Source: an uncultured Bacteroidales bacterium (GTDB lineage: Bacteria > Bacteroidota > Bacteroidia > Bacteroidales > F082). Taken from it: DNA of 64,000 nucleotides. The notes beneath the pieces are model-generated. The model was not told the origin of the DNA. It ran no database searches and was given only the letters and a program-made list of their open reading frames with translations. Position numbers and translations under genes: made by a program. Position 1 is the stretch's first letter. Each line of letters starts with the position of its first letter. The stretch is taken from NCBI GenBank assembly GCA_947303335.1, contig CAMYYB010000005.1, forward strand, positions 1-64,000. The letters run 5' to 3'. This document shows, piece by piece, positions 1-64,000 of the stretch.

Positions 1-2
1 AC

Positions 3-107
3 AACACCGTGAGCGAGCGCAGCCGCAAACTGAAAGGCATTTTCGGCAGCGAGGAGCCGCTTTCCGCGACGCTACGAGGCTTTTCCAACGAATCCATATC
101 TATTTGA
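3..107 (+). CDS. C-terminal end of an unrecognised protein (cut by window edge)
   Basis: An open frame enters from the left edge and ends at TGA 105-107, giving about 34 residues that are rich in Ser, Arg and Lys and contain SERSRKLKGIFGSEEP. No start is visible because the gene begins outside the window. The tail is too short to assign to a family. Its last three codons lie inside the 58-bp repeat that begins at 98, so the repeat covers the 3' end of this gene. It may belong to the same accessory element as the kinase-like gene that follows, but that is only suggested by position. Confidence 0.45.
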   Translation, partial: NTVSERSRKLKGIFGSEEPLSATLRGFSNESISI

Positions 108-155
108 TTATCGGTACGATAGCTAAAAACCCGCACAAATCCGCACATTGTTTTT
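98..155 (+). repeat. 58-bp direct repeat, left copy
   Basis: This copy matches 1003-1060 at 56 of 58 positions (differences at T/A and T/C). Weaker similarity continues about 10 bases further left. Inside are a small inverted repeat TATCG-GTA-CGATA and a direct repeat CCGCACA-aat-CCGCACA. The pair brackets the kinase-like gene at 200-976. Confidence 0.9.
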
Positions 156-185
156 TGAGGTTTTGGAAATAATGTGTATTTTTGC
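155..185 (+). promoter_or_regulatory. Bacteroidota promoter of the kinase-like gene
   Basis: A TTG -33 element at 155-157 and a TATTTTTGC -7 box at 177-185 are separated by 19 bases, matching the TTTG / TAnnTTTG consensus. The -33 region touches the right end of the 58-bp repeat. The likely start codon (200) lies only 14 bases after the -7 box, so the leader is very short. Confidence 0.7.
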
Positions 186-199
186 ACAAATGAAAAACG

Positions 200-976
200 A
201 TGAAGTGCTTTCAAGACCTATATGAGGCAATTGCTAATGACGGCTTCACACAGTCAACACTTCATATCATCGATGAACTTGTAAACCAGATAGAAAATGG
301 ATCCACAGACCTTCCTCGATTTAATCTTCGAGAGCATTCAGGAGTCTGCAAGGCAGGCTCGGCTCTCATCGGGGCGACCCTCGTCGCAAGCTACGCTGAA
401 AGAAGCCTTACAGCAAGTGGCCATGCTGGAAGCGGCCAAAAAAGCCCAAGCAACTGGGAAATAGACGAATTGCAAGAAAAACTCATTGAGCAATGGGCAA
501 AGGCTGCTCGCCTTTGGGTAGAATCGTCGGATGATATTGTCCGAAAAGGATTCGGCCCCATGATAGCCGAAGGTGCGGAAGCGAAGGTTTATTATAGAGA
601 GGGTTCGCCCGCAGTTTTGAAAGAACGGGCCTCCATCTATTCCACCACCCAAAAGGCTCTTGATGCCATTGCGCTACACAATTACATCTTTCCAGAGACA
701 GCCATGCACGTCATCGGCTTCACGCGCGATTCGGACGGACTTTTCCGTGTGATTCTTACACAGCCATACGTCCGTTGTCAGCGTCTTGCCTCAAAGGAAG
801 AAATCGACAAACTTGCAGCCGAAAAAGGATTCCGTGACAATCGGGAAGGACAGGGAGTGAACTACATTTCGGAACGCATTGCATTGGAGGATATGCACCC
901 CGCCAATGTGTTTATCGATGAAGTGACCTCGCTTCCCATCTGCATCGACTGTATCGTCAAATTCGTGAAGAAATGA
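200..976 (+). CDS. Protein-kinase-fold protein (polyvalent-protein kinase type), accessory
   Basis: This 258-aa protein is probably a member of the kinase-like domains found in polyvalent proteins of phages and conjugative elements. Residues 117-141 resemble a nucleotide-binding loop (GFGPMIAEGAEAKVYY) followed by a lysine at K141 in the position of the ATP-anchoring Lys. LTQPYV (187-192) sits where a hinge would be. LEDMHPANVFID (229-240) resembles a catalytic loop with H233 and N236, and D250 in PICIDC could be the metal-binding Asp. The first 90 residues are not recognised. An overlapping +1 frame (297-464) also reads as a plausible 55-aa helical peptide, so a frameshift or nested gene at the 5' end cannot be excluded. 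The gene stands alone between two 58-bp direct repeats. Substrate and activity are unknown. Confidence 0.6.
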   Translation: MKCFQDLYEAIANDGFTQSTLHIIDELVNQIENGSTDLPRFNLREHSGVCKAGSALIGATLVASYAERSLTASGHAGSGQKSPSNWEIDELQEKLIEQWAKAARLWVESSDDIVRKGFGPMIAEGAEAKVYYREGSPAVLKERASIYSTTQKALDAIALHNYIFPETAMHVIGFTRDSDGLFRVILTQPYVRCQRLASKEEIDKLAAEKGFRDNREGQGVNYISERIALEDMHPANVFIDEVTSLPICIDCIVKFVKK

Positions 977-1002
977 ATTTGATGGCACTTTGAGGAATCT
1001 GC

Positions 1003-1060
1003 ATCTAATTGATTATCGGTACGATAGCCAAAAACCCGCACAAATCCGCACATTGTTTTT
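1003..1060 (+). repeat. 58-bp direct repeat, right copy
   Basis: This is the second copy of the repeat at 98-155, with the same orientation and 2 mismatches. It begins 27 bases after the stop of the kinase-like gene and ends immediately before the promoter of the next gene. The segment from repeat to repeat is 905 bp, one gene plus its promoter, which is the layout of a mobile cassette or of a duplication. Confidence 0.9.
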
Positions 1061-1061
1061 C

Positions 1062-1094
1062 TTGACAGGTGTGGGGGTGTTGGTGTAGTTTTGC
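1062..1094 (+). promoter_or_regulatory. Promoter of the 510-aa T9SS cargo gene
   Basis: TTG at 1062-1064 and TAGTTTTGC at 1086-1094 are separated by 21 bases and match the Bacteroidota -33/-7 pattern. It lies directly after the right copy of the 58-bp repeat, mirroring the promoter after the left copy. Confidence 0.65.
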
Positions 1095-1118
1095 CGAAAA
1101 TTTCAAAACCTAATAGTT

Positions 1119-2651
1119 ATGAAAACGACAAAAAAATTCATGATGATTTGCTGCCTGATGGTGATGGCGGCGACGGGTTATGCCCAGGAATGGGCCGTGT
1201 CAGTTGATCAAACAGAAATGGCAAAAGAGATGATTGCCGTCGATGGCGGCGAACATATCCTTTGTGTTGGCTCCGCACCTGGTCGTGACGGATGCCTCCT
1301 AAAGGTGGACAAGGATGGCAACTATATCAGCCGACAGGTACATTTGCCTGGGATGGCACTTCGGTATTATTCAGCCATTGAACTTGACAACGGAAACTAC
1401 ATGGCCTTCGGTATTTGTGACGATAGTCTTGCCGACCCCCATTACCAAAGGTACATGCAGGTGGATGTATTCGACAGCCAACTTGAAAGCGTAGCATCAC
1501 GGACATACGACATGGATGATGAAGTGACCGATTTGTTCAGTTCCCCAGATGCATGTAGCCATATGAAGTCTATCATCACCAGAAAGGGTACCGTGCTTTT
1601 GGCCGCTGCTCCCAGCTATGAAGATCAGATGTACAACGGTTTTTTCCATAGTGTATTACGCTTTTTTGAATTCGATGAGGAAGGAGAACTATTGAGGATT
1701 GTGGACAATCCAACATCAACAGCGTTAGCAACGGACATAAAAACAATCACTTACGCCCCTAATTCCGACAATCTGATGGTGTATGTCGGGAGTGGTATTT
1801 TCGGGAACGCGAGCGGTTTTGCTGGAATGATGGTGGCAGATACGGCCTATAACATCGTTGCCAAACAACCACTTTGGAACCTTGATGGGTTGGAATGTGA
1901 AGACATAGCTTGCGATGGGCATTGGATTGACGGCCAATATATGATCCTGGATGTAGAGCAATACATAGGTTCTTCGTTCACTTTCCATACCCTATATAAG
2001 ATTGATTCCGCCCGCAATGTTTATGCTCATCACGATGTGGAACCTGCCGACTCGTGTACAAGAGTGCCTCGTGAAAGGAACACGGCCTATGTAAACGATT
2101 CGACGATATTTGCGATTAGTATTTTCAGCGAAACCATGTACAGCTCTCTTTCATACGAAAACGCAAACATCCTATTGTATGACAAACACTTGAACCTGCT
2201 CGGGCGCAAGGTAATCAAAACGGACGATGTAACATACTTCCCCAGTGTGCCAGCAGTATTCAACGATGGAGGATGCCTTGTTTTGGTTCGTATCAGGACC
2301 GAAGAAAATTATCAAGGGGAGCCGTTTACCGATTATGAACTCATGAAGTTCCGGCGCGAGGACATTGAAATCACTTGGGATGTGGTGCAGGAAAACGAGA
2401 CCGAGACGCATCCTTCGCCATATCCGAATCCCACCAAAGGCATCCTGAACATCCCGATAAACCAAGCAGAACACAACGAACTAAGGCTTCAGATCTTCGA
2501 CATGAAGGGAGTGAAATGCTTTGATTGTGCCATCACCAAGCAAGGCGACCTCATCACCGTGGACACACAGAACCTTGATGCGGGGGTGTATGTGTATCGC
2601 ATCACCTCTGGCGGGAAGGAAATAACAGGCGGGAAGATTTTAAAAGAATAG
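1119..2651 (+). CDS. T9SS type A sorting domain protein, secreted, function unknown
   Basis: This 510-aa protein has an N-terminal Sec signal peptide (MKTTKKFMMICCLMVMAATG, cleavage likely near AQ/EW). Its C-terminal ~80 residues look like a T9SS type A sorting domain: a YPNPTKGILNI start, an LQIFDMKG strand, a DAGVYVYRI strand and a GGKILKE end. The central ~400 residues contain many short beta-strand blocks with aromatic and Asp/Gly residues (for example NGNYMAFGICDD, DGGCLVLVRI), as expected for a beta-propeller, but I cannot name the fold. It should cross the outer membrane through the SprA pore encoded at 19841-27340 and be released or anchored after the tail is removed. It is preceded by its own promoter and followed by a 157-bp gap, so it is probably monocistronic. 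Confidence 0.85.
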   Translation: MKTTKKFMMICCLMVMAATGYAQEWAVSVDQTEMAKEMIAVDGGEHILCVGSAPGRDGCLLKVDKDGNYISRQVHLPGMALRYYSAIELDNGNYMAFGICDDSLADPHYQRYMQVDVFDSQLESVASRTYDMDDEVTDLFSSPDACSHMKSIITRKGTVLLAAAPSYEDQMYNGFFHSVLRFFEFDEEGELLRIVDNPTSTALATDIKTITYAPNSDNLMVYVGSGIFGNASGFAGMMVADTAYNIVAKQPLWNLDGLECEDIACDGHWIDGQYMILDVEQYIGSSFTFHTLYKIDSARNVYAHHDVEPADSCTRVPRERNTAYVNDSTIFAISIFSETMYSSLSYENANILLYDKHLNLLGRKVIKTDDVTYFPSVPAVFNDGGCLVLVRIRTEENYQGEPFTDYELMKFRREDIEITWDVVQENETETHPSPYPNPTKGILNIPINQAEHNELRLQIFDMKGVKCFDCAITKQGDLITVDTQNLDAGVYVYRITSGGKEITGGKILKE

Positions 2652-2729
2652 GAATTGTTGTAATCTGGAACTGCAACGTATTGTAAAACAACAAAGTGAC
2701 TTTACAAAAGTTTGTAATGGCCTTTGGAC

Positions 2730-2763
2730 TTGAAAAAACAGCGAAAATTTGCTATACTTTTGC
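2730..2763 (+). promoter_or_regulatory. Promoter of the lipoprotein/OM-barrel genes
   Basis: TACTTTTGC at 2755-2763 is a good -7 box, with TTG at 2730-2732 at a slightly long spacing of 22. The start codon follows 45 bases downstream at 2809. It probably drives the genes at 2809, 3306 and possibly 4034. Confidence 0.6.
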
Positions 2764-2808
2764 ATCATAAATTCAAATCAAATTATCAATACCTAAAATT
2801 AAAGTATT

Positions 2809-3288
2809 ATGAACAACAGAAAATTCAGATTCGGAACGCTGCTGGTGTTTTTGGCGGCAATGACTTTTACATTGAGCTCTTGTGAGTATATGGTGAATGT
2901 CGATTTTAAGATTGCTCACAACGAAAACGACACGCTTGTGCTGACAGGATGGAATGGGACAAACGAAGTTTGTTACAGGAGTCCTTATACCAGCAATTCT
3001 GGCGATGTGTTCGACAAAACGACTATCAGCTCTTTCAGGGCGGGTGGCGGTTCTTCCACTACCGTTACGGAAGAGCAAGCCTTCACGCAACTCATGTCGG
3101 ATTATGACAGCGTGATGATTACGCGCCGTTCTGACAATAAATCTACTATTACTTATCGCCATGACGAGAATGCCAGCGATGCGCAACGGTATTTCTTCAC
3201 CCGCGAAGCGTGGAGTTGCACCCCCGAAGGCGAGATGGAAAAAGACAGGACTTACACCCTTATCTTGAAGGATGAGATGTTTAAATAA
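2809..3288 (+). CDS. Small predicted lipoprotein, unrecognised
   Basis: This 159-aa protein has a lipoprotein signal: a basic start (MNNRKFRF), a hydrophobic core and the lipobox LSSC with Cys at about residue 25. The mature part begins EYMVNVDFKIAHNENDTLVLTGWNG and is mostly short beta-strands, which would suit a small beta-sandwich facing the periplasm. I do not recognise the family. It is followed after 17 bases by an outer-membrane barrel protein and then another lipoprotein, so the three may form an envelope complex. No catalytic motif is visible. Confidence 0.75.
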   Translation: MNNRKFRFGTLLVFLAAMTFTLSSCEYMVNVDFKIAHNENDTLVLTGWNGTNEVCYRSPYTSNSGDVFDKTTISSFRAGGGSSTTVTEEQAFTQLMSDYDSVMITRRSDNKSTITYRHDENASDAQRYFFTREAWSCTPEGEMEKDRTYTLILKDEMFK

Positions 3289-3305
3289 ACTGATAACAAT
3301 AAACA

Positions 3306-4007
3306 ATGATAACAACAATGAGAAAAGTAGTATTATTTGTAGTTTCCTTATGCTGCATGGTTTCGGCTTCTGCACAGCAAACCATGAACACAAAGAGAGT
3401 CAACAACACATTGGGCGTTTGCATGATGGGCAAGACGATGCAGTGTAACGGCATCAGCATGTCATACCTGGCTTCGGAGCAAGGTAAGATGGCACTTGCC
3501 TACGGCCTGGAATACGACCGCGAGTACATGTTAGGCAAGACGCCTCTGGGAATTGTGACAGGCATCCGCATGGAGTATAGCCGCCCCTACGCCAAATTCG
3601 AGGAAGAGGGACAAACCCTCGAGGTGAAAGCCCACGACCTTACTGGGGTGATTCCTGTTATGTTGCAATACCATGACAAGTTGGGCGACCACACCGAGCT
3701 TCAGCTCTTTACGGGTCCAAGTCTGGATTTGGTGATTTTCCGCAAAACGGATGCTTCAGGAGTCATATCAGGAAGCGGCAGCTATATCTTTGGGAGTCCG
3801 CTTGAAAACAGCGGGAAACCCACATGGCATTGGATTGGTCTGTCGTGGAATTTCGGTATCGGAATCCAATACAACGACATCGCCTTCAGGATTTCGTCAG
3901 GTTATGGCTTGCTGAACCATTTTGACAAAGATTATACGGCGCAGTATATGGGCTATCCTTTGCGCATCAACAGGCCTATTGTGGGTACGGTGATGTTTAG
4001 ACTGTAG
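3306..4007 (+). CDS. Outer-membrane beta-barrel protein
   Basis: This 233-aa protein has a signal peptide (core VVLFVVSLCCMVSASAQ). Its mature part is built from alternating amphipathic strands and ends in the aromatic strand GTVMFRL, whose penultimate-type hydrophobic pattern suits BAM-dependent insertion. Blocks such as GLEYDREYMLG, GIVTGIRMEYSRPYA, LQLFTGPSLDLVIF and WNFGIGIQYNDIAFRISSGYGLL are typical of the porin-family small barrels of Bacteroidota. A second in-frame ATG at 3318 (MRKVVLF) makes a more conventional signal-peptide start than the ATG at 3306. It sits in a likely operon with the lipoprotein genes on either side. Confidence 0.75.
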   Translation: MITTMRKVVLFVVSLCCMVSASAQQTMNTKRVNNTLGVCMMGKTMQCNGISMSYLASEQGKMALAYGLEYDREYMLGKTPLGIVTGIRMEYSRPYAKFEEEGQTLEVKAHDLTGVIPVMLQYHDKLGDHTELQLFTGPSLDLVIFRKTDASGVISGSGSYIFGSPLENSGKPTWHWIGLSWNFGIGIQYNDIAFRISSGYGLLNHFDKDYTAQYMGYPLRINRPIVGTVMFRL

Positions 4008-4033
4008 ATCTAAAGTTTGGCTAATAATAACCT

Positions 4034-4255
4034 ATGGGAATTAGAAGGTTTTTCAGTTTTGTTTCTGTGGTGGTCATCATGCTGCTGGCGGGATGCCAGC
4101 AAAATGACCAAAAGGAGCCTGCCAAAACCCTTATCCAAAGCGGGAAGGAGCAGGCCTACAGCCTGAAAAAGGACTCGGTGGAGGCCTTCGATGAGCAAAT
4201 GCGGCGATGGAGGGTACTGCATGGCGGGATGAGCAGGTGGGAGAGCGATAAATGA
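4034..4255 (+). CDS. Very small predicted lipoprotein
   Basis: This 73-aa protein has a lipobox (LLAGC, Cys at about residue 21) after a hydrophobic stretch. The mature peptide of about 52 residues is charged and mostly helical (KTLIQSGKEQAYSLKKDSVEAFDEQMRRW). It starts 26 bases after the barrel gene and is probably the last gene of that transcript. No family is recognised. The lipobox and the fit to the operon make it likely real despite its size. Confidence 0.6.
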   Translation: MGIRRFFSFVSVVVIMLLAGCQQNDQKEPAKTLIQSGKEQAYSLKKDSVEAFDEQMRRWRVLHGGMSRWESDK

Positions 4256-4933
4256 GTTGAGAGCAGTTGAAAGTTGGGAGTTGACTCCCCCGGCCTGCGG
4301 CCACCTCCTCTCGGAGGGGGACGTTATGCGTACTGACCTGCTATCGGGATTACGAAGGACTCCCAGTGGCCCCCTCTCGGAGGGGAAAGACTCCACTGCT
4401 CTCACGGTGGGAAGACTGTCCCAGTCCCATAGGCGAAAACCGTTCCTCTCTCTGTGATTTTAACTGTAGCAACTGTAGCAACTGTAACAAAAGCCATTTT
4501 GACTAATGACTATAATGACTAAAATGACCAAATGACTGCAAAGGCAAATTTACCATTCACTATCGCCTTTTTTTGAGCAAAAACCTTTCAAAATCCAGAA
4601 TTTTTGCTTAATTTTGCAGTCGCAAAACAAAACAGCGAATGAGCTACATTAATCCCTGTAACTATCTGTGTTTGTGAACGATAAATAGCATAGATAGACT
4701 TGTAGACTCTATTCGATACCATAACACTTTCACAATCAATACATTAAAGGTTTCAAATCCATAGCAAGCCTATAGCAACGCTATACCAAGCCTATAGGCG
4801 CTCTGAGGTAACTCTAAGGTAACTTTGAGGTAACACTGTGATTCCTCTCAGTTTTCTCCCAGATACCCTTCTGACAGCCTCTGCGAAACAGACAGCAACC
4901 ACAGGCCTGTCACCTCTAAAACAGAAGGCAATG
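4256..4933. other. Non-coding stretch with palindromes and short tandem repeats
   Basis: These 678 bases between the small lipoprotein and the convergent dehydrogenase contain no convincing gene. They hold two GC-rich hairpins (about 4305-4319 and 4371-4385), a low-complexity block at about 4457-4535 made of AACTGTAGC units and then ATGACT units, and at about 4804-4836 three copies of AGGTAAC. The open frames across this region have no protein-like composition. Confidence 0.7.
4300..4387. repeat. Pair of CTCTCGGAGGGG palindromes
   Basis: Two copies of a GC-rich core share CTCTCGGAGGGG and a preceding GGCC. Each can fold into a short stem with a TCG loop (CCCCTC-TCG-GAGGGG at 4371-4385; the first copy at about 4305-4319 has one G-T pair). 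They lie 66 bases apart downstream of the small lipoprotein gene and look like an extragenic repeat family rather than a classical terminator, since no T-run follows. Confidence 0.55.
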
Positions 4934-5854
4934 TCAGTCCTGTAGCAGCCGGATATTGTCCACCACGATGCCCAAACGCAACAAAAACGCCTCCTCAGTA
5001 GCAAAGCCGATATGAGGCAGCATGATGAGATTGGAGGCATCGAACAAGGGATTGTCCTGACTCAAAGGCGGCTCTTTACCGTAGACATCGGTGGCGGCAC
5101 CAGCAATCAAGCCTTCTTTCAAGGCATTGGCCAAAGCCTGTTCATTCACCACAGGACCGCGAGCCGTATTAATTAGGATGGTACTAGGCTTCATCAAGGC
5201 GAAATCCTTCTCGGTGATGAAGTCGCGGGTCTCGTTGTTCAAGGCGATGTGCAAGGTGATGATGTCGGATTCCTTCAGCAAGGTTTCCTTATCGACGAAA
5301 GTCACGCCCTCGACTTGTTTCGGGGTACGGTTCCACGCTAGCACTTTGCAGCCAAAGGCATTGGCCAGTTTCGCCACACGCTGTCCGATATTGCCCATAC
5401 CGATGATACCTAAGGTCTTGCCGCCGATTTCTCTTCCGGGCATGATGCCCTTGCGGTTGCATTGACGAGTGATGGCATCGTTCTCAAGGACTTTGCGGTA
5501 GAGGTCAATCATCAGGGCGATAGCCAGTTCAGCCACAGCCTCGGTGCTATAGCCTGCCGCGTTCTTCACGATGATACCGCGACGCTGGCATTCCTCCATA
5601 TCGATATGGTCCAAACCCGTGAAGGCGATGGAGAGCATCTTCAAGTTGGGGCAGGTATCCAAGAAGTCCTTGCGCAACGGGATATTGCTTTCGATGATGA
5701 CTTCCGCACCTTCGGCGCGACGAATCAGCTCATCAAGATTTTCGTTGCGGTCAGGATAGATGACGACTTCGTGTCCTGCTTTCTTCAGCCCTTCGCAGGC
5801 TGCCTCGATTTGCTCGACTTTCAGTCCAAGCGGTTCAAGAAAGACGATTCTCAT
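4934..5854 (-). CDS. D-2-hydroxyacid dehydrogenase family protein (NAD-dependent)
   Basis: This 306-aa cytosolic enzyme belongs to the D-isomer-specific 2-hydroxyacid dehydrogenase family, which reduces 2-oxoacids with NAD(P)H. The Rossmann nucleotide-binding motif is IGMGNIG (G152, G154, G157). The catalytic triad expected for the family is visible as Arg232 (NTARGPVV), Glu261 (GKEPP) and His281 (LPHIGFATEEA). The substrate-binding domain is formed by both ends of the chain. The length is normal for the family. Its ATG overlaps the stop of the upstream RidA gene (ATGA), so the two are translationally coupled. The exact substrate (phosphoglycerate, glyoxylate, lactate or other) cannot be told from sequence. 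RidA removes reactive enamines, so a link to serine or other amino-acid metabolism is possible. Confidence 0.88.
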   Translation of the reverse strand: MRIVFLEPLGLKVEQIEAACEGLKKAGHEVVIYPDRNENLDELIRRAEGAEVIIESNIPLRKDFLDTCPNLKMLSIAFTGLDHIDMEECQRRGIIVKNAAGYSTEAVAELAIALMIDLYRKVLENDAITRQCNRKGIMPGREIGGKTLGIIGMGNIGQRVAKLANAFGCKVLAWNRTPKQVEGVTFVDKETLLKESDIITLHIALNNETRDFITEKDFALMKPSTILINTARGPVVNEQALANALKEGLIAGAATDVYGKEPPLSQDNPLFDASNLIMLPHIGFATEEAFLLRLGIVVDNIRLLQD

Positions 5855-6225
5855 TTCGCGGCAATCATTTCGATTTCAACGAGAGCCTTCTTGGGCAGTT
5901 CCTTCACGGCAAAGGCGGCGCGGGCGGGATAGTCACCCTTGAAATACTTGCCGTATACGGCGTTCATCTCGCCGAAGTAGCTCATGTCAGCCAGATAGCA
6001 GGTTGATTTCACCACATTGTCGAAGGTGCAGCCCGCTTCGTTGAGGATGGCCTCAAGGTTTTTCAGGCTCTGCTCGGTTTGGGCGGTTACGCCTTCCGGC
6101 ATCTCGCCTGTTTCGGGATTGATAGGCAGTTGACCAGAGATAAACAGCATTCCGTTGGCTTCAATAGCTTGGCTGTAAGGTCCGATGGCTCCCGGAGCCT
6201 TTGTTGTTGCGATAACTTTTTTCAT
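5851..6225 (-). CDS. ridA: RidA family reactive intermediate (enamine/imine) deaminase
   Basis: This 124-aa protein has the size and signature of RidA/YjgF/TdcF proteins, trimeric cytosolic enzymes that hydrolyse reactive 2-aminoacrylate-type enamines made by PLP enzymes. Visible hallmarks are PGAIGPYSQAI near the N-terminus, the SGQLPINPETG loop, the key Arg at R102 in YPARAAF and Glu117 in the LVEIEMIA end; the R-to-E spacing of 15 is that of the family. It is the first gene of a two-gene operon with the dehydrogenase at 4934-5854 (4-base overlap). A divergent promoter lies upstream, back to back with that of ftsB. Confidence 0.93.
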   Translation of the reverse strand: MKKVIATTKAPGAIGPYSQAIEANGMLFISGQLPINPETGEMPEGVTAQTEQSLKNLEAILNEAGCTFDNVVKSTCYLADMSYFGEMNAVYGKYFKGDYPARAAFAVKELPKKALVEIEMIAAK

Positions 6226-6255
6226 TGTTTGCGTTTTTTATGGGATTTTAGCGTT

Positions 6256-6264
6256 GCAAAAATA
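6256..6264 (-). promoter_or_regulatory. -7 box of the ridA operon
   Basis: On the minus strand this reads TATTTTTGC, a perfect TAnnTTTG match, 31 bases before the ridA start. It is back to back with the plus-strand -7 box at 6275-6283, so the two promoters share about 30 bp and may interfere with each other. Confidence 0.65.
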
Positions 6265-6274
6265 GGAAAAATGT

Positions 6275-6283
6275 TACTTTTGC
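6275..6283 (+). promoter_or_regulatory. -7 box of the ftsB-DUF5686-apbE operon
   Basis: TACTTTTGC lies 20 bases before the ATG at 6304. It decides the start of the downstream gene, since a longer open frame reaching back to 6079 would begin upstream of the promoter and inside ridA. Confidence 0.65.
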
Positions 6284-6303
6284 AACCTAAAACATCCAAA
6301 GAA

Positions 6304-6600
6304 ATGACATTCAAAAAAATCTTACTCAAACTCCATAACCGCTATGTGTATGCTGTTGCAGCCTTTCTTGCTGTTTTCCTCGTTTTCGACCAGTTCAACC
6401 TGTTCGAGCAAATCCGTCTTCGTAAGACGTTAGAGGAACAAAAGAAGGAAATCGAGTTCTATGAAAAAGAGATTTCGGAAAGTCGCGACCTGCTTGACCG
6501 CCTGAAGAACGACACCGCCACGATGGAAAAGGTGGCTCGCGAGAACTACATGATGAAACGCGATAACGAGGTCATCTATCTAATTGAGACGCAGGAATGA
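6304..6600 (+). CDS. Septum formation initiator, FtsB/DivIC family
   Basis: This 98-aa single-pass inner-membrane protein belongs to the divisome family that links FtsL and FtsQ and helps activate septal wall synthesis. The sequence shows a short cytosolic start (MTFKKILLKLHNR), a membrane helix at about residues 14-31 (YVYAVAAFLAVFLVFDQF), a coiled coil at about 36-72 (LRKTLEEQKKEIEFYEKEI) and the family ending with ENYMMKRDNEVIYLI. I chose the ATG at 6304 because the -7 box ends at 6283 and the family length is about 100 residues. Its stop overlaps the start of the next gene by 4 bases (ATGA). Confidence 0.87.
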   Translation: MTFKKILLKLHNRYVYAVAAFLAVFLVFDQFNLFEQIRLRKTLEEQKKEIEFYEKEISESRDLLDRLKNDTATMEKVARENYMMKRDNEVIYLIETQE

Positions 6601-9035
6601 AGCTTGACAAGCTTATAGTTTTCCTGTTTGTGTTCCTGTGGACAGTAGCGGGGCAGAACCTTTGGGCACAGTCGCAAACCGTCACAGGAAAAATCATTGA
6701 TGCACAAAACCGCCAGCCTTTGGCATTTGTCAACGTGGTGGTCAATGAGGGGCTTACGGGAACGATGAGTGACATCGACGGACGCTATGAAATCAACTCG
6801 CCCGTCCCTGTACGTCTTATCAAGTTCTCTTCCATTGGATATGATCCGCAAACCATAGAACTACAGCCCAATGCCAAGAAATGCAACGTGGCATTAAACC
6901 CCGTCACCTTTGAGTTGCAGGAAGTGGTTATCGACGCGGGCGAGAATCCCGCCCACCGCATCATTGACAGCCTAATGGCTCACCGCAAGGCCAACAACCC
7001 CAACTCGTTGCGGACCTACAGCTACCACATCTACGACCAGATGATTTTCACTATCGACAGCTCCGACTTCGGTAAGGCTCTGGCTTCGGCACCCACTCAG
7101 GGGCAGGGGGCCATGCAGATGTTCGACAGTCTGCTGAAACGGAGTGACTTGATGGTGATGGAGACCGCTTCGGAGGTGTTTTTCCACGCTCCCGACCGCA
7201 AATTGCAAAACGTGCTTGGCACCAAGATAGCAGGTATGAAAGAGCCGACTTTCATGTATCTTGTCAACAGTATGCAGAGCATCAGCTTCTACGATGATAT
7301 GATTAACGTGGCGGGAACTGACTATGTGAATCCCATCAGCCGCAATAGCAAGAACCATTATTTCTTCACCCTTGAGGAGGTGCAGCCTATAGGGGAGGGG
7401 GATTCGCTTTACATTATCTCGTATCATCCTTTGAAAGGCAGCACCTTCAATGGAATGCGGGGCACGATGACGGTTAATAGTGACGGCTGGGCGTTGCAGA
7501 GCGTGAAGGCTGAGCCTAATGAACAGGGAGGCCTTTATACTGCGAACATCCAGCAGCTTTACCAAAAAGTGGATGGGCAGTGGTTCCCAAAGCAACTCAA
7601 CACCAACCTGCGCTTCCCCAGCATGGCGGTCAACATCGACGGCAACACCTTCCCTATGGTAGCCATCGGGAAGAGTTATCTTACAGATATTGAGATTAAC
7701 CCCGACCTTTCGAAACGCCGTTTCTCTGATTTGGAGATTGTGGTCGACCCCAACGCCTCTTTCCGCGATGAAAGCTTTTGGACGCAACACAGAATCGACT
7801 CGCTGACCCAAAGGATACAGGCTACTTACCTTCTTGTTGACTCACTTACAAGAGGTAATGACATCTTTGACCGAGTGTTGGGCGTCACCGACAAACTGAT
7901 GCAGCAGTCGGCGTTGCAGATGGGCCCTCTCGACCTTGATCTCGGTAACATTATTAAGATTTCAAACCGTCGAGGCTGGTATTTTGGTTTGGGACTCACC
8001 ACCAACGACCGTCTCTCGCGGCATTTGCGTTTTCATGGTTTTGTGGGGTACTGGACTCGTATGAAGGGCTTCGATTATGGTGGGGGAGCCAAATGGTTGA
8101 TTAACAAGCAGCGGCAGATGGAGTTAGGGGTAAAATACAGCTGTCACTCTGAGTCGTTAGGTGAGTTTGGCGGTTTTGAACCTGTCGGTGGCTTGCTGTC
8201 GGAAAATGCTTACAAGTATCTGTTCTATAGTAATATCGATGTGCGCCGGAAGGGCGGCGAGTTGTACTACAGCTCACGTTTTGCCAGACATTTCAAGGGC
8301 TTCCTGAATGTCGCGCTTACCGACAAAACTTATCTGCTGTTTCCTTTCGATACGCTACCTACCACACGCTTGTTCACCACCGAAGTCAAGTTGCGTTTTG
8401 CCTACAATGAGAAATTCTTGAGCAAACCTAACGGGATACAGTCATTGGGAACCATTTATCCTATTGTGTGGTTGTCTTACACTCATGCCTATCCTGGAAT
8501 CTTGGGCAGCCAATATGAATACGACCGCATCAAATTTGAGGTCTCCAAGAACTTTTATACACGTTTCATAGGAGTCTCGAAGATTGTGCTTCAAGCGGGT
8601 TATGCATCGGCAAGTTGCCCTGTGGCTGAGACGTTTGACCTCTTGGGCAGCTACGAGCGTTTCGGGGTTTACTCGCCAGGCAGTTTCGGCACAATGCGTG
8701 AGAATGAGTTCTTCTGTGACCGTTTTGTAGCTCTCTACCTGAGCCATAATTTCAACGGGATGCTTTGGAAGACCAATTCGGAGTGGTTTAGGCCTCAACT
8801 GGTTTTGGTTACCAATTTGGCTTGGGGTGATTTGAGGGCTGAAAAAGACATTGTTGGTTTAGGATTCAAAACGATTGACAAGGGTTACTTTGAGAGTGGT
8901 ATAGTGGTCAAGGGCTTGCTCAATGCGATGTGGGCAAAGTTGGGCGCAGGCGTGTTCTATCGCTATGGTCCTTATGCCTTCGACAATGTCTGGGATAACT
9001 TTGCTTGGAAGTGGAGTGCGACGTTTGAATTGTAG
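6597..9035 (+). CDS. DUF5686 outer-membrane protein with carboxypeptidase-regulatory-like domain
   Basis: This 812-aa exported protein has a signal peptide (LIVFLFVFLWTVAGQNLWAQ) followed at about residues 29-105 by a carboxypeptidase-regulatory-like beta-sandwich (VTGKIIDAQNRQPLAFVNVVV, then GTMSDIDGRYEI). The remainder matches the architecture of DUF5686 proteins, which have a mixed middle region and a C-terminal half rich in barrel-like strands (GWYFGLGLTTNDRLSRH, FHGFVGYWTRMKGFDYGGG) ending in the aromatic strand WKWSATFEL. It probably sits in the outer membrane. The function of the family is not established. It is coupled to the ftsB-like gene by an ATGA overlap and followed after 9 bases by apbE. 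Confidence 0.8.
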   Translation: MKLDKLIVFLFVFLWTVAGQNLWAQSQTVTGKIIDAQNRQPLAFVNVVVNEGLTGTMSDIDGRYEINSPVPVRLIKFSSIGYDPQTIELQPNAKKCNVALNPVTFELQEVVIDAGENPAHRIIDSLMAHRKANNPNSLRTYSYHIYDQMIFTIDSSDFGKALASAPTQGQGAMQMFDSLLKRSDLMVMETASEVFFHAPDRKLQNVLGTKIAGMKEPTFMYLVNSMQSISFYDDMINVAGTDYVNPISRNSKNHYFFTLEEVQPIGEGDSLYIISYHPLKGSTFNGMRGTMTVNSDGWALQSVKAEPNEQGGLYTANIQQLYQKVDGQWFPKQLNTNLRFPSMAVNIDGNTFPMVAIGKSYLTDIEINPDLSKRRFSDLEIVVDPNASFRDESFWTQHRIDSLTQRIQATYLLVDSLTRGNDIFDRVLGVTDKLMQQSALQMGPLDLDLGNIIKISNRRGWYFGLGLTTNDRLSRHLRFHGFVGYWTRMKGFDYGGGAKWLINKQRQMELGVKYSCHSESLGEFGGFEPVGGLLSENAYKYLFYSNIDVRRKGGELYYSSRFARHFKGFLNVALTDKTYLLFPFDTLPTTRLFTTEVKLRFAYNEKFLSKPNGIQSLGTIYPIVWLSYTHAYPGILGSQYEYDRIKFEVSKNFYTRFIGVSKIVLQAGYASASCPVAETFDLLGSYERFGVYSPGSFGTMRENEFFCDRFVALYLSHNFNGMLWKTNSEWFRPQLVLVTNLAWGDLRAEKDIVGLGFKTIDKGYFESGIVVKGLLNAMWAKLGAGVFYRYGPYAFDNVWDNFAWKWSATFEL

Positions 9036-9044
9036 TAGAAGGTT

Positions 9045-10040
9045 ATGAGAAAGGTTTTCTTATGGTTGTTGATGGGTATAGCGGCTCTTGTGTCATGTGA
9101 GACGCAGCCGCACAAGACAGTCCTGCAAGGTTTGGCACAGGGCTCCTATTATGCTGTAACTTATTTTGATACAGAGGGCCGCAACTTTCAACGCGAAATT
9201 GATTCCATCTTTCGGGCTGTGGATGCTTCGGTCAACCTTTGGGTCGACAGCTCTGTCATCTCGAAAGTCAATCGGAATGAGACGGTAATCCTCGACAGCA
9301 TTTTTATCGATAATTTCAACATCGCCCAACAAGCGGCTATCCTGTCTGACGGCTATTTTGACCCTACTATTTCCCCCATAGTGGCTGCATGGGGTTTTAG
9401 TTATAAGAGCGGCGACAGCCTTACGCCACAACTCATCGACAGCCTGCGGAAATTGGTTGACTACCGGAAAGTGCATATTGAGAACGGTAAAGTCATCAAG
9501 GCCAATCCCAACATGAAATTGGATTTCAACGCCATTGCCCAAGGCTATACATCGGATTTGATTGCAGCATTTTTGGAAAGTAGGGGGATAAAGAACTACT
9601 TGGTTGACACGGGGGGCGAAATCATGGCCCGTGGCAGCAAACCCAACGGACAACCTTGGATAGTGGGCGTTGAGAAACCAGCCGCAAATTGGGACTCGGA
9701 GCAAGAAGTGCAAACCCGTATTGCCTTGTGTGACAAGGGATTGGTTACTTCTGGAAGCACACGAAAATATGTGGAACGCGACGGGAAACGCTATTCCCAT
9801 TGCATCGACCCAAAGACGGGGTGGCCCGTGGAGCATCAAGTGCTCAGTGTCACTGTGATGGCTGCAAATTCCGTTTGGGCCGATGCTTTGGCTTCCATCG
9901 GTATGGTGATGGGTTTGGAACGTTCCCTGTCGCTGTTCAAAAATATAGAAGGCGTGGAAGCCTATTACATCTTTATTAATGGACAAGGTGAATTAGAGAC
10001 TTTCGCCACAGATGGCTTCAAAGCCTTAATCATTCAATAA
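9045..10040 (+). CDS. apbE: FAD:protein FMN transferase (ApbE)
   Basis: This 331-aa predicted lipoprotein (lipobox ALVSC, Cys at about residue 19) would attach FMN covalently to a Thr/Ser of partner flavoproteins such as NqrB/NqrC or RnfG/D, using FAD and Mg2+. Family signatures are visible: KLDFNAIAQGYTSDLIA (the FAD-binding block, canonically DLGGIAKGYAVD), YLVDTGGEIMARG with the conserved Asp, and the metal site WADALASIGMVMG (canonically ADALATA). IDPKTGWPVEH corresponds to the family HIIDPRTG block. The length is typical. It is the last gene of the ftsB-DUF5686-apbE transcript and converges on gpmA with only 14 bases between them. No clear terminator is seen in that gap. Confidence 0.92.
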   Translation: MRKVFLWLLMGIAALVSCETQPHKTVLQGLAQGSYYAVTYFDTEGRNFQREIDSIFRAVDASVNLWVDSSVISKVNRNETVILDSIFIDNFNIAQQAAILSDGYFDPTISPIVAAWGFSYKSGDSLTPQLIDSLRKLVDYRKVHIENGKVIKANPNMKLDFNAIAQGYTSDLIAAFLESRGIKNYLVDTGGEIMARGSKPNGQPWIVGVEKPAANWDSEQEVQTRIALCDKGLVTSGSTRKYVERDGKRYSHCIDPKTGWPVEHQVLSVTVMAANSVWADALASIGMVMGLERSLSLFKNIEGVEAYYIFINGQGELETFATDGFKALIIQ

Positions 10041-10054
10041 TCCGCTAACCTGTC

Positions 10055-10801
10055 TTATTTTGTCTTCCCTTGATTGGCGACAGCAGCCATCAGCGCAGCT
10101 ACTTTCTCAGGATCTCCGAGGAAGAAATCCTTTTGGAGCTTCATGTTGTCGTCAAACTCGAAGACGTATGGAATGCCTGTGGGGATGTTGAAGGCGATGA
10201 TTTCGTCGTTGCTCATGTTTTTCAACACCTTAACCACACCGCGCAGACTGTTGCCGTGAGCCACTACCAGCACTTGGTCGTGGGTCTCAAATGCCTTCAT
10301 GATATTGTTCTCATAATATGGCATCACACGCTCGATAGTATCGCAGAGGGCTTCAGTGAGCGGAATCTGCTCGTCGGTAAGCTCGGCATATCGCGGGTCC
10401 ATGCGGGGACTCTTGGGGTCGTTCATCTCCAGCGCAGGCGGACGCACATCGAAGGCGCGGCGCCAGAGGCGCACTTGCTCGTCGCCGTATTTCTCAGCTG
10501 TCATCTTCTTGTCCAAGCCTTGCAGTTGACCATACGATTTCTCGTTCAGTCTCCATGTTTTATAGACTGGGAGCCAGTCCATATCCATAGCTTCAAGGGC
10601 CAGGTTCAAAGTCTTGATGGCGCGTTTGAGGTAAGAGGTGAAGCAGATTTCGGGTTTGTAGCCGTTTTCTTTCAGTGTATTGCCGGCTTCGATGGCTTCT
10701 TGTACACCTTTTTCTGAAAGGTCGACATTGGTCCATCCTGTAAAGAGGTTCAGTTTGTTCCATTCACTTTCTCCGTGACGGATGAGGATGAGTTTCTTCA
10801 T
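10055..10801 (-). CDS. gpmA: 2,3-bisphosphoglycerate-dependent phosphoglycerate mutase
   Basis: This 248-aa cytosolic glycolytic enzyme interconverts 3- and 2-phosphoglycerate through a phosphohistidine. The active-site motif LIRHGESEWN gives the phosphorylated His9 and Arg8. The second histidine is in VVAHGNSLRG near residue 182. FTGWTNVDLSEKG, the RLNEKSYGQLQG block and PPALE/DPRYAEL are all standard for dPGM, and the length matches. It lies 13 bases downstream of the OstA-like gene, as the last gene of the lemA-ostA-gpmA run. The pairing with envelope genes looks like simple co-transcription rather than shared function. Confidence 0.95.
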   Translation of the reverse strand: MKKLILIRHGESEWNKLNLFTGWTNVDLSEKGVQEAIEAGNTLKENGYKPEICFTSYLKRAIKTLNLALEAMDMDWLPVYKTWRLNEKSYGQLQGLDKKMTAEKYGDEQVRLWRRAFDVRPPALEMNDPKSPRMDPRYAELTDEQIPLTEALCDTIERVMPYYENNIMKAFETHDQVLVVAHGNSLRGVVKVLKNMSNDEIIAFNIPTGIPYVFEFDDNMKLQKDFFLGDPEKVAALMAAVANQGKTK

Positions 10802-10814
10802 GGTTGTTTATGAT

Positions 10815-12521
10815 TTAATTGTTCGATTGATTGTTTTCTCTTCTTGCTCTGTGACGTTGAGTCTGTTTTTCTTCAACTTCCGTTGCGGCGGGAGTTTCTG
10901 TGACGGTTTCTTCAGGCTTGGTTTCTGGCGGCGCCTCGGGTCTCTCTTCTGTATCGTTGTTGGATTTTGGAGTATTGATTTTGCGGAAGATATCGTCTTT
11001 GTCGATTGGTCTTACGGTGTCGTGCCACTTGAAGCCTTGAAGGTAACGGGATGATTCTTTCAGCTCGTCTTCAGGATACATGGTTTCCTTGATGCCCTTA
11101 AACGACTTGATGGTGGAAATGCTTTGGTTTTCCATAATAAGGACCATAGTCTCTGATTGGGCTACGTCAATGCCTATCGTAGATCCGTCATCATCGCGAA
11201 TCCAATAGATGGACTCAGCGGTGGTGCCATCTACGTTGACGTGATGGATATCGCCGTTTATGAAATGGGATGTGATGTCGGCACCTTTGATTTGGTTGAA
11301 ACCTTCAATGGTGTCTTGCGAGACGATGAAGGCGTTGCCCTTTTGTATCACGAAGTCAATGGTTTCGCCGTTGGTCTTGATGTCGATTTTTTCTCCCGTC
11401 ATTTGGCTGTCGTCAGCCCACAGTATAGGCTCCACACGCATTCGGATGGTGGAGTCCGACATGAGGTAAGTCAATGTGTCGCATTTGCCTTGCATATCCG
11501 ACTTGAAAAATCGCACGTTGCGTCGCGCGATGAGTTTTTCAAGTTCTTCTTCCTTTTTGTTGAAGTAGAAAAACAACGTGTCGCCATGAATATAAAGTGA
11601 GTCGCCTTCACCGTAATGGATGGCGTAGGCGCTGTCGGTGGCGTATGAGAAGTTCTTATGTTCCCACAACTCCATATAGTCACCCCGCATGATGATGCTA
11701 TACGAAGTGTCAATCATGTCCACATGGTCGAAAGCCTTTGCCAGTCCGATATTGCGGTCATAGAGGATGGAGTCAGAACGCATTTGTTGTGTCTCATTGT
11801 GCATAAAAGGACGCTTGTCAAGAAAGACAAGGTCTTCGTTCACCAAATAATAGCCGTGTTCACCATCCAGGATGTTTTCTTTGTTGATAATGGTCGTTGG
11901 TCCCCAAAACCACATCTTTTCAATGCTGGTATTATAGAATAAGGTGTCGGTGAACATTTGATACTTTGGGCTGGTGACCTCCACATTCTCGAAAAACGAG
12001 AACTCTTTGAGGTCGTCACGATAGTATCCGATGCAACTGATGAGGGTCTTGTCGCCTCGGTAGGTGGTCGCGCTATCGGGGTAGCAAGCCAAGTGCAAGT
12101 TGCGGTCGTAGGTCATATACTCGGTGTAGAGTGTTGTGGAGTCGTCCATAAGTCTCACGTTGTCGAAGAACTCAGCAAAGCGGGTGTCTCCATCATAATT
12201 CAGCAAATCGCTGAAAATCTCTACACTGTCATTGACAATGATATGAACATTTTGATAGGCATCGAAACTATTGTCCTTTTCGTAGAAATAGGCACTGTCG
12301 CAATAAAAATAGGTGGAATCGTGACGGATTTTAACATGTCCGATAAGCCGTTGCATATCCCCTTGGCTCTTTGAGTAGGTGGCCTTGTCGTAATGTTCAA
12401 TGTTGACGCGGGTTTTCTTGCGTTGTATGGTGTCACGTTGTATAGTGTCCTGTACTTGGGCTACAACGGGTTGCAAAAAAAGCAACAACAGGTGGAAAAC
12501 TATGATAATCCTGCCAGTCAT
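10815..12521 (-). CDS. OstA-like (LptA/LptD N-terminal fold) periplasmic protein
   Basis: This 568-aa protein has a signal peptide (IIIVFHLLLLFLQPVVAQ) and then many OstA-type beta-jellyroll repeats: short strands of the pattern 'x-V-x-I-x-x-D-S-x-x-x-x-D' such as RLIGHVKIRHDSTYFYCDSAYFY cut into ~25-residue turns (for example DNVRLMDDSTTLYTEYMTYD). Proteins of this type bind or bridge lipopolysaccharide in transport to the outer membrane. The Bacteroidota OstA-like proteins are longer than E. coli LptA and their exact partner is unknown. The last ~70 residues (EERPEAPPETKPEETVTETPA) are a Pro/Glu/Thr-rich disordered tail. Gene spacing is 37 bases from lemA and 13 from gpmA. Confidence 0.8.
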   Translation of the reverse strand: MTGRIIIVFHLLLLFLQPVVAQVQDTIQRDTIQRKKTRVNIEHYDKATYSKSQGDMQRLIGHVKIRHDSTYFYCDSAYFYEKDNSFDAYQNVHIIVNDSVEIFSDLLNYDGDTRFAEFFDNVRLMDDSTTLYTEYMTYDRNLHLACYPDSATTYRGDKTLISCIGYYRDDLKEFSFFENVEVTSPKYQMFTDTLFYNTSIEKMWFWGPTTIINKENILDGEHGYYLVNEDLVFLDKRPFMHNETQQMRSDSILYDRNIGLAKAFDHVDMIDTSYSIIMRGDYMELWEHKNFSYATDSAYAIHYGEGDSLYIHGDTLFFYFNKKEEELEKLIARRNVRFFKSDMQGKCDTLTYLMSDSTIRMRVEPILWADDSQMTGEKIDIKTNGETIDFVIQKGNAFIVSQDTIEGFNQIKGADITSHFINGDIHHVNVDGTTAESIYWIRDDDGSTIGIDVAQSETMVLIMENQSISTIKSFKGIKETMYPEDELKESSRYLQGFKWHDTVRPIDKDDIFRKINTPKSNNDTEERPEAPPETKPEETVTETPAATEVEEKQTQRHRARRENNQSNN

Positions 12522-12558
12522 TGCTTAATGTGCGACGAAACCGTGTCGGTACGGAGGG

Positions 12559-13152
12559 TTATTTCTCGAACAAATCGCCAACGTTAGGCGCGTTTTGTGC
12601 AGCCTCCGAAGCTTCGAAATAAGGCGTCTTTTCGAAGTGGAACAAACTAGCGATGATGTTGTTCGGGAAACGACGCAGATAGGTGTTGTAATTTCTGGCC
12701 GTCTCGTTGAATTGTCTGCGGGCATTGGCGATGGCGTTCTCGCAACTTTCCAATTGTTCTTGCAAGTCAAGATAGTTTTGGTTGGCCTTTAGTTCGGGAT
12801 ATTGTTCCACTGTGACCAGTAATCTTGACAAAGCCCCCGACACCTCGTCTTGTGCGGCTTGGAAAGCCTTGATGTTTTCTTCGGTAAGGTTATGCGAGTC
12901 GAGAATGACTGAAGAAGCTTTGGCACGCGCCTCAACGACAGCGGTCAAGGTTCCCGCTTCGTACTCAGCATAATTCTTCACCGTGGCAACCAGATTGGGA
13001 ATAAGGTCAGCACGTTTCTGGTAAGCTGTTTGAATGTTACCAACGGTTTGCTCTACAGCTTCTTGTCTTGAAACCATCCCGTTATAAATGGTCATGCCCC
13101 ATAAGGCGAGAAGCACCAGGATGATAATGATGGAGACGTATCTTTTCTTCAT
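12559..13152 (-). CDS. lemA: LemA family protein
   Basis: This 197-aa protein has one N-terminal membrane helix (VSIIIILVLLALWGMTIYNGM) followed by a helical bundle. The LemA signatures are clear: QEAVEQTVGNIQTAYQKRADLIPNLV, then AEYEAGTLTAVVEARAKAS, a long helix with ENQNYLDLQEQLE-like sequence and RFNETARNYNTYLRRFPNNI. The role of LemA is not firmly known; in several bacteria it is associated with envelope stress or modification of membrane lipids. It leads the operon lemA-ostA-gpmA from the promoter at 13202-13210. Confidence 0.92.
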   Translation of the reverse strand: MKKRYVSIIIILVLLALWGMTIYNGMVSRQEAVEQTVGNIQTAYQKRADLIPNLVATVKNYAEYEAGTLTAVVEARAKASSVILDSHNLTEENIKAFQAAQDEVSGALSRLLVTVEQYPELKANQNYLDLQEQLESCENAIANARRQFNETARNYNTYLRRFPNNIIASLFHFEKTPYFEASEAAQNAPNVGDLFEK

Positions 13153-13201
13153 GATAGTGATGAAATTATTTGATTATCAAATTGACTTGAAATTTTCGCC
13201 T

Positions 13202-13210
13202 GCAAAGGTA
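13202..13210 (-). promoter_or_regulatory. -7 box of the lemA operon
   Basis: On the minus strand this reads TACCTTTGC, a match to TAnnTTTG, 50 bases before the lemA start. It is back to back with the plus-strand -7 box at 13224-13232. Confidence 0.6.
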
Positions 13211-13223
13211 ATATTTTTTTTTG

Positions 13224-13232
13224 TATTTTTGC
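13224..13232 (+). promoter_or_regulatory. -7 box of the ricT-gldH-PBP1A-obg operon
   Basis: TATTTTTGC lies 34 bases before the ATG at 13267. No good -33 TTG is seen at the usual distance because the upstream stretch is a T-run, so only the -7 element is supported. Confidence 0.55.
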
Positions 13233-13266
13233 CGTTTAGTAATAATGTTTTAATCGAATAAGACAA

Positions 13267-14385
13267 ATGGTTGAAGATCAGAGTATAAACAAAGATATAT
13301 TTCAAGACCAGCAGGTGTTTAACCGAGGCGGGAAGATGACTGAAGAGTATAATCTGGGGCAAAAAGTACTATGTTGTAGTCGTTGCAAGCTGAATGACTT
13401 CGATTGGATGAAAGATTTTGAGAATGAAGAGGCGGGAGGGAAGGTCTGTCTTGCTGAGGTACGTTTCAAGAATGACCGCAAGGATTTCTATACATATCCC
13501 GAGGAACTGGATCTTGAGGTGGGGGAAATGGTTGCTGTTGAAGCAGCCATTGGACATGATATCGGCATTGTGACGATGGTGGGCAGCATTGTGGAACGTC
13601 AGATGAAACGCAAGCGTTACCGCACACCGCGTGAAGAGTTGAAGAAAATCTATCGTCGTGCCAAGGTGAATGATGTTGAGAAGTGGCTTGCCGCCATCAA
13701 GTTGGAAGATAGCACATTGTCGCGTACCCGCACCATTGCCGACAATCTTGGGTTGGAGATGAAGCTCAACGATGTGGAATATCAGGGTGATAAGACAAAG
13801 GCTATTTTCTATTATACTGCCGATGGACGTGTTGACTTCCGTGAACTCATCAAGAAATTGGCAGAGGAGTTTCGCGTGCGTGTCGAGATGCGTCAAATCG
13901 GAGTGCGGCAGGAGTCGGCCAAACTGGGAGGTCTGGGCTCCTGTGGACGTGAGTTGTGTTGCTCCTCATGGATTTGTAATTTTCAATCTGTGACGACTAA
14001 TGTGGCCCGAGTTCAACAGTTGTCTCCTAATCCGCAAAAATTGGCTGGAATGTGTGGCAAACTGAAGTGCTGCCTCAATTATGAGTATGAAGCTTATGTG
14101 GATGCCTTGAAGGATTTCCCGGATACGAGTATCGTGTTGAGGTTTAAGGCTGGAGATGCTTTGCACCAGAAGAACGATGTTTTCAAAGGTATCATGTGGT
14201 ATTCCTACAAGACTGATAAAAGCAATATTTTGGCACTTCCTGTAGATAAGGTCAAGGAAATCATCGATATGAACAAACAGGGACAGAAGCCTGAAAAGAT
14301 GGAGGACTATGCTGTCACGAAGGAGACTCATACGAACACGAATGAGGGCTATGGTGAGGCTGACATTAAAATGATGAGTGACTGA
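13267..14385 (+). CDS. ricT: PSP1 domain protein (RicT-like)
   Basis: This 372-aa cytosolic protein has a PSP1 domain. The N-terminal region holds a Cys pair (VLCCSRCKL), the middle has the PSP1 core (VEKWLAAIKLEDSTLSRTRTIADNLGLEMKLNDVEYQGDKTKAIFYYTADGRVDFRELIKKL, read here in pieces), and the C-terminal part has the metal-site cysteines LGSCGRELCCSSW and CGKLKCCLNYEYE. In Bacillus RicT is part of an Fe-S Ric complex that affects RNA maturation; in Bacteroidota the function is unknown. In this phylum the gene is commonly next to gldH, as it is here. ATG 13267 is the first in frame after the promoter. The stop is one base from the gldH start. Confidence 0.88.
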   Translation: MVEDQSINKDIFQDQQVFNRGGKMTEEYNLGQKVLCCSRCKLNDFDWMKDFENEEAGGKVCLAEVRFKNDRKDFYTYPEELDLEVGEMVAVEAAIGHDIGIVTMVGSIVERQMKRKRYRTPREELKKIYRRAKVNDVEKWLAAIKLEDSTLSRTRTIADNLGLEMKLNDVEYQGDKTKAIFYYTADGRVDFRELIKKLAEEFRVRVEMRQIGVRQESAKLGGLGSCGRELCCSSWICNFQSVTTNVARVQQLSPNPQKLAGMCGKLKCCLNYEYEAYVDALKDFPDTSIVLRFKAGDALHQKNDVFKGIMWYSYKTDKSNILALPVDKVKEIIDMNKQGQKPEKMEDYAVTKETHTNTNEGYGEADIKMMSD

Positions 14386-14386
14386 T

Positions 14387-14863
14387 ATGAAACGATTGAA
14401 AACTCTATTTCGGAATGCAACAATCCTAATCGGTGTATTGATGCTGTTGGCGTCATGTACTACCGACTCCTTCAATAAGCGCACAGTCCTTCTGGAGGCT
14501 GAATGGCCTGTGGAGAACCGAGTCGTCTTTGACGTTCCTATTGAGGACACCATTAGTCTCTATACCTTTGGGATAGAGCTGCGCCATCTGGAAAACTACC
14601 GTTATAGCAATCTTTTCGTGTTTCTTCACACTACCTTCCCCAATGGCAACATTACCCGCGACACGATAGAATGTACCCTCGCCACCCCTGAAGGCCGTTG
14701 GATTGGCAAGAGCAGCGGTAGCATGAGAGACCTGCATGTGGTCCTCAACGAGAATCTGCGTTTCCCGTTGAGAGGCTCCTATCATTTTGAAATAGAGCAA
14801 GCTATGCGCGAACCTGTGCTGAAAGGTGTTTCTGATATTGGTATATTTGTTGAAAGACATTGA
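14387..14863 (+). CDS. gldH: Gliding motility lipoprotein GldH
   Basis: This 158-aa lipoprotein has a lipobox (LLASC, Cys24) after the hydrophobic ILIGVLMLLA. The family pattern of GldH is visible: WPVENRVVFDVPIEDTISLY near the start, ELRHLENYRYSNLFVFLHTTFPNG in the middle, and CTLATPEGRWIGKSSGSMRD towards the end. GldH is needed for gliding in Flavobacterium and is widely retained in non-gliding Bacteroidales, where it may serve the T9SS or another envelope job. I use ATG 14387 instead of the upstream GTG, since it follows the ricT stop directly. The stop (14861-14863) is two bases before the next ATG, so the genes are tightly coupled. Confidence 0.9.
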   Translation: MKRLKTLFRNATILIGVLMLLASCTTDSFNKRTVLLEAEWPVENRVVFDVPIEDTISLYTFGIELRHLENYRYSNLFVFLHTTFPNGNITRDTIECTLATPEGRWIGKSSGSMRDLHVVLNENLRFPLRGSYHFEIEQAMREPVLKGVSDIGIFVERH

Positions 14864-14865
14864 TT

Positions 14866-17121
14866 ATGAATAAGAATAGCAAGAAGAAACCTAAAAAAAC
14901 GCAATCCCACGCTATCCGAAATCTTTGGATTCTATTTGGAGGACTGTTGGTACTGATAGTTTTGTTCTTCGTCTCTGTGGCAGCCGGCCTCTTTGGCGCG
15001 ATGCCTACTTTTGAAGAATTGGAGAATCCGAAGACCAACCTGGCCACTGAAATTATTTCTTCAGACGGTAAGGTACTGGGTACCTATTATGTGGAGAATC
15101 GGAGCAACGTCCGTTATTCTGAGTTGTCGCATTATATGCCCGAAGCCTTGATAAGCATTGAAGACGAGCGTTTCACTGAGCATTCTGGAATCGATGAAAG
15201 GGCTCTGTTTCGTGTGGCTTTTGGTGTGCTGACGGGCAACAAAAAGGGTGGCGGCAGTACCATTACCCAGCAGTTGGCGAAGAATCTGTTTCCCCGTGGT
15301 GAGAATCTGACTACTCCACAACTGGTGTTGCGCAAGTTTCAGGAATGGATTACGGCAACCAAATTGGAGTATAACTACTCGAAAGAGGAAATTGTGGCGA
15401 TGTATCTCAATACGGTAGCCTTCGGCCACAATGCCTATGGTATTCGCTCTGCGGCAAAAACTTTCTTTGACAAGTCGCCGAAAGACCTGAATATGGAAGA
15501 GAGTGCCTTGATGGCGGGTGTGGTCAATGCCCCGACGCGTTTCAGTCCCGTGCGTAATCCCGAACGCTCTTTGGCCCGACGCAACCTCGTTTTGCAAAAG
15601 ATGGCGGAAAACGGCTATATCACCCAAGAGGAATGCGATTCGGTCTGTCTGATTCCCATTGATATGACGCATTTCGGGGTGATGGACCATAATAGTGGGC
15701 AGGCCACCTATTTCCGTGAGTTCCTCCGTGGTGAGTTGACCGAATGGGCCAAAACCACGTCTCGTTCTGACGGCAAACCTTATAACATCTATCGTGATGG
15801 ATTACGTATCTATACTACCATCGACTCGCGTATGCAGCAATATGCAGAGGAAGCCGTCCGCGAGTTTATGGGGCAGGAGTTGCAACCTATGTTCTACAAG
15901 CATTGGAAAAACCAGAAAAACGCTCCCTTTAGCAACGTGACTGCCGATGAGATTGAGCATATCATGGAGACCTCAATGAAGCGTACTGAACGCTATCGTA
16001 ACTTAAAGAACGCAGGGATGAATATGGATAGCATCAGGGCTGAGTTTAATCGTCCTGTGCGGATGACTGTTTTCTCTTGGGACGGCCCGATTGACACGAT
16101 GATGAGTCCGATGGATTCCATTCGTTATTACAAGTGGTTCTTGCAGGCGAGCCTGATTTCCATCGAGTCGCATACGGGTCATGTGAAAGCCTACGTCGGT
16201 GGCTTGGACTATCGTTTCTTCAAATACGATCACGTTACACAGGCTCGTCGTCAAGTTGGCTCCACCTTCAAGCCTTTCCTCTATTCCTTGGCGATGCAGG
16301 AAGGCGAATACACGCCTTGCACCAAGATTCCCAACATCCAATACAATATCCAATTGGAAGATGGCAAATTTTGGTCGCCTGCCAACTCGGGAGACAAGAA
16401 CATAGGCGAGGAAATCACGCTTAAATATGCGCTTGCCCAGTCGAACAACTGGATTTCCGCCTATCTGATGAACCAGTTTGGCCCCAATGCCGTCATCGGT
16501 ATGGCCAGACGTATGGGTGTGGAATCGCCTATTGATGCTGTCCCTGCCATTTGTTTGGGTGTCTGCGACTTGAAACTGATTGAAATGGTGGGCGCTATGA
16601 GTACTTTTGCTAACCAGGGTATTTATGTAAAGCCTGTGTTCATTACTCGTATTGAGGACAAGAACGGTAATGTCATCCAGCGTTTCAGTTCAGAGGAGTC
16701 GGAAGCCATGAGTCAACTGACGGCCTACAAGATGATTGAGCTGATGAAAGGTGTTGTGCAAAGTGGTACGGGCATTCGCCTACGTTATGCATACGGGTTC
16801 GACAACCCCATTGCTGGCAAAACTGGCACGACACAAAAACAGAGCGACGGCTATTTCATGGGCATCACTCCCGACCTTACTACGGGCGTATGGGTGGGTG
16901 CTGAAGACCGTAGTGTCCACTTCCGCTCAACGCAACTTGGACAAGGCTCGCATACGGCTTTGCCTATCTGGGCTAAATATATGCGTAAAGTGTATGACGA
17001 CAAGAGTCTCAACATCAGTAAAGGGGACTTTGCCAAGCCCAATATCCCTGGTGTTGACCTCGACTTTGATTGCGACAGGTATGACAACGTGGAAAGCACG
17101 GAATCCATTGATGAGTTTTAA
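14866..17121 (+). CDS. Class A penicillin-binding protein (PBP1A type)
   Basis: This 751-aa bifunctional peptidoglycan synthase has a cytosolic basic start ([12 protein letters not shown]), a membrane helix at about residues 20-46, a glycosyltransferase 51 domain and a transpeptidase domain. The glycosyltransferase motif [13 protein letters not shown] holds the catalytic Glu99, followed by [15 protein letters not shown] and [16 protein letters not shown]. The transpeptidase motifs are STFK with Ser466, SNN at 526-528 and KTGTT with Lys652. The protein acts in the periplasm, polymerising and cross-linking glycan strands. I use ATG 14866; an in-frame TTG at 14860 is less likely. It lies in the ricT-gldH-PBP1A-obg operon. 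Confidence 0.94.
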
Positions 17122-17132
17122 TTCTCTTTCGT

Positions 17133-18140
17133 ATGACTTCAAACTTTGTAGATTACGTTAAGATATTGTGCCGTTCGGGTAAGGGAGGTGCCGGTTCGTT
17201 GCATTTCCGGCGTGAGAAGTACATTCCTAAAGGAGGCCCCGACGGTGGTGATGGTGGAAGAGGTGGCAATGTAGTAATGCGTGGCAATGCCCAGCTTTGG
17301 ACGCTGCTCCATCTGCGTTACACCAAACATCTCTTTGCAGGCGATGGTGTGCCTGGTGGCAAGAACCAATTGACAGGTGCAGCAGGCGAGGACATCTATA
17401 TTGATGTTCCGTTAGGTACGGTGGCATTCCATGCTGAAGACCATACCCAAATGGCTGAAATCACCGAGGACGGCCAGGAAGTAGTGCTGCTCAAAGGCGG
17501 ACGAGGCGGTAAGGGTAACGCTTTTTTCAAAACGGCAACTATGCAGGCACCGAAGTTTGCACAACCCGGAGAACCATCGGAAGAGGAATGGATTGTGCTG
17601 GAGTTGAAACTTTTGGCCGATGTAGGTTTGGTGGGATTCCCCAATGCGGGTAAGTCCACATTGCTGTCGGTTGTGTCGGCAGCCAAGCCTGAAATCGCCG
17701 ATTATCCTTTCACCACTCTTGTGCCCAATCTCGGCATCGTCAGTTATCGCAACCACCGCAGTTTCGTGATGGCCGATATTCCTGGCATCATTGAAGGTGC
17801 AGCGGAAGGCAAGGGCTTAGGGATACGTTTCCTGCGTCATATCGAGCGCAATTCCACATTGTTGTTCATGGTACCGGCTAATACTGAAGATGTGAAGAAG
17901 GAATACGACATCTTGCTTAATGAGTTGAAGCAATACAATCCTGAGTTATTGGACAAAGACCGCATCCTCGCCATTACCAAGTGTGACCTTGTGGACGAGG
18001 AACGCATCAAGGATATCAAGAAACATTTGCCCCGTAAGGTGCCTCATGTTTTCATCAGTTCTGTCGCCAATCAAGGCATTAATGAATTGAAGGATTTGAT
18101 TTGGATGACGCTGAACAAAGGAGAGGCAGAAGAATGGTGA
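17133..18140 (+). CDS. obg: GTPase ObgE/CgtA
   Basis: This 335-aa essential GTPase is involved in assembly of the large ribosomal subunit and in stress signalling. The Gly-rich Obg domain occupies residues 1-158 ([31 protein letters not shown]). The G domain follows: G1 [11 protein letters not shown]2 [11 protein letters not shown]3 [18 protein letters not shown]4 ITKCD and G5 SSVANQG. There is no long C-terminal OCT-type extension, as is common in Bacteroidota. It is the last gene of its operon, 11 bases after the PBP gene, and is closed by a strong terminator. Confidence 0.96.
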
Positions 18141-18151
18141 TGAACGAAAAC

Positions 18152-18180
18152 AAAAAAGCCAGCTCGAAGCTGGCTTTTTT
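18152..18180. terminator. Bidirectional intrinsic terminator between obg and tonB
   Basis: A 13-bp perfect stem AAAAAAGCCAGCT / AGCTGGCTTTTTT with a CGA loop. The A-run before and T-run after let it work for obg on the plus strand and tonB on the minus strand. Confidence 0.92.
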
Positions 18181-18201
18181 CATGTCTTGTTGTCGTGATG
18201 C

Positions 18202-18882
18202 TTACTGGAGCTTGAACACAACTGGCAAGGTGTAGGACACACGCACAGCTTTACCACGTTGCTTACCGGGTTTCCATTTCGGCATGGACTTGACAACGCG
18301 GATAGCCTCTTCATCGCAACCGCCACCGATGCCACGCAGCACCTTCACATTGGAGACGCTACCGTCAGGCTCAACAACGAAGTTGACGAACACACGACCT
18401 TGGATGCCACTTTCACGGGCAATCTGGGGATACTTGATGTTCTTGCCGAGGTACTCGTACATCTTCATGTCACCTCCAGGATAGCTGGGCATCTCTTCCA
18501 CAATGGTAAACACTTCAGCCTCTACCACTTCTTCTTCCTCGACTTCGACAGGAGTGTATTCCTCCACGACTTCGGTTTGGTCGATTTCAGCGTTGATTTC
18601 GATGTCTTCCACCTCAACGTCGTCTTCCACGATTTCGAGTTGTGTGGTTTGCTTCGGCATCTCCACAGGCTGCGGTTTCGGCTCTTCTTGCTTTGTGATT
18701 TCAACCATTTCCTCTTCTACTTCAACAGTTCTGTTGAGCAGGCTGGGGTCGATTTCACGCTTGTCGTAACTCTTGTGCTCGAAAGCCAACCATGCAACTA
18801 ACAGGCTGATAATTAAGCCTATCTGCATGAACATGAGCTTTTTGTTCTCAAGGTTGGCCTTAGGTGATTTCTTCTCTTCCAT
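18202..18882 (-). CDS. tonB: Energy transducer TonB
   Basis: This 226-aa protein carries proton-motive energy from ExbB/ExbD to outer-membrane TonB-dependent transporters. It has a short cytosolic start, one membrane helix at about residues 15-32 (MFMQIGLIISLLVAWLAFEH), a long acidic and Pro-containing periplasmic linker (VEVEEEMVEITKQEEPKPQP then repeated VEV/EE stretches) and the C-terminal TonB fold (GRVFVNFVVEPDGSVSNVKV, DEEAIRVVKSMPKWKPGK, YTLPVVFKLQ). It ends the minus-strand run ruvA-sprA-gcvH-vanZ-tonB. It has a possible promoter of its own at 18922-18930. Confidence 0.93.
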   Translation of the reverse strand: MEEKKSPKANLENKKLMFMQIGLIISLLVAWLAFEHKSYDKREIDPSLLNRTVEVEEEMVEITKQEEPKPQPVEMPKQTTQLEIVEDDVEVEDIEINAEIDQTEVVEEYTPVEVEEEEVVEAEVFTIVEEMPSYPGGDMKMYEYLGKNIKYPQIARESGIQGRVFVNFVVEPDGSVSNVKVLRGIGGGCDEEAIRVVKSMPKWKPGKQRGKAVRVSYTLPVVFKLQ

Positions 18883-18921
18883 GGTGTTATGTCTTTTAAT
18901 TTTTATTCTCCTAATTCGGTT

Positions 18922-18930
18922 GCGAAAATA
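18922..18930 (-). promoter_or_regulatory. Possible -7 box of tonB
   Basis: The minus strand reads TATTTTCGC, a one-base variant of TAnnTTTG, 39 bases before the tonB start. The same TTCG variant precedes gcvH at 19794-19802 (TAATTTCGC). Support is weak on sequence alone. Confidence 0.35.
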
Positions 18931-18967
18931 GGAATTATTTACTTACGAAACGCATCAAAGGGGAATT

Positions 18968-19390
18968 TTATTTTTTCTTTCTGAAAAAAATGCCGAAAAC
19001 ACTGATTCCAAGTAGGGTTCCGATACAGTCGGAGATGAAGTCAAACCAATCGCCGGTGCGGGTAGGTACAAGATATTCCTGCATTAATTCGGTGATGCCC
19101 CCATACAGGATACTGATTACTGTGGCGAGGAGTAGGGCTTTTGTCCTATAGGTTTTCCCATTAGCGATGTACTGGCTGCGATAGCCCCAAATGCATAAAA
19201 AAGCGAAGGTGGCGTACATAAGGATATGCACCACCTTGTCCGTTCCCACGACTGGTTTTACGCGAGGGAAAACGGAACCCGGGAGCCCTGTAAGGATAAG
19301 AATGACTATTCCACACAGGATTCCCGGGATACTATTTCTTGTCAGCTTTTCCAAAGGCTTAGGCAATCTTGGCTTCGTATGCGGCGGCAT
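18968..19390 (-). CDS. VanZ family membrane protein
   Basis: This 140-aa protein has four predicted membrane helices (GILCGIVILILTGLP; DKVVHILMYATFAFLCIWG; ALLLATVISILYGGITELMQEY; DFISDCIGTLLGISVFGIFF) and the VanZ signature with KVVHILMYATF and ELMQEYLVPTRTGDWFDFISDCIG. VanZ itself lowers susceptibility to teicoplanin by an unknown mechanism; the function of this chromosomal branch is unknown. The frame begins 32 bases before the end of gcvH. No later ATG lies before the first helix, so either the overlap is real or a non-ATG start is used. The order sprA-gcvH-vanZ is shared with other Bacteroidota. Confidence 0.82.
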   Translation of the reverse strand: MPPHTKPRLPKPLEKLTRNSIPGILCGIVILILTGLPGSVFPRVKPVVGTDKVVHILMYATFAFLCIWGYRSQYIANGKTYRTKALLLATVISILYGGITELMQEYLVPTRTGDWFDFISDCIGTLLGISVFGIFFRKKK

Positions 19391-19748
19391 CCATCAGAGC
19401 GTCGACTTCAGCGGGATCGTTCACCTTAATCTTGATAATCCAGGCTTCGCCGTAGGGGTCGCTGTTGACGAGTTTGGCGTTCTCTTCGTCAGCCAAAGCC
19501 TCGTTCACTTCGACGATTTCGCCGCCGACGGGCATGAGAAGCTCTGCAGTGGTCTTCACGGCTTCGATGGCGCCAAATTCTTCTTGTGCGTCAAGGGTTT
19601 CGCCCACGATGTCAGGGTCGACGTCAACAAAGGTGATGTCGCCAAGCTCGTGCTGGGCATAATCAGTGATGCCGACGTAAGCAATCTCTCCTTCAAGGCG
19701 GATCCATTCGTCGTCGTTGGTGTACTTCAGGTTGGTTGGAATGTTCAT
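19359..19748 (-). CDS. gcvH: Glycine cleavage system H protein
   Basis: This 129-aa lipoyl carrier protein shuttles the aminomethyl group between the P, T and L proteins of the glycine cleavage system. The lipoyl domain is complete: YTNDDEWIRLEG, YVGITDYAQHELGDITFVD and the lipoyl-lysine block GAIEAVKTTAELLMPVGGE with K65 as the modified residue. The end NSDPYGEAWIIKIKVND is also typical. The other glycine cleavage genes are not in the window. Its place behind sprA is a conserved neighbourhood in Bacteroidota rather than a functional link that I can explain. Confidence 0.96.
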   Translation of the reverse strand: MNIPTNLKYTNDDEWIRLEGEIAYVGITDYAQHELGDITFVDVDPDIVGETLDAQEEFGAIEAVKTTAELLMPVGGEIVEVNEALADEENAKLVNSDPYGEAWIIKIKVNDPAEVDALMDAAAYEAKIA

Positions 19749-19840
19749 TTTTTGTATGTTTTAAATGTATGTTTTAAGTTGTTTGAATCGGCTGCGAAAT
19801 TACATATTTTAATGTCAGCTTTCACATTTTACGCAAAATT

Positions 19841-22800
19841 TTATTGTGCAAGGTTAAAGCGGATGGTCACGCCGGCATAAGTGGTCGAGTTGTAGAAGTT
19901 GTTGACTACGAAGGGGTCGGCCATATCACGCTTGAAGAAAGCTTGGGCACTCAAGCGTTGGCTGAAGTTGTAGTCGGCAGTGAGGTAAATGTTGATTTTG
20001 TTCTGTCCTGCCGACACTTGATGGTTGTTCTCGTCAATACGGCGCAGGATGGTGACGTCCTTGCGGAAGCCGATATCGAGCTTGAAGACGAGGTCGTTGT
20101 TGACGGTCTTGGCTTTGCCTTTCGAGTTGCTGTCCCCACTTAGCGATACGATGTTGAACTTCAGTCCCTTGAGGCGGTAGCCTGCACCGATGACGATTTC
20201 GCGACTGTTCACTTCTGTGAGTTGGTTGTTGGCGAAGCTGAGCGTCAAGGTGCGCGACTTCTTGAATTGGAAGTTGCCTGTCATTGAGTTCTGTAGACCG
20301 ACATCGATTCCGATGAGGGGCTGGTATTGTTCGTTGAGTACTATCTGTTGGATATCGAATTTTGGAATGATGGTCTCGCTGTTTTCATAGGTCTGGATGG
20401 AGTTGCTCTCGTCGTAATAGACATTGGTGGCCCATGCGCTGATGGTGTAGTTTGACTTGTAGGAATGAGAAAGGCTGATGGTCTTGAAGAGCTTACTCAC
20501 AGCAGGGATGTTGGTCAAGCCGTTGAAGGTGACGGTCCAGTTGGGCAGCGGGAAAGTGCTGAAGGGACTGAGCTTGATTTTGTTGGCATCTTGTCCTGAA
20601 TAGGCAGAAATGAAGCTGTACATCAGCACGTCCATCGAATTGGAGGTATATCCTTTCGGGAAATAGTCGCCAGCCATGGTGTCATAGATATATTCGTTGA
20701 CGTTCTCAATCCATTGCGCGTTGTTGCGGGCGAGACGCTCGGCTATAATCTTACGATTGGCCATCATGTTGTCGTAAAGTTGCGATTGCGAATTGAGGGA
20801 GTCACCGCCGACAAACGAGGTGGGCATCATGAAATAGCTCGAGCTGAAGCTGCCTCCGTTGGTGGGGGTGAACATATCGAATTGCTGTATCTCATTGTTG
20901 AAACGGAAGTAGTGCTGGTAGTTCTCAGCGTAATTGCGTTGTCCTGTGATGTCAATCTTGAAACCTTGGAAGGGCTCAGCGTTGACGCGGTAGTTGATGG
21001 TCTCAGTCTTGCGCCGACGGTAAGGTTCGGAAAGGATGGAGTCGCGAGTGAGCCACCCTTGGGCTTCGTTCATATCGATGCTATAGGCTACGGCTTTGCT
21101 GTAGATGTCAGCGTCTTTACCGAAACTGCTGCCGAAGACGAATCCTACGCCTGGCGACCCGCCTTTGACGCTCAAGCCAATGTAGTCGGGCTGGAGCATG
21201 TAGCCTGGCAGGGTCTGCCCATTGACGAGCGAATAGGTTCCTGACACCTTCTTGACCATGGTAAGGATGCGCAACGTGTTGTCCAATACAATTTTGCCGT
21301 AGTTTACTTTGGGCTTTAGTTTGGTGGAGTCAGATGTTTGATTGCCGTCCTTCTCACCTTTATCTTTGTCATCTTCATCCTTGCCTCCGCGTTGGTTGTT
21401 ATTACGTCCATTAGTGTTGTTGCGTCGGTTGGATGAGCCCAAGTTTTTCAGATAGGGTACCTTGCTGTAGAGCTTGGTAAAGTCTAAAGTGGCATTGCCT
21501 TGGATGTTGTTGGAGTTCTCGATGGTGTTACCCAAACGGTCTTGTATAGAGTGGGCTGAGGCGGTCCAGCTGTAAGTACCTTGGTAACTGGCTGAGGTGT
21601 TGATCCAGTTGAACAACGGAATCTTATTAATAGGTAAGGTGTAGGTGGCGTTCAGGCTCTGTTGGTAGTGAGAGGTGGTACCGAGTTTGCGGAGCTCGTT
21701 CTTGATGGTGTCGCGATAGAGCTGCCATTCTTCGGGATTCTCCTTGCGGTCAACGTAGCCAGCCGGTTCGTAGACGTAAGCTTGGGCTTGTGCTGAATAG
21801 TCGAAATTGAGGGCTTTGGTGAGGTCGTAACGCAGCTGGTAGTTACGTGTCCAGTCCCATTGTTTCGAGTAGGTTGGTGTGATGATGATGTCGCCGCCGC
21901 TCTTATTGCGCATCTCGCGTTCCGAGAAGAGACGATACATCTCGGTGTTGAAGGTGATGCTCTTAGGAGCGTAGTAGAAGTTGATGTCCTTGATGATTTG
22001 CAAGGCGGGTTTGGAAGCCCACTTGGCTTTGGCGAAAGGCTCTACGGGTTTGGGGTTGCCTGCGTAGTTATACCCCAAGCCGCCCCGGTAGTTCTTGGTG
22101 AGATAGTAGCGGATGTCGGTATTCTCCTGGAAGGTCTCACTGTAGCTGAACGAGGCATTGAAGTTCTCGAGGTCCCAGAAGTGTACTTTTGGCATGTTGT
22201 TACGACCACCGCTAAGTCCCCGGTTCGGGTCACGCGGGTTTTCTTTAGGTTGCTCCTTGCCCTGTTCATCATCGTCACGACGGCGTTTTTGTACTCGTTC
22301 CTTACGCACGTTCATGAAGTTAATGTTCTTGTAACGTGTGTAGTCGTGTATTTTGGAAGTGAGTTCCTTGCGCTCTTCATCGTTGTTGAGAGCGGCAAGT
22401 GCTTCTTTCATCTTGATGTCGGGGTCGTAGGGGTTGTAGAGCGGGGTGATGTTGGTCTGCCCGTAATCGAAGTGCATAGGTACCTTCAGTCCGGTGCTTT
22501 CCACAAATTTGCCCAATTCCAAATCTGTCGAAACACTGAAGGCTGAATTGGCCTCGAAGGTGTTGCTGGTGATGTCACTGTCCAATGGACCGAAGCCTGC
22601 TGAGCTGTAGTTACCCGACACGGATACACGTCCTAAGTCGGCGAGGGTGGCTTCAATACGGCCCGTTGCCGCCACGCCACCTTTACTGCTCAAGTCGGTG
22701 AGTCTTAGCTCGTTGACCCATACGACTGCACTCTTTGGCATACCGTCGTCTTCGCTGGCGAGGTTTTGTCGACGGGGGTTGCGTATACCTATCATCATGG

Positions 22801-25800
22801 CCTCCACATCGCTGATGCTCGGGTTTCCTATGACCTTGATGGAATGGAAGTATTCCTTTCCATCGACGATGCCTTTCCTGACCTTCTCCGAATAGATGTA
22901 GTTGAGATGTACATTGCTGTTGGGCACGTTCATAGCCTCGTTGCGGCGTTGCTTCACCTCCACGAGGTCCTCCAATCGGATGTCGATATTGTTGATTTCA
23001 GGCCAGATGCCCTCTTTGTTAGTGTAGGGTGTTCCCCATGGGGTCACCTTCAAAGGCACCTCATATTCATAGTAGTTTTCTGTAAAGTCGGTACCGACAC
23101 GTAGGAAGACTGTGAGGTCTTGGTCTTCAAGAGGCTCTTCCTCGTGGGCAGCCTCAGCATGGACAAACATCTTTAGGTATTTGTATTGCCGTAAGTCGAA
23201 GTCGGTGGTCTTGTAGACGGCGCGTCCGTCGCCGTCGACGAGTTTCTGAACGGACAACTGCAGCGACTGCTCGTTGATGCGGGTTGTCTGCACTGTACCC
23301 ACCATCAGTTCTTGCTGGATGCCAGGTGGAATGACGTAGGGCACAGGTTCGCGCCGGCTGTTTTCATTGATGCTGACTGCCGAGATATCGAAAGTGGTCT
23401 CGTTGCTGTTGTCATTGGGTTGGTATTCACCAGGAGCTTGGATGCTTTGCGAGTAGGTGCGCCATTCTCCCTTCACCAAGTCGAGAGTGGCGAAACGCAG
23501 CACGATAGGCTTCTGGAAGTCTTTGACAAACATACGCATGAAGCGAATGGAAGAGTAATCGTCAATGTGCCCCACCACTTTGTCAGGCTGGCGGATGGGG
23601 ATACGGAACTGATACCAAGTGACACCGCCAATCTGTCCGTTGGGCAGCGAGACGTTGGTCGACTCAAAGATGTCGGCGATGTGGTTGCGGCCAATGACCA
23701 TCTTTGCAGGGTCGAGGTCGATGACGTATTGGTAGTAGCGTTCCGATTCACTCAGGGTGTTATCGTTGTTGAAGTCTTCAGCGTTGGGCAGGGTTGAGTT
23801 GCTTGTGGTATAGGTCTCGTTGCTCTGCTGTTGGTCGGAAGGTGAGTTGCCTTCGGGACCGTTATACTGCTTGTAACGGTAGAGGATGCTGCTGTATTTC
23901 GGGTCGCTCGACTGGTCCCATTCCGATGAACGGAAGTAGTGGTAATCGTCGCCCGAGGGGTCGCTGTAGGCGTTGATGTAGGCAGCGGAGCCTTCGCCAT
24001 AGCGGTTACGGATGTGATTCAGATAGGTGTCTTCAAAGAAGCTGCGCTCATCCTCGTTACGCAAACCATCGTAACCGATATCCTGGAAGGGACGTGCCGA
24101 CGACATATTGCTGAAGGTACCCACAAGGTCCTGCAAAGTGGGTACACGGCCCCAGATGGTGGTGTCGACGTTTTCGACCACTTCGGAGGTCGGCATACCG
24201 TTCTCGTAGAACTTGCGCCCGTCGCGGAGGAGGTCTTCTGATACGTCACCGAAATTGATGTAGAGCTTTCCGGGATTGTTCTGGTATTCCTCTTCCGAGA
24301 AGGGATCCATGAGCCAGAACTCGAGGTATTCGATGTTGGTGGCTTCAAAGTCGGTGGTCTCCATCTTGCGCATGATACCAGCCCATCGGCTTTGGGGATT
24401 ATTGAGTTTGCCGTCGGCATCAATACCGAAGGAGTAGGGGGTGGGGTCCACGTCATAGTTGTATGGTCCGCGTTCATCGGGGTAGTAGGCCAGGTTGAGT
24501 ACGCTCATATTGGTTTGGGTGCCAGTCTCGATGTCCTTGGTGGGATACAACTCAGTCTCCAACACTTGACGGACGCTGTTTTTCGACAGCTCCTCAGTGG
24601 TGATATTGCTTGGGCGATAGTTGTAGTAGCGGTCGTAGAAGATGTCATTGGCGATGACGTACCAAGCTAACTTGGCGCGGTTCTTACCGTAGTTGAGACC
24701 TGTGTTGGCGGCGGCTTCAGGGAAGAGGTCAGTCTGGTTTTGAGGTGTGCTGGCCAGGTTCCACATTGTGGGCAGGCGCAAATCAATGGTCGACTTGGCG
24801 CCCTCAAAGTCGTCGATATAGGAGGTGCCCGGCTCGCTGACTGAGCGCGACAGGCCTGGGATGAAACGGGCAAACTCACCATCGATGTTGATGCGTGAGG
24901 TAGCCTTGGTACTGATGCCCGGCAGTGCATTGATGGCAGTGGTCAGCCAACGGGCATCGGTGTGGTAGCTGATGTCAGCTCCGTAAATGGTGTTGGCGAT
25001 GGCCTCTTCGCCGTAGTTGATTTTTTGGGTATAAGAACGTTCACCTAAGTAAAGGACAGTACCGCCCAAGCGGAAGTCAGGGTTGAACTCATGCTCCACA
25101 CGGGTGCCGAGGAAGGTCTTCTTCAAGGCACTGAAGCCGCTGTTCGACTCTAAGGAGATATTGATAGGCGTGCCGCTGTTGAGGACTCCTTCGTTGATGA
25201 TGGTAACGCGACCTAAAGTGTAGTCAACCGTGTAGTCAACATTCTCGACGAGTTGTGTGCCTCCTGCCGTCACTGTCACAGAGCCTTGCGCCACGTTCAT
25301 GGCATTGAGGCTGATTTCGCTGCCCGACTGCGACGAATAGAAGCCGTTCAGGCTGAATTTGTTCTTCTCCGAATATTGTTCCGCTGCGGTCTTTGTCATC
25401 GTGTAGAGCGAGTCATAGGCGTATTTGTTGGCCAGGTCAGGCTCGTTGGGGAAGATTTTGTCGCGTATGTGTTTGCCGAAAGGCTCCAGCACGGGGAAGA
25501 AGATGCGTCCATTGGCCGAGTTGATAGTACCGCCTTGGGTGGCTGCATTATCCAAGAAGTCAAACACACCGTCGCCGCCTGCTACGGGATTGTTTTGTGT
25601 GGTCAGGTTGTCGAGTCCCATAAGATGGAGCAACGAGACACCTTTCGCCGAGCCTTCAGTGAAGTAACCTATCGGGGTGCTGTTTGAGTTGCCATTATAG
25701 AAGATGTACATCATGAAGTCCTGCGACCCGACCTGATAGGCCCTGAAGTTGTACACGTTCTTCATCATCAGGTTCCAGATGGGCATCTTGGTGTTTACCG

Positions 25801-27340
25801 TCGTTCCCCTCAGCAGCTTGGTGACCAGAACGTTAGGCGTGTTGATGCCTTGGTCGGAGAACTCACCTACTTGGTAAACCTCGTCGGAACCGACGATGGT
25901 ATATTGGTAGGCCACAGCAAGGGTCTGGTTGGCGTTGAGGTTGACATTCAGGGAGATAAAACCCAACTTTGAGTTAAGGGTGAACTCGGTGTTGCTCAAG
26001 CGTCGTGCATTCTCTACCTTCTCGAAGTCGATGCCCGCGGTCATGTAGCCCTGCTTTCCGATGCGTAACGGGTCGTGGCTCATATAGTTGGTCACATTGC
26101 TGATGTTACGTATCTGCGTGGTGTCCATGCGGGTCAGCAGGTCGTTGGCCGAGTTGCGGGGATACACTTTGCCTGTATAGCCAGGATGTATCTCGTCGTT
26201 GAAAATCCATTCCTCCTTGCCTTCAGCCACGTCAGTGAGGGCGAGGATGTTACGTGTGTTTTGTGTGCTTGTGTTGGTATTGGTTACCCATACCTCAATT
26301 TTCGTGATGTTGACGCTTGAGGTGACGGTAGGCAGCGTGGCGAGGGCTTCTTCATAGTGGTCGCGGAAGAACTGGCTCAGAAAAAAGTGTCGGTTTTCCT
26401 CATAGTCAAGGCAACTCATCTTGAAGTCGTGGGTCTGTGCGCCGCCCTGCACAGTAATGTTTTGCGACTCGCTTTCCTGATAAGAAACAATAGCCGACAC
26501 AGTGGTATTGCCAAACTTCAACTTGCTCTTCACACCGAACAGTTGCTGTGTACCGGTGATGAGGGTGCTGTTAAGCGGGAAGCTGACATTACCGGCTTCG
26601 AGCAACTGTATAATCTCGTCTTCCTTGCCTTGGTATTTCAGGTCCAGTTTATCCTGATAATTGAAGGTCGCTTTGGTGTTCTTGTTGATGTTGAAGTTGA
26701 TTTTGTCTCCAATCTTAGCTATCACGTTCATCTGGATGTCCATATCCATGACGAATTCGTTGTGGCGTTTCCATTGTTCGCTGCGCGATGGGTCGTCACG
26801 ATAAGTGTGTTTGAGGCCAAAGGTCAGGTCGACGGAGCCTTGTGGACGGATGTCGACGGTGTTGCTGCCAAAGATGGTCTCAAAGCCTTTGCCGCCGATA
26901 AACATGGGCGGAATGATGGAGTTGCCGTTAGTGGTTGAGCGGGCGTTTTGGGCGCGGCGCTCTTTCCAATACTCTTTGATGCCTTTCTTGTTTTGATACT
27001 CAAAGTATTCGTTTTCGGTCAGCGTGGTGGGGGTGTCGTAATAGAAGTCGCCGATGCGGCGTTTGAAGGTGTATTGGCGCGTCACCGGGTCGTAGATAAT
27101 CTCGGTTTGGTAGTTCGACGGGTCACTCAGGTAGAGTGGTGACTGGTTGTTGAGGTCCTCTATCGGGTTGCCACTGTTGACGGGGATGGGGTAGATGACC
27201 TTATTGGTGTCCGGTTCAACGGGGAAAGGGGCATATACGTAGGGTAGGGGAAAGGACTCCAAATCAGCAGCTGCCAATCGACAGAAAGGCAGCAGGCTAA
27301 AAAGCAGGATAATGATATGTTTTGTATGTCGAGTATTCAT
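19841..27340 (-). CDS. sprA: T9SS outer-membrane translocon SprA/Sov
   Basis: This 2499-aa protein is the giant outer-membrane barrel through which T9SS cargo leaves the cell. It has a signal peptide (HIIILLFSLLPFCRLAAA) and then long beta-strand-rich sequence over its whole length, with SprA N-terminal-type segments repeated near residues 60-500 and 950-1400 (LDLKYQGKEDEIIQLLEAGN, NVSFPLNSTLITGTQ, FEGAKSTIDLRLPTMWNLAS). A Gly/Asn/Arg-rich insert lies near residue 1990 (RRNNTNGRNNNQRGGK). The C-terminal part ends with the barrel-type strands AQAFFKRDMADPFVVNNFYN and YAGVTIRFNLAQ. Size, gene order (ruvA just upstream, gcvH downstream) and the presence of many T9SS cargo genes next door all agree. 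It lies 13 bases behind ruvA. Confidence 0.95.
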   Translation of the reverse strand: MNTRHTKHIIILLFSLLPFCRLAAADLESFPLPYVYAPFPVEPDTNKVIYPIPVNSGNPIEDLNNQSPLYLSDPSNYQTEIIYDPVTRQYTFKRRIGDFYYDTPTTLTENEYFEYQNKKGIKEYWKERRAQNARSTTNGNSIIPPMFIGGKGFETIFGSNTVDIRPQGSVDLTFGLKHTYRDDPSRSEQWKRHNEFVMDMDIQMNVIAKIGDKINFNINKNTKATFNYQDKLDLKYQGKEDEIIQLLEAGNVSFPLNSTLITGTQQLFGVKSKLKFGNTTVSAIVSYQESESQNITVQGGAQTHDFKMSCLDYEENRHFFLSQFFRDHYEEALATLPTVTSSVNITKIEVWVTNTNTSTQNTRNILALTDVAEGKEEWIFNDEIHPGYTGKVYPRNSANDLLTRMDTTQIRNISNVTNYMSHDPLRIGKQGYMTAGIDFEKVENARRLSNTEFTLNSKLGFISLNVNLNANQTLAVAYQYTIVGSDEVYQVGEFSDQGINTPNVLVTKLLRGTTVNTKMPIWNLMMKNVYNFRAYQVGSQDFMMYIFYNGNSNSTPIGYFTEGSAKGVSLLHLMGLDNLTTQNNPVAGGDGVFDFLDNAATQGGTINSANGRIFFPVLEPFGKHIRDKIFPNEPDLANKYAYDSLYTMTKTAAEQYSEKNKFSLNGFYSSQSGSEISLNAMNVAQGSVTVTAGGTQLVENVDYTVDYTLGRVTIINEGVLNSGTPINISLESNSGFSALKKTFLGTRVEHEFNPDFRLGGTVLYLGERSYTQKINYGEEAIANTIYGADISYHTDARWLTTAINALPGISTKATSRINIDGEFARFIPGLSRSVSEPGTSYIDDFEGAKSTIDLRLPTMWNLASTPQNQTDLFPEAAANTGLNYGKNRAKLAWYVIANDIFYDRYYNYRPSNITTEELSKNSVRQVLETELYPTKDIETGTQTNMSVLNLAYYPDERGPYNYDVDPTPYSFGIDADGKLNNPQSRWAGIMRKMETTDFEATNIEYLEFWLMDPFSEEEYQNNPGKLYINFGDVSEDLLRDGRKFYENGMPTSEVVENVDTTIWGRVPTLQDLVGTFSNMSSARPFQDIGYDGLRNEDERSFFEDTYLNHIRNRYGEGSAAYINAYSDPSGDDYHYFRSSEWDQSSDPKYSSILYRYKQYNGPEGNSPSDQQQSNETYTTSNSTLPNAEDFNNDNTLSESERYYQYVIDLDPAKMVIGRNHIADIFESTNVSLPNGQIGGVTWYQFRIPIRQPDKVVGHIDDYSSIRFMRMFVKDFQKPIVLRFATLDLVKGEWRTYSQSIQAPGEYQPNDNSNETTFDISAVSINENSRREPVPYVIPPGIQQELMVGTVQTTRINEQSLQLSVQKLVDGDGRAVYKTTDFDLRQYKYLKMFVHAEAAHEEEPLEDQDLTVFLRVGTDFTENYYEYEVPLKVTPWGTPYTNKEGIWPEINNIDIRLEDLVEVKQRRNEAMNVPNSNVHLNYIYSEKVRKGIVDGKEYFHSIKVIGNPSISDVEAMMIGIRNPRRQNLASEDDGMPKSAVVWVNELRLTDLSSKGGVAATGRIEATLADLGRVSVSGNYSSAGFGPLDSDITSNTFEANSAFSVSTDLELGKFVESTGLKVPMHFDYGQTNITPLYNPYDPDIKMKEALAALNNDEERKELTSKIHDYTRYKNINFMNVRKERVQKRRRDDDEQGKEQPKENPRDPNRGLSGGRNNMPKVHFWDLENFNASFSYSETFQENTDIRYYLTKNYRGGLGYNYAGNPKPVEPFAKAKWASKPALQIIKDINFYYAPKSITFNTEMYRLFSEREMRNKSGGDIIITPTYSKQWDWTRNYQLRYDLTKALNFDYSAQAQAYVYEPAGYVDRKENPEEWQLYRDTIKNELRKLGTTSHYQQSLNATYTLPINKIPLFNWINTSASYQGTYSWTASAHSIQDRLGNTIENSNNIQGNATLDFTKLYSKVPYLKNLGSSNRRNNTNGRNNNQRGGKDEDDKDKGEKDGNQTSDSTKLKPKVNYGKIVLDNTLRILTMVKKVSGTYSLVNGQTLPGYMLQPDYIGLSVKGGSPGVGFVFGSSFGKDADIYSKAVAYSIDMNEAQGWLTRDSILSEPYRRRKTETINYRVNAEPFQGFKIDITGQRNYAENYQHYFRFNNEIQQFDMFTPTNGGSFSSSYFMMPTSFVGGDSLNSQSQLYDNMMANRKIIAERLARNNAQWIENVNEYIYDTMAGDYFPKGYTSNSMDVLMYSFISAYSGQDANKIKLSPFSTFPLPNWTVTFNGLTNIPAVSKLFKTISLSHSYKSNYTISAWATNVYYDESNSIQTYENSETIIPKFDIQQIVLNEQYQPLIGIDVGLQNSMTGNFQFKKSRTLTLSFANNQLTEVNSREIVIGAGYRLKGLKFNIVSLSGDSNSKGKAKTVNNDLVFKLDIGFRKDVTILRRIDENNHQVSAGQNKINIYLTADYNFSQRLSAQAFFKRDMADPFVVNNFYNSTTYAGVTIRFNLAQ

Positions 27341-27353
27341 CTAATCTATACTA

Positions 27354-27935
27354 TTACAACACTTTAAGGGCTTCTTTAATTAGCGTTTCGACCGTAGCGT
27401 CAGGCATTTGCCTGAGCAGTTTGTCGAGTGCCTTGTCGACAGCGACTTTGTTGAAGCCCAATATAGTCAATGCTGATAACGCTTCATTCTTTATAGTATT
27501 GTTTTGTGCGGCAAAAATTTCGGTGGGGAAGTCGTTTTTCTTCAGTTTGTCTTTCAAGTCGATGATGATGCGTTGAGCGGTCTTGGGACCAATGCCTTTC
27601 ACGGCTTGTATGGTTTTCACGTCGTCATTGGCAATGGCGTTGCTCAATTCGTTGACGGTGAGCGAGCTGAGGATGATTCTGGCAGTGTTGCAGCCTATGC
27701 CAGATACTGTGATGAGCTGTTCGAAGAGGTCGCGTTCTTGGGTGGTGTAGAAGCCAAACAGGTTATGGGCGTCCTCAAGGATTTGCTCATGCGTATATAG
27801 GCGCACCTCTTCCTTCTCGCCGATGGCGGTGAAGGTATTGAGGGTGATGTTGATGAAATAGCCGATGCCGTGGTTATCGACGACAGTGTAAGTGGGCGAT
27901 TTTTCAACTACTTTCCCTGAGATATAGGCGTACAT
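27354..27935 (-). CDS. ruvA: Holliday junction DNA helicase subunit RuvA
   Basis: This 193-aa cytosolic protein binds four-way DNA junctions and loads the RuvB motor. It has an OB-fold N-terminal domain (MYAYISGKVVEKSPTYTVVD, LYTHEQILEDAHNLFGF), two helix-hairpin-helix motifs (ITVSGIGCNTARIIL and IQAVKGIGPKTAQRII) and a C-terminal domain III (EALSALTILGFNKVAVDKALDKLL). I use the second Met: the 15 residues encoded further upstream are not family-like and the promoter box lies within that stretch. It is the first gene of the run ruvA-sprA. Confidence 0.95.
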   Translation of the reverse strand: MYAYISGKVVEKSPTYTVVDNHGIGYFINITLNTFTAIGEKEEVRLYTHEQILEDAHNLFGFYTTQERDLFEQLITVSGIGCNTARIILSSLTVNELSNAIANDDVKTIQAVKGIGPKTAQRIIIDLKDKLKKNDFPTEIFAAQNNTIKNEALSALTILGFNKVAVDKALDKLLRQMPDATVETLIKEALKVL

Positions 27936-27956
27936 ATATGCGCGTTTATTTAACGC

Positions 27957-27965
27957 GCAAAGATA
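27957..27965 (-). promoter_or_regulatory. -7 box of the ruvA-sprA operon
   Basis: The minus strand reads TATCTTTGC, 21 bases before the chosen ruvA ATG, matching TAnnTTTG. The same nine bases occur upstream of the genes starting at 43194 and 46149. Confidence 0.65.
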
Positions 27966-28146
27966 CAACAATTTTGGCATACGGCAACAGGATGATGAAA
28001 AACAACAGAAAAGGTGTCGTTTTTATTTCACTTTATGGCAGCACGGTTTTGCACAGTGACTCGTGACAGTGTGATGGTTCGATATGGGGTGTTTTGACTA
28101 TTGCATGGCTTGTTTTTCTACTGGGTCAAGTACTGCAAATAATACC

Positions 28147-28184
28147 AAAAAAAGAGAGCGACTAAAATGGTCGCTCTCTTTTTC
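28147..28184. terminator. Intrinsic terminator after the 2273-aa T9SS gene
   Basis: A long stem AAAAAGAGAGCGAC / GTCGCTCTCTTTTT with a loop of about 7 bases lies 20 bases beyond the stop of the minus-strand gene at 28204. It separates the cargo array from the ruvA-sprA operon. Confidence 0.9.
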
Positions 28185-28203
28185 ATATCCGTCTTTGGAC
28201 AGA

Positions 28204-31200
28204 TTAACGTGTTGTGACCAGTCTTCTGGTGGTGGTGCCGTTGGCGGTGACCACTCTCAGCAGATAGGTACCGGCGGCTTGACTGCCAAGGTTGATTTGC
28301 AGGAAGTCGTTCTCAACCTCAGTGGAGAGGATGGTTTGACCATAGGTGTTGACCACCTCAACCTTCTGGATTCCCGTGCCCTCAATGTTGAAGACACCCT
28401 TTGACGGGTTGGGGTAGACGTTGACAAACAGTTGGTCAGCATCAATGCCGAGCGTGCTGAAGTGCAAGGTGACAGGTTCAGTCAATGTGCCTGCCAAACC
28501 GTCAATAGTGTAGGTAATCTGCTCTCTCGAAGCACCCGTTTCGCTTCCGTCAGTCAGCACAAAGTGCAGGTTCTCTTCTTTGTCGCCGAATACCAGCAGG
28601 AAGGCCACATAGCGGTCGAAAGGCTCGATGTACATCAACTTAACGCTACCACGGCACTCGTCGCCCACGAAAGCAGCCAGCTCATACTCGTCGGAGCGCA
28701 GCTCTTCACCGTTCACTTCGACAACAGCAGTGATGAGCATATTGTCGGCGTAGTTCTCGCCAGCTGGGATGTAGGCGTTGTCGGCAGGCGTGATGTTAGG
28801 CTCAATGGTACCGTTTTCGCGACCCGTTTGGAAGACCAGCGTCTTTGAGTTATAGTCGTTCGACTTATACATGTAGCCTTGTCCAGGCTCCAAGGAATTC
28901 ATGGTGCCGTACCATTCGTTATAGCTGCCTGAGGAGACATAGGTGGCCGACACGTTCCTGCCCTTGATGATATCGTTGGGCTGGGCATTGAGACCGCTCA
29001 GGGCATCATTCACACTGATGCTTTCGGCAACGGGATAGCCCATCCAGTTCCAGCCATAGTTGATAAGGATGGGATGATTGGAAGATTGTGCCGGAGCACC
29101 GTTGACCATGGCGTTGCAGGTCTCACTGGTGTGAATCTTGTACATTTGCTCGTTGTTGATGGCGTTGAGATGTCCATACCAGTAGCCGGTGCCTTGATAC
29201 TCGAAGTAGTCAACGCTGGCATCCTTACCCTGGATGCGGATGCCCGCACCACCTAAGCTGTTTTCTAACAGTTGCAGGCCGTTGATGCCCTCTTGCTCGA
29301 CGTAGGTGCTCCACCAGTTCCAGCCGGCGGCAAGCGGTGTCTCTTGGATATAGGTGAAGTGGGCCACGCATTCGGAATCCTCAGTTACCAAGAAGGTATA
29401 GGTGGCGTCAGTGGAAACCACCTCGCCGTTGATGGTCCAGTTCACAAACGAGTAATCTGAGGTGGGCGTTGCTGTTAACGTGCAGGGGAATCCGTTAATG
29501 TATGAGCCCTCGCCTGTGGCGACACCATACTCTTCAGGATCGGCACTAACAGTCACCTCATATATGGCACCGCCAATCGTCTGCGGGCAACTCATCGAGT
29601 AGTAGATGTTGTAATTGGGCAATGTGTTAGGACCGTCATATACTACGCGGACAGAGTATTCATGCTCGTAGCTGCCGCCTTCGTCAAAGTAACTGTTCTC
29701 GGTCGTCATGCCCAACAGTTCGCCGTCGCGGTAGAGCATATAACCAACAATCTCCATACAATGCGTATCACCTGTACCATCTGTCTTTTGGAAATAGAAG
29801 TTGCATTCCTGATTAGAATAGTTGGTGAGCATCAGGATATAATACTCGCCCGCCTGAGCGGTTTCAGGTATATGGCAAGTTTCGTCCCAATTCGATGTAT
29901 AGCTGCAATCAGCAATCTTGTCTTCCGTCAATCCGTATGGGCAGGGAGTATGCGGATCGTCGAAGGGGCCCCAGCAGCAGAAGTCGATGTCCACGCTCGG
30001 GTCGCTGTACATATTGATATCGATGTTGCCAGGATTGTCGATACGCAAATAATACCAAGACGGATTAGGTCTACTGTATAGACAACCATAGTCTGGACCT
30101 TCTTCACCAGTTCCAGCATTCACACTGGCTGGATAACCTATCAAACCATATTCGAGACACAATTGTTGTGCATTGGTGCTGATGCTGTTGCCATTTCTTG
30201 TTGATTCACCATTATCATACTCCCAGGTAATGAGGTAGCCATTGTCAACGGTTGCACCCAACAGGTTGTTGACACCTTCGAAGTTGCTGCACGATTGGTA
30301 CATCCAATCAGTTTCGCTCCATTCGCCAATACCAGAGGAATACACGGAAGTCACCTTCAAGTGGTAAGTCTCACCGTCAACAAGTTCTTCAACGGGCAGT
30401 TGTATATAGTCATTGTAAGTGACACCTTGGTATATCATGTTATCTTCGGTATCAGAAAGTACCACTTGATACCCCTCAAAGTGTCTGTAGTGATCCCATG
30501 TCGCCCAACCTGTGCTTGAGACATAGAGATTGTATGTACTATAGATCTTTTCATTGAGTACATAGTTCAATGATGTCGCATCCCATATACTAACTTCTTC
30601 AGTGATAGTTTCATAGCCTGGGGTAAAGATTTGCACTTGATAATCACCGCGACGGAAGTTATCCCAAGCATAGTACCCTGAAGCATCCAAGGTAACATTG
30701 TCAATTGGGAACAAAGCTTGTTCTCTTGGGTTGAGGTTAGTAAAATTTATTACAACTCCCTCAGGGCTGTCGCCACTGTTGAGACTCACAGTGATGTTCA
30801 CCTCGTCTTCGTTGAGGTACATATTCTTTTCAAGGTAATTTGACCATACAGGTTTGCTCTCGCGTGGCTCTTGGATTGTGTTGCCTGGCTCGAAAATGGT
30901 AATGTCGTCGACATCCAAATAGAACATATCGCTACAGTTGAAGTGACGAATGGCCACGTACCCCATGCCATCGTAGGCACTCAAGTCAACAGTGTACTGC
31001 ATCCAAGTGGTTTGGTTACGGCTGTTACGTATGGTTTTCTTAGCACCATTGCTCTTGGCACCGATGGTCCATTCCTGAAGCATGGTGAATGCAGAAGCAT
31101 CGGTGTTGCTGGTCGTAGAAACTGCAACGCCGAAGTGCTCAGCACCATAGCTGGCATCCTGAGCGCAAGCCCAGAATGTAATGCTACCGCCGAGCTGCAC

Positions 31201-34200
31201 TTGGGGCGAAACCAGATAATTGTCAGGAAAGATTACACCATAATTGTTGTCGTAGCTCTGGCTGATGACCAAGTCGGTAGAACCATTGTGGCCATAACCA
31301 GTACCTCCGAGTTTTTCGCTGCCCATCTTCCATCCATAGCCAGCAGGGCTTCCGCCGTCGATGGTGGTCCAGCCTTGCATGCCATCGTCGAAGTTATAAG
31401 TCTGGTCGCCACGAGTATTGTTAATACTCACAGGCTCACTCCAATGGATAGGAGCTTCAGTCATCTCGCTACGGTTGCCAGCATACACGACACCGACACC
31501 CCACTTGTAGACACCAGGCTCAGCATCCTCCCAAGTTACATCGATGAATTCGGTGTCAGTTATGCTATCTGCAAGAAGTACAGTGTTTTCTGTTGTATAA
31601 GGCCCATTGTTATATGCATCAGTGCGATAGTACCGATAGTGTGATAAAGCACGATTTGGAGTATTTTTATTGGGATTGCTGATGACAATATCGTCTATCA
31701 TCAGATAGAATTGGTCACTGCAGTTGAAGTGACGAATGGCGATATACTTTTGACCAGCATAAGCACTAAGGTCGACGCTATAGAGCATCCATTCTGTCTG
31801 GACTCGTTGACCCCGGATACCATCGTGACGTTCGCCCTTGCTCTGAATGGTCCATTCGTTTACCATGGTCCAATTACTTGTGCCATCATCTGAGACAAAC
31901 ACACCAAAGTGTTCGGCGCCGTAGTAGGAATCCTGAGCGCAGGCATAGAAACTGAATAAGCAGCCGTCAGTGATATTTACTATTGGGGACACCAGATAAT
32001 TGTCAGGATAGACAATGCCGTATGTGTTTTCGTAGCTTTGACTCAATATGCAGTCATTTGAGGCATTATGGCCAAAGCCATTGCCCATCTTTATGCGGGC
32101 AAGTTGCCAACCATAGCCTTGCGGGCTGCCTCCGTCGATGGTCGTCCAACCAGAAGGAATTTGGCTGTCTTCGAAATCGTATACTATGTTGTTAATATCC
32201 CCTAAGGATACTTTAACATAAGGGCTATTCGGGTTTTCTGCATCAGGATAATACTCAGCAATGACGCGTGGGACAGGATAGAAGTACTCATCCATGATGT
32301 AGTCAATTGGGCTCATTGTCTCGTTGTAAGTGATAGTAATCGGGTTGCTTTGGACAGGTTCATTGATGGTTTGGTAGCCGCTGCAACTGGCCGAGCCATT
32401 GTATACACCAGCACAAATATGACCGCTATAATAGCCCTGACTGTTGGTTGTGAAGTTGTAGGTGCGGTTCACACCGAACTCGTCGGTTCCAACCAAAGTT
32501 ACGGTGGCATTGGCAATACTTGTCACGCTGTCTTGCTCGTACACATAGCCGTTCACGTCGCCATAGCCAGAGACATAGACTGCAACAGCATTCGAGGGAG
32601 CAGATTCGCCTTCATCGTACACTGCGGTGACATAGTAAGTATAGCTATTCATGTTGTAGGCTAAAGGACCGTCAGTATAGGTTGTGGCACCAATGTTGTC
32701 CATTTCTGTGCTACCGATTAATTCTCCATCGCGATACACGTTATAATAGTGGTAAGCACGATCGACAACAGCGTTCCAGTTAAGGGTGATGGTCTCGTCG
32801 TTGAATACAGTGTAGTCAACAGGGAAAAGATTCTGAGGAGCATTGAGGTGCGTGGTAAATCCCCACACCGGACTGCTCACACCCTCAGGGCAATTCTCAT
32901 TACTGAACTCTACATGCCAGAAGTAGTTGGTGTTGTTTCTGAGATAAGACAGCGTAAAACTGTCGGTCATAGTATTATTCCATTCGGTGATGATGGTCTG
33001 TTCATGTTCTGGGTCGGGGTAGTAAGAGGTTCCGAAAACCAGACGCCAAGCAGTGGCATATTCAGGATTTGTCCAGTGCAGCGTGACAGAGAATGATTCA
33101 ATTTCGGTGGCATTATCTTCGGGATAAGGGTAAAACTCAAACTCGTCAACCAAAGGGCAAGGCATATCCTCAAAACTGATGTTGACACCAAAGTCAGCAT
33201 CGGTTGACGAAGCAACTAAATAGTAAGTGCCAGGAGTCAGGCCGAGATTTTCGATGATGTTGTTGTAATAGTTGCTGTTGGCAGTCAAACCTGTATAATT
33301 ATTAGTAGCCATCGGGCCGCCTTCGCCGTTGAAGTCCTCAGTGTAGAGGGCTACTTTGCTGTTTTCGGCAGTCTCGTCAACAAAGGCATTGATGATTATG
33401 TCGGTATTCACCTCGAACTTATATACGGCATCCACCCCTTCTTCGATTTCGGGGAAGGGCAGGGTGTAGTCGTTATGCAGCTCGGTAGGCATAATCTGCG
33501 AAGGAATACCTTGGTAGCTGAAGCCAGAGGATACAGCACCGAGATCATATGCCAGTTCCCAGACATCTGGACAGGCAGGGTCGTATGGCTCCGCCATAAT
33601 GGTCCAAGTAGCGATGTCAGGTTCCTCACCATAAAGAACCATCATTTGCCATTCGGTATCAGTGGATTCACCCGTAGCCAATTGGATATCGACCACCTCA
33701 TTACGAGCGATGTTAAATGGCGTTTCAGGGGTTACGATGGAGAAATAACCTTGGGGCGTGAAGTCGATTAGACTCACCATAGTGTTCGAACTTTTGTTAC
33801 GCATCTGGAAGGTGAAAGGTTCCATCCAATAGCCATTCGGACGCGAACCGACGTTAATGCTATTGATTTCTTCACCGTTTTGCATTACAACAAGTGGATG
33901 GAAAACGCCACCTGAACTAATGTATGAAAAGTTGGTCTTGGGCAGGAAGTTGCGCTGGGTGGCCGTAATGCTGCTCAAGCCGCTGTAGTTGTATCCACTA
34001 ATAGAAGCTCCATCAACAGCTTCACCAGCCCAGGTAACGGACTTGTAGTTACCTGTAGTAATGTTATAAATTCCAACAAGCAGGTTACCACCATTGTATT
34101 GGTAAGGCGTAATGAAGTTGATGGTCATCTCAGCGCCAGTACCATCGAGAGCACCTTCATAAACAACGGTGCCGGGACCGTAGAAGCTACTGATGGAAGC

Positions 34201-35025
34201 ATCAGTCACTTCACTCATGAAAACTTGCCAAGTGCTAGTCCATGCCTCAGTAGCAGGAGTAGAGGCATAGAACGTCATGGCATCAATGGTACCACCGTTC
34301 ATGTCGCTCAACTCAGTGGCGGGATACACAAATTCAGCCTTCAGGTAAGCGTCGGCATAGAAACCGTATGCTGGAATGAAGTTGTTGGTGGCAGTGCCAT
34401 CATGTACAAGCAGGGTGGCAGGCTCACCACCAGACGTCATTTCGATTTGGATGTTGGCACGGTAGTTCTGGATGTACATAGTTCCACTGTACGAACCCAT
34501 GTTGTATGGGTCGGGATTGGCCGAGTCGCTGTGACCCGAAATCATACCACCTGTGACAGTGGTGTAGTAGAAGTAACGCGTGCTGTAGCCCGAGGTGTAC
34601 TCGTGCATACCGATCATCAGGTTGCTCGTCCCATCGAATTGGAAGGGAGTGTCAAGCGTGATGGTCGTCCAGCCGGGGTTGAAAGTCACGGTGCCGCTAA
34701 ACACCATGTCGGAGGCCGTTACAGTCTCCCAATCCGTGCTGCCCGAGAAGTTGCTTCTCGACACGTTCTTCATGAACACGTCAATCGCATTGGTTTGCGC
34801 GGCGTCGCTTTCACGCATGTTGAAACTGATGGCAGTAATCGTGCCCGCAGTCCCAATTTCGTCGGCAGTGTAGACCTGCTCAACGAACGAGTAGCCCCAA
34901 AGGCTGTTGAACGGGCAGTAATAAGTCGTACCCGTACCATCACCGATGGTAACTACTTCTGCCTTTGCCACGCTCATGAAGGCGAGCAAAAGTGCCATTA
35001 ACGAGAATATCAATTTTCTATTCAT
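28204..35025 (-). CDS. Giant T9SS adhesin with two cleaved-adhesin domains
   Basis: This 2273-aa secreted protein has a signal peptide (LIFSLMALLLAFMSVAKA). Two homologous beta-sandwich units follow at about 23-195 and 203-365, then a PPC-like segment near 530-615, fibronectin III and carboxypeptidase-regulatory-like units, and two cleaved-adhesin (choice-of-anchor J) domains at about 946-1120 and 1207-1380 (FEDSQIPSGWTTIDGGSP; FDDGMQGWTTIDGGSPAGYG). These resemble the adhesin domains of Porphyromonas gingipains and HagA. The C-terminal third has an InlB-like repeat (about 1822-1890), the GWNWW module (about 1900-2065), a GDECRG module (about 2090-2190) and a type A sorting domain (VYPNPSKGVFNIEG, about 2200-2273). 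No protease active site is visible. It is probably a surface binding protein and may be co-transcribed with the 85-aa gene 62 bases upstream. Confidence 0.87.
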   Translation of the reverse strand: MNRKLIFSLMALLLAFMSVAKAEVVTIGDGTGTTYYCPFNSLWGYSFVEQVYTADEIGTAGTITAISFNMRESDAAQTNAIDVFMKNVSRSNFSGSTDWETVTASDMVFSGTVTFNPGWTTITLDTPFQFDGTSNLMIGMHEYTSGYSTRYFYYTTVTGGMISGHSDSANPDPYNMGSYSGTMYIQNYRANIQIEMTSGGEPATLLVHDGTATNNFIPAYGFYADAYLKAEFVYPATELSDMNGGTIDAMTFYASTPATEAWTSTWQVFMSEVTDASISSFYGPGTVVYEGALDGTGAEMTINFITPYQYNGGNLLVGIYNITTGNYKSVTWAGEAVDGASISGYNYSGLSSITATQRNFLPKTNFSYISSGGVFHPLVVMQNGEEINSINVGSRPNGYWMEPFTFQMRNKSSNTMVSLIDFTPQGYFSIVTPETPFNIARNEVVDIQLATGESTDTEWQMMVLYGEEPDIATWTIMAEPYDPACPDVWELAYDLGAVSSGFSYQGIPSQIMPTELHNDYTLPFPEIEEGVDAVYKFEVNTDIIINAFVDETAENSKVALYTEDFNGEGGPMATNNYTGLTANSNYYNNIIENLGLTPGTYYLVASSTDADFGVNISFEDMPCPLVDEFEFYPYPEDNATEIESFSVTLHWTNPEYATAWRLVFGTSYYPDPEHEQTIITEWNNTMTDSFTLSYLRNNTNYFWHVEFSNENCPEGVSSPVWGFTTHLNAPQNLFPVDYTVFNDETITLNWNAVVDRAYHYYNVYRDGELIGSTEMDNIGATTYTDGPLAYNMNSYTYYVTAVYDEGESAPSNAVAVYVSGYGDVNGYVYEQDSVTSIANATVTLVGTDEFGVNRTYNFTTNSQGYYSGHICAGVYNGSASCSGYQTINEPVQSNPITITYNETMSPIDYIMDEYFYPVPRVIAEYYPDAENPNSPYVKVSLGDINNIVYDFEDSQIPSGWTTIDGGSPQGYGWQLARIKMGNGFGHNASNDCILSQSYENTYGIVYPDNYLVSPIVNITDGCLFSFYACAQDSYYGAEHFGVFVSDDGTSNWTMVNEWTIQSKGERHDGIRGQRVQTEWMLYSVDLSAYAGQKYIAIRHFNCSDQFYLMIDDIVISNPNKNTPNRALSHYRYYRTDAYNNGPYTTENTVLLADSITDTEFIDVTWEDAEPGVYKWGVGVVYAGNRSEMTEAPIHWSEPVSINNTRGDQTYNFDDGMQGWTTIDGGSPAGYGWKMGSEKLGGTGYGHNGSTDLVISQSYDNNYGVIFPDNYLVSPQVQLGGSITFWACAQDASYGAEHFGVAVSTTSNTDASAFTMLQEWTIGAKSNGAKKTIRNSRNQTTWMQYTVDLSAYDGMGYVAIRHFNCSDMFYLDVDDITIFEPGNTIQEPRESKPVWSNYLEKNMYLNEDEVNITVSLNSGDSPEGVVINFTNLNPREQALFPIDNVTLDASGYYAWDNFRRGDYQVQIFTPGYETITEEVSIWDATSLNYVLNEKIYSTYNLYVSSTGWATWDHYRHFEGYQVVLSDTEDNMIYQGVTYNDYIQLPVEELVDGETYHLKVTSVYSSGIGEWSETDWMYQSCSNFEGVNNLLGATVDNGYLITWEYDNGESTRNGNSISTNAQQLCLEYGLIGYPASVNAGTGEEGPDYGCLYSRPNPSWYYLRIDNPGNIDINMYSDPSVDIDFCCWGPFDDPHTPCPYGLTEDKIADCSYTSNWDETCHIPETAQAGEYYILMLTNYSNQECNFYFQKTDGTGDTHCMEIVGYMLYRDGELLGMTTENSYFDEGGSYEHEYSVRVVYDGPNTLPNYNIYYSMSCPQTIGGAIYEVTVSADPEEYGVATGEGSYINGFPCTLTATPTSDYSFVNWTINGEVVSTDATYTFLVTEDSECVAHFTYIQETPLAAGWNWWSTYVEQEGINGLQLLENSLGGAGIRIQGKDASVDYFEYQGTGYWYGHLNAINNEQMYKIHTSETCNAMVNGAPAQSSNHPILINYGWNWMGYPVAESISVNDALSGLNAQPNDIIKGRNVSATYVSSGSYNEWYGTMNSLEPGQGYMYKSNDYNSKTLVFQTGRENGTIEPNITPADNAYIPAGENYADNMLITAVVEVNGEELRSDEYELAAFVGDECRGSVKLMYIEPFDRYVAFLLVFGDKEENLHFVLTDGSETGASREQITYTIDGLAGTLTEPVTLHFSTLGIDADQLFVNVYPNPSKGVFNIEGTGIQKVEVVNTYGQTILSTEVENDFLQINLGSQAAGTYLLRVVTANGTTTRRLVTTR

Positions 35026-35087
35026 AATGTATTGTATTTAATGATTGTTCGATGAAAACCTTATTGTTCAAAGTGGGTCAGTCGGGA

Positions 35088-35345
35088 TTAGTCCTCCTTG
35101 CGTTTCTTGCTTACAAGATAGGCTGCACCAAGTGCGGTCAGTACAGTGATGCTGCTGCCTAAGGGGGCTGGCTGGTTGGTGTCGTGCCCGTGACCAGGCA
35201 GTTTGGGTGCAAACAAAGTGCTGCCGGTTTCGGTACGGTTATTTGACTCGCCTCGACCGAATATGCCGCCTCCATTGTTGGGGTTGGCAAAGGTGGTCAG
35301 GCCAAGGCCAAGGATAATGGTCAGAGTTAAGGCTATTTTTTTCAT
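35088..35345 (-). CDS. Small exported protein with C-terminal membrane anchor, GGG/PAPLGS family (copy 1)
   Basis: This 85-aa protein has a signal peptide (MKKIALTLTIILGLGLTTFA), then NPNNGGGIFGRGES, a short linker with LFAPKLPGHGHDTNQPAPLGS, a hydrophobic segment (SITVLTALGAAYLVS) and a basic tail KKRKED. The layout (exported N-terminus, conserved motif, hydrophobic helix, basic end) is that of a C-terminal sorting or anchoring signal. It is 60-70 percent similar by eye to the 82-aa protein at 40127-40375. Both lie directly downstream of a large T9SS gene on the same strand. I do not recognise a described family. It could be a membrane-anchored accessory to T9SS cargo, but function is unknown. 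Confidence 0.75.
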   Translation of the reverse strand: MKKIALTLTIILGLGLTTFANPNNGGGIFGRGESNNRTETGSTLFAPKLPGHGHDTNQPAPLGSSITVLTALGAAYLVSKKRKED

Positions 35346-35400
35346 ATTGCGTAGTATTTTGTTTGTTGTTTAGTCATTTTTGTTTGGCTCTTAGCTTTTG

Positions 35401-35452
35401 GCCATTAGCTATTAGCAACGGTGCCGCTGCTAATAGCTAACAGCTATGGGCT
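35401..35452. repeat. Nested inverted repeat between the 1490-aa gene and the 85-aa gene
   Basis: A 13-bp perfect inverted repeat TTAGCTATTAGCA (35405-35417) / TGCTAATAGCTAA (35428-35440) with a 10-base loop, nested in further GCTAATGGC / GCCATTAGC copies. There is no T-run, so it could be an mRNA stabiliser or attenuator between the two genes, or a simple repeat. Confidence 0.6.
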
Positions 35453-35458
35453 AATGGC

Positions 35459-38400
35459 TTATTTGACAACCATCTTTTGAACCTTGATGTCGTTGCCTTG
35501 AATGAGACGGAGTACATAGGTACCCGTGGCAACGTCGAGCTTCTTCGAATAGCTGCCGCTGAACTCTTGACTGCTGAGTACGTGACCCAGTAGGTCAACG
35601 ACTTGCAAGGTGGCCTCTCCTTCAATACCGTAGAGGGTGAGGTTGCCGTTGCCGTCGATAAAGGCGAACGAGTCAGTCTCTGTGTCAACCGAGGAGCCGG
35701 TGACAAAGACCAACTTGAAGCGCGTGGCATAGTCGGTAGTCTTGGCTTCGAAACTATAGTTCGGGTTGGTCAGCAGGTCTACATCGTTGCCGGTGAGGTT
35801 ATCAATGAGGTGCAAGTAAGTGAACTCCATGCCATCGGCATTCACGCTGAGGGTGTAGTTTCCATTCTTGGCAGCTTTGAAGTTGACGGGCTGTTCGTTG
35901 CCTTCGCAAGGCACGATGGCGAGTTCCTTTCGGTCTTGGATAGCATATACCTTGGTGCGTTGCTCGTTGAGGGAGAATTTCTCCAAGGGTTGTCTCTCAG
36001 CATTCTTCACGAGGAGCCGGTCAATCAGCTTATTGTCTTTAGATACTTCGACACGGATGGAGCTGCTCTTGGTGAGGACGGAGCCGCGAGTTGGGTTGAA
36101 AGTGAGGGAGGCATCGCCGTCGGTGGCTTTCACGAAGAAGCCTTCGGCGGGTTTCAGCGGTTCCACGTCGGAGATTTCGCTCACGATGAGGTCGTCCTTG
36201 GCTTCGTTCATGCGGAAGCATCCCTCAGCCACATTGACAGTGCTGTAGGAGGTGACATTGTGTGCAAACGGGTTGCCCACCAGATTGAAGCCTTTCATCT
36301 CGTCCATCGTGGCTTCGTAGCTCAGTGGCACAGCGATGGTGGCCGAACCGTCCTGCAGTGAGCCAATGAAGGAAATCGTCATGGACGCATCACGACTGCC
36401 TTGGGCTTTGAAGATGATGTTTGGACGGATTGTGCTTGTGTACATAACGTTTGTAACGGTGGGATCGTATGGACCACTGTCTTGGTAACGGTAACTCATG
36501 CAATTGAAAGGCATGGATGAAGTGGCCAGCCATTGAACCGTGCTGTTCCATGCGCCATTGTTGCGTTGGCAGAGAATCAACACATTGCTGTAACCGTCCC
36601 AACTGAAGGTGCCCTCATTAAAGACGAACTCATTCCAGCCGATGGCGGGAGTTATGTTCCCAGTGTAAACTTTAGTCATGTTTGTGACAATGTGGGATGT
36701 GGTCGTCAGAGCTTGGTCAGCCACGTTGGCCATCCAAATAGTGATACCTTGCTGGTTATAGCCAGGAGCATTATTGGCATACCAGCTAAGGCTGGTCATG
36801 GGTGAGGTGGTTACACCAGCATTGGCAAGCTCTTCAGCAAGGAAGAGATTCTCGCCGATGCTATAGTTATATAATGTGTAGAAGGGGAAATATCCAGTGG
36901 AATTATATCCTTCACCTATCTGCGCCTCAAAAGGCTCTACAGTAGGGGAATTGGCATAGAGGTATCCCTTGGCGTTTTCAAGTTCATTAAAGTTGTTCTC
37001 GGGGTCTTCCTGATTGATCCAATAAATGGACGGCTCATCGTAGTAGTACAGGTCGTAGTCGTTGCTGGTCAGGCTTCCCACTGAAGTAACGTCCACATTG
37101 CCCTCCATTGGGGAAGCAATCAGATGCCAGCCGTCTCTTTCGTTCGCTGTGTAGGGCGTGATGCTTTTGGCCAAAGTGGCATTCACCCCAGCGTTGGCGT
37201 GATAGAGTAGACCGCCATCTAAGATATTGATCTGAGTACCCTCTGCGGTAGTGAGAGTGCCTGTCACCGTCAATGCTGCATCGGGATAAATGGTCAAGCT
37301 GTTGTCGTTGTAGATTCCAGCAGAGGCCACGGTAGCTTCGCCATACAATGTGGCAGGACCGAAGATACCTACTGTTGAGGTGGCTGTGGGCAACTCCATC
37401 GGATTCCAATTGTTTACGTCGTTCCAATCACCGGCACCAATAAAGATATGGTGGTCTTCGAGTGGCGTGAAGTTGGCCACCAAGGTGATGTCTTCTGAGA
37501 GAGCGAAGGAGAAGTCGGCATTGCTTGAGATGATGGTTCCATCAGGGGTCGTCCAGCCGTTGAAGAGGCTGCCTACGAAGGGCTCTGCATGGATGATGTT
37601 CTCGTTGTTCTCGCATGAGCCGTATTGCACCACTGAAGCACTGCCTAAGTATTCGTTACCCGAGCTGACCATCAGCACATGGGGATTCTCGGAGTAGTTG
37701 GTGAATTCCGACCAATAGTTGGCATTCTGATAGTTGTCTAATGAACCACAAGGAACGTGGACGGGGAGGGTATGGTCAATCTCAGCGAAAGTATTGCTAT
37801 AGATAGTTGGACTTTGGGTGGGTTTGCACCATATTTCAGTCAAGCCCGTGCAGCCATAGAAAGCGTTGTCGCCAATCCAGGTCACCGAGGAAGGAATAAT
37901 CAATTCGCCAACAATACCCGCGTCGTTGGGGGCATCATGTATGAAGGCGTTGTATCCGATGTAGGTAACGGCATCGCCCAAGAAGGTCACACGGCAATGT
38001 TGCGAGTTTTCAGCTCCAAAGGCGTAAGCAGGGATTTGTGTCACATTCTCGCCGATGACGATTTCATCGAGGTTGGAGTTCAGCCAGAACACATAATATA
38101 TATAGGAGTAGGTTTCATCAATACCCATGCTTTCGCAATGGGTGGCATTGAAGTAGATTTTCGAGAAACGGCAGTTGACGAAGCTGCGCATACCTATCCA
38201 GGTGACGTTCTCGGGGATGGTGAGCGTGCCGTTCAAACCTGTGCAGTCATTGAAGGACGAGTTCCTGATGGTGGTCAGGGAGGCGGGGAACACAAGGTCG
38301 CCGGTCAATCCGCTGCAATAGCCGAAGGCGTTACTGCCAATCTCGGTTAGCGTCGGCGGGAAAGTAATCGTACCTGTGAGGTTGGTATTTTGGTAGAAGG

Positions 38401-39931
38401 CATTGTCTGCAATCTTCGTCACTGTGTAGTCGCGGCCTGCGCAATCGACGTAGACCGTCGAAGGAATCACCAGGTTTTGTGCCGAGGTAACGCCATTGGC
38501 AAAGCCTGTCACTGCCAAATAATGATTGCGTGTGTCGATGATTTCAAACCTCAGTCCGTCTTGTTCAACCCAACTGATTCCGTTAAACCACATTGTGGTG
38601 AAGTTCTCCCAGTAGGGAGCATCTTGGTAGGCATCCATGGTGCCGCAAGGCACATATAAAGTCCCTTCATAGCTATATGCGAAAGCTTCTTCATCGGCAA
38701 TAACCGGAGGGACAAGAGTGTAAGAACCTATCGTCATAAGATTGTAGCAATTGTTAAACGCATTGCTGCCAATAGCAGTCAGCATGTAGGGCAGGACTAT
38801 GGTTTGGAGGGATTCACAATTGTAGAATGCATAATCTTCTATGGAAGACAATCCAAAAAAGTACACAAATTCACCAAAAGTGACGATGTTTGTATTTCCT
38901 TGGAAAGCGTTGTCCAAGTTGGTCACCAACGCGGCTTCTACATAGCTCAGTTCACCGTCGCCGTTGAGGTCCCAGTTGGTCATGCAAACTTCTTTCACAT
39001 AGGAGTCCTGAAAGGTGATATTTCCTTGAAGAGTAAAACAGGCCTTTAAGTCAACATTGTCGGATACGACAAAGCTATAGGTGGGGTCAGTAGAGACGAT
39101 AACGCCATTCTCGGCCCAGTAGGCGAAAGCAGCGTTACCATTAGAGGTTGCAGTCATGGTGCATAGCGTGTGCATGTAGTAAACCCCCATGCCTTCAACA
39201 TTGCCTTCAATTTCGGTAATGACCGATGCGGTGATTGTGAATTGGGGATAGGGATTCTCGCCCGTGAAATCCAGTTCATAGGGTAAGATAGGGGTGCCAT
39301 AACCGTCGTCGGTGAAGAGTACACTGGCGGGGGCGGTCAGGTCGAGTTCCTGCTGCAGGCTGTGGTCGTAGAGCTTAAAGGTTAGCTCGTCATCGACTTC
39401 GCCGTACACGTTGACGTTGGCCAAGTAGCGGTGGGTAAGGAAGAACTCCTCAGGACGGCAGGTGCCGCGGCATTCGTCGCCGCTGAAGACGGCCAGCTCC
39501 AAATGGTCGGTATAAAGTTCGATGCCATTGATGAGGATGACACCGATGATGGTCGTGGAGTTGGAGTACATGCTTCCGGGAACGGGGTTCCAATGGTTCT
39601 CGGTTGTTTCGAAGTTGGCCACTAAGGCTCTGTCGCCTGTCACGTTGAAGCTATAGGAGGCGGCAGTGCTGACGAGTTGTCCGTTCTCGGTCCAATTGGT
39701 GAAGACGTAGCCCGCGTTGGCGTTGGCGGTCAAGGTGCAGGTGGTATTCTCATCGTAAGTGCCTGCGCCTGTAACGGTACCGCCTTCAGCGGGGTTGGCC
39801 GTTGCGGTAACGGTGAATTGTTGGATGGTCGAAGTGACGAAATTCACTTCTGGGTCGCAAGGTTCCCAGTGGTTGGCCAGCATCATGCCGTTGAGCATGC
39901 ATGCAACTAATAGTAGTAGTACCTTTTTCAT
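35459..39931 (-). CDS. T9SS cargo protein with InlB-like repeats and BspA-type leucine-rich repeats
   Basis: This 1490-aa secreted protein has a signal peptide (LLLLVACMLNGMMLA), an InlB-like B repeat (about 36-110), a GDECRG module (about 110-225) and a second degenerate B repeat (about 228-298). BspA-type leucine-rich repeats cover about 330-740 (units such as IEDYAFYNCESLQTIVLP and ITEIGSNAFGYCSGL-like). A third B-repeat-like unit (about 750-830), a segment starting WNDVNNWNP and a region with GWHLIASPM follow. The final ~80 residues form a sorting domain of a variant kind: LQVVDLLGHVL, ATGTYVLRLIQGNDIKVQKMVVK, with no YPNP start. BspA-type repeats commonly bind host or partner proteins. 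The gene has its own promoter. Confidence 0.87.
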   Translation of the reverse strand: MKKVLLLLVACMLNGMMLANHWEPCDPEVNFVTSTIQQFTVTATANPAEGGTVTGAGTYDENTTCTLTANANAGYVFTNWTENGQLVSTAASYSFNVTGDRALVANFETTENHWNPVPGSMYSNSTTIIGVILINGIELYTDHLELAVFSGDECRGTCRPEEFFLTHRYLANVNVYGEVDDELTFKLYDHSLQQELDLTAPASVLFTDDGYGTPILPYELDFTGENPYPQFTITASVITEIEGNVEGMGVYYMHTLCTMTATSNGNAAFAYWAENGVIVSTDPTYSFVVSDNVDLKACFTLQGNITFQDSYVKEVCMTNWDLNGDGELSYVEAALVTNLDNAFQGNTNIVTFGEFVYFFGLSSIEDYAFYNCESLQTIVLPYMLTAIGSNAFNNCYNLMTIGSYTLVPPVIADEEAFAYSYEGTLYVPCGTMDAYQDAPYWENFTTMWFNGISWVEQDGLRFEIIDTRNHYLAVTGFANGVTSAQNLVIPSTVYVDCAGRDYTVTKIADNAFYQNTNLTGTITFPPTLTEIGSNAFGYCSGLTGDLVFPASLTTIRNSSFNDCTGLNGTLTIPENVTWIGMRSFVNCRFSKIYFNATHCESMGIDETYSYIYYVFWLNSNLDEIVIGENVTQIPAYAFGAENSQHCRVTFLGDAVTYIGYNAFIHDAPNDAGIVGELIIPSSVTWIGDNAFYGCTGLTEIWCKPTQSPTIYSNTFAEIDHTLPVHVPCGSLDNYQNANYWSEFTNYSENPHVLMVSSGNEYLGSASVVQYGSCENNENIIHAEPFVGSLFNGWTTPDGTIISSNADFSFALSEDITLVANFTPLEDHHIFIGAGDWNDVNNWNPMELPTATSTVGIFGPATLYGEATVASAGIYNDNSLTIYPDAALTVTGTLTTAEGTQINILDGGLLYHANAGVNATLAKSITPYTANERDGWHLIASPMEGNVDVTSVGSLTSNDYDLYYYDEPSIYWINQEDPENNFNELENAKGYLYANSPTVEPFEAQIGEGYNSTGYFPFYTLYNYSIGENLFLAEELANAGVTTSPMTSLSWYANNAPGYNQQGITIWMANVADQALTTTSHIVTNMTKVYTGNITPAIGWNEFVFNEGTFSWDGYSNVLILCQRNNGAWNSTVQWLATSSMPFNCMSYRYQDSGPYDPTVTNVMYTSTIRPNIIFKAQGSRDASMTISFIGSLQDGSATIAVPLSYEATMDEMKGFNLVGNPFAHNVTSYSTVNVAEGCFRMNEAKDDLIVSEISDVEPLKPAEGFFVKATDGDASLTFNPTRGSVLTKSSSIRVEVSKDNKLIDRLLVKNAERQPLEKFSLNEQRTKVYAIQDRKELAIVPCEGNEQPVNFKAAKNGNYTLSVNADGMEFTYLHLIDNLTGNDVDLLTNPNYSFEAKTTDYATRFKLVFVTGSSVDTETDSFAFIDGNGNLTLYGIEGEATLQVVDLLGHVLSSQEFSGSYSKKLDVATGTYVLRLIQGNDIKVQKMVVK

Positions 39932-39982
39932 TGCTGTAATTTTTAGTTAGTATTTAGTGATTTGTTATCCGAAAAAGATGCT

Positions 39983-40012
39983 ACAAAGTTATTAAACTTT
40001 TTAATTTGCAAA
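39983..40012 (-). promoter_or_regulatory. Promoter of the 1490-aa T9SS gene
   Basis: On the minus strand TTTG (40012-40009) and TAACTTTGT (39991-39983) lie 17 bases apart, 52 bases before the start at 39931. Spacing is slightly short but both boxes match. Confidence 0.5.
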
Positions 40013-40060
40013 ATCTTTTTTGCCTTTTTTTTAGGGGTATGGCAAAAAAAACAATAATAT

Positions 40061-40094
40061 AAAAAAAGCGTTGGCGGCACAATGCCGCCAACGC
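40061..40094 (-). terminator. Intrinsic terminator after the 82-aa gene
   Basis: A 12-bp perfect GC-rich stem GCGTTGGCGGCA / TGCCGCCAACGC with a 3-base loop, followed on the minus strand by a run of seven T. It closes the 935-aa/82-aa operon, 33 bases after the stop of the small gene. Confidence 0.93.
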
Positions 40095-40126
40095 ATGTCA
40101 TAATTGTGAATAGGAAGTGTTACGAA

Positions 40127-40375
40127 TTATTCTTCCCTGTGTTTCTTACTCATGAGGTAGCCCACGCCAAAGGCGGCCAGCATGGCGATGCCGCTGCCCA
40201 AGGGGGCGGGCTGATTGGTGTTTTGCCCGTGGCTGGGCAGTTTGGGAGCAAACAATTCACGGGTACCTTGTTCGGTTGACTCGCCGCGACCAAACACGCC
40301 GCCGCCATTAGGATTGGCAAACGAAGTCATACCGAGTCCGAGGACGATAGCTGTGGTGATGATTACTTTCTTCAT
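40127..40375 (-). CDS. Small exported protein with C-terminal membrane anchor, GGG/PAPLGS family (copy 2)
   Basis: This 82-aa paralogue of the protein at 35088-35345 has a signal peptide (MKKVIITTAIVLGLGMTSFA), the same NPNGGGVFGRGES block, LFAPKLPSHGQNTNQPAPLGS, a hydrophobic segment (GIAMLAAFGVGYLMS) and the basic tail KKHREE. Conserved positions are concentrated in the N-terminal GGG-FGRGES block and in LFAPKLP...TNQPAPLGS, while the helix varies, as expected if the motifs are recognised by something. It starts 11 bases after the stop of the 935-aa T9SS gene and is followed by a strong terminator, so it is the second gene of a two-gene operon. No known family. Confidence 0.78.
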   Translation of the reverse strand: MKKVIITTAIVLGLGMTSFANPNGGGVFGRGESTEQGTRELFAPKLPSHGQNTNQPAPLGSGIAMLAAFGVGYLMSKKHREE

Positions 40376-40386
40376 CGTATATGCAT

Positions 40387-43194
40387 TTATTTGATTATTA
40401 TTTTCTGAACTTTCACTTCATTGCCGTCGTTCATTCTGACGATATAGACACCTTCGGTCAGGTCGGAGATGCTGACGCGGGTGGATGACAAATCGGCTTG
40501 CTTCACTATGTGACCCAGCACATCTATCAAGGTCACGTTGGCATTGCCCGTTTCCGTTGTGAAGTAAAGCATACCGTCCTTGGCAAAGCAGAAGCTCTCC
40601 TGCTCTTGCTCCTCGATGCCTGTCTCTACCTTGAACACCAGGGTGAAGCGTGCAGCATACTCGTTGCCCGTGGCTTGGAAGGTATAGTCGGGCTGTTGCA
40701 GCAAGTCAGTTTCGGTGCCGGTGATGTGGTCGATGAGGTGGAGATAGCTGAAGTTGGTGTCGCCTGGGGTGGCGGTCAAGGTGAACGTTGAGGGCTTCGT
40801 GTTCTGGAACATCAGGTTCATTGTCTCGGCATCCTGGTTGAGGTGTGCAATGGCGAAGTCGCCTTCGCTGTTATGGATGTACAGCTTGGGGGCTCCCTCG
40901 GTGGGATTGTCAATCTTGTTGAGGCTGATGCCTTGGCCGAAGTAGGCCACAGCGCGGTCGCTGCCGGCATTACCCGTGACTTTGAGGTCTAAGGAAGGCA
41001 TGGCGGCTTTGGCGTTGACTGATTCGCCATTTGCTCTGGCGTTGGTCTTGTTGATGGTGAGTTCCATTTCATCAGTGGCCTTAATCAGGATACCCTGTCC
41101 GGGCAGGATGGCGTCCTGATAGGTGCAGACGTGCCAGGCACCTTCGTTGGTGAGGGTATAGAAGCCCGAAGCCAGAAGCTCATCGTCAATGGCACCGCCG
41201 TTGCCCTTGTAGATGACGTGCGGGAAGGGGTTACCGACGAGGTTGAAGCCGATAAGCTCGTCAGGGCGTTCGCTGAACATCAGCCAGGTGTGAACCTCGA
41301 CGCCGTTCAAGGCACCGACGAAGGTGGGAGTGAAGGTGTTGGAGTTGGCGTAGAGGTAGCCACGGCCGTTCTCAAACAGGGTGAAGTCATCGTTGTTATC
41401 ATCTTTGTAGTTCTCCCATTCCTCGCCGTAGCGGCTCTCGTTGTAGCGGTAGAGGTCGTATTCGGGGGTGAGGAAGTCGCTTTCTTCAATTTCCATCTCG
41501 TTCACGGGAGAGGCGATGGTGTACCAGCCGCCTTCGCCTTCGTAGCCAATGATGTCCTTCTCCACAGTGGCCAGCACTTCACCTATAACATAGGTAACAG
41601 CAACGGCTTTAATGCGACGGTTACCCGAAGTGCCGCCTATGGTAAAAGTAACCGCTGAAGACGAGCCTGTCCATACTGGAGAGGAGAAAGATCCTACATT
41701 AGTAGTAATGCTGTTGGAGCCATCACCACTGCCGTAGGTCAGCGTAATAGAAGTAATGGTTCCGGCGGAAGCGACAACGAAGTTGTTTTTGGCATAGACA
41801 CGCATAGCCGCTCCATTAGTGTAGTATTTTGGGACATTGCTACTGGTGCCTTTGTTGAATACAATGCTGACGTTGTCATCGATAGGGATAACTGCTCCAT
41901 CAAAGCTAGTGTTGTTTGCGTAACCTTGTTGTGAAAAGTCAATGGAAGGTTCTCCCCGGAAGGAGGTGTTGATAAATTGTGCCCCGTCTTGGATGACCAA
42001 GCCTTCGACCTCCGTATTGGTCAGGGTGCCCGTTACGGTGAGCACACTCTCTTTTTGCAGGGTGAGTGTAACGCCGTTTTCGATAGTCATCTGAGCCACT
42101 CTGGCGTCAATATCAAGCAGGCAGTTGGCTTGGATAATTGCCTCGTCGCGGGCACCGGGGAGCGCATTGCCGCTCCAGTTGCTGGCATCGCTCCAATTGC
42201 CCTCATTGATGAAGTAGAAGGCCTCTGCCTCACTGGAAAAATATATTTCGTAAGGAGTAAACAATAAGCCATAACCATCTTCGGTAAACGGAATACTTTC
42301 GTTAGTCGACTCATATTCTAAATCGTTACTGTGATCATACAGCTTGAAGGTCAAGGGGTGTTCGTTCTCTCCGTATACATTTACATAGAGGATGTAATGT
42401 CCCGTGGGAGCAAAATATCTGGTTACAGCCGTACCGCGGCATTCCTCGCCGCTGAAGACGCCGACCTCGAGTTGGTCAGAAAATTGTTCCTCGTCATCAA
42501 TGAAAATGAGACCTACGATGGTCGTGGTCTGTGAGTACAAGCCTGGGTCACAAGGTGTGTAATGGAGAGGCAAGAAGTTGGCCACCAGGTCTCTGTCTTC
42601 CGTCACGGTGAAGGTGTATTGGATATCGGAACTGACCATTTCGTCGTCCTCGGTCCATTTGGTGAAAGCCCAACCCTCATTGGCGTTGGCGGTCAGGGTA
42701 CACGGGGTGTTCTCATCGAAAGTGCCAGTGCCTTCCACAGTGCCGCCCTCTTCGGGATCAGCCACAGCAGTGATGGTGAATTGTTGGATGGTCGGGGTGA
42801 GGAAATACACCGGGTAAGGAGTCATGAGTAGGCCGACACCGTCTTCGGTGTAAATCACAGGTTCCATGTTCGGGTCTTGTTCATATTCAATGCCGGTGTT
42901 GTGGTCATACAGCTTGAAGTACATAGAATGACCGTTTTCACCATAGGCATTCAAATAGAAAGTATACCGTCCCAAAGGTTCGAAGAAAGCGGCCATAGCT
43001 GAACCACGGCATTCGTCTCCGCAGAATATACCTACTTCAAGACTGGTGGACTGTTGTTCAACACCATCGATGTAGGCAACGATGATGTTTGTGTTGGTCT
43101 GTGAGTATAAACCAGAGTAGCAAGGCTCATAGTGGTTAGCAAGTAGTATGCCATTGAGTAGGCATGCAAGAAGTAATGTAAGTACTTTTTTCAT
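40387..43194 (-). CDS. T9SS cargo protein with two GDECRG modules
   Basis: This 935-aa secreted protein has a signal peptide (MKKVLTLLLACLLNGILLA) almost identical to that of the 1490-aa neighbour. Two GDECRG modules lie at about 20-130 and 208-325 (SQTNTNIIVAYIDGVEQQS, GIFCGDECRGSAMA; SQTTTIVGLIFIDDEEQ, GVFSGEECRGTAVT). An InlB-like repeat sits between them at about 131-205. Then comes NEGNWSDASNWSGNALPGA, a middle region with GYEGEGGWYTIASPVNEME, and the YPNP-less sorting domain ending NVTLIDVLGHIV and EGVYIVRMNDGNEVKVQKIIIK. Domain order and signal show it is a paralogue of the 1490-aa protein without the leucine-rich part. Function unknown. It leads the operon with the 82-aa gene. Confidence 0.86.
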   Translation of the reverse strand: MKKVLTLLLACLLNGILLANHYEPCYSGLYSQTNTNIIVAYIDGVEQQSTSLEVGIFCGDECRGSAMAAFFEPLGRYTFYLNAYGENGHSMYFKLYDHNTGIEYEQDPNMEPVIYTEDGVGLLMTPYPVYFLTPTIQQFTITAVADPEEGGTVEGTGTFDENTPCTLTANANEGWAFTKWTEDDEMVSSDIQYTFTVTEDRDLVANFLPLHYTPCDPGLYSQTTTIVGLIFIDDEEQFSDQLEVGVFSGEECRGTAVTRYFAPTGHYILYVNVYGENEHPLTFKLYDHSNDLEYESTNESIPFTEDGYGLLFTPYEIYFSSEAEAFYFINEGNWSDASNWSGNALPGARDEAIIQANCLLDIDARVAQMTIENGVTLTLQKESVLTVTGTLTNTEVEGLVIQDGAQFINTSFRGEPSIDFSQQGYANNTSFDGAVIPIDDNVSIVFNKGTSSNVPKYYTNGAAMRVYAKNNFVVASAGTITSITLTYGSGDGSNSITTNVGSFSSPVWTGSSSAVTFTIGGTSGNRRIKAVAVTYVIGEVLATVEKDIIGYEGEGGWYTIASPVNEMEIEESDFLTPEYDLYRYNESRYGEEWENYKDDNNDDFTLFENGRGYLYANSNTFTPTFVGALNGVEVHTWLMFSERPDELIGFNLVGNPFPHVIYKGNGGAIDDELLASGFYTLTNEGAWHVCTYQDAILPGQGILIKATDEMELTINKTNARANGESVNAKAAMPSLDLKVTGNAGSDRAVAYFGQGISLNKIDNPTEGAPKLYIHNSEGDFAIAHLNQDAETMNLMFQNTKPSTFTLTATPGDTNFSYLHLIDHITGTETDLLQQPDYTFQATGNEYAARFTLVFKVETGIEEQEQESFCFAKDGMLYFTTETGNANVTLIDVLGHIVKQADLSSTRVSISDLTEGVYIVRMNDGNEVKVQKIIIK

Positions 43195-43268
43195 CTTTCT
43201 ATTTGTTAATCAGTTAGTTATTTTAGTTATTTTATTGTATTGAATGTAATGTACATAATATTAAGCAC

Positions 43269-43277
43269 GCAAAGATA
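43269..43277 (-). promoter_or_regulatory. -7 box of the 935-aa/82-aa operon
   Basis: The minus strand reads TATCTTTGC, 74 bases before the start at 43194. No clear -33 TTG is seen at the usual distance; the upstream bases are A/T-rich. Confidence 0.5.
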
Positions 43278-43369
43278 AGTTTTTTTTTATTATGTAAAAG
43301 AATAATAGAGGAATTTTAGAAAAAAAGTGTAAAACAAACAAAGGAAGAATAATCCCTCCTCTGTAATGT

Positions 43370-43422
43370 GTCCCAAGGTGTCCCACTGTCCCAGGGGTGG
43401 AACAGGTGGGACACCTTGGGAC
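43370..43422. repeat. 53-bp palindromic element, copy A
   Basis: Arms GTCCCAAGGTGTCCCAC and GTGGGACACCTTGGGAC (17 bp perfect) enclose a 19-base GGGG-containing centre. It lies 33 bases after the stop of the C10 protease gene. A related element with one compensatory pair change is at 48144-48195. Confidence 0.9.
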
Positions 43423-43455
43423 AGGTGGGACAACAGTCCGTTCTGTTCGGTTGGA

Positions 43456-46149
43456 TTACTCCTTGACGGGTTGTTCGCCGTTGTTGCGTCCTATTTGGAA
43501 GATTAAGGTCTTGGGCGTGGGACTGTTTGACTTGTACATATAGCCTTGTCCCGGCTCCAAGGTGGTCAGGGTACCGTACCAATATTGGTATTGGCCGGAG
43601 GAGAAGAAGGAGGCTGAACTGTTTCTGCCCTGGATGATGTCTTCGGGCTCTGGGTTGAAGTCGCTCAAGGCAGCTTCAAGACTGATGCTTTGCCCGGAGG
43701 GGAATCCAATCCAATTCCATCCCTCGTAAAGGGTGATGAAGAGACTTTCCACAACCATGGGGTCGCCTGTGAGTTCGACATCGCAGGCTTGGCTGGTGCG
43801 AATCTTGTACATCTGTCCGTTGCTTAACTCATTAAGGTTGCCGTACCAGGAGCCGGAGCCTTGGTATTCATAGTAGTCGACGCTACCGTTCTTGCTTTGG
43901 ATGCGAATGCCATTGTTACCCAGACTGTTCTCCAACATCAGGAGTCCGTCGAGGTTTTCTTGGTCGATGAAGGGGCTCCACCAGTTCCATCCCTCAGTGA
44001 GGGCAGTGGTTTGGGTAACGGTTGTGTTGCCGACTTCTACGGTGACGGGGTTGGAGGCTTCCGTCTCGCCGCCGTAGTAGTTGGTCTTTACATAATAAGT
44101 GTAAGTGCCGTTGGGGAGGTTGCTGTCGTTGTAAGTAGTACCGCTGAGGTTGTCGGCAATGCTGGTGTCGTCCCTGTAGAGATTATAAGTGTATATGCCG
44201 TCGGTAAGGCAGGTCCGAATCAACCAAGAGACGGTATAGTTTGTGGAGATATTGCTTAATGACGTTGGGGAATAGGTGCTGCTGTAACAGGCATTGGCGT
44301 TATAACTGTCCAAGTTGAAGCTTGGGGCTGGGAAGGTCTGATTGGTATTCTCCACTTTCAATACCACCCACAGGTCATCTGTTCCTGAAAGGAGGACAGG
44401 CGCATCGAAACTGAAGCCTTGCCAACCAGGTTGGTCAAAGTCCATCACTTGGGTAACCGCCAAAGCACTTGCATCAGGTTGGTTGTTTGAAGTGGATGCG
44501 GTGTAGACATACACCGTGTAGGTACCGGGGTACTGAATGTAGGTTTCCACTTTATACACGGCCTTGTCGGCATACTGTGTCAAGTCAGCAGCCAAATATC
44601 TGTGTCCATAATAAGTATTCGTCCAGGAATAATTGACTGGCCCCTCTCCGTAGGATAGGGTTGCTGTGGGTGACGTGGGATAACACCACTCGGGAGCCGA
44701 CCAGGTGAGCGTTACATCACTGCCCGAAACCGTAGCGGCAAGGTCGTCAACAACAGGGGTTAGATAATCTACGGTTACCGTCACCGCATTGGACGACAGC
44801 GACAAATAGCCGTTGGCATCCAGGCTTCTCACGATGAAGAGGGAAGTGCCGTAAGGAGCATTGTAGGTATAGGTGGTCGAGGAGGTGTTGCCAATCAGAG
44901 ACCCGTTGCAATAGATGTTGTAACTAGTTGCGCCAGCAGCCGATGTCCAAGTGAGGGTTATGGTGCTTCCGTCTTGGGTGTAGGTCAATCCTGTGGGGAC
45001 GCTGGCCGTACACTCCGATGGATGAATGCCAAAAATGGCCCCTTGATTGTCATTGTAAATGCCGTTACTGCCTGAACCGATGCCGCCCGGACCGGGGTTT
45101 AGGTTATTGACGACATAATACTCATCGCAATAGCTATTCCAGCCCCAGTTGACGTGAAAGTAGTTGTCGCTGTTGTAACCATCGAAGACAAAAGCATGTC
45201 CGCCACCGCTGCCGCTGCCGTGATACAGGACAGGACGGTTTTGATCCAAATCGGCTTTCAAAAGGGCAATCCATTCATCGTCGGAATAGGAAGAACGGCT
45301 AAGATGCTGGGTCTCGTTGGAATAGTTGAAATAGGCTTTCAAGGCATCAGCTACTTGGGCAGTGACAGCGCCGCTGCCAGAGGGAGAGTAGTCCATGTCT
45401 ACTGAGACACCGCAATGGTACATCAGGGTGGCGACTGCCATGTTTTGCGTGGAGTTACTGGAGCCGTTATAGTCGTTGAGCATATTGGCCCAGTCGTAAG
45501 TGGTGGACTGGAAGTCGGCTGAAAGCTCGCCGTAGTTGGGATGGGTGTACGAGTGCGATCCGATGCCGTGATGGGGATAGTCCCAGTATTTCATCACTTG
45601 GGCCATAGCCGTAGCCACACAACCCGTCACCGAATTGGAAGGGCATAACAGATTGTAGGGGTTGCCCTGATTCCAATGGGTCTGCACCAAGGGTTCCACC
45701 ACGACGTATCGGGCATTGCGGCTGTTGTTGCCCTCGGCTAAATTGCGCCATTGCTGTGCTGTTTCAGGGTCAGCCTCTTGATGCCGGTCAATGGCAGTCT
45801 GGATAATCTGGCTGTACTCCTCAATCCAGGCCCTCTTGTTGTCGGGCATGTTCTCGAAGTCAAAAGCCCCATTCAGCGAGTAGCCGAGGATGGGGGGCAT
45901 GCAGTCGTCGGCTGACATCAGGACGAAACCGTCCTCAGCAGTGAAGACATAGATGTTTGAAAATCCGGCTGCTGTTGTCACGTCGCTCAGTTGTGCAGAC
46001 CGCAGGCCGTTGGCGTTCATGAAGTTTAGCGCCATCTGATGCGCCCTTTCCCTGTCAACGGGACGGGCTTGGACTTGTATGGCAAAAGTCATCAGAAACA
46101 CCGCAATCGACATGGCGGTAGACATCATTCTCAAGGTTCTTTTACTCAT
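43456..46149 (-). CDS. C10 family cysteine protease (streptopain/interpain type) without T9SS sorting domain
   Basis: This 897-aa exported protease has a signal peptide (MSIAVFLMTFAIQVQA), a C10 propeptide at about 30-130 (RPVDRERAHQMALNFMNANG, IYVFTAEDGFVLMSADD) and a peptidase C10 domain with nucleophile Cys177 (TGCVATAMAQVMKYWDYP) and His318 (GGGHAFVFDGY), followed by HVNWGWNSYCDEYY. Fibronectin-III-like units fill about 375-700. The GWNWW module (about 719-890) ends the chain. All paralogues with this module continue into a GDECRG module and a sorting domain, but this one stops at PVKE. The stop codon and following bases are those of the 3027-aa neighbour, which suggests an in-frame loss of the sorting domain. 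The enzyme may therefore stay periplasmic or use another route. Confidence 0.9.
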   Translation of the reverse strand: MSKRTLRMMSTAMSIAVFLMTFAIQVQARPVDRERAHQMALNFMNANGLRSAQLSDVTTAAGFSNIYVFTAEDGFVLMSADDCMPPILGYSLNGAFDFENMPDNKRAWIEEYSQIIQTAIDRHQEADPETAQQWRNLAEGNNSRNARYVVVEPLVQTHWNQGNPYNLLCPSNSVTGCVATAMAQVMKYWDYPHHGIGSHSYTHPNYGELSADFQSTTYDWANMLNDYNGSSNSTQNMAVATLMYHCGVSVDMDYSPSGSGAVTAQVADALKAYFNYSNETQHLSRSSYSDDEWIALLKADLDQNRPVLYHGSGSGGGHAFVFDGYNSDNYFHVNWGWNSYCDEYYVVNNLNPGPGGIGSGSNGIYNDNQGAIFGIHPSECTASVPTGLTYTQDGSTITLTWTSAAGATSYNIYCNGSLIGNTSSTTYTYNAPYGTSLFIVRSLDANGYLSLSSNAVTVTVDYLTPVVDDLAATVSGSDVTLTWSAPEWCYPTSPTATLSYGEGPVNYSWTNTYYGHRYLAADLTQYADKAVYKVETYIQYPGTYTVYVYTASTSNNQPDASALAVTQVMDFDQPGWQGFSFDAPVLLSGTDDLWVVLKVENTNQTFPAPSFNLDSYNANACYSSTYSPTSLSNISTNYTVSWLIRTCLTDGIYTYNLYRDDTSIADNLSGTTYNDSNLPNGTYTYYVKTNYYGGETEASNPVTVEVGNTTVTQTTALTEGWNWWSPFIDQENLDGLLMLENSLGNNGIRIQSKNGSVDYYEYQGSGSWYGNLNELSNGQMYKIRTSQACDVELTGDPMVVESLFITLYEGWNWIGFPSGQSISLEAALSDFNPEPEDIIQGRNSSASFFSSGQYQYWYGTLTTLEPGQGYMYKSNSPTPKTLIFQIGRNNGEQPVKE

Positions 46150-46164
46150 GGTATTTGTGTTTTA

Positions 46165-46243
46165 GCGGTTAATACGTTGCAAAGATACAGCTATTTTTGG
46201 ATATAACAAAAAAAGAAGGAGAGCCGAAGGCCTCTTTCTTTTC
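46165..46243. repeat. 79-bp target-site duplication, left copy
   Basis: Identical in all 79 positions to 47974-48052. The two copies abut the inverted-repeat ends of the insertion sequence exactly. This copy contains the promoter of the C10 protease gene and a hairpin-like segment (AAGGAGAGCCGAAGGCCTCT). Confidence 0.95.
46179..46209 (-). promoter_or_regulatory. Promoter of the C10 protease gene
   Basis: On the minus strand TTG (46209-46207) and TATCTTTGC (46187-46179) are exactly 19 bases apart, a textbook match, 30 bases before the ATG at 46149. The whole promoter lies in the 79-bp duplication, so a second copy exists beyond the insertion sequence at about 47988-48018. Confidence 0.75.
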
Positions 46244-47973
46244 CTGACTTTGACAGTCTAAAATAGGGAATTTTATAAAAAGTTGACAATCTGATATTTG
46301 TAAAATTTGCGTCACCTATTTTGGGTGACGCGGAGTAAAAAACAGTATTTTTGCTCCATGTATGTCAGATTAAAAACAAACAGGTCTGGATCGACAACGG
46401 TTGTTGTCGAGAAAAAAGCCGGGAGACAGGTCTATGTCAAAAGCATTGGCACCAGTTCCAACCCAGAGGAGATAGCATGTTTCACCGAACAAGGCGAGCG
46501 TTACATTGAAGAGGAAAACAAAAAGAGATGTCCCGAGCTGGACTTTGAGGGAGCCAGGGAACGGTCAGCGGAGGCCGAGTTGAAGGCGATCGAGGAGTTT
46601 CTCTCGCGTATCGAGAACGTGATCCACGACGCGCCGAAGCGGATACTGAACCGTGTGTTTGATGCGGTAGGGTTCCACTCCGTCGGTGACGACATCTTCC
46701 GCAGTCTGGTGATAGCGCGCCTGTCGTTCCCGTCGAGCAAGCGGGCTACGGTGGAGTACCTGAAGTCGTGCTTCGGAGAGGACCACGACCTGCACAAGAT
46801 ATACCGCTACCTGGACAGCCTAAACGACACGAAGCGGGAGGAGATACAGGCCGTCAGTGTGCGCCACACGATGGAGGTGTACAAGGGGAAGATAGGCGTG
46901 CTGTTCTACGACGTGACCACGCTCTACTTCGAATCGGACAAGCCCGACAAGCTTCGTGAGCCGGGCTACTCTAAGGACGGGAAGCACTCCAACCCCCAGA
47001 TTGTGCTGGGCCTTCTGGTCAGCGGCGACGGCTGCCCGCTGGCCTACTCCGTCCACGAGGGGGCGAAGTACGAGGGTCACACGATGCTCCCTGTGGTCAC
47101 GGCCTTTGTGGAGAAGTACGGTCTGGAGGACTTTGTGGTGGTGGCCGACTCGGGGATGATGAGCGAGGCCAACCTGTCAGACCTGGAGGCGAGGGGCTAC
47201 AAGTACATCGTCGGCGCGAGGATAAGGAGCATGCCGGTGGAGACCCGGGAATGGATTCTCTCGCAGGACAAGCGACAAGACATCGTCAGGGACCTGGTTC
47301 TGGACAAGGACAGGCACAAGAGGCTGCTGGTCGGCTATTCCGCAGACCGTGCGGCTTTGGACGCGAAGAACAGGGAGAAGGGCGTGAAGAAGCTGAAGGC
47401 GAAGTACGCCACTGGCACCGTCACCAAGTCGAAAATCACGCAGCGGGGATACAACAGGTTCCTGAAGGTAACTGGGGGCGACAAGCTTACAGTGGCCGTG
47501 GACGACGACATGGTGGCAGCCGACGCGAGGTGGGACGGGCTGAAGGGCTACATCAGCAACTCCGAGATGACCCCGTCAGCCATTGTTGAAGCCTACCACC
47601 AGCTCTACAACGTCGAGCAGTCGTTCAGGATCTCAAAGTCGAAGCTGGAGATACGCCCGATGTTCCACTTCAACCATAGCAGGATCAAGGCCCACATCAG
47701 CATCTGCTTCGTCGCCCTCAAGGTCTATCGGGAACTCGACAGGCTGCTGAAAAAGAACAAGATGGGGTTGAGTGTCGATACCGTCCTGAATGTTGCCAAG
47801 ACCATCCCTACCATCAGTGTCAAAATGGCCGAAAGCACTTTGACGAAGACCCTTTTCCTAACCAAGCGGCAGGAGCAAATCAAGCCCCTTTTTGAGAAAA
47901 AGTTTTGGGTGACGCAAAACTCTTCTGAAAATCAATGAGTTAGAAAAATATCGTCAAAAAGTGTCAAAGTCAG
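46244..47973 (+). mobile_element. IS1634-family insertion sequence, 1730 bp, complete
   Basis: The ends are 12-bp perfect inverted repeats, CTGACTTTGACA at 46244-46255 and its complement at 47962-47973. They enclose one transposase gene and are flanked by a perfect 79-bp duplication of the target. The insertion lies 95 bases upstream of the C10 protease start, on its promoter side. A hairpin GCGTCACC-TATTTT-GGGTGACGC at 46309-46331 sits before the transposase start, and its right part (TTTTGGGTGACGC) is repeated near the other end at 47903-47915. The element looks more GC-rich than its surroundings and is intact, so the insertion is probably recent. Confidence 0.95.
46358..47938 (+). CDS. IS1634-family transposase
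   Basis: This 526-aa DDE transposase moves the element. The catalytic residues by motif are Asp185 (LFYDVTTLYFES), Asp264 (VVADSGMMSEANL) and Glu420 (LYNVEQSFRISKSKLEIRP). The N-terminal 120 residues are the family's DNA-binding part and the C-terminus is basic. The open frame could begin 17 codons earlier, at 46307, but that start falls inside a hairpin and upstream of a -7 box (TATTTTTGC, 46346-46354). I prefer ATG 46358 (MYVRLKTNRSGST), which would make the message leaderless. The hairpin could block read-through from outside. Codons favour G/C endings more than the neighbours do, a sign of transfer. Confidence 0.93.
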   Translation: MYVRLKTNRSGSTTVVVEKKAGRQVYVKSIGTSSNPEEIACFTEQGERYIEEENKKRCPELDFEGARERSAEAELKAIEEFLSRIENVIHDAPKRILNRVFDAVGFHSVGDDIFRSLVIARLSFPSSKRATVEYLKSCFGEDHDLHKIYRYLDSLNDTKREEIQAVSVRHTMEVYKGKIGVLFYDVTTLYFESDKPDKLREPGYSKDGKHSNPQIVLGLLVSGDGCPLAYSVHEGAKYEGHTMLPVVTAFVEKYGLEDFVVVADSGMMSEANLSDLEARGYKYIVGARIRSMPVETREWILSQDKRQDIVRDLVLDKDRHKRLLVGYSADRAALDAKNREKGVKKLKAKYATGTVTKSKITQRGYNRFLKVTGGDKLTVAVDDDMVAADARWDGLKGYISNSEMTPSAIVEAYHQLYNVEQSFRISKSKLEIRPMFHFNHSRIKAHISICFVALKVYRELDRLLKKNKMGLSVDTVLNVAKTIPTISVKMAESTLTKTLFLTKRQEQIKPLFEKKFWVTQNSSENQ

Positions 47974-48052
47974 GCGGTTAATACGTTGCAAAGATACAGC
48001 TATTTTTGGATATAACAAAAAAAGAAGGAGAGCCGAAGGCCTCTTTCTTTTC
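47974..48052. repeat. 79-bp target-site duplication, right copy
   Basis: Perfect copy of 46165-46243. It carries a second, now disconnected, copy of the protease promoter whose minus-strand transcript would run antisense into the transposase gene. Confidence 0.95.
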
Positions 48053-48115
48053 ATTTCTGGTCGGTTGGATTACTCCTTGACCCACCACAGACGTACCGTT
48101 GTCGTGAGGATAGAC
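48053..48115 (-). pseudogene. Remnant of a T9SS cargo gene 3' end
   Basis: A 28-bp stretch (48055-48082) is identical to 48393-48420, the last codons, stop and first untranslated bases of the 3027-aa gene. A 27-bp stretch at 43441-43467, at the end of the C10 protease gene, matches with one mismatch. Upstream of the stop the remnant keeps ACCGTTGTCG, as the 3027-aa gene does in its sorting domain, but then loses frame and similarity. It is followed by the hairpin inside the 79-bp duplication, which could have been its terminator. It looks like the tail of a lost or deleted cargo gene. Confidence 0.65.
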
Positions 48116-48357
48116 GGTGGGCATCAGATGCCACTATCCCTGTGTCCCAAGTTGTCCCACTGTCACAGGGGTGGGACAGTGGGACAACTTGGGACGATTC
48201 TTGATAGCCTATCGTGACATTAAGGAATCCTTTAGGTTTTACTCCCCCTTTACTCAAACACTACTGAAACTTTACTCAAACTCTAATCAAACTTTATGCA
48301 ACTCCAAGGTAACTACGACATAACACCGAGGTAAGTATGAGGAAACGATAGGGCACC
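48116..48357. other. Non-coding stretch with palindrome and slippage-like repeats
   Basis: No gene is seen here. The stretch holds palindrome copy B, then CTTTACTCAAAC-type units repeated two to three times at about 48250-48300, and then AGGTAA units (48306-48335) like those at 4804-4836. The short frames that cross it read through the palindrome and are not protein-like. Confidence 0.65.
48144..48195. repeat. 52-bp palindromic element, copy B
   Basis: Two 21-bp arms (48144-48164 and 48175-48195) are perfect inverted repeats around a 10-base centre ACAGGGGTGG. It is related to copy A at 43370-43422. Where A has G in the left arm and C in the right arm at position 9, B has T and A, keeping the pair. 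Confidence 0.92.
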
Positions 48358-48387
48358 AAAAAAGGAGAGCCGAAGCCCTCCTTTTTT
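48358..48387 (-). terminator. Intrinsic terminator after the 3027-aa gene
   Basis: A 10-bp stem AAAAAAGGAG / CTCCTTTTTT around AGCCGAAGCC lies 21 bases beyond the minus-strand stop at 48408. A similar hairpin core (GGAGAGCCGAAGGCC) is in the 79-bp duplication. Confidence 0.85.
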
Positions 48388-48407
48388 GCTTGTTCTGGTC
48401 GGTTGGA

Positions 48408-51400
48408 TTACTCCTTGACCAGCTTTTTGGTGGTAATACCGTTGTCGGTGACGACTCTCAGCAGGTAGGCACCGGTGGCTTTGTCGCCGAGGTTGACCTG
48501 TATATGGTCGTTCTCGACCTCCTCAGAGAGGATGACTTGTCCGTAGGTGTCCATCACCTCAATCTTTCGGATTCCTACGCCTTCGACGTTAAAGACACCC
48601 TTCGATGGGTTGGGATAGACATAGGCGGGAACTATTAGGCTGTCGTCTGTGCCCATCGCGCCGAAGTGCAGGGTGACAGGCTCGGTCAGTGTGCCTTCCG
48701 TTCCATCCGTCTTGTACGTGACGAGGTTTTCAGACCAGCTCAAGTCGTGTCCGTTGGTCAGCACGAAGTGCAGGTGCTCGGCCTGGTCGCCGAAGGCGAG
48801 CAGGAAGGCTACATAGCGGTCGAGCGGCTCAATGTACATCAGCTTGACGCTGCCTCGGCACTCGTCGCCGACGAAGGCAGCCAGTTCGTAGTCCTCGGAG
48901 CGGAGCTCGGTGCCTTCCACCTCCACCACAGCAGTGATGAGCATGTTGTCGGCATAGTTTTCGTCGGCTGGGACGAAGACATTGTCGTAAGGCGAGAGGT
49001 TAGGCTTGAGTTCCTCGTTGTCACGAATGGTCGGGTAGACCAGCGTCTTGGGCATGTTGTTGCTCGACTTGTACATGTAGCCCTGTCCGGGTTCAAGGGT
49101 GTTCAGAGTACCGTACCACATGCTGTTGGAGCCGTTGGAGAAGTAGGTCGCCGACTGGCTCCTGCCCTTGATGATGTCGTCGGCATCCGGCGTGAAGCCG
49201 CTCAGGGCCGTAGCGACAGACATGCTGTGGGTGGAGATGAAGCCAATCCAATTCCATCCGTTATTGATGGTGATGGGGTGGTCCTCCGGCTGGGCCATGT
49301 CGCCTGTAATCACGACGTCGCAAGGTGCGCTGGTGCGGATTTTGAACATCTGCTCGTTGTTGATGGCGGTGAGTCCTCCGTACCAGCTGGTGTTGCCTTG
49401 GTAGGTGTAGCTGTCGACACTGGCGTTCTTGCCCTGGATGCGGATGCCTGATGCGCCGAGGCTGTTCTCTAACATCTGGAGTCCGTTGATGCCTGACTGC
49501 TCGATGTAGGTGCTCCACCAACTCCATCCCGAAGAGATGGGAAGGCTGTGAACTAGCTGGAAGTGTGCCACGAAGTCGGCTGCCTCAGTCACCGTGAACT
49601 CATAAATGGCCTCGGTGGAAACCACGTTATCGTCCAAGGTCCAGTACATGAACTGGAAGCCGTTGTTGGCGTAGGCGGTGAGGGTGCAGGAAGCGCCGAT
49701 GGCGTAGGTGCCTGCGCCGTCAACCGTGCCGGCCCCTACTGGGTCAACCGTGGCGGTGATGTCAACCGTAGAGGTGAAGTTAGCCTCAAAGGGTTCGGAC
49801 AGTAAGCCGTAACCATCCTCGGTGAAGGGCACGCAGGCAGGAGGTGTCAGGTTGAGTTCCTGCTCAATGCTGTGGTCGTAGAGCCTGAAGGACAGCTCAT
49901 GCCCGTTCTCGCCAAACATGTTGACATAGACGATGTAGCGCTGTGTATACTCGAATAAGGAGGCGATGGCTGTACCGCGGCACTCGTCACCGCAGAAGAT
50001 ACCGAGTTCCAGCATGTCAGACCGCTGCTCGACCCCATCAATCAGGATGACGGCAACGATGGCAGAGGTCTGCGAGTAGAGGTTCTCGCTGCATGGTGTC
50101 CAGTAGGTGGTGAGTTGCCCTTGGTCTTCGAAGTTGGCAACAAGCTCCCTATTGCCCGTCACAATAAAGCTGTATTGGGTATCGGTACTGATTACATTGC
50201 CGTTCTCAGTCCAGTTGACGAAAATGTAGCCCTCGTTGGCCGTAGCTATCAACGTGCAGGTTGTACCATAGTCGTAAGTATCCGCGCCGCTCACCGTGCC
50301 GCCCTCAGTCGGGTTGGCCGTGGCTGTAATCTCGTAGCTATAGATGGAGAAGACCGCCTCCAAAGTTCTATCTTCGGTTATAGTGAAGGAGAAGGAGGTG
50401 CTGGTGCTGACCACATTGCCGTTCTCAGTCCAGTGGACGAAGGCATAGCCCGCATTAGCTGTTGCTGTCAGTGTGCAGGTCTCGAAGTGATTGTAGATAC
50501 CTGCACCAGTGATGATGCCGCCCTCAGTGGGTGAAGCCGTAGCGGTGATTTCGTAGCTGTTGAGGCTGAAGTTAGCCACCAGGGTTCTCTCTCCTGTCAC
50601 TGTGAAGCTGTAGACAACATTGGTGCTGACCACATTGCCGTCCTCGGTCCAGTTGACGAAGGTGTAGCCTTGGCTGGCTACTGCCGTCAGCGTGCAGGTC
50701 TCAAAGTGGTTGTGGATACCTGTGCCGTTGATGGTACCGCCTGCCTGTGGGTTGGCAGAGGCAGTGATTTCATAACTGTTGAGGCTGAAATTGGCCACCA
50801 GGTTCCTGTTGCTGCTCACGGTGAAGCTGTATTGGGCATCCGTGCTGACTACCTCATCACCCTCCGTCCAGTTAACGAAGGTGTAGCCCGTGTTGGCAGA
50901 GGCCATGACGGTGAAGGTGGAGCCGTAAGTGTAGTTACCCTCGAAGGATACCGTACCGCCGTTGGTCGGGTTGGCCGATGCGGTGATGTTGTAGCTGTTG
51001 ATGGAGAATACCGCCTCCAAAGTCCTTTCGCTTGTGACGGTGAAGGTATAGGTGGCGTTGACAGAGACCACCAAGCCGTTCTCTTTCCAGCTGACGAAGG
51101 TGTAGCCCGTGCTGGCTGTTGCCGTCAACGTGGCAGTTGCGCCATAGCTGAAGACACCCATGCCGTTGACGGTGCCGCCCTCTTCGGGACTGGCGTAGGC
51201 ACTGACCTCATAGCTGTTGAGGCTGAAGTTGGCCACTAAGGTCCTGTCGTCAGTCACAACGAAGCTGTATTGGGCATCGGTGCTGACCACCTCGCCCTCT
51301 TCTGTCCAATTGACGAAGGTATAGCCCGTGTTGGCTGTTGCTGTCAGTGTGGCGGTGGAGCCGTAGGTGTACGGGCCTGTGCCGGTGATGGTACCTCCCT

Positions 51401-54400
51401 GTTCGGGAGAGGCAGAGGCAACAATCTCGTAGCTGTTGAGGCTGAAGTTGGCCACCAAGGTTCTGTCACTTGTCACGGTGAAGAAATATTCGGCCTCCGT
51501 GCTGACTATCGAGTCGTTCTCCGTCCAGTTCGTGAAGGTGTAGCCTCCGTTGGGGGTCGCTGTCAAGAGACAGGTGCTGCCTTCAGTGTACGCACCCATG
51601 CCAGTAACGGTACCGCCTTCGGTCGGGATGGGCGAGGCTTCAATGTTGTAGGAGATGAAATTAATATTACGAATCAAACGGACACTATGCCCGATAGGAT
51701 GTAAGGAGTTGCTACAAACATTGTAAGACCCATAGCTCATGCTAAAGTAAATGGTGTACACACCTGCCCAATCTTGTTTTGTAGCAGACCAATACTCACC
51801 GGATTCTCCGATACTACCTAGTTCAGTTCCCCATCGGTTTCCTGCTGCGGGTAGAAAAACAACTCCATTGGTCTCAAGCAAATTTGTCCAATCATCAAGG
51901 CTAATAATATTACTGTCATATTGGGCAGTTCCTGCATTTGCATTGTTGAAAGTGTAAATATGCGTAGACCAATTGTCGGGCAATATGATTAATCCATTTA
52001 CATTATTAACTCTGGCTTTGGCAAAACGGACACCTGAAGCAGTGACCCGCAAGTTAAACAAATAATCCCATTCGGCATTGGTCGGGGTGCGCCAACCGCA
52101 ATGTTCAGCATTGCCTCCATTAATGATAGCATTGTAGCCCCAATCGGCTTGTCCTGTTTGGTCATTAAGATCATAATCTGGTGAGCCGTAAGCAAAGAAA
52201 TCACTTGTGTTAGAGAGGACTGTTTCCCAAGGTTGGTAACGTAATGCTCCGTGATTATAGCCGCTTGTACCCCAAGCAAATAGGTCACGATCAGCATTTT
52301 CATTTTCGCTACCTTGGCCATTGTCCCCCAGGTATTCCCACTGATGTTCAGCGAATTTCCAGTAAGGCTCGGCGGCACTGCCGATGTACTGCAAGTTACC
52401 TTGCGCGAAATACACCAGCGAACCTTCGCCTACCGAGAACAGACCGTTGATGGCACCCGAAGGCGCTTCGGCCTGAACCTCGAAGTTGACCACTAAGGTC
52501 CTGTTGCCTTCTACAGTGAAGGTGTAAACGGGATTGGTGGAGACTATCGAGTCGTTCTCCGTCCAGCTCACAAAGAGGTATCCTTGGTTGGGGGTAGCTG
52601 TCAAGGTGCATTCGTCACCCAGATGGTAACCGCCAGTGCCGTTCGCAGTTCCACCTTCTTCGGGGTTCGCTTCAGCAGCGATGCTGTACAAACCTAAGCT
52701 GGCACCGAAACGCTCGACGTCGATGCTGTGGTTATAGGCAATCTCCTCGGGCGTCAGCGTCCTGTTGTAGATACGGATGCAGTAGATGCTGTCGTTCCAT
52801 CCTCTTTCCTCCATAAAGCTATTGCCGAAAACGACGGTTTGATCAGAGTTGACGCCGTTGGGAATATTGCTGATGTTGGTCTTCCAAACGCCGTTCAGGA
52901 AGGAACCGTTGAACCTCGTGTAAGAAACCGTGGCGACTTGGTCGTCGGCTTCAGTTACGGGCAACTGGCCCAAGGTCTCCATTCTTTCATCTACCTGGTC
53001 GTTTTGGAAATTCGTGCCATCCTCATTCCAGTGCCAACCTGCCAGCCCTCTCCATGTTGGCGTGGTCCTGTCGCAATCGATATAGGTGACAATCTCAATG
53101 GTGATGTCGTTGTTCAACGAGTTGAAATATCTCCAAGTATGCCCAGTGTTGAGGTATCCCCCGTTGCCAAGTCCTATGAAGTGGTTGTCTTCCCAAGTGT
53201 AGGACGCATAGCCATTTACCGTCAGGTCATAGTTACCCACCAAGTCTTCCCAGACCGTGGTTGTGGTGGAATGCCCGTCTCTGGTGTTCAGAATGCCGTC
53301 TACGTGCATGATTAAGCCATCCGAAATATAGTCAGGTGGATTATAGACGGCAAAGTTGGCTCTATAGGTTGCGGCTTCGGTTACAATGAAGCTGTAGGTG
53401 GCTTCGGTGGAGACCACCGAGTCGTTCTCCGTCCAGTTCACAAAGGTGTAGCCTTCGTTGGGGGTTGCCGTCAAGGTGCATTCGGTACCCACAGGGTATC
53501 CGCCGCCACCACTCACAGTTCCTCCTTCCTCGGGGTTCGCCTCGGCGATGATTTGGTACACTCCGTAGCCGAAACGCGCCATGTCGATGCTGTGGTTGTA
53601 GGCTATCTCCTCAGCCGTCAGCGACCTGTTGTAGATACGGATGGCATAGATGCTGTCATTCCATCCTCTCTGCTGCATGTAGCTGTTGCCAAAGACGGCT
53701 GTTTGGTTGGAATTGATACTGTTAGCAATATTGTCGTTATTGGTTCTCCACTCACCATTCAAGAAAGAACCATGTCTCGTCGTAAAGGTTAATGTGGCGA
53801 CTTGGTCGTCGACTTCAGCTACGGGCAGCGAACGCATGGTTTCCATCCTTCCGCTTCCTTGTTCGTTTTGTATCGCAACGCCATCGCTACCTACATGCCA
53901 ACCGGCCAAACCTCTATAGGCTGGAGAGGTCTTGTCGCAATCGATGTAGGCGACAATCTCAAGGGTGAAATCACCGGTCAACGATTTAAAATACTTCCAT
54001 GGCTTTCCGGTATTGAGGTATCCCCCGTTGCCAAGTCCTATGAAGTGGTTGTCTTCCCAAGTGTAAGAGGAATAGTTGTTTACCGACAGGTCATAGAAGC
54101 CTACCAGGTCTTCCCAGACATCCGTTTCGTCAGAGTGTCCGTCACGGGTGTTCTGGATGCCGTCCACTTGCATGATGAGGCCGTTAGAGACATAGTTGGC
54201 AAATGCGGGATTGAAGGCATAGAAGGTGGCCACATAGTTGGCATTTTCGGTAACGGTGAAGGTAATGCTGGGGTTTTCGGAGACCACCTCGCCGTTCAGC
54301 GACCAGTTGAGGAAGAGATATCCCTCATTGTTGGTGGCTGCGATGGTGCAGCTGGCGCCGTGGGTGTAGGTACCGCCGCCATCCAGTGTTCCAGCGCTGC

Positions 54401-57400
54401 CGATGTTGCTCGACAGGTTGATTTGGTACTGGTTCAATTCGAAGTTGGCGATGAGGTTGCGCTCTTCTTGAATAATGAAGGTGTATTCGGTATCGGTGCT
54501 GACCACTTCGCCGTTCTCTGTCCAGCTCACAAGATGGTAGCCTGTGTTGGCGGTGGCTTCCAACGTGACGGTGTCGCCTTCATAGTAGGTGCCTGCGCCT
54601 GTTACGGTGCCGCCCTCTTCGGGCAACACCTCTACGAGAACATCGTAGAAGGCGTAGGGCGAGGTCACGGAAAGCAGGGCGGCTTGCGAGCATTGCGTTC
54701 CGCAGCCTCCGTTCACGGCACAGCGATACTGGTTGCCGTTCATGCCGATGGTGACACCATTAACTTGCAGCGTGTTGGTGTTCACGCCGGCGTACATCAC
54801 ATCGTTGGATAGGTTGCTCCAGGTTGCTCCCTGATCTTCGCTCAATTGCCAGACGTAGGTCAGGTTGCTGCCAGTGGTGCCGATGACAAAGCTGGTGCTT
54901 TCACCTTCAAGAACGACTTGGTTTTGAGGCTGTTCGTCAATGGTGAAGTTGACGGGTCTCACTACGATGCTGCCGTTGGTGAAGGTGGAGGGGATAATCT
55001 CGCCCGACTGGGTGGCATATTCGCAGATCGTCGTATTCCAGTTCAGTGCTGAGCTGCCTTGGTCGCCTGTGAACTTGACCCAAAGCAGTGTGCCATTGCC
55101 GATGTTGGCACCCGAGGCTGACATCCAGGTGGCGTAGACCACACCATCGTTGGCATTGAGTTGCAGCTCTCCGTTGTTCAAGTGGTAGTTGACTCCCTCA
55201 TAGCCCGCGTAGGTCAGAATGTCGGGGTTGTAAGCCAGCGCTAAGGAGAAGGCACCCACACCGTTGAAGTTGGTCACGCTGATGGGGATGCTGAACTCAG
55301 TCTCTGAGCAAGTGGTCATCGAGCCGATTGTGGTGTTGATGGTGGGGATGAAGTGATTCACCGTGAGCTTGGCACTGTTGGATATGGCTTCGGGATCGCA
55401 TCCGCCGCTTACCACGCAATGGTAGCGATAACCATTCATCGCAAGGGTGGCGTTGGTGATGGTCATCGTCGACGATGTGACATTGCTGTAGAGGCTGCCG
55501 TTGATCAGGTTAGTCCACGTCAAGCCGTCATCCTGGCTCACCTGCCATTGGTAGCTGATGGAATAGCCGCCTGCACTGACGGAGAAGGTGGTGTTCTCAC
55601 CCTCGATAATGCTGCGGTTGACGGGGTGGCTGTTGATGTAAGGGGCTGACTGTATGGTCGCCGTGCCGTTTTGGTAGGTCGTCGGGAAGAGCTGGCCTTG
55701 CGTGCTGGCGTATTCGCAGCGGTCGGTAACCCAGGTCAGGTTGGCGTTGCCGGGTGTTCCAGTGAACATCAGCGAGAGCAATCGCCCGTTGCTAAATGTG
55801 GCGCCGCCAACCGACATCCATGAGATGAAGATCTTGCCTCCGTCTTCATTGACCAACAGCGTGCCGTTTGACAAGGCTGTATTCACGTTCTCATAGCCTT
55901 CGTAGGTGAGCAACGTACTGTTGTAGGTCAAGGTCAAGGAGACTGAACCGACACCCGTGAAGTTGTCGACGAGGAGGTCGGCATCAAACACCACATCCTC
56001 GCATGAAGTCACGCTGGACAGCTGTGAGTGAATGGTGGGTAGGAAGGGAATCACGTGCAAAATACCGGCGTTGGAGTAGGCGGCAGGGTCGCAGGTGCCA
56101 GTCACCTGGCAGCGATAGCAGTATTGGTCCATTCCGCTGGTCACGTTGGAAACGGTCAGGGTTGCCGAGTTGACGTTGCTGTAGTGTGTTCCGTTGCTCA
56201 GGTCGTTCCACTGCACGCCGTTGTCCGTGCTCTCCTGCCATTGGTAGGCGATATTTGTTCCGCTTGCACTGACGCTGAAGGTAGTGTTGTTGCCTTCATC
56301 GATGGTGCGGTTGGAAGGATGCGAGGTAATGGTAGGGGCATAATAGACGGTAGCCGAACCCGAGGAGAACGTGGTGGGGAAAATGAGTCCCGTGGGGGAG
56401 CTGTATTCGCATTGTGAGGTGTTCCAAGTGAAGTTGGAATTGCCTGATACCGACTCAAACTTCAGGTTAAAGAGGTCGACATTTCCAATGTTCAAGTTGG
56501 CTTGTTGGGCAATCCATACGATGTAGACGACACCGTTGTCCGCATGAATCTTCAGCAGTCCGTCCTCGAGTCCGGGGTTGACGTTGTCATAGCCCAAGAA
56601 AGTCACCATGTTGGCGTTGTAGTTCAGCGCCAAGGAGATGGAACCCACGTTGTTGCAGTTGGTCACCGAGACGGGGATACTGAACTCTGTGGAAGGGCAT
56701 GAGGTGATGGCTCCTGCTGTGGTGTGGATGGTGGGTAGCAAATCGTTCACCATCAACAGGGCGGCATTGGAATAGACCATCGGGTCGCAGGTGCCCGTCA
56801 CTTGGCAACGGTAACGATTACCATTGAAGTTCAGGGGTGTCGAGGTGATGCTCATCTGTGAGGTGGTCACATTATTATAAGGTGTGCCGTTGTTCAGGTT
56901 GCTCCACGTTGTTCCGCCATTGGTGCTCACTTGCCATTGGTAACTGAGACCAGTACCGGTGGCACCGACAGAGATGGTGGCGTTTTGCCCTTCCGTCACA
57001 GTGATGTTATTAGGCTGTGAGGTGATGGTGGGCACCGAATACACTGAGACGGAGCCGTTGGTGTAGGTGGAAGGAATCACATTTCCGTAGGAATCGCTGT
57101 ACTCGCAGCTTGCGGTGTTCCACGTCAAGGCTGAGGTGCCGTTGATGCCTTCGAAACGGAACTCGATAAGGGTCTCATTGCCGAAGTCCACGGCGTTGAG
57201 CGAGAACCAGGTGAGGTAGACTGTGCCCCCCGATGCGTTCACATGCAAGTTGCTACCGAAGTGCGAACTGGCGTTTTGGTAGCCTATATAGGTCACTTTA
57301 CTGGCATCGTAGTTCAAGGCGAGGCTGATGGCTGATACGCCGTTGCAGCTGGCTACCGTGATGGGAATAGCGGATTCCGAGCCTGGGCATGTCGAGCCAC

Positions 57401-57491
57401 TGCCCGCGAAGGTGTCGATGGTGGCATGGGCCACCACCGGCATCACGGCGAACAGAAAAGCGACAATGATGTTTATGATTTGTTTTTTCAT
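48408..57491 (-). CDS. Giant T9SS protein with four cohesin-like/Ig-like pairs and twelve InlB-like repeats
   Basis: This 3027-aa secreted protein has a signal peptide (IINIIVAFLFAVMPVVAHA). Residues about 25-945 hold four units, each a cohesin-like domain (for example GSISLALNYNANMVTFLGY, GNVDLFNLKFESVSGNSNFTWN) followed by an Ig-like domain (ITSQPNNITVTEGQNATI, YQWQVSTNGG). Two InlB-like repeats follow, then two LamG-like domains (about 1095-1305 and 1385-1597, each ending IRIYNRSLTAEEIAYNHSID-like) split by repeats. A formylglycine-enzyme-like/FISUMP-type domain (about 1679-1940, GWRTPTNAEWDYLF) precedes seven tandem InlB-like repeats (about 1945-2454), a GDECRG module, one more repeat, the GWNWW module (about 2650-2815), a second GDECRG module and a type A sorting domain (VYPNPSKGVFNVEG to LVKE). 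It overlaps the stop of the upstream gene by 4 bases. Probably a scaffold or adhesin. Confidence 0.88.
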   Translation of the reverse strand: MKKQIINIIVAFLFAVMPVVAHATIDTFAGSGSTCPGSESAIPITVASCNGVSAISLALNYDASKVTYIGYQNASSHFGSNLHVNASGGTVYLTWFSLNAVDFGNETLIEFRFEGINGTSALTWNTASCEYSDSYGNVIPSTYTNGSVSVYSVPTITSQPNNITVTEGQNATISVGATGTGLSYQWQVSTNGGTTWSNLNNGTPYNNVTTSQMSITSTPLNFNGNRYRCQVTGTCDPMVYSNAALLMVNDLLPTIHTTAGAITSCPSTEFSIPVSVTNCNNVGSISLALNYNANMVTFLGYDNVNPGLEDGLLKIHADNGVVYIVWIAQQANLNIGNVDLFNLKFESVSGNSNFTWNTSQCEYSSPTGLIFPTTFSSGSATVYYAPTITSHPSNRTIDEGNNTTFSVSASGTNIAYQWQESTDNGVQWNDLSNGTHYSNVNSATLTVSNVTSGMDQYCYRCQVTGTCDPAAYSNAGILHVIPFLPTIHSQLSSVTSCEDVVFDADLLVDNFTGVGSVSLTLTYNSTLLTYEGYENVNTALSNGTLLVNEDGGKIFISWMSVGGATFSNGRLLSLMFTGTPGNANLTWVTDRCEYASTQGQLFPTTYQNGTATIQSAPYINSHPVNRSIIEGENTTFSVSAGGYSISYQWQVSQDDGLTWTNLINGSLYSNVTSSTMTITNATLAMNGYRYHCVVSGGCDPEAISNSAKLTVNHFIPTINTTIGSMTTCSETEFSIPISVTNFNGVGAFSLALAYNPDILTYAGYEGVNYHLNNGELQLNANDGVVYATWMSASGANIGNGTLLWVKFTGDQGSSALNWNTTICEYATQSGEIIPSTFTNGSIVVRPVNFTIDEQPQNQVVLEGESTSFVIGTTGSNLTYVWQLSEDQGATWSNLSNDVMYAGVNTNTLQVNGVTIGMNGNQYRCAVNGGCGTQCSQAALLSVTSPYAFYDVLVEVLPEEGGTVTGAGTYYEGDTVTLEATANTGYHLVSWTENGEVVSTDTEYTFIIQEERNLIANFELNQYQINLSSNIGSAGTLDGGGTYTHGASCTIAATNNEGYLFLNWSLNGEVVSENPSITFTVTENANYVATFYAFNPAFANYVSNGLIMQVDGIQNTRDGHSDETDVWEDLVGFYDLSVNNYSSYTWEDNHFIGLGNGGYLNTGKPWKYFKSLTGDFTLEIVAYIDCDKTSPAYRGLAGWHVGSDGVAIQNEQGSGRMETMRSLPVAEVDDQVATLTFTTRHGSFLNGEWRTNNDNIANSINSNQTAVFGNSYMQQRGWNDSIYAIRIYNRSLTAEEIAYNHSIDMARFGYGVYQIIAEANPEEGGTVSGGGGYPVGTECTLTATPNEGYTFVNWTENDSVVSTEATYSFIVTEAATYRANFAVYNPPDYISDGLIMHVDGILNTRDGHSTTTTVWEDLVGNYDLTVNGYASYTWEDNHFIGLGNGGYLNTGHTWRYFNSLNNDITIEIVTYIDCDRTTPTWRGLAGWHWNEDGTNFQNDQVDERMETLGQLPVTEADDQVATVSYTRFNGSFLNGVWKTNISNIPNGVNSDQTVVFGNSFMEERGWNDSIYCIRIYNRTLTPEEIAYNHSIDVERFGASLGLYSIAAEANPEEGGTANGTGGYHLGDECTLTATPNQGYLFVSWTENDSIVSTNPVYTFTVEGNRTLVVNFEVQAEAPSGAINGLFSVGEGSLVYFAQGNLQYIGSAAEPYWKFAEHQWEYLGDNGQGSENENADRDLFAWGTSGYNHGALRYQPWETVLSNTSDFFAYGSPDYDLNDQTGQADWGYNAIINGGNAEHCGWRTPTNAEWDYLFNLRVTASGVRFAKARVNNVNGLIILPDNWSTHIYTFNNANAGTAQYDSNIISLDDWTNLLETNGVVFLPAAGNRWGTELGSIGESGEYWSATKQDWAGVYTIYFSMSYGSYNVCSNSLHPIGHSVRLIRNINFISYNIEASPIPTEGGTVTGMGAYTEGSTCLLTATPNGGYTFTNWTENDSIVSTEAEYFFTVTSDRTLVANFSLNSYEIVASASPEQGGTITGTGPYTYGSTATLTATANTGYTFVNWTEEGEVVSTDAQYSFVVTDDRTLVANFSLNSYEVSAYASPEEGGTVNGMGVFSYGATATLTATASTGYTFVSWKENGLVVSVNATYTFTVTSERTLEAVFSINSYNITASANPTNGGTVSFEGNYTYGSTFTVMASANTGYTFVNWTEGDEVVSTDAQYSFTVSSNRNLVANFSLNSYEITASANPQAGGTINGTGIHNHFETCTLTAVASQGYTFVNWTEDGNVVSTNVVYSFTVTGERTLVANFSLNSYEITATASPTEGGIITGAGIYNHFETCTLTATANAGYAFVHWTENGNVVSTSTSFSFTITEDRTLEAVFSIYSYEITATANPTEGGTVSGADTYDYGTTCTLIATANEGYIFVNWTENGNVISTDTQYSFIVTGNRELVANFEDQGQLTTYWTPCSENLYSQTSAIVAVILIDGVEQRSDMLELGIFCGDECRGTAIASLFEYTQRYIVYVNMFGENGHELSFRLYDHSIEQELNLTPPACVPFTEDGYGLLSEPFEANFTSTVDITATVDPVGAGTVDGAGTYAIGASCTLTAYANNGFQFMYWTLDDNVVSTEAIYEFTVTEAADFVAHFQLVHSLPISSGWSWWSTYIEQSGINGLQMLENSLGASGIRIQGKNASVDSYTYQGNTSWYGGLTAINNEQMFKIRTSAPCDVVITGDMAQPEDHPITINNGWNWIGFISTHSMSVATALSGFTPDADDIIKGRSQSATYFSNGSNSMWYGTLNTLEPGQGYMYKSSNNMPKTLVYPTIRDNEELKPNLSPYDNVFVPADENYADNMLITAVVEVEGTELRSEDYELAAFVGDECRGSVKLMYIEPLDRYVAFLLAFGDQAEHLHFVLTNGHDLSWSENLVTYKTDGTEGTLTEPVTLHFGAMGTDDSLIVPAYVYPNPSKGVFNVEGVGIRKIEVMDTYGQVILSEEVENDHIQVNLGDKATGAYLLRVVTDNGITTKKLVKE
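50130..51655 (-). repeat. Seven tandem InlB-like B-repeat units (coding)
   Basis: Seven units of about 71 residues (about 213 bp) lie head to tail inside the 3027-aa gene. Each has the pattern SYEITA-ANP-EGGT--G-G-Y followed by TLTA-A--GYTFVNWTE-G-VVSTD--YSF-V---R-LVANF. Neighbouring units are very similar in DNA as well, so unit number may change by recombination. Confidence 0.85.
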
Positions 57492-60400
57492 TTTACAACG
57501 ATTTTAACGATTTGCACGTCTTCACGGTTGCCAGAGATGGCGAGACGACCCATATAGATACCGAAGGCCAAGCCGCTCAGCTCGATTTCGTGTTGCCCTA
57601 AGCTTTGGACTCCAAGTTCAACGGCTTGCACAGTGTTGCCCAAGAGGTCGTAGATGCAGAAGGTGACACGACCTTCGGTGGGCAGGTTGTAGCGCACCAC
57701 GCTGCGGTCGCCCATCGGGTTGGGATAGACGGACAGACCAAAGATGTCGTTTTCATCCAGACCTTCATAGCCAAGGGTAATGAGTTCAGGCATGGTGAGG
57801 GTCACGTTGCTGAGGACTTGGGCGCTGCCGTCGGTGAGTTCGGAACGGTTGTCCAAGCTGAAGGTGATGGGCTCATTCAGGTTGAAGATGTCCTTGGTAC
57901 GGATGCCAAGGGTAAGCATGAGGTCGTTGTTGGAGAGCAGCATCGGGTCGAGGCTGTACCAGCTGATGGTGACTTGTCCTTCGTTGTCGTAAATCATGGC
58001 TTCCTCGCCGTTGGGCAGCAGGACTCGCTCGACACTGAGGTATTCGGCAGGATAGTTCAGTTTCAGTGAGATAGCACCCGCCTCTATGGCGTTTTCAACG
58101 CTTACAGGGATGTCATAGTAATGGTTAGGACCGACGAGAATCTGTCCATCGCTGAGCAAGTTGATGCCATCGCGTAGCATTTGATAGCTGGCGTTGACAT
58201 CGCCGTAGGCGAGAGCTGTCATTGTCAGGTCGGTGGCATAGAGGCCGTAGTTGAGGCTGTCGTACAAGCTGTAGTACATGTCACCAACAGGCATGGTCTC
58301 AATTTGATGGACATAGCGTTTTTGGATAAAGAGGGCATCCGTGCCGTTCACCGTTCCGCTGCCATTGACATCGGCGATGGTGAGGCGGTGACCACTGAGC
58401 ATGGTCTCATGTACATAGTGCAGCATGACAGCTAAAGCATCGGCAGTGGTGATGGTGCCTTCCACATCCACATTGGGGGTGAAGTCCACTTTTCTGGCAC
58501 CGCCAGTCATGTTTTCGATGGCGAAATGTCCTGTAGCATCCGTAGTGGTCTGGTAAAGCACTTCGTCGTCAAAGTTCTTCACCATCACGGTGCTGCCCGG
58601 CATGGTGTAGTCGGGATTGCCATCATAGAGCAAGGTGCCGGTGAGGGTATGGCCTGCAACAGGCAGCATGGAGACCGGGAAGGCATTCACACGACCACGC
58701 CAACCATTGTCAATTCTGTCGTATATTGAGCTTTCGATGAAGAGGCTGTCCATGGTGCCGTAGAAGTTGTAGCTCATGTCAATGTCGTTGCCGCCGTCTT
58801 GATAGATGGCCCAATTGTTGTTGAAGAGGATATCATTGGCGTTTTCAGGGCTGCCGCCAAGGATTGGGGTGGCATTGTCGCTCAAATAGACACCACATAA
58901 GGTGTTGTGGTGGAAACTGCAAAGCCTGACGGTGGGCGAAGCGTAATTGACAAACGATGCACCTCGGTCTGCGGCAAGTCTGAATTCACAATTCTCAAAG
59001 AGGACATTGCTCGTGTTGTTAACATAAACATTATGTGTGGAACCCTTCTCAAAAATACAGTGCTTGAGCGAGGAGGGAGCGGTGTAACTATAGAAAGCTA
59101 AACAGTTCCATCCACCTATTGCGCCGTTGGTTGAGGTAAAGGTGATGGGAGCTTCCTCTGTGCCTTCGGCTATGAGGCTGCCATAGTAATCATTCCAGCT
59201 CACTTGCATATATCTGCCTGGGGCGAAATGAAGGGTGGCACCAGGGCAAAGGGTAAGACGGGCGATGTCGCTGGTATTTTCGGCGCGAATCCAGAAATGA
59301 TCGTCCGTAACATAGTAGTCGTAGCCGCCCCATGTGCGTTGACCATAGAGGGTGCCGCCGTTGATGGCGATGCCATCATATTGGTTGCCATTGAAGCTCA
59401 GGTTGACCATGTTTTCACCATGGATATATTCAGGACTGTTGAAGCGCATTCCGTAGTTGTTGGAATTATTGAACGCGCAGTCCTCGAAGCGGGTGTTGTG
59501 GGTGTTTTCTACATACACATTGTAGCTATCACCTTTTTCAAAAATGCAGTGCTTGAGGGAAGAGGGCGAAGTGTACCCATAAAAGCGCAATCCAAACCAT
59601 CCACCTGTCTCACCATTGAGTGAGGTGAAGGTGATGGGATTCTCTTCGGTGCCTTCAGCAATAAGTCTGCCATAGCGTTCAGATACGCCAACTTGCAACC
59701 ACATTCTGGACGAAAAGCGTAGGGTAGCCCCAGGAGAAAGAGTGAGGATGGCAGTGTCGTTTGAGTTTTCACCACGGACATCGATATCACCCAATATAAA
59801 ATAGTCGTAGTCGTTCCAAATGCGTTGGCCATAAAGGATGCCACCATTGATGGCGATACCGTCGTATTGGTTATTGTTGAAGCTCAGATTGACCATGTTT
59901 TCACCATGGATGTAATCAGGACTGTTGAATCGCATTCCATAATTGTTGGAATTATGGAACGCGCAGTCCTCGAAATGGGTTTTTCTTGTGTTTTCAACGT
60001 ACACATTATAATCATTGCCTTTCTCAAACACACAATGCTTGAGCAAAGAGGTCTGTGCGCCTTCATAGAAACGCAAACCTTCCCATCCTCCAATCTCGCC
60101 GTTGAGCGAAGTGAAAACAATAGGAGTCTCTTCGGTGCCTACAGCAGAAAGTTTGCCTTTGTATGCCCATCCATAGGACCAGTGACTTATCCGCAAATGT
60201 TTGCCTTGGGCAAAACGCAAAGTGCTGCCGGCTTCCAGAGTGAGTTGGGCAGTGTCGTATGCGTCCCAGTCAGAATACACATAGAGGTCGCCATATACAC
60301 CATATTCGTTGGCTCCCCAGCTGCGGTTTCGGACATTGCCTTCATTGAGGCCTACAGGCGAAGTCACATTGTTGAAGGTGATGCTGCTGTTGACGGAATA

Positions 60401-63124
60401 GTTCGGGATGTTCATGTTGGGATTGAGGTAGCGTACGCCAATGTTGGAATTGTTCATGTTGCAATAGTAGAACTCCACATGGTTGTTGTTTCCATCAACC
60501 CTCACGCAGCAGTTGCTGCAGTTGTCGAAGGAGGTCGCAACCAAGTTAGCCGAGGAATTATCCCATAGGCTCAATCCGACGGGGCAGTCGCGGGAGGCCA
60601 CACCATCGATGTCTATTGAAGAACTGCGGGTGAGTTCAATGTTGTAGTTGACGCCCTGTCTCACCGTGCTGTACATCAGACTGGGTTGGGAGGTGTACTC
60701 GCTGTAGATGTTTGTGGTAGCCTTTTCAATGATGCAGTAGCGTAAAGAGGAAGCCGCGTTGCTGTCGCTGGCATCGAAGAAGCGGAATCCGTACCAACCG
60801 CCCACTGCCCCGTTTTTTGGGGTAAAGGTGATACTGTCGGTAACGGTGCCTACGGCAAGGATGCCACCTCCGTGAATTTGGATTTCAGTATCGGGATTCA
60901 TACGAATGGTATTGCCAGGAGCGATGGTGAGAGTGGGCCGGTTGTCGCCGTCCACCCAAATGGTGCCAGTAACCCAATAGCCGTTGTCGTAATAGTTCCA
61001 CGTGCGGTTTGAGTAGATTCCTCCACCAGGCATACGGATTTCGATGTCGTTGTCGTAAAGTGCCAGGGTGCTTTCGTTATAAACAAAGCTACGGTCGGGG
61101 GTGCAGGAATAGATACCGAAATTATTGTTATGGGCTGCGCAATTGGTAAAGGTGGGGAAACAGTTGTCACGGAAATAGATGGCGTAGTCGGAGTTGGTCA
61201 TCACGCAGGAGGTCATTGCAGGTGTGGATGAGGTGATATCAAGGGCGTTCTTTACATTGTCGGTAATGGTGCAGTTAGTGAATGTTACACGCTCGTTTTC
61301 ATAAAATCGAATGCCATGATATAATGAGCCAGTAAAAGTACAGTTGGTGAAGGTGATTTGGTTGCAATAATTGAGAAACAGGTTGGCTTGGTTGTCACCA
61401 TAACCGGCGTTCTCAATGGTGGTATAGTTAATAGAAGATTTATGGCCTTCATAAGCACCACCGTAGTGATCCCAATATTCACCTAAAAATCTCACGCCCT
61501 TCCATCGTTTTTGGTCGGCATTCGCGTAGGTTAATAGGATGGGGTGTTCTTCTGTGCCATTGAAATTGACGCATGCACCGTAAATGGTCAGTCCCGTGTT
61601 CTCTTGGAAATAGATTTCCACACCGGCTTCCACGTTGTGGATGCCAGTGGTGAAGGAGATGTCCCCGGTAACTATGTAGGGGCTGCTTCCCAAGGAAATG
61701 GTGCTGAGGTTATTAAGATTGCCAGCCAACTGGGTGTAGCCGGTAATGATGGCCTGGGCTTCTTCTATCGCCAAGTCGTCGGTACCAGTGGCAGTCATGC
61801 GGAGCATATACTGGATAGCCGAAACGGTTTGGTTGATGGTGACGAGTCCGTTGGAACCGCCTGAAATCCAGTTGCCGAAGTTCGAGTTTGCGTCAGCTAT
61901 GCGGTACAGCACCTCGTAGGAAGTGGCGTTGCTTTGGCTCAGGATGAAGTTCAGATCCTGTACGTTCTTCATGGGGTTGCCTATATCGAAAGGCTTGGAG
62001 ACATAGCAGGACTTTTTCACCTTGCTGTCGCCAGTGGCAATCGGGGCGTAGCGCATATAGTTGACGATGCTGCCTGAGAGGACTTGTCCACCGGAGTAGA
62101 ACATCTTGTCGCCGAAGGCGCAGGAGGCTCCAGAATGGGTGCGTACCGAGAGGACTGCAGTTGAGGTGGTCCAGCTGAGGCTGCTGTTGTCCATGTAAGT
62201 GTAGTAAATCTGGTTGCTGGGCAGGTCGGTAGTCATACCACCGATGACGGCAAGGAAGCCGTTGGTACACACGGCGCTGTGGCTGCTGAGGGCAACAGGC
62301 AGAGCGGTCTGAGCGGCCCATGAGCTGAGGCTGCCGTTGAGATTGACACTGGCACGGTACACCGTGTTCTTCAAGTCACCCGTAGCATCGTGTCCACCAA
62401 TGACGTAGATTTTCGAGTCGTAGGTGGCTACAGCGTGTCCGTTACGAGCGGCTGGCAGGTTGGATACCTCACTAATGGAGGCGACGGTGCCGCGAGCGTT
62501 CAGCCTGAGGCAGTACACCTTGCTGCTTGCAGCTGTTTCATCGTCAGTGTTGGCACCGCCAATCAGGTAGATATTGTCATGAACGGCGATGGCTTTAGCA
62601 CCCCACAAAGGTTGGGGGAGTTGGACTGAAGCCTCGTTCCATTCGCCTAAGTTGCCGTTGAGCGGGTCGATGTAGGCGACATAAATTTTGTCGCTGACTC
62701 CGTCTTCGTTCTTGCCGCCCATGACGATGAGGTTTTGCTGGGTGGCAACGACGGCAGCATGGGTCAAGCCGACAGGAAGGCTGTTCATGGTAGTCCAGGA
62801 GGAAATACCAGAGGTTTGCTGAGTGGCGCGGTAGACGTTGTTAATGGCCTCGGTGCCGTTATAACCGCCTACGCAGAAGACGTAGGTCTGCCAGGTTACT
62901 ATTTCATGGTTCATCAAGGTTTTAGGCAGGTTGGTAGTGCCTTCAAAGTTGTTGATGCCCGTCATAATGGATTGCAAGGAGACTTGGTCGTCTGCAATGA
63001 TGACGTTCTGTCCGGTTCCACGCTGGAACTCGGCGGTGGTGGTCTGGGTCAAGGTGACCTGAGCCATGCTCACTGAGGCGAAGGCCATCAGGAGGGCTGC
63101 GATGAGTAAGGGTTTGTGTTTCAT
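57488..63124 (-). CDS. T9SS protein with Kelch propeller, beta-helix, dockerin-like and cohesin-like domains
   Basis: This 1878-aa secreted protein has a signal peptide (PLLIAALLMAFASVSMA). Residues about 55-360 contain Kelch-type propeller repeats (YVFCVGGYNGTEAINNVYRA, NLIVMGGKNEDG, IYVIGGHDATGDL). Residues about 470-1480 form a right-handed parallel beta-helix with right-border repeats (SSLKHCIFEKG, FEDCAFNNSNNYGMRF). A carboxypeptidase-regulatory-like unit (about 1500-1547) leads into a dockerin-like pair of calcium loops at about 1547-1606 (NVDVEGTITTADALAVMLHY and ADVNGSGTVNGTDALFIQKR). A cohesin-like domain (about 1636-1775) and a type A sorting domain (VYPNPMGDRSVVRYNL, about 1798-1878) complete it. 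The ATGA overlap with the 3027-aa gene and 22-base gap to the upstream gene show one operon. Function is probably structural or adhesive. Confidence 0.87.
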   Translation of the reverse strand: MKHKPLLIAALLMAFASVSMAQVTLTQTTTAEFQRGTGQNVIIADDQVSLQSIMTGINNFEGTTNLPKTLMNHEIVTWQTYVFCVGGYNGTEAINNVYRATQQTSGISSWTTMNSLPVGLTHAAVVATQQNLIVMGGKNEDGVSDKIYVAYIDPLNGNLGEWNEASVQLPQPLWGAKAIAVHDNIYLIGGANTDDETAASSKVYCLRLNARGTVASISEVSNLPAARNGHAVATYDSKIYVIGGHDATGDLKNTVYRASVNLNGSLSSWAAQTALPVALSSHSAVCTNGFLAVIGGMTTDLPSNQIYYTYMDNSSLSWTTSTAVLSVRTHSGASCAFGDKMFYSGGQVLSGSIVNYMRYAPIATGDSKVKKSCYVSKPFDIGNPMKNVQDLNFILSQSNATSYEVLYRIADANSNFGNWISGGSNGLVTINQTVSAIQYMLRMTATGTDDLAIEEAQAIITGYTQLAGNLNNLSTISLGSSPYIVTGDISFTTGIHNVEAGVEIYFQENTGLTIYGACVNFNGTEEHPILLTYANADQKRWKGVRFLGEYWDHYGGAYEGHKSSINYTTIENAGYGDNQANLFLNYCNQITFTNCTFTGSLYHGIRFYENERVTFTNCTITDNVKNALDITSSTPAMTSCVMTNSDYAIYFRDNCFPTFTNCAAHNNNFGIYSCTPDRSFVYNESTLALYDNDIEIRMPGGGIYSNRTWNYYDNGYWVTGTIWVDGDNRPTLTIAPGNTIRMNPDTEIQIHGGGILAVGTVTDSITFTPKNGAVGGWYGFRFFDASDSNAASSLRYCIIEKATTNIYSEYTSQPSLMYSTVRQGVNYNIELTRSSSIDIDGVASRDCPVGLSLWDNSSANLVATSFDNCSNCCVRVDGNNNHVEFYYCNMNNSNIGVRYLNPNMNIPNYSVNSSITFNNVTSPVGLNEGNVRNRSWGANEYGVYGDLYVYSDWDAYDTAQLTLEAGSTLRFAQGKHLRISHWSYGWAYKGKLSAVGTEETPIVFTSLNGEIGGWEGLRFYEGAQTSLLKHCVFEKGNDYNVYVENTRKTHFEDCAFHNSNNYGMRFNSPDYIHGENMVNLSFNNNQYDGIAINGGILYGQRIWNDYDYFILGDIDVRGENSNDTAILTLSPGATLRFSSRMWLQVGVSERYGRLIAEGTEENPITFTSLNGETGGWFGLRFYGYTSPSSLKHCIFEKGDSYNVYVENTHNTRFEDCAFNNSNNYGMRFNSPEYIHGENMVNLSFNGNQYDGIAINGGTLYGQRTWGGYDYYVTDDHFWIRAENTSDIARLTLCPGATLHFAPGRYMQVSWNDYYGSLIAEGTEEAPITFTSTNGAIGGWNCLAFYSYTAPSSLKHCIFEKGSTHNVYVNNTSNVLFENCEFRLAADRGASFVNYASPTVRLCSFHHNTLCGVYLSDNATPILGGSPENANDILFNNNWAIYQDGGNDIDMSYNFYGTMDSLFIESSIYDRIDNGWRGRVNAFPVSMLPVAGHTLTGTLLYDGNPDYTMPGSTVMVKNFDDEVLYQTTTDATGHFAIENMTGGARKVDFTPNVDVEGTITTADALAVMLHYVHETMLSGHRLTIADVNGSGTVNGTDALFIQKRYVHQIETMPVGDMYYSLYDSLNYGLYATDLTMTALAYGDVNASYQMLRDGINLLSDGQILVGPNHYYDIPVSVENAIEAGAISLKLNYPAEYLSVERVLLPNGEEAMIYDNEGQVTISWYSLDPMLLSNNDLMLTLGIRTKDIFNLNEPITFSLDNRSELTDGSAQVLSNVTLTMPELITLGYEGLDENDIFGLSVYPNPMGDRSVVRYNLPTEGRVTFCIYDLLGNTVQAVELGVQSLGQHEIELSGLAFGIYMGRLAISGNREDVQIVKIVVK
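57520..58250 (-). repeat. Duplicated cohesin-like plus sorting-domain segment, copy 1
   Basis: About 730 bp at the 3' end of the 1878-aa gene are closely matched by 63170-63920 at the 3' end of the next gene, with long runs of identity around the GVRTK/KDIFNL block and the VYPNPM block. A segmental duplication of the C-terminal module is the simplest explanation. Confidence 0.8.
59020..60120 (-). repeat. Tandem coding repeats of about 487 bp in the beta-helix region
   Basis: Three successive units with a period of about 486-492 bp, aligned at the SSLKHCIFEKG codons (about 59039, 59531 and 60018). Long stretches are nearly identical, for example around GTTTTCACCATGG at 59411 and 59897. They encode repeated right-handed beta-helix turns of about 162 residues. 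Confidence 0.75.
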
Positions 63125-63146
63125 AGGATTATATTTTAAAGATTTG

Positions 63147-64000
63147 TCATTTCACGATGATTTTCACGATTTGTACTTCTTCGCGGTTACTCGAGACGGT
63201 GAGACGGCCCATGTAGATGCCGGAGGCCAAGCCGCTCAGTTCGATTTCGTGCTGTCCGATGCTTTGTACACGGGTTTCAAGGGTCTGCACCGCATTACCC
63301 AAGAGGTCGTAGATGCAGAAGGTGACACGACCCTCAGTGGGCAGGTTGTAGCGCACCACGCTGCGGTCGCTCATCGGGTTGGGATAAACGGACAAGCCAA
63401 AGTTGCCGTTTTCATCCAGACCTTCATAGCCAAGGGTGATGAGCTCAGGCATGGTGAGGGTCACGTTGCTGAGGACTTGGGCACTGCCATCAGTCAGTTC
63501 GGAACGGTTGTCCAAACCAAAGACGATAGGCTCACTCAGGCCGAAGAGTTCCTTGGTGCGGATGCCGAGGGTGAGCATGAGGTCGTTGTCGGAGAGCAGC
63601 ATCGGGTCGAGGCTGTACCAGCTGATGGTGACTTGTCCGTCGTTGTCATAGATCATGGCTTCCTCTCCGTTGGGCAGCAGGACTTGCTCGATGCTGAGGT
63701 ACTCGGCAGGATAGTTCAGCTTCAGCGAGAGGGCACCGGCCTCCAAGGCATTCTGGACGCTCACAGGGATGTTGTAGCGCTGGTCGGGTCCGATGAGGAA
63801 TTGCCCTTCGCTGAGCAAATTGACACCATTACGCAGCACTTGGTAGCTGGCATTGATATCGCCGTAGCAGAGGGCGGAGAGAGTGAGATTGGGTGTATTA
63901 AGGTTGTTATCAATAGTGTCGTATTCGTAGTGCAAGTCGCCTGCGGGGAAGGACTCAATCTGGTGGACATACCTCTTTTGAATATAGAGGGCGTCGGTGC
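63147..64000 (-). CDS. C-terminal part of a T9SS protein with dockerin-like and cohesin-like domains (cut by window edge)
   Basis: The visible 284 residues start inside the second dockerin-like calcium segment (TDALYIQKRYVHQIE, 63936-64000). They continue with GDINASYQVLRNGVNLL, a cohesin-like domain (GALSLKLNYPAEYLSIEQVL, VTISWYSLDPMLLSDNDLMLT) and a type A sorting domain (LSVYPNPMSDRSVVRYN to VQIVKIIVK). It is a close copy of the end of the 1878-aa protein, about 80 percent identical by eye. The frame runs through the right edge, so the start and N-terminal domains are unknown. It is the first visible gene of the operon, 22 bases before the 1878-aa gene. Confidence 0.88.
   Translation of the reverse strand, partial: TDALYIQKRYVHQIESFPAGDLHYEYDTIDNNLNTPNLTLSALCYGDINASYQVLRNGVNLLSEGQFLIGPDQRYNIPVSVQNALEAGALSLKLNYPAEYLSIEQVLLPNGEEAMIYDNDGQVTISWYSLDPMLLSDNDLMLTLGIRTKELFGLSEPIVFGLDNRSELTDGSAQVLSNVTLTMPELITLGYEGLDENGNFGLSVYPNPMSDRSVVRYNLPTEGRVTFCIYDLLGNAVQTLETRVQSIGQHEIELSGLASGIYMGRLTVSSNREEVQIVKIIVK

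Follow-up and report, generated by a model that had tools for sequence, protein, structure and literature searches.

The genome of a bacterium related to rumen Bacteroidales (2.66 Mb, 71% complete) carries three neighbouring minus-strand genes, A, B and C, which probably encode a T9SS-delivered, non-cellulosomal cohesin–dockerin assembly at the cell surface, with the dockerins of A and B docking on the cohesins of C. The genes lie in the window, that is, the whole 64,000-nucleotide stretch of DNA analysed here. Gene A is upstream of B, B is upstream of C, and the three genes look co-transcribed; gene A extends past the window edge. Features and their coordinates are listed in Table 1.

Table 1. 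Positions of the operon features and of SprA in the window, with the supporting evidence
Feature	Position	Strand	Evidence or content
Gene C	48408..57491	-	3027 aa; (cohesin-Ig)x4, InlB B-repeats, T9SS type A sorting domain
Cohesin unit 1 of C (res 24-152)	57036..57422	-	Pfam 30.4 bits; AlphaFold2 pLDDT 97.7 and Foldseek to cohesins
Ig-like domain 1 of C (res 153-250)	56742..57035	-	Ig_3 stretch; edges set by adjoining cohesins
Cohesin unit 2 of C (res 254-384)	56340..56732	-	Pfam 22.6 bits, under cut-off; A4 profile E 6.7e-52 (unit 2 is a row of A4)
Ig-like domain 2 of C (res 385-482)	56046..56339	-	Pfam Ig_3 at 386-464
Cohesin unit 3 of C (res 486-615)	55647..56036	-	Pfam 16.6 bits, under cut-off; phmmer with unit 1 E 1.2e-23
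Ig-like domain 3 of C (res 616-713)	55353..55646	-	Ig_3 stretch; inferred boundary
Cohesin unit 4 of C (res 717-847)	54951..55343	-	Pfam 34.4 bits
Ig-like domain 4 of C (~res 850-941)	54669..54944	-	Ig_3 stretch; inferred boundary; beyond the span of the preliminary description
T9SS type A sorting domain of C	48417..48620	-	PF18962 48.4 bits; TIGR04183 41.5 bits
Gene B	57488..63124	-	1878 aa; Kelch, beta-helix, X-like, dockerin, cohesin, sorting domain; 4-nt overlap with gene C
X-like small beta domain of B, N-terminal to dockerin	58481..58654	-	CarboxypepD_reg/SdrD_B-like, under cut-off; strands in predicted model
Dockerin of B	58316..58471	-	PF00404 29.7 bits (genome search), 23.9 (whole protein); cut-off 22.9
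Cohesin of B (res 1656-1785)	57770..58159	-	
T9SS type A sorting domain of B	57527..57730	-	Sorting-domain profile searches
Gene A, 3' part	63147..64000	-	Full gene 63147-67823, 1558 aa counted from first Met; Kelch, beta-helix
Gene A dockerin	63975-64115	-	Profile searches
Gene A cohesin	63564-63797	-	Profile searches
Gene A sorting domain	63153-63389	-	Profile searches
SprA, T9SS outer-membrane translocon	19841..27340	-	TIGR04189 2451.5 bits

Gene C encodes a multi-cohesin, non-catalytic chain, in which Pfam found neither an enzyme domain nor a carbohydrate-binding module. The four cohesin and Ig units of the preliminary description were confirmed by per-domain Pfam scans, phmmer, shuffled sequences and four Pfam Ig_3 stretches. 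Its span (54960-57430) takes in all four cohesins and only three Ig domains, the fourth Ig domain reaching ~54669, and its cohesin motif is fair as a consensus and inexact in some units. Pfam Cohesin (PF00963, cut-off 24.1 bits) was the sole match of each unit when the units were scanned singly, with units 1 and 4 above the cut-off and units 2 and 3 below it; orthologs of gene C reached 72.2-93.9 bits (7/7 scanned). When hmmscan was run on the entire chain (3027 aa), Cohesin did not appear among the matches with E up to 10; the single-domain scans and the genome search picked it up, and the per-domain result is preferred here. Unit 1 retrieved the other three units by phmmer (E 1e-23 to 8e-35). 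The A4 cohesin profile, of which the four units are themselves rows, scored the real units at 151-172 bits against a best of 5.9 bits in 500 shuffles of the gene C protein.

When aligned, the four units had 63% mean column identity, with invariant columns that include C12, S33, L34, G47, Y48, W72, W101, C106, E107 and Y108. The cysteines at unit 1 positions 12 and 106 are shared by the four units and by most of 17 same-genus rows, and may form a disulphide. Each unit of gene C was best matched by the unit of the same rank in a relative, L096 (76, 58, 56 and 60% identity, against 33-49% for non-matching units), and this unit-by-unit correspondence indicates that the array is old.

Structure prediction and fold search of the first unit, as proposed in the preliminary description, returned a cohesin jelly-roll and not another fold. 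AlphaFold2 modelled unit 1 from 33 aligned rows with a mean pLDDT of 97.7 and a pTM of 0.90, and Foldseek against the PDB gave 86 rows at E up to 0.001. The best 50 of these 86 were all cohesin chains by title, a few of them multi-module; the top match was 6kgc_A (E 2.3e-12, TM 0.90, rmsd 1.9, 24% identity), and rank 6 was 2xdh, a non-cellulosomal archaeal cohesin. The 33-row profile, searched against the PDB, matched only cohesins at E up to 10, five sequences in total; the four-unit profile alone gave weak cohesin matches mixed with unrelated ones. With unit 1 as the modelled case, a cohesin fold is supported for the gene C domains. One crystallised pair, 6KGC-6KGF, has chains matched by the B dockerin region as well as chains matched by the cohesin profile.

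Two dockerin-bearing candidate partners were found in the same operon, as the preliminary description had suggested, one of them running past the window edge. A and B are Kelch-beta-helix proteins with the C-terminal order dockerin, cohesin, sorting domain. In A, the dockerin family PF00404 scored 23.7 bits in the genome search and 18.4 bits as a whole protein (cut-off 22.9). Judged by the usual ligand positions of calcium loops, loop 2 of the dockerin is canonical; loop 1 is acceptable by eye in B and degenerate by eye in most of 21 B orthologs. The X-dockerin-cohesin fragment of B was predicted with a pLDDT of 87.3 and a pTM of 0.83, with four helices in the dockerin part. Among the best 50 VIA-align rows listed for this fragment, 49 were cohesins and one was an integrin; these rows cover essentially the cohesin alone, so that the X-like and dockerin parts were barely probed by fold search. 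Foldseek also listed pilins, with poor TM.

The view of A and B is corrected in one respect: they are not recognisable plant-wall enzymes, and each has its own sorting domain and its own cohesin. Pfam matched no glycoside hydrolase, lyase or esterase domain in A and B. An N-acetylneuraminate epimerase model matched B at 45.9 bits (cut-off 45) over part of its Kelch-type profile and was outscored by a general model for Kelch (93.7). The epimerase and mutarotase models of NCBIfam were far under cut-off.

All three proteins carry the TIGR04183 sorting domain (C 41.5, B 27.7 and A 38.2 bits; cut-off 23). The source genome has 131 sorting-domain matches, of which 120 are above the cut-off. The type A sorting domain agrees with the earlier assignment of gene C to the T9SS, and from it we infer export. 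As A and B each bear a sorting domain, neither needs C as its anchor. SprA is present; in this 71% complete genome, PorU had partial matches only (best 32.6, cut-off 420) and PorV two matches below the cut-off (57.6 and 44.6; cut-off 90). Large genes lie beside SprA (28204-46149 of the window), including a cleaved-adhesin protein with a sorting domain, a BspA-type LRR protein and a C10 peptidase with an inhibitor propeptide; by eye, they have modules in common with the end of gene C. A plus-strand frame of 543 aa (46307-47938), IS transposase-like by eye, sits between the cohesin operon and the next large exported-type genes.

As far as the genome is sequenced (71% complete), the operon holds a closed set. 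A Pfam family search found dockerins in two places, A and B, and a profile search found six cohesins, namely four in C, one in B and one in A. Across 149 genomes of the family, Pfam Cohesin was found in 47, Dockerin_1 in 64 and both in 36, a co-occurrence with a Fisher p of 1.7e-8, uncorrected for kinship. The two domains lay less than 10 kb apart in 27 of the 36 genomes, always on the same strand (27/27), and less than 600 bp apart in 13 of those 27, a spacing that means they are partly in one reading frame.

Gene neighbourhoods were compared in 40 regions from the family survey and 19 found by the A3 dockerin-cohesin profile in named genomes, with six loci dropped as repeats of one MAG (L096, L098, L099, L101, L102 and L106). 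Since loci were selected for having a cohesin or a dockerin, their rates differ from those of random genomes, and the broad cohesin profile was iterated on the same loci on which it was scored. Thirty-two genes had a dockerin plus a sorting domain, and in 25 of them the next same-strand gene has a cohesin; the 25 include source gene A, whose next gene is B, and five others with a single-cohesin next gene. Five more lie in a cluster near a cohesin-array gene (L062, L063, L064 and two in L090), and for the remaining two (L078, L083) a cohesin gene was not found in the fetched region. Dockerin genes without a detected sorting domain had a next-gene cohesin in 3 of 19 cases, four of the 19 having no next gene in the stretch.

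The B-C pair is also present in same-genus genomes. Weak Pfam cohesin matches in two genomes of the genus (G134, G091) were unconfirmed by the custom profiles, and a relative was not confirmed in the viral contigs searched. In other genera of the family, clusters of small genes with one, two or three cohesins were observed (L084, L087, L088, L094), the three-cohesin chain of L084 and L087 also bearing a dockerin. Frames of ~400-410 aa with a dockerin followed by a cohesin recur in several genera of the family (G019, G036, G046).

Across the order, with 393 genomes of 206 genera searched, the A4 cohesin profile matched 97 genomes and 66 genera, and the A3 profile matched 78 genomes and 58 genera; at most 7-10 candidates were scored per genome, and some A3 matches are the cohesin half only because A3 spans both domains. 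The B-C pair occurs in the Marinilabiliaceae isolates Natronoflexus pectinivorans (L103) and Alkalitalea saponilacus (L104), with Kelch and beta-helix in the B protein of L103 and four cohesins in both C proteins; the same operon is present in an environmental genome (L105). In a set of 20 regions inspected by eye, 13 had a dockerin-cohesin-sorting domain chain and then a four-cohesin gene at nearly the residues of the source, and L196 was a fourteenth, ending at the contig end. These 14 regions represent 11 families of the order, L194 being the Natronoflexus record again. The other six had different arrangements, such as cohesin-dockerin-cohesin on one chain. Regions were picked mostly for adjacency, so the set demonstrates that the pair exists and not its frequency. 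Judging from these sequences, the B-C pair is old. In some families (L193, L199 and L200), gene C had no detected sorting domain and a weak C-terminal dockerin-like stretch (16.8-20.7 bits, cut-off 22.9; 3/7 scanned), which could pair with the cohesin of B.

Dockerins also occur on chains without a detected cohesin. Two genomes of another family in the order are rich in matches (G242, 102 A3 and 65 cohesin matches; G343, 74 and 73), many of which, among those listed, span the dockerin half alone. Within 20 stretches from these genomes (L168-L187), 24 dockerin frames were read; cohesin was undetected in 21 of them, four frames being cut by the stretch so that a later domain could be missed. Seventeen frames stop at most five residues past the dockerin match. 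A sorting domain was found in one frame (L183), with a doubtful internal match in L187, and L186 combines two cohesins with a terminal dockerin. Of the 24 frames, 19 were scanned with Pfam, and these include three M14 carboxypeptidases, a C25 peptidase and two proteins resembling heparinase II/III. A GDVNxS-like motif ends many of these frames; in A and B the motif sits between dockerin and cohesin. Same-genus genomes have dockerin-ended proteins as well, namely gingipain-like C25 peptidases (L075, L082) and an S8 protease and a PAD-like protein (L080). The T9SS sorting domain was not found on these proteins, Pfam Cohesin gave nothing at E up to 0.01 in the three genomes, and the broad cohesin profile gave one weak match in a neighbour gene of L082. 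Carried by such varied proteins, the dockerin resembles a movable tag within the order.

In the reading that we favour, A, B and C would be T9SS cargo assembling at the cell surface through cohesin-dockerin contacts. The C protein, long and itself equipped with a sorting domain, would present four cohesins with the Ig domains as spacers, and A and B would display their Kelch and beta-helix heads while their dockerins dock on the C cohesins. The divergent cohesin of A and B could accept another dockerin, thereby linking the units as a network. The likely job would be to display or cross-link heads at the surface, for adhesion, for glycan capture or as a surface fibril, and not to hold cellulases. 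Points against this reading are the sorting domains that A and B carry themselves, the dockerin-cohesin tandem in both proteins, the degenerate first calcium loop in most B orthologs, C cohesins that are no more conserved than Ig1-3, the sub-cut-off PorU and PorV matches, and L078 and L083, where the fetched region lacked a cohesin gene.

Conservation within B bears on the choice of partner. The dockerin is its most conserved part (56% mean pairwise identity in 21 orthologs), which favours a partner outside the chain; the other parts reach 47% (Kelch) and 43 and 41% (beta-helix), both from fewer pairs because some B chains are short or cut, and 32% (adjacent cohesin), 31% (sorting domain) and 30% (X-like). 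The gap between dockerin and neighbouring cohesin weighs against the main rival reading, which we consider unlikely yet worth keeping in view: the A or B dockerin would pack on the cohesin of its own chain as a closed module beside the sorting domain, and the C cohesins would bind something else. Such packing would agree with the dockerin-cohesin tandem seen in A, in B and in the 21 orthologs aligned with B, with the close spacing in 13 family genomes and with the pTM of the B fragment, a value that allows internal packing. Of the 32 dockerin genes with a sorting domain, 14 have a detected cohesin on the same chain. None was detected on the remaining 18, among them the source genus's second type of dockerin, or on the 21 of 24 frames above; these chains speak against own-chain packing, although a diverged cohesin could be missed, and the 18 have room to hide one before the sorting domain. 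Own-chain packing also leaves the operon link to a multi-cohesin gene unexplained.

Excess conservation of the C cohesins over Ig1-3 was sought in 17 orthologs and not found (39-47% against 44-49%; Ig4 28%). This rough equality, and the scores of units 2 and 3 under the Pfam cut-off, would suit a purely structural stalk of cohesins and Ig domains, in which dockerin binding was lost or never present, and animal adhesion proteins offer a parallel, with cohesin and Ig and a dockerin undetectable in vertebrates in the part of the source consulted (PMC6030884). We rate the stalk as improbable, for the only dockerins detected in the source genome adjoin gene C and the pair recurs in other families.

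Docking of A and B on scaffolds of other rumen bacteria, with the cell riding on foreign cellulosomes, is very improbable. The A3 search did match Clostridia/Bacillota dockerins (33-48% identity over 47-57 residues), some from the rumen by title, but cohesins are available locally, and the same operon occurs in the cultured isolates, which we presume not to be rumen bacteria, and in another environmental genome (L103-L105). The least probable reading, a cellulosome in which C gathers plant-wall enzymes, has in its favour a multi-cohesin chain with no enzyme domain found and the marginal epimerase match, and is rejected because the only two dockerins found in the 71% complete genome are on proteins without a plant-wall enzyme domain, the general Kelch model outscores that match and Pfam shows no carbohydrate-binding module in C.

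Docking of A and B on C may also be the simple form of something larger. Tentatively, and with somewhat less confidence than for the operon itself, we suggest a widespread T9SS-built cohesin-dockerin surface system in Bacteroidales. In the expanded genomes (65-73 cohesin and 74-102 dockerin-cohesin matches), the dockerin would stand in for the sorting domain. Proteases, lyase-like proteins and others of a secreted type would then be retained at the surface by cohesin-bearing cargo that has a sorting domain, or might even be exported by it via the T9SS. If the dockerins bind, Bacteroidales would have a second route, beside a protein's own sorting signal, for placing proteins at the surface, and cohesin-dockerin assembly would reach far wider than plant-wall breakdown. 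This raises the question of whether cohesin-bearing T9SS cargo could export or anchor a folded partner without a sorting domain. Counting cohesins as evidence of cellulosomes in metagenomes would also need care.

The operon has in common with clostridial and ruminococcal cellulosomes the cohesin and dockerin folds, the top solved cohesin being CaCohA2 of Clostridium acetobutylicum (6KGC, TM 0.90). It differs in having no plant-wall enzymes in the set, no CBM found, T9SS sorting domains, a Gram-negative host and a dockerin loop 1 that is often degenerate. Work on non-cellulosomal modules was reportedly carried out by Peer et al. in 2009. Cohesins outside plant-wall breakdown are likewise found in Archaeoglobus fulgidus (2XDH) and ANME archaea, according to the part of PMC9012536 consulted, which cites earlier work for archaea that have such domains and lack large multi-cohesin scaffoldins; the genes described here differ from these archaeal cases in that one chain holds four cohesins and the operon is conserved. 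The TMEM132 family also combines cohesin and Ig in an extracellular protein with a proposed adhesion role, but, as far as the consulted part of PMC6030884 goes, these are animal proteins with one cohesin and an undetected dockerin partner.

Cohesins of Bacteroidota are easily missed. In the parts of the surveys consulted, one camel-rumen study has cohesins in Firmicutes_A bins only (PMC9177762), another counts them in two Bacteroidetes bins of its table (PMC6071333), and a cockroach study reports dockerins, the cohesin among its cells being confined to a genome of Christensenellales (PMC10266427). A description of the A-B-C operon was not found in the portions consulted of the literature on Bacteroidota cohesins, dockerins and the T9SS; the 2009 work of Peer et al. 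may hold an earlier mention.

The closest known system is that of Ca. Stygibacter (Cloacimonadota), for which the consulted part of PMC8542988 describes a cohesin scaffold, predicted to be anchored by the T9SS, together with enzymes that bear dockerins. Its scaffold resembles gene C as a very long non-catalytic tandem-cohesin protein with a T9SS-type sorting domain, and its dockerins are on exported proteins including a C25 peptidase, just as relatives of the source bacterium have dockerin-ended C25 peptidases. In that system the dockerins are on enzymes and the scaffold carries CBM2/CBM3 (PMC8542988, same part), whereas the partners in the present case combine Kelch and beta-helix, have sorting domains of their own and belong to a Bacteroidales operon of two or three genes with Ig spacers. 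The expectation that a T9SS-based assembly of this kind would be unusual needs correcting, given that prediction and the A4 cohesins in 97 of 393 genomes of the order. A T9SS-anchored cohesin scaffold as such has already been predicted in Cloacimonadota, and the operon described here is a variant with Kelch-beta-helix partners.
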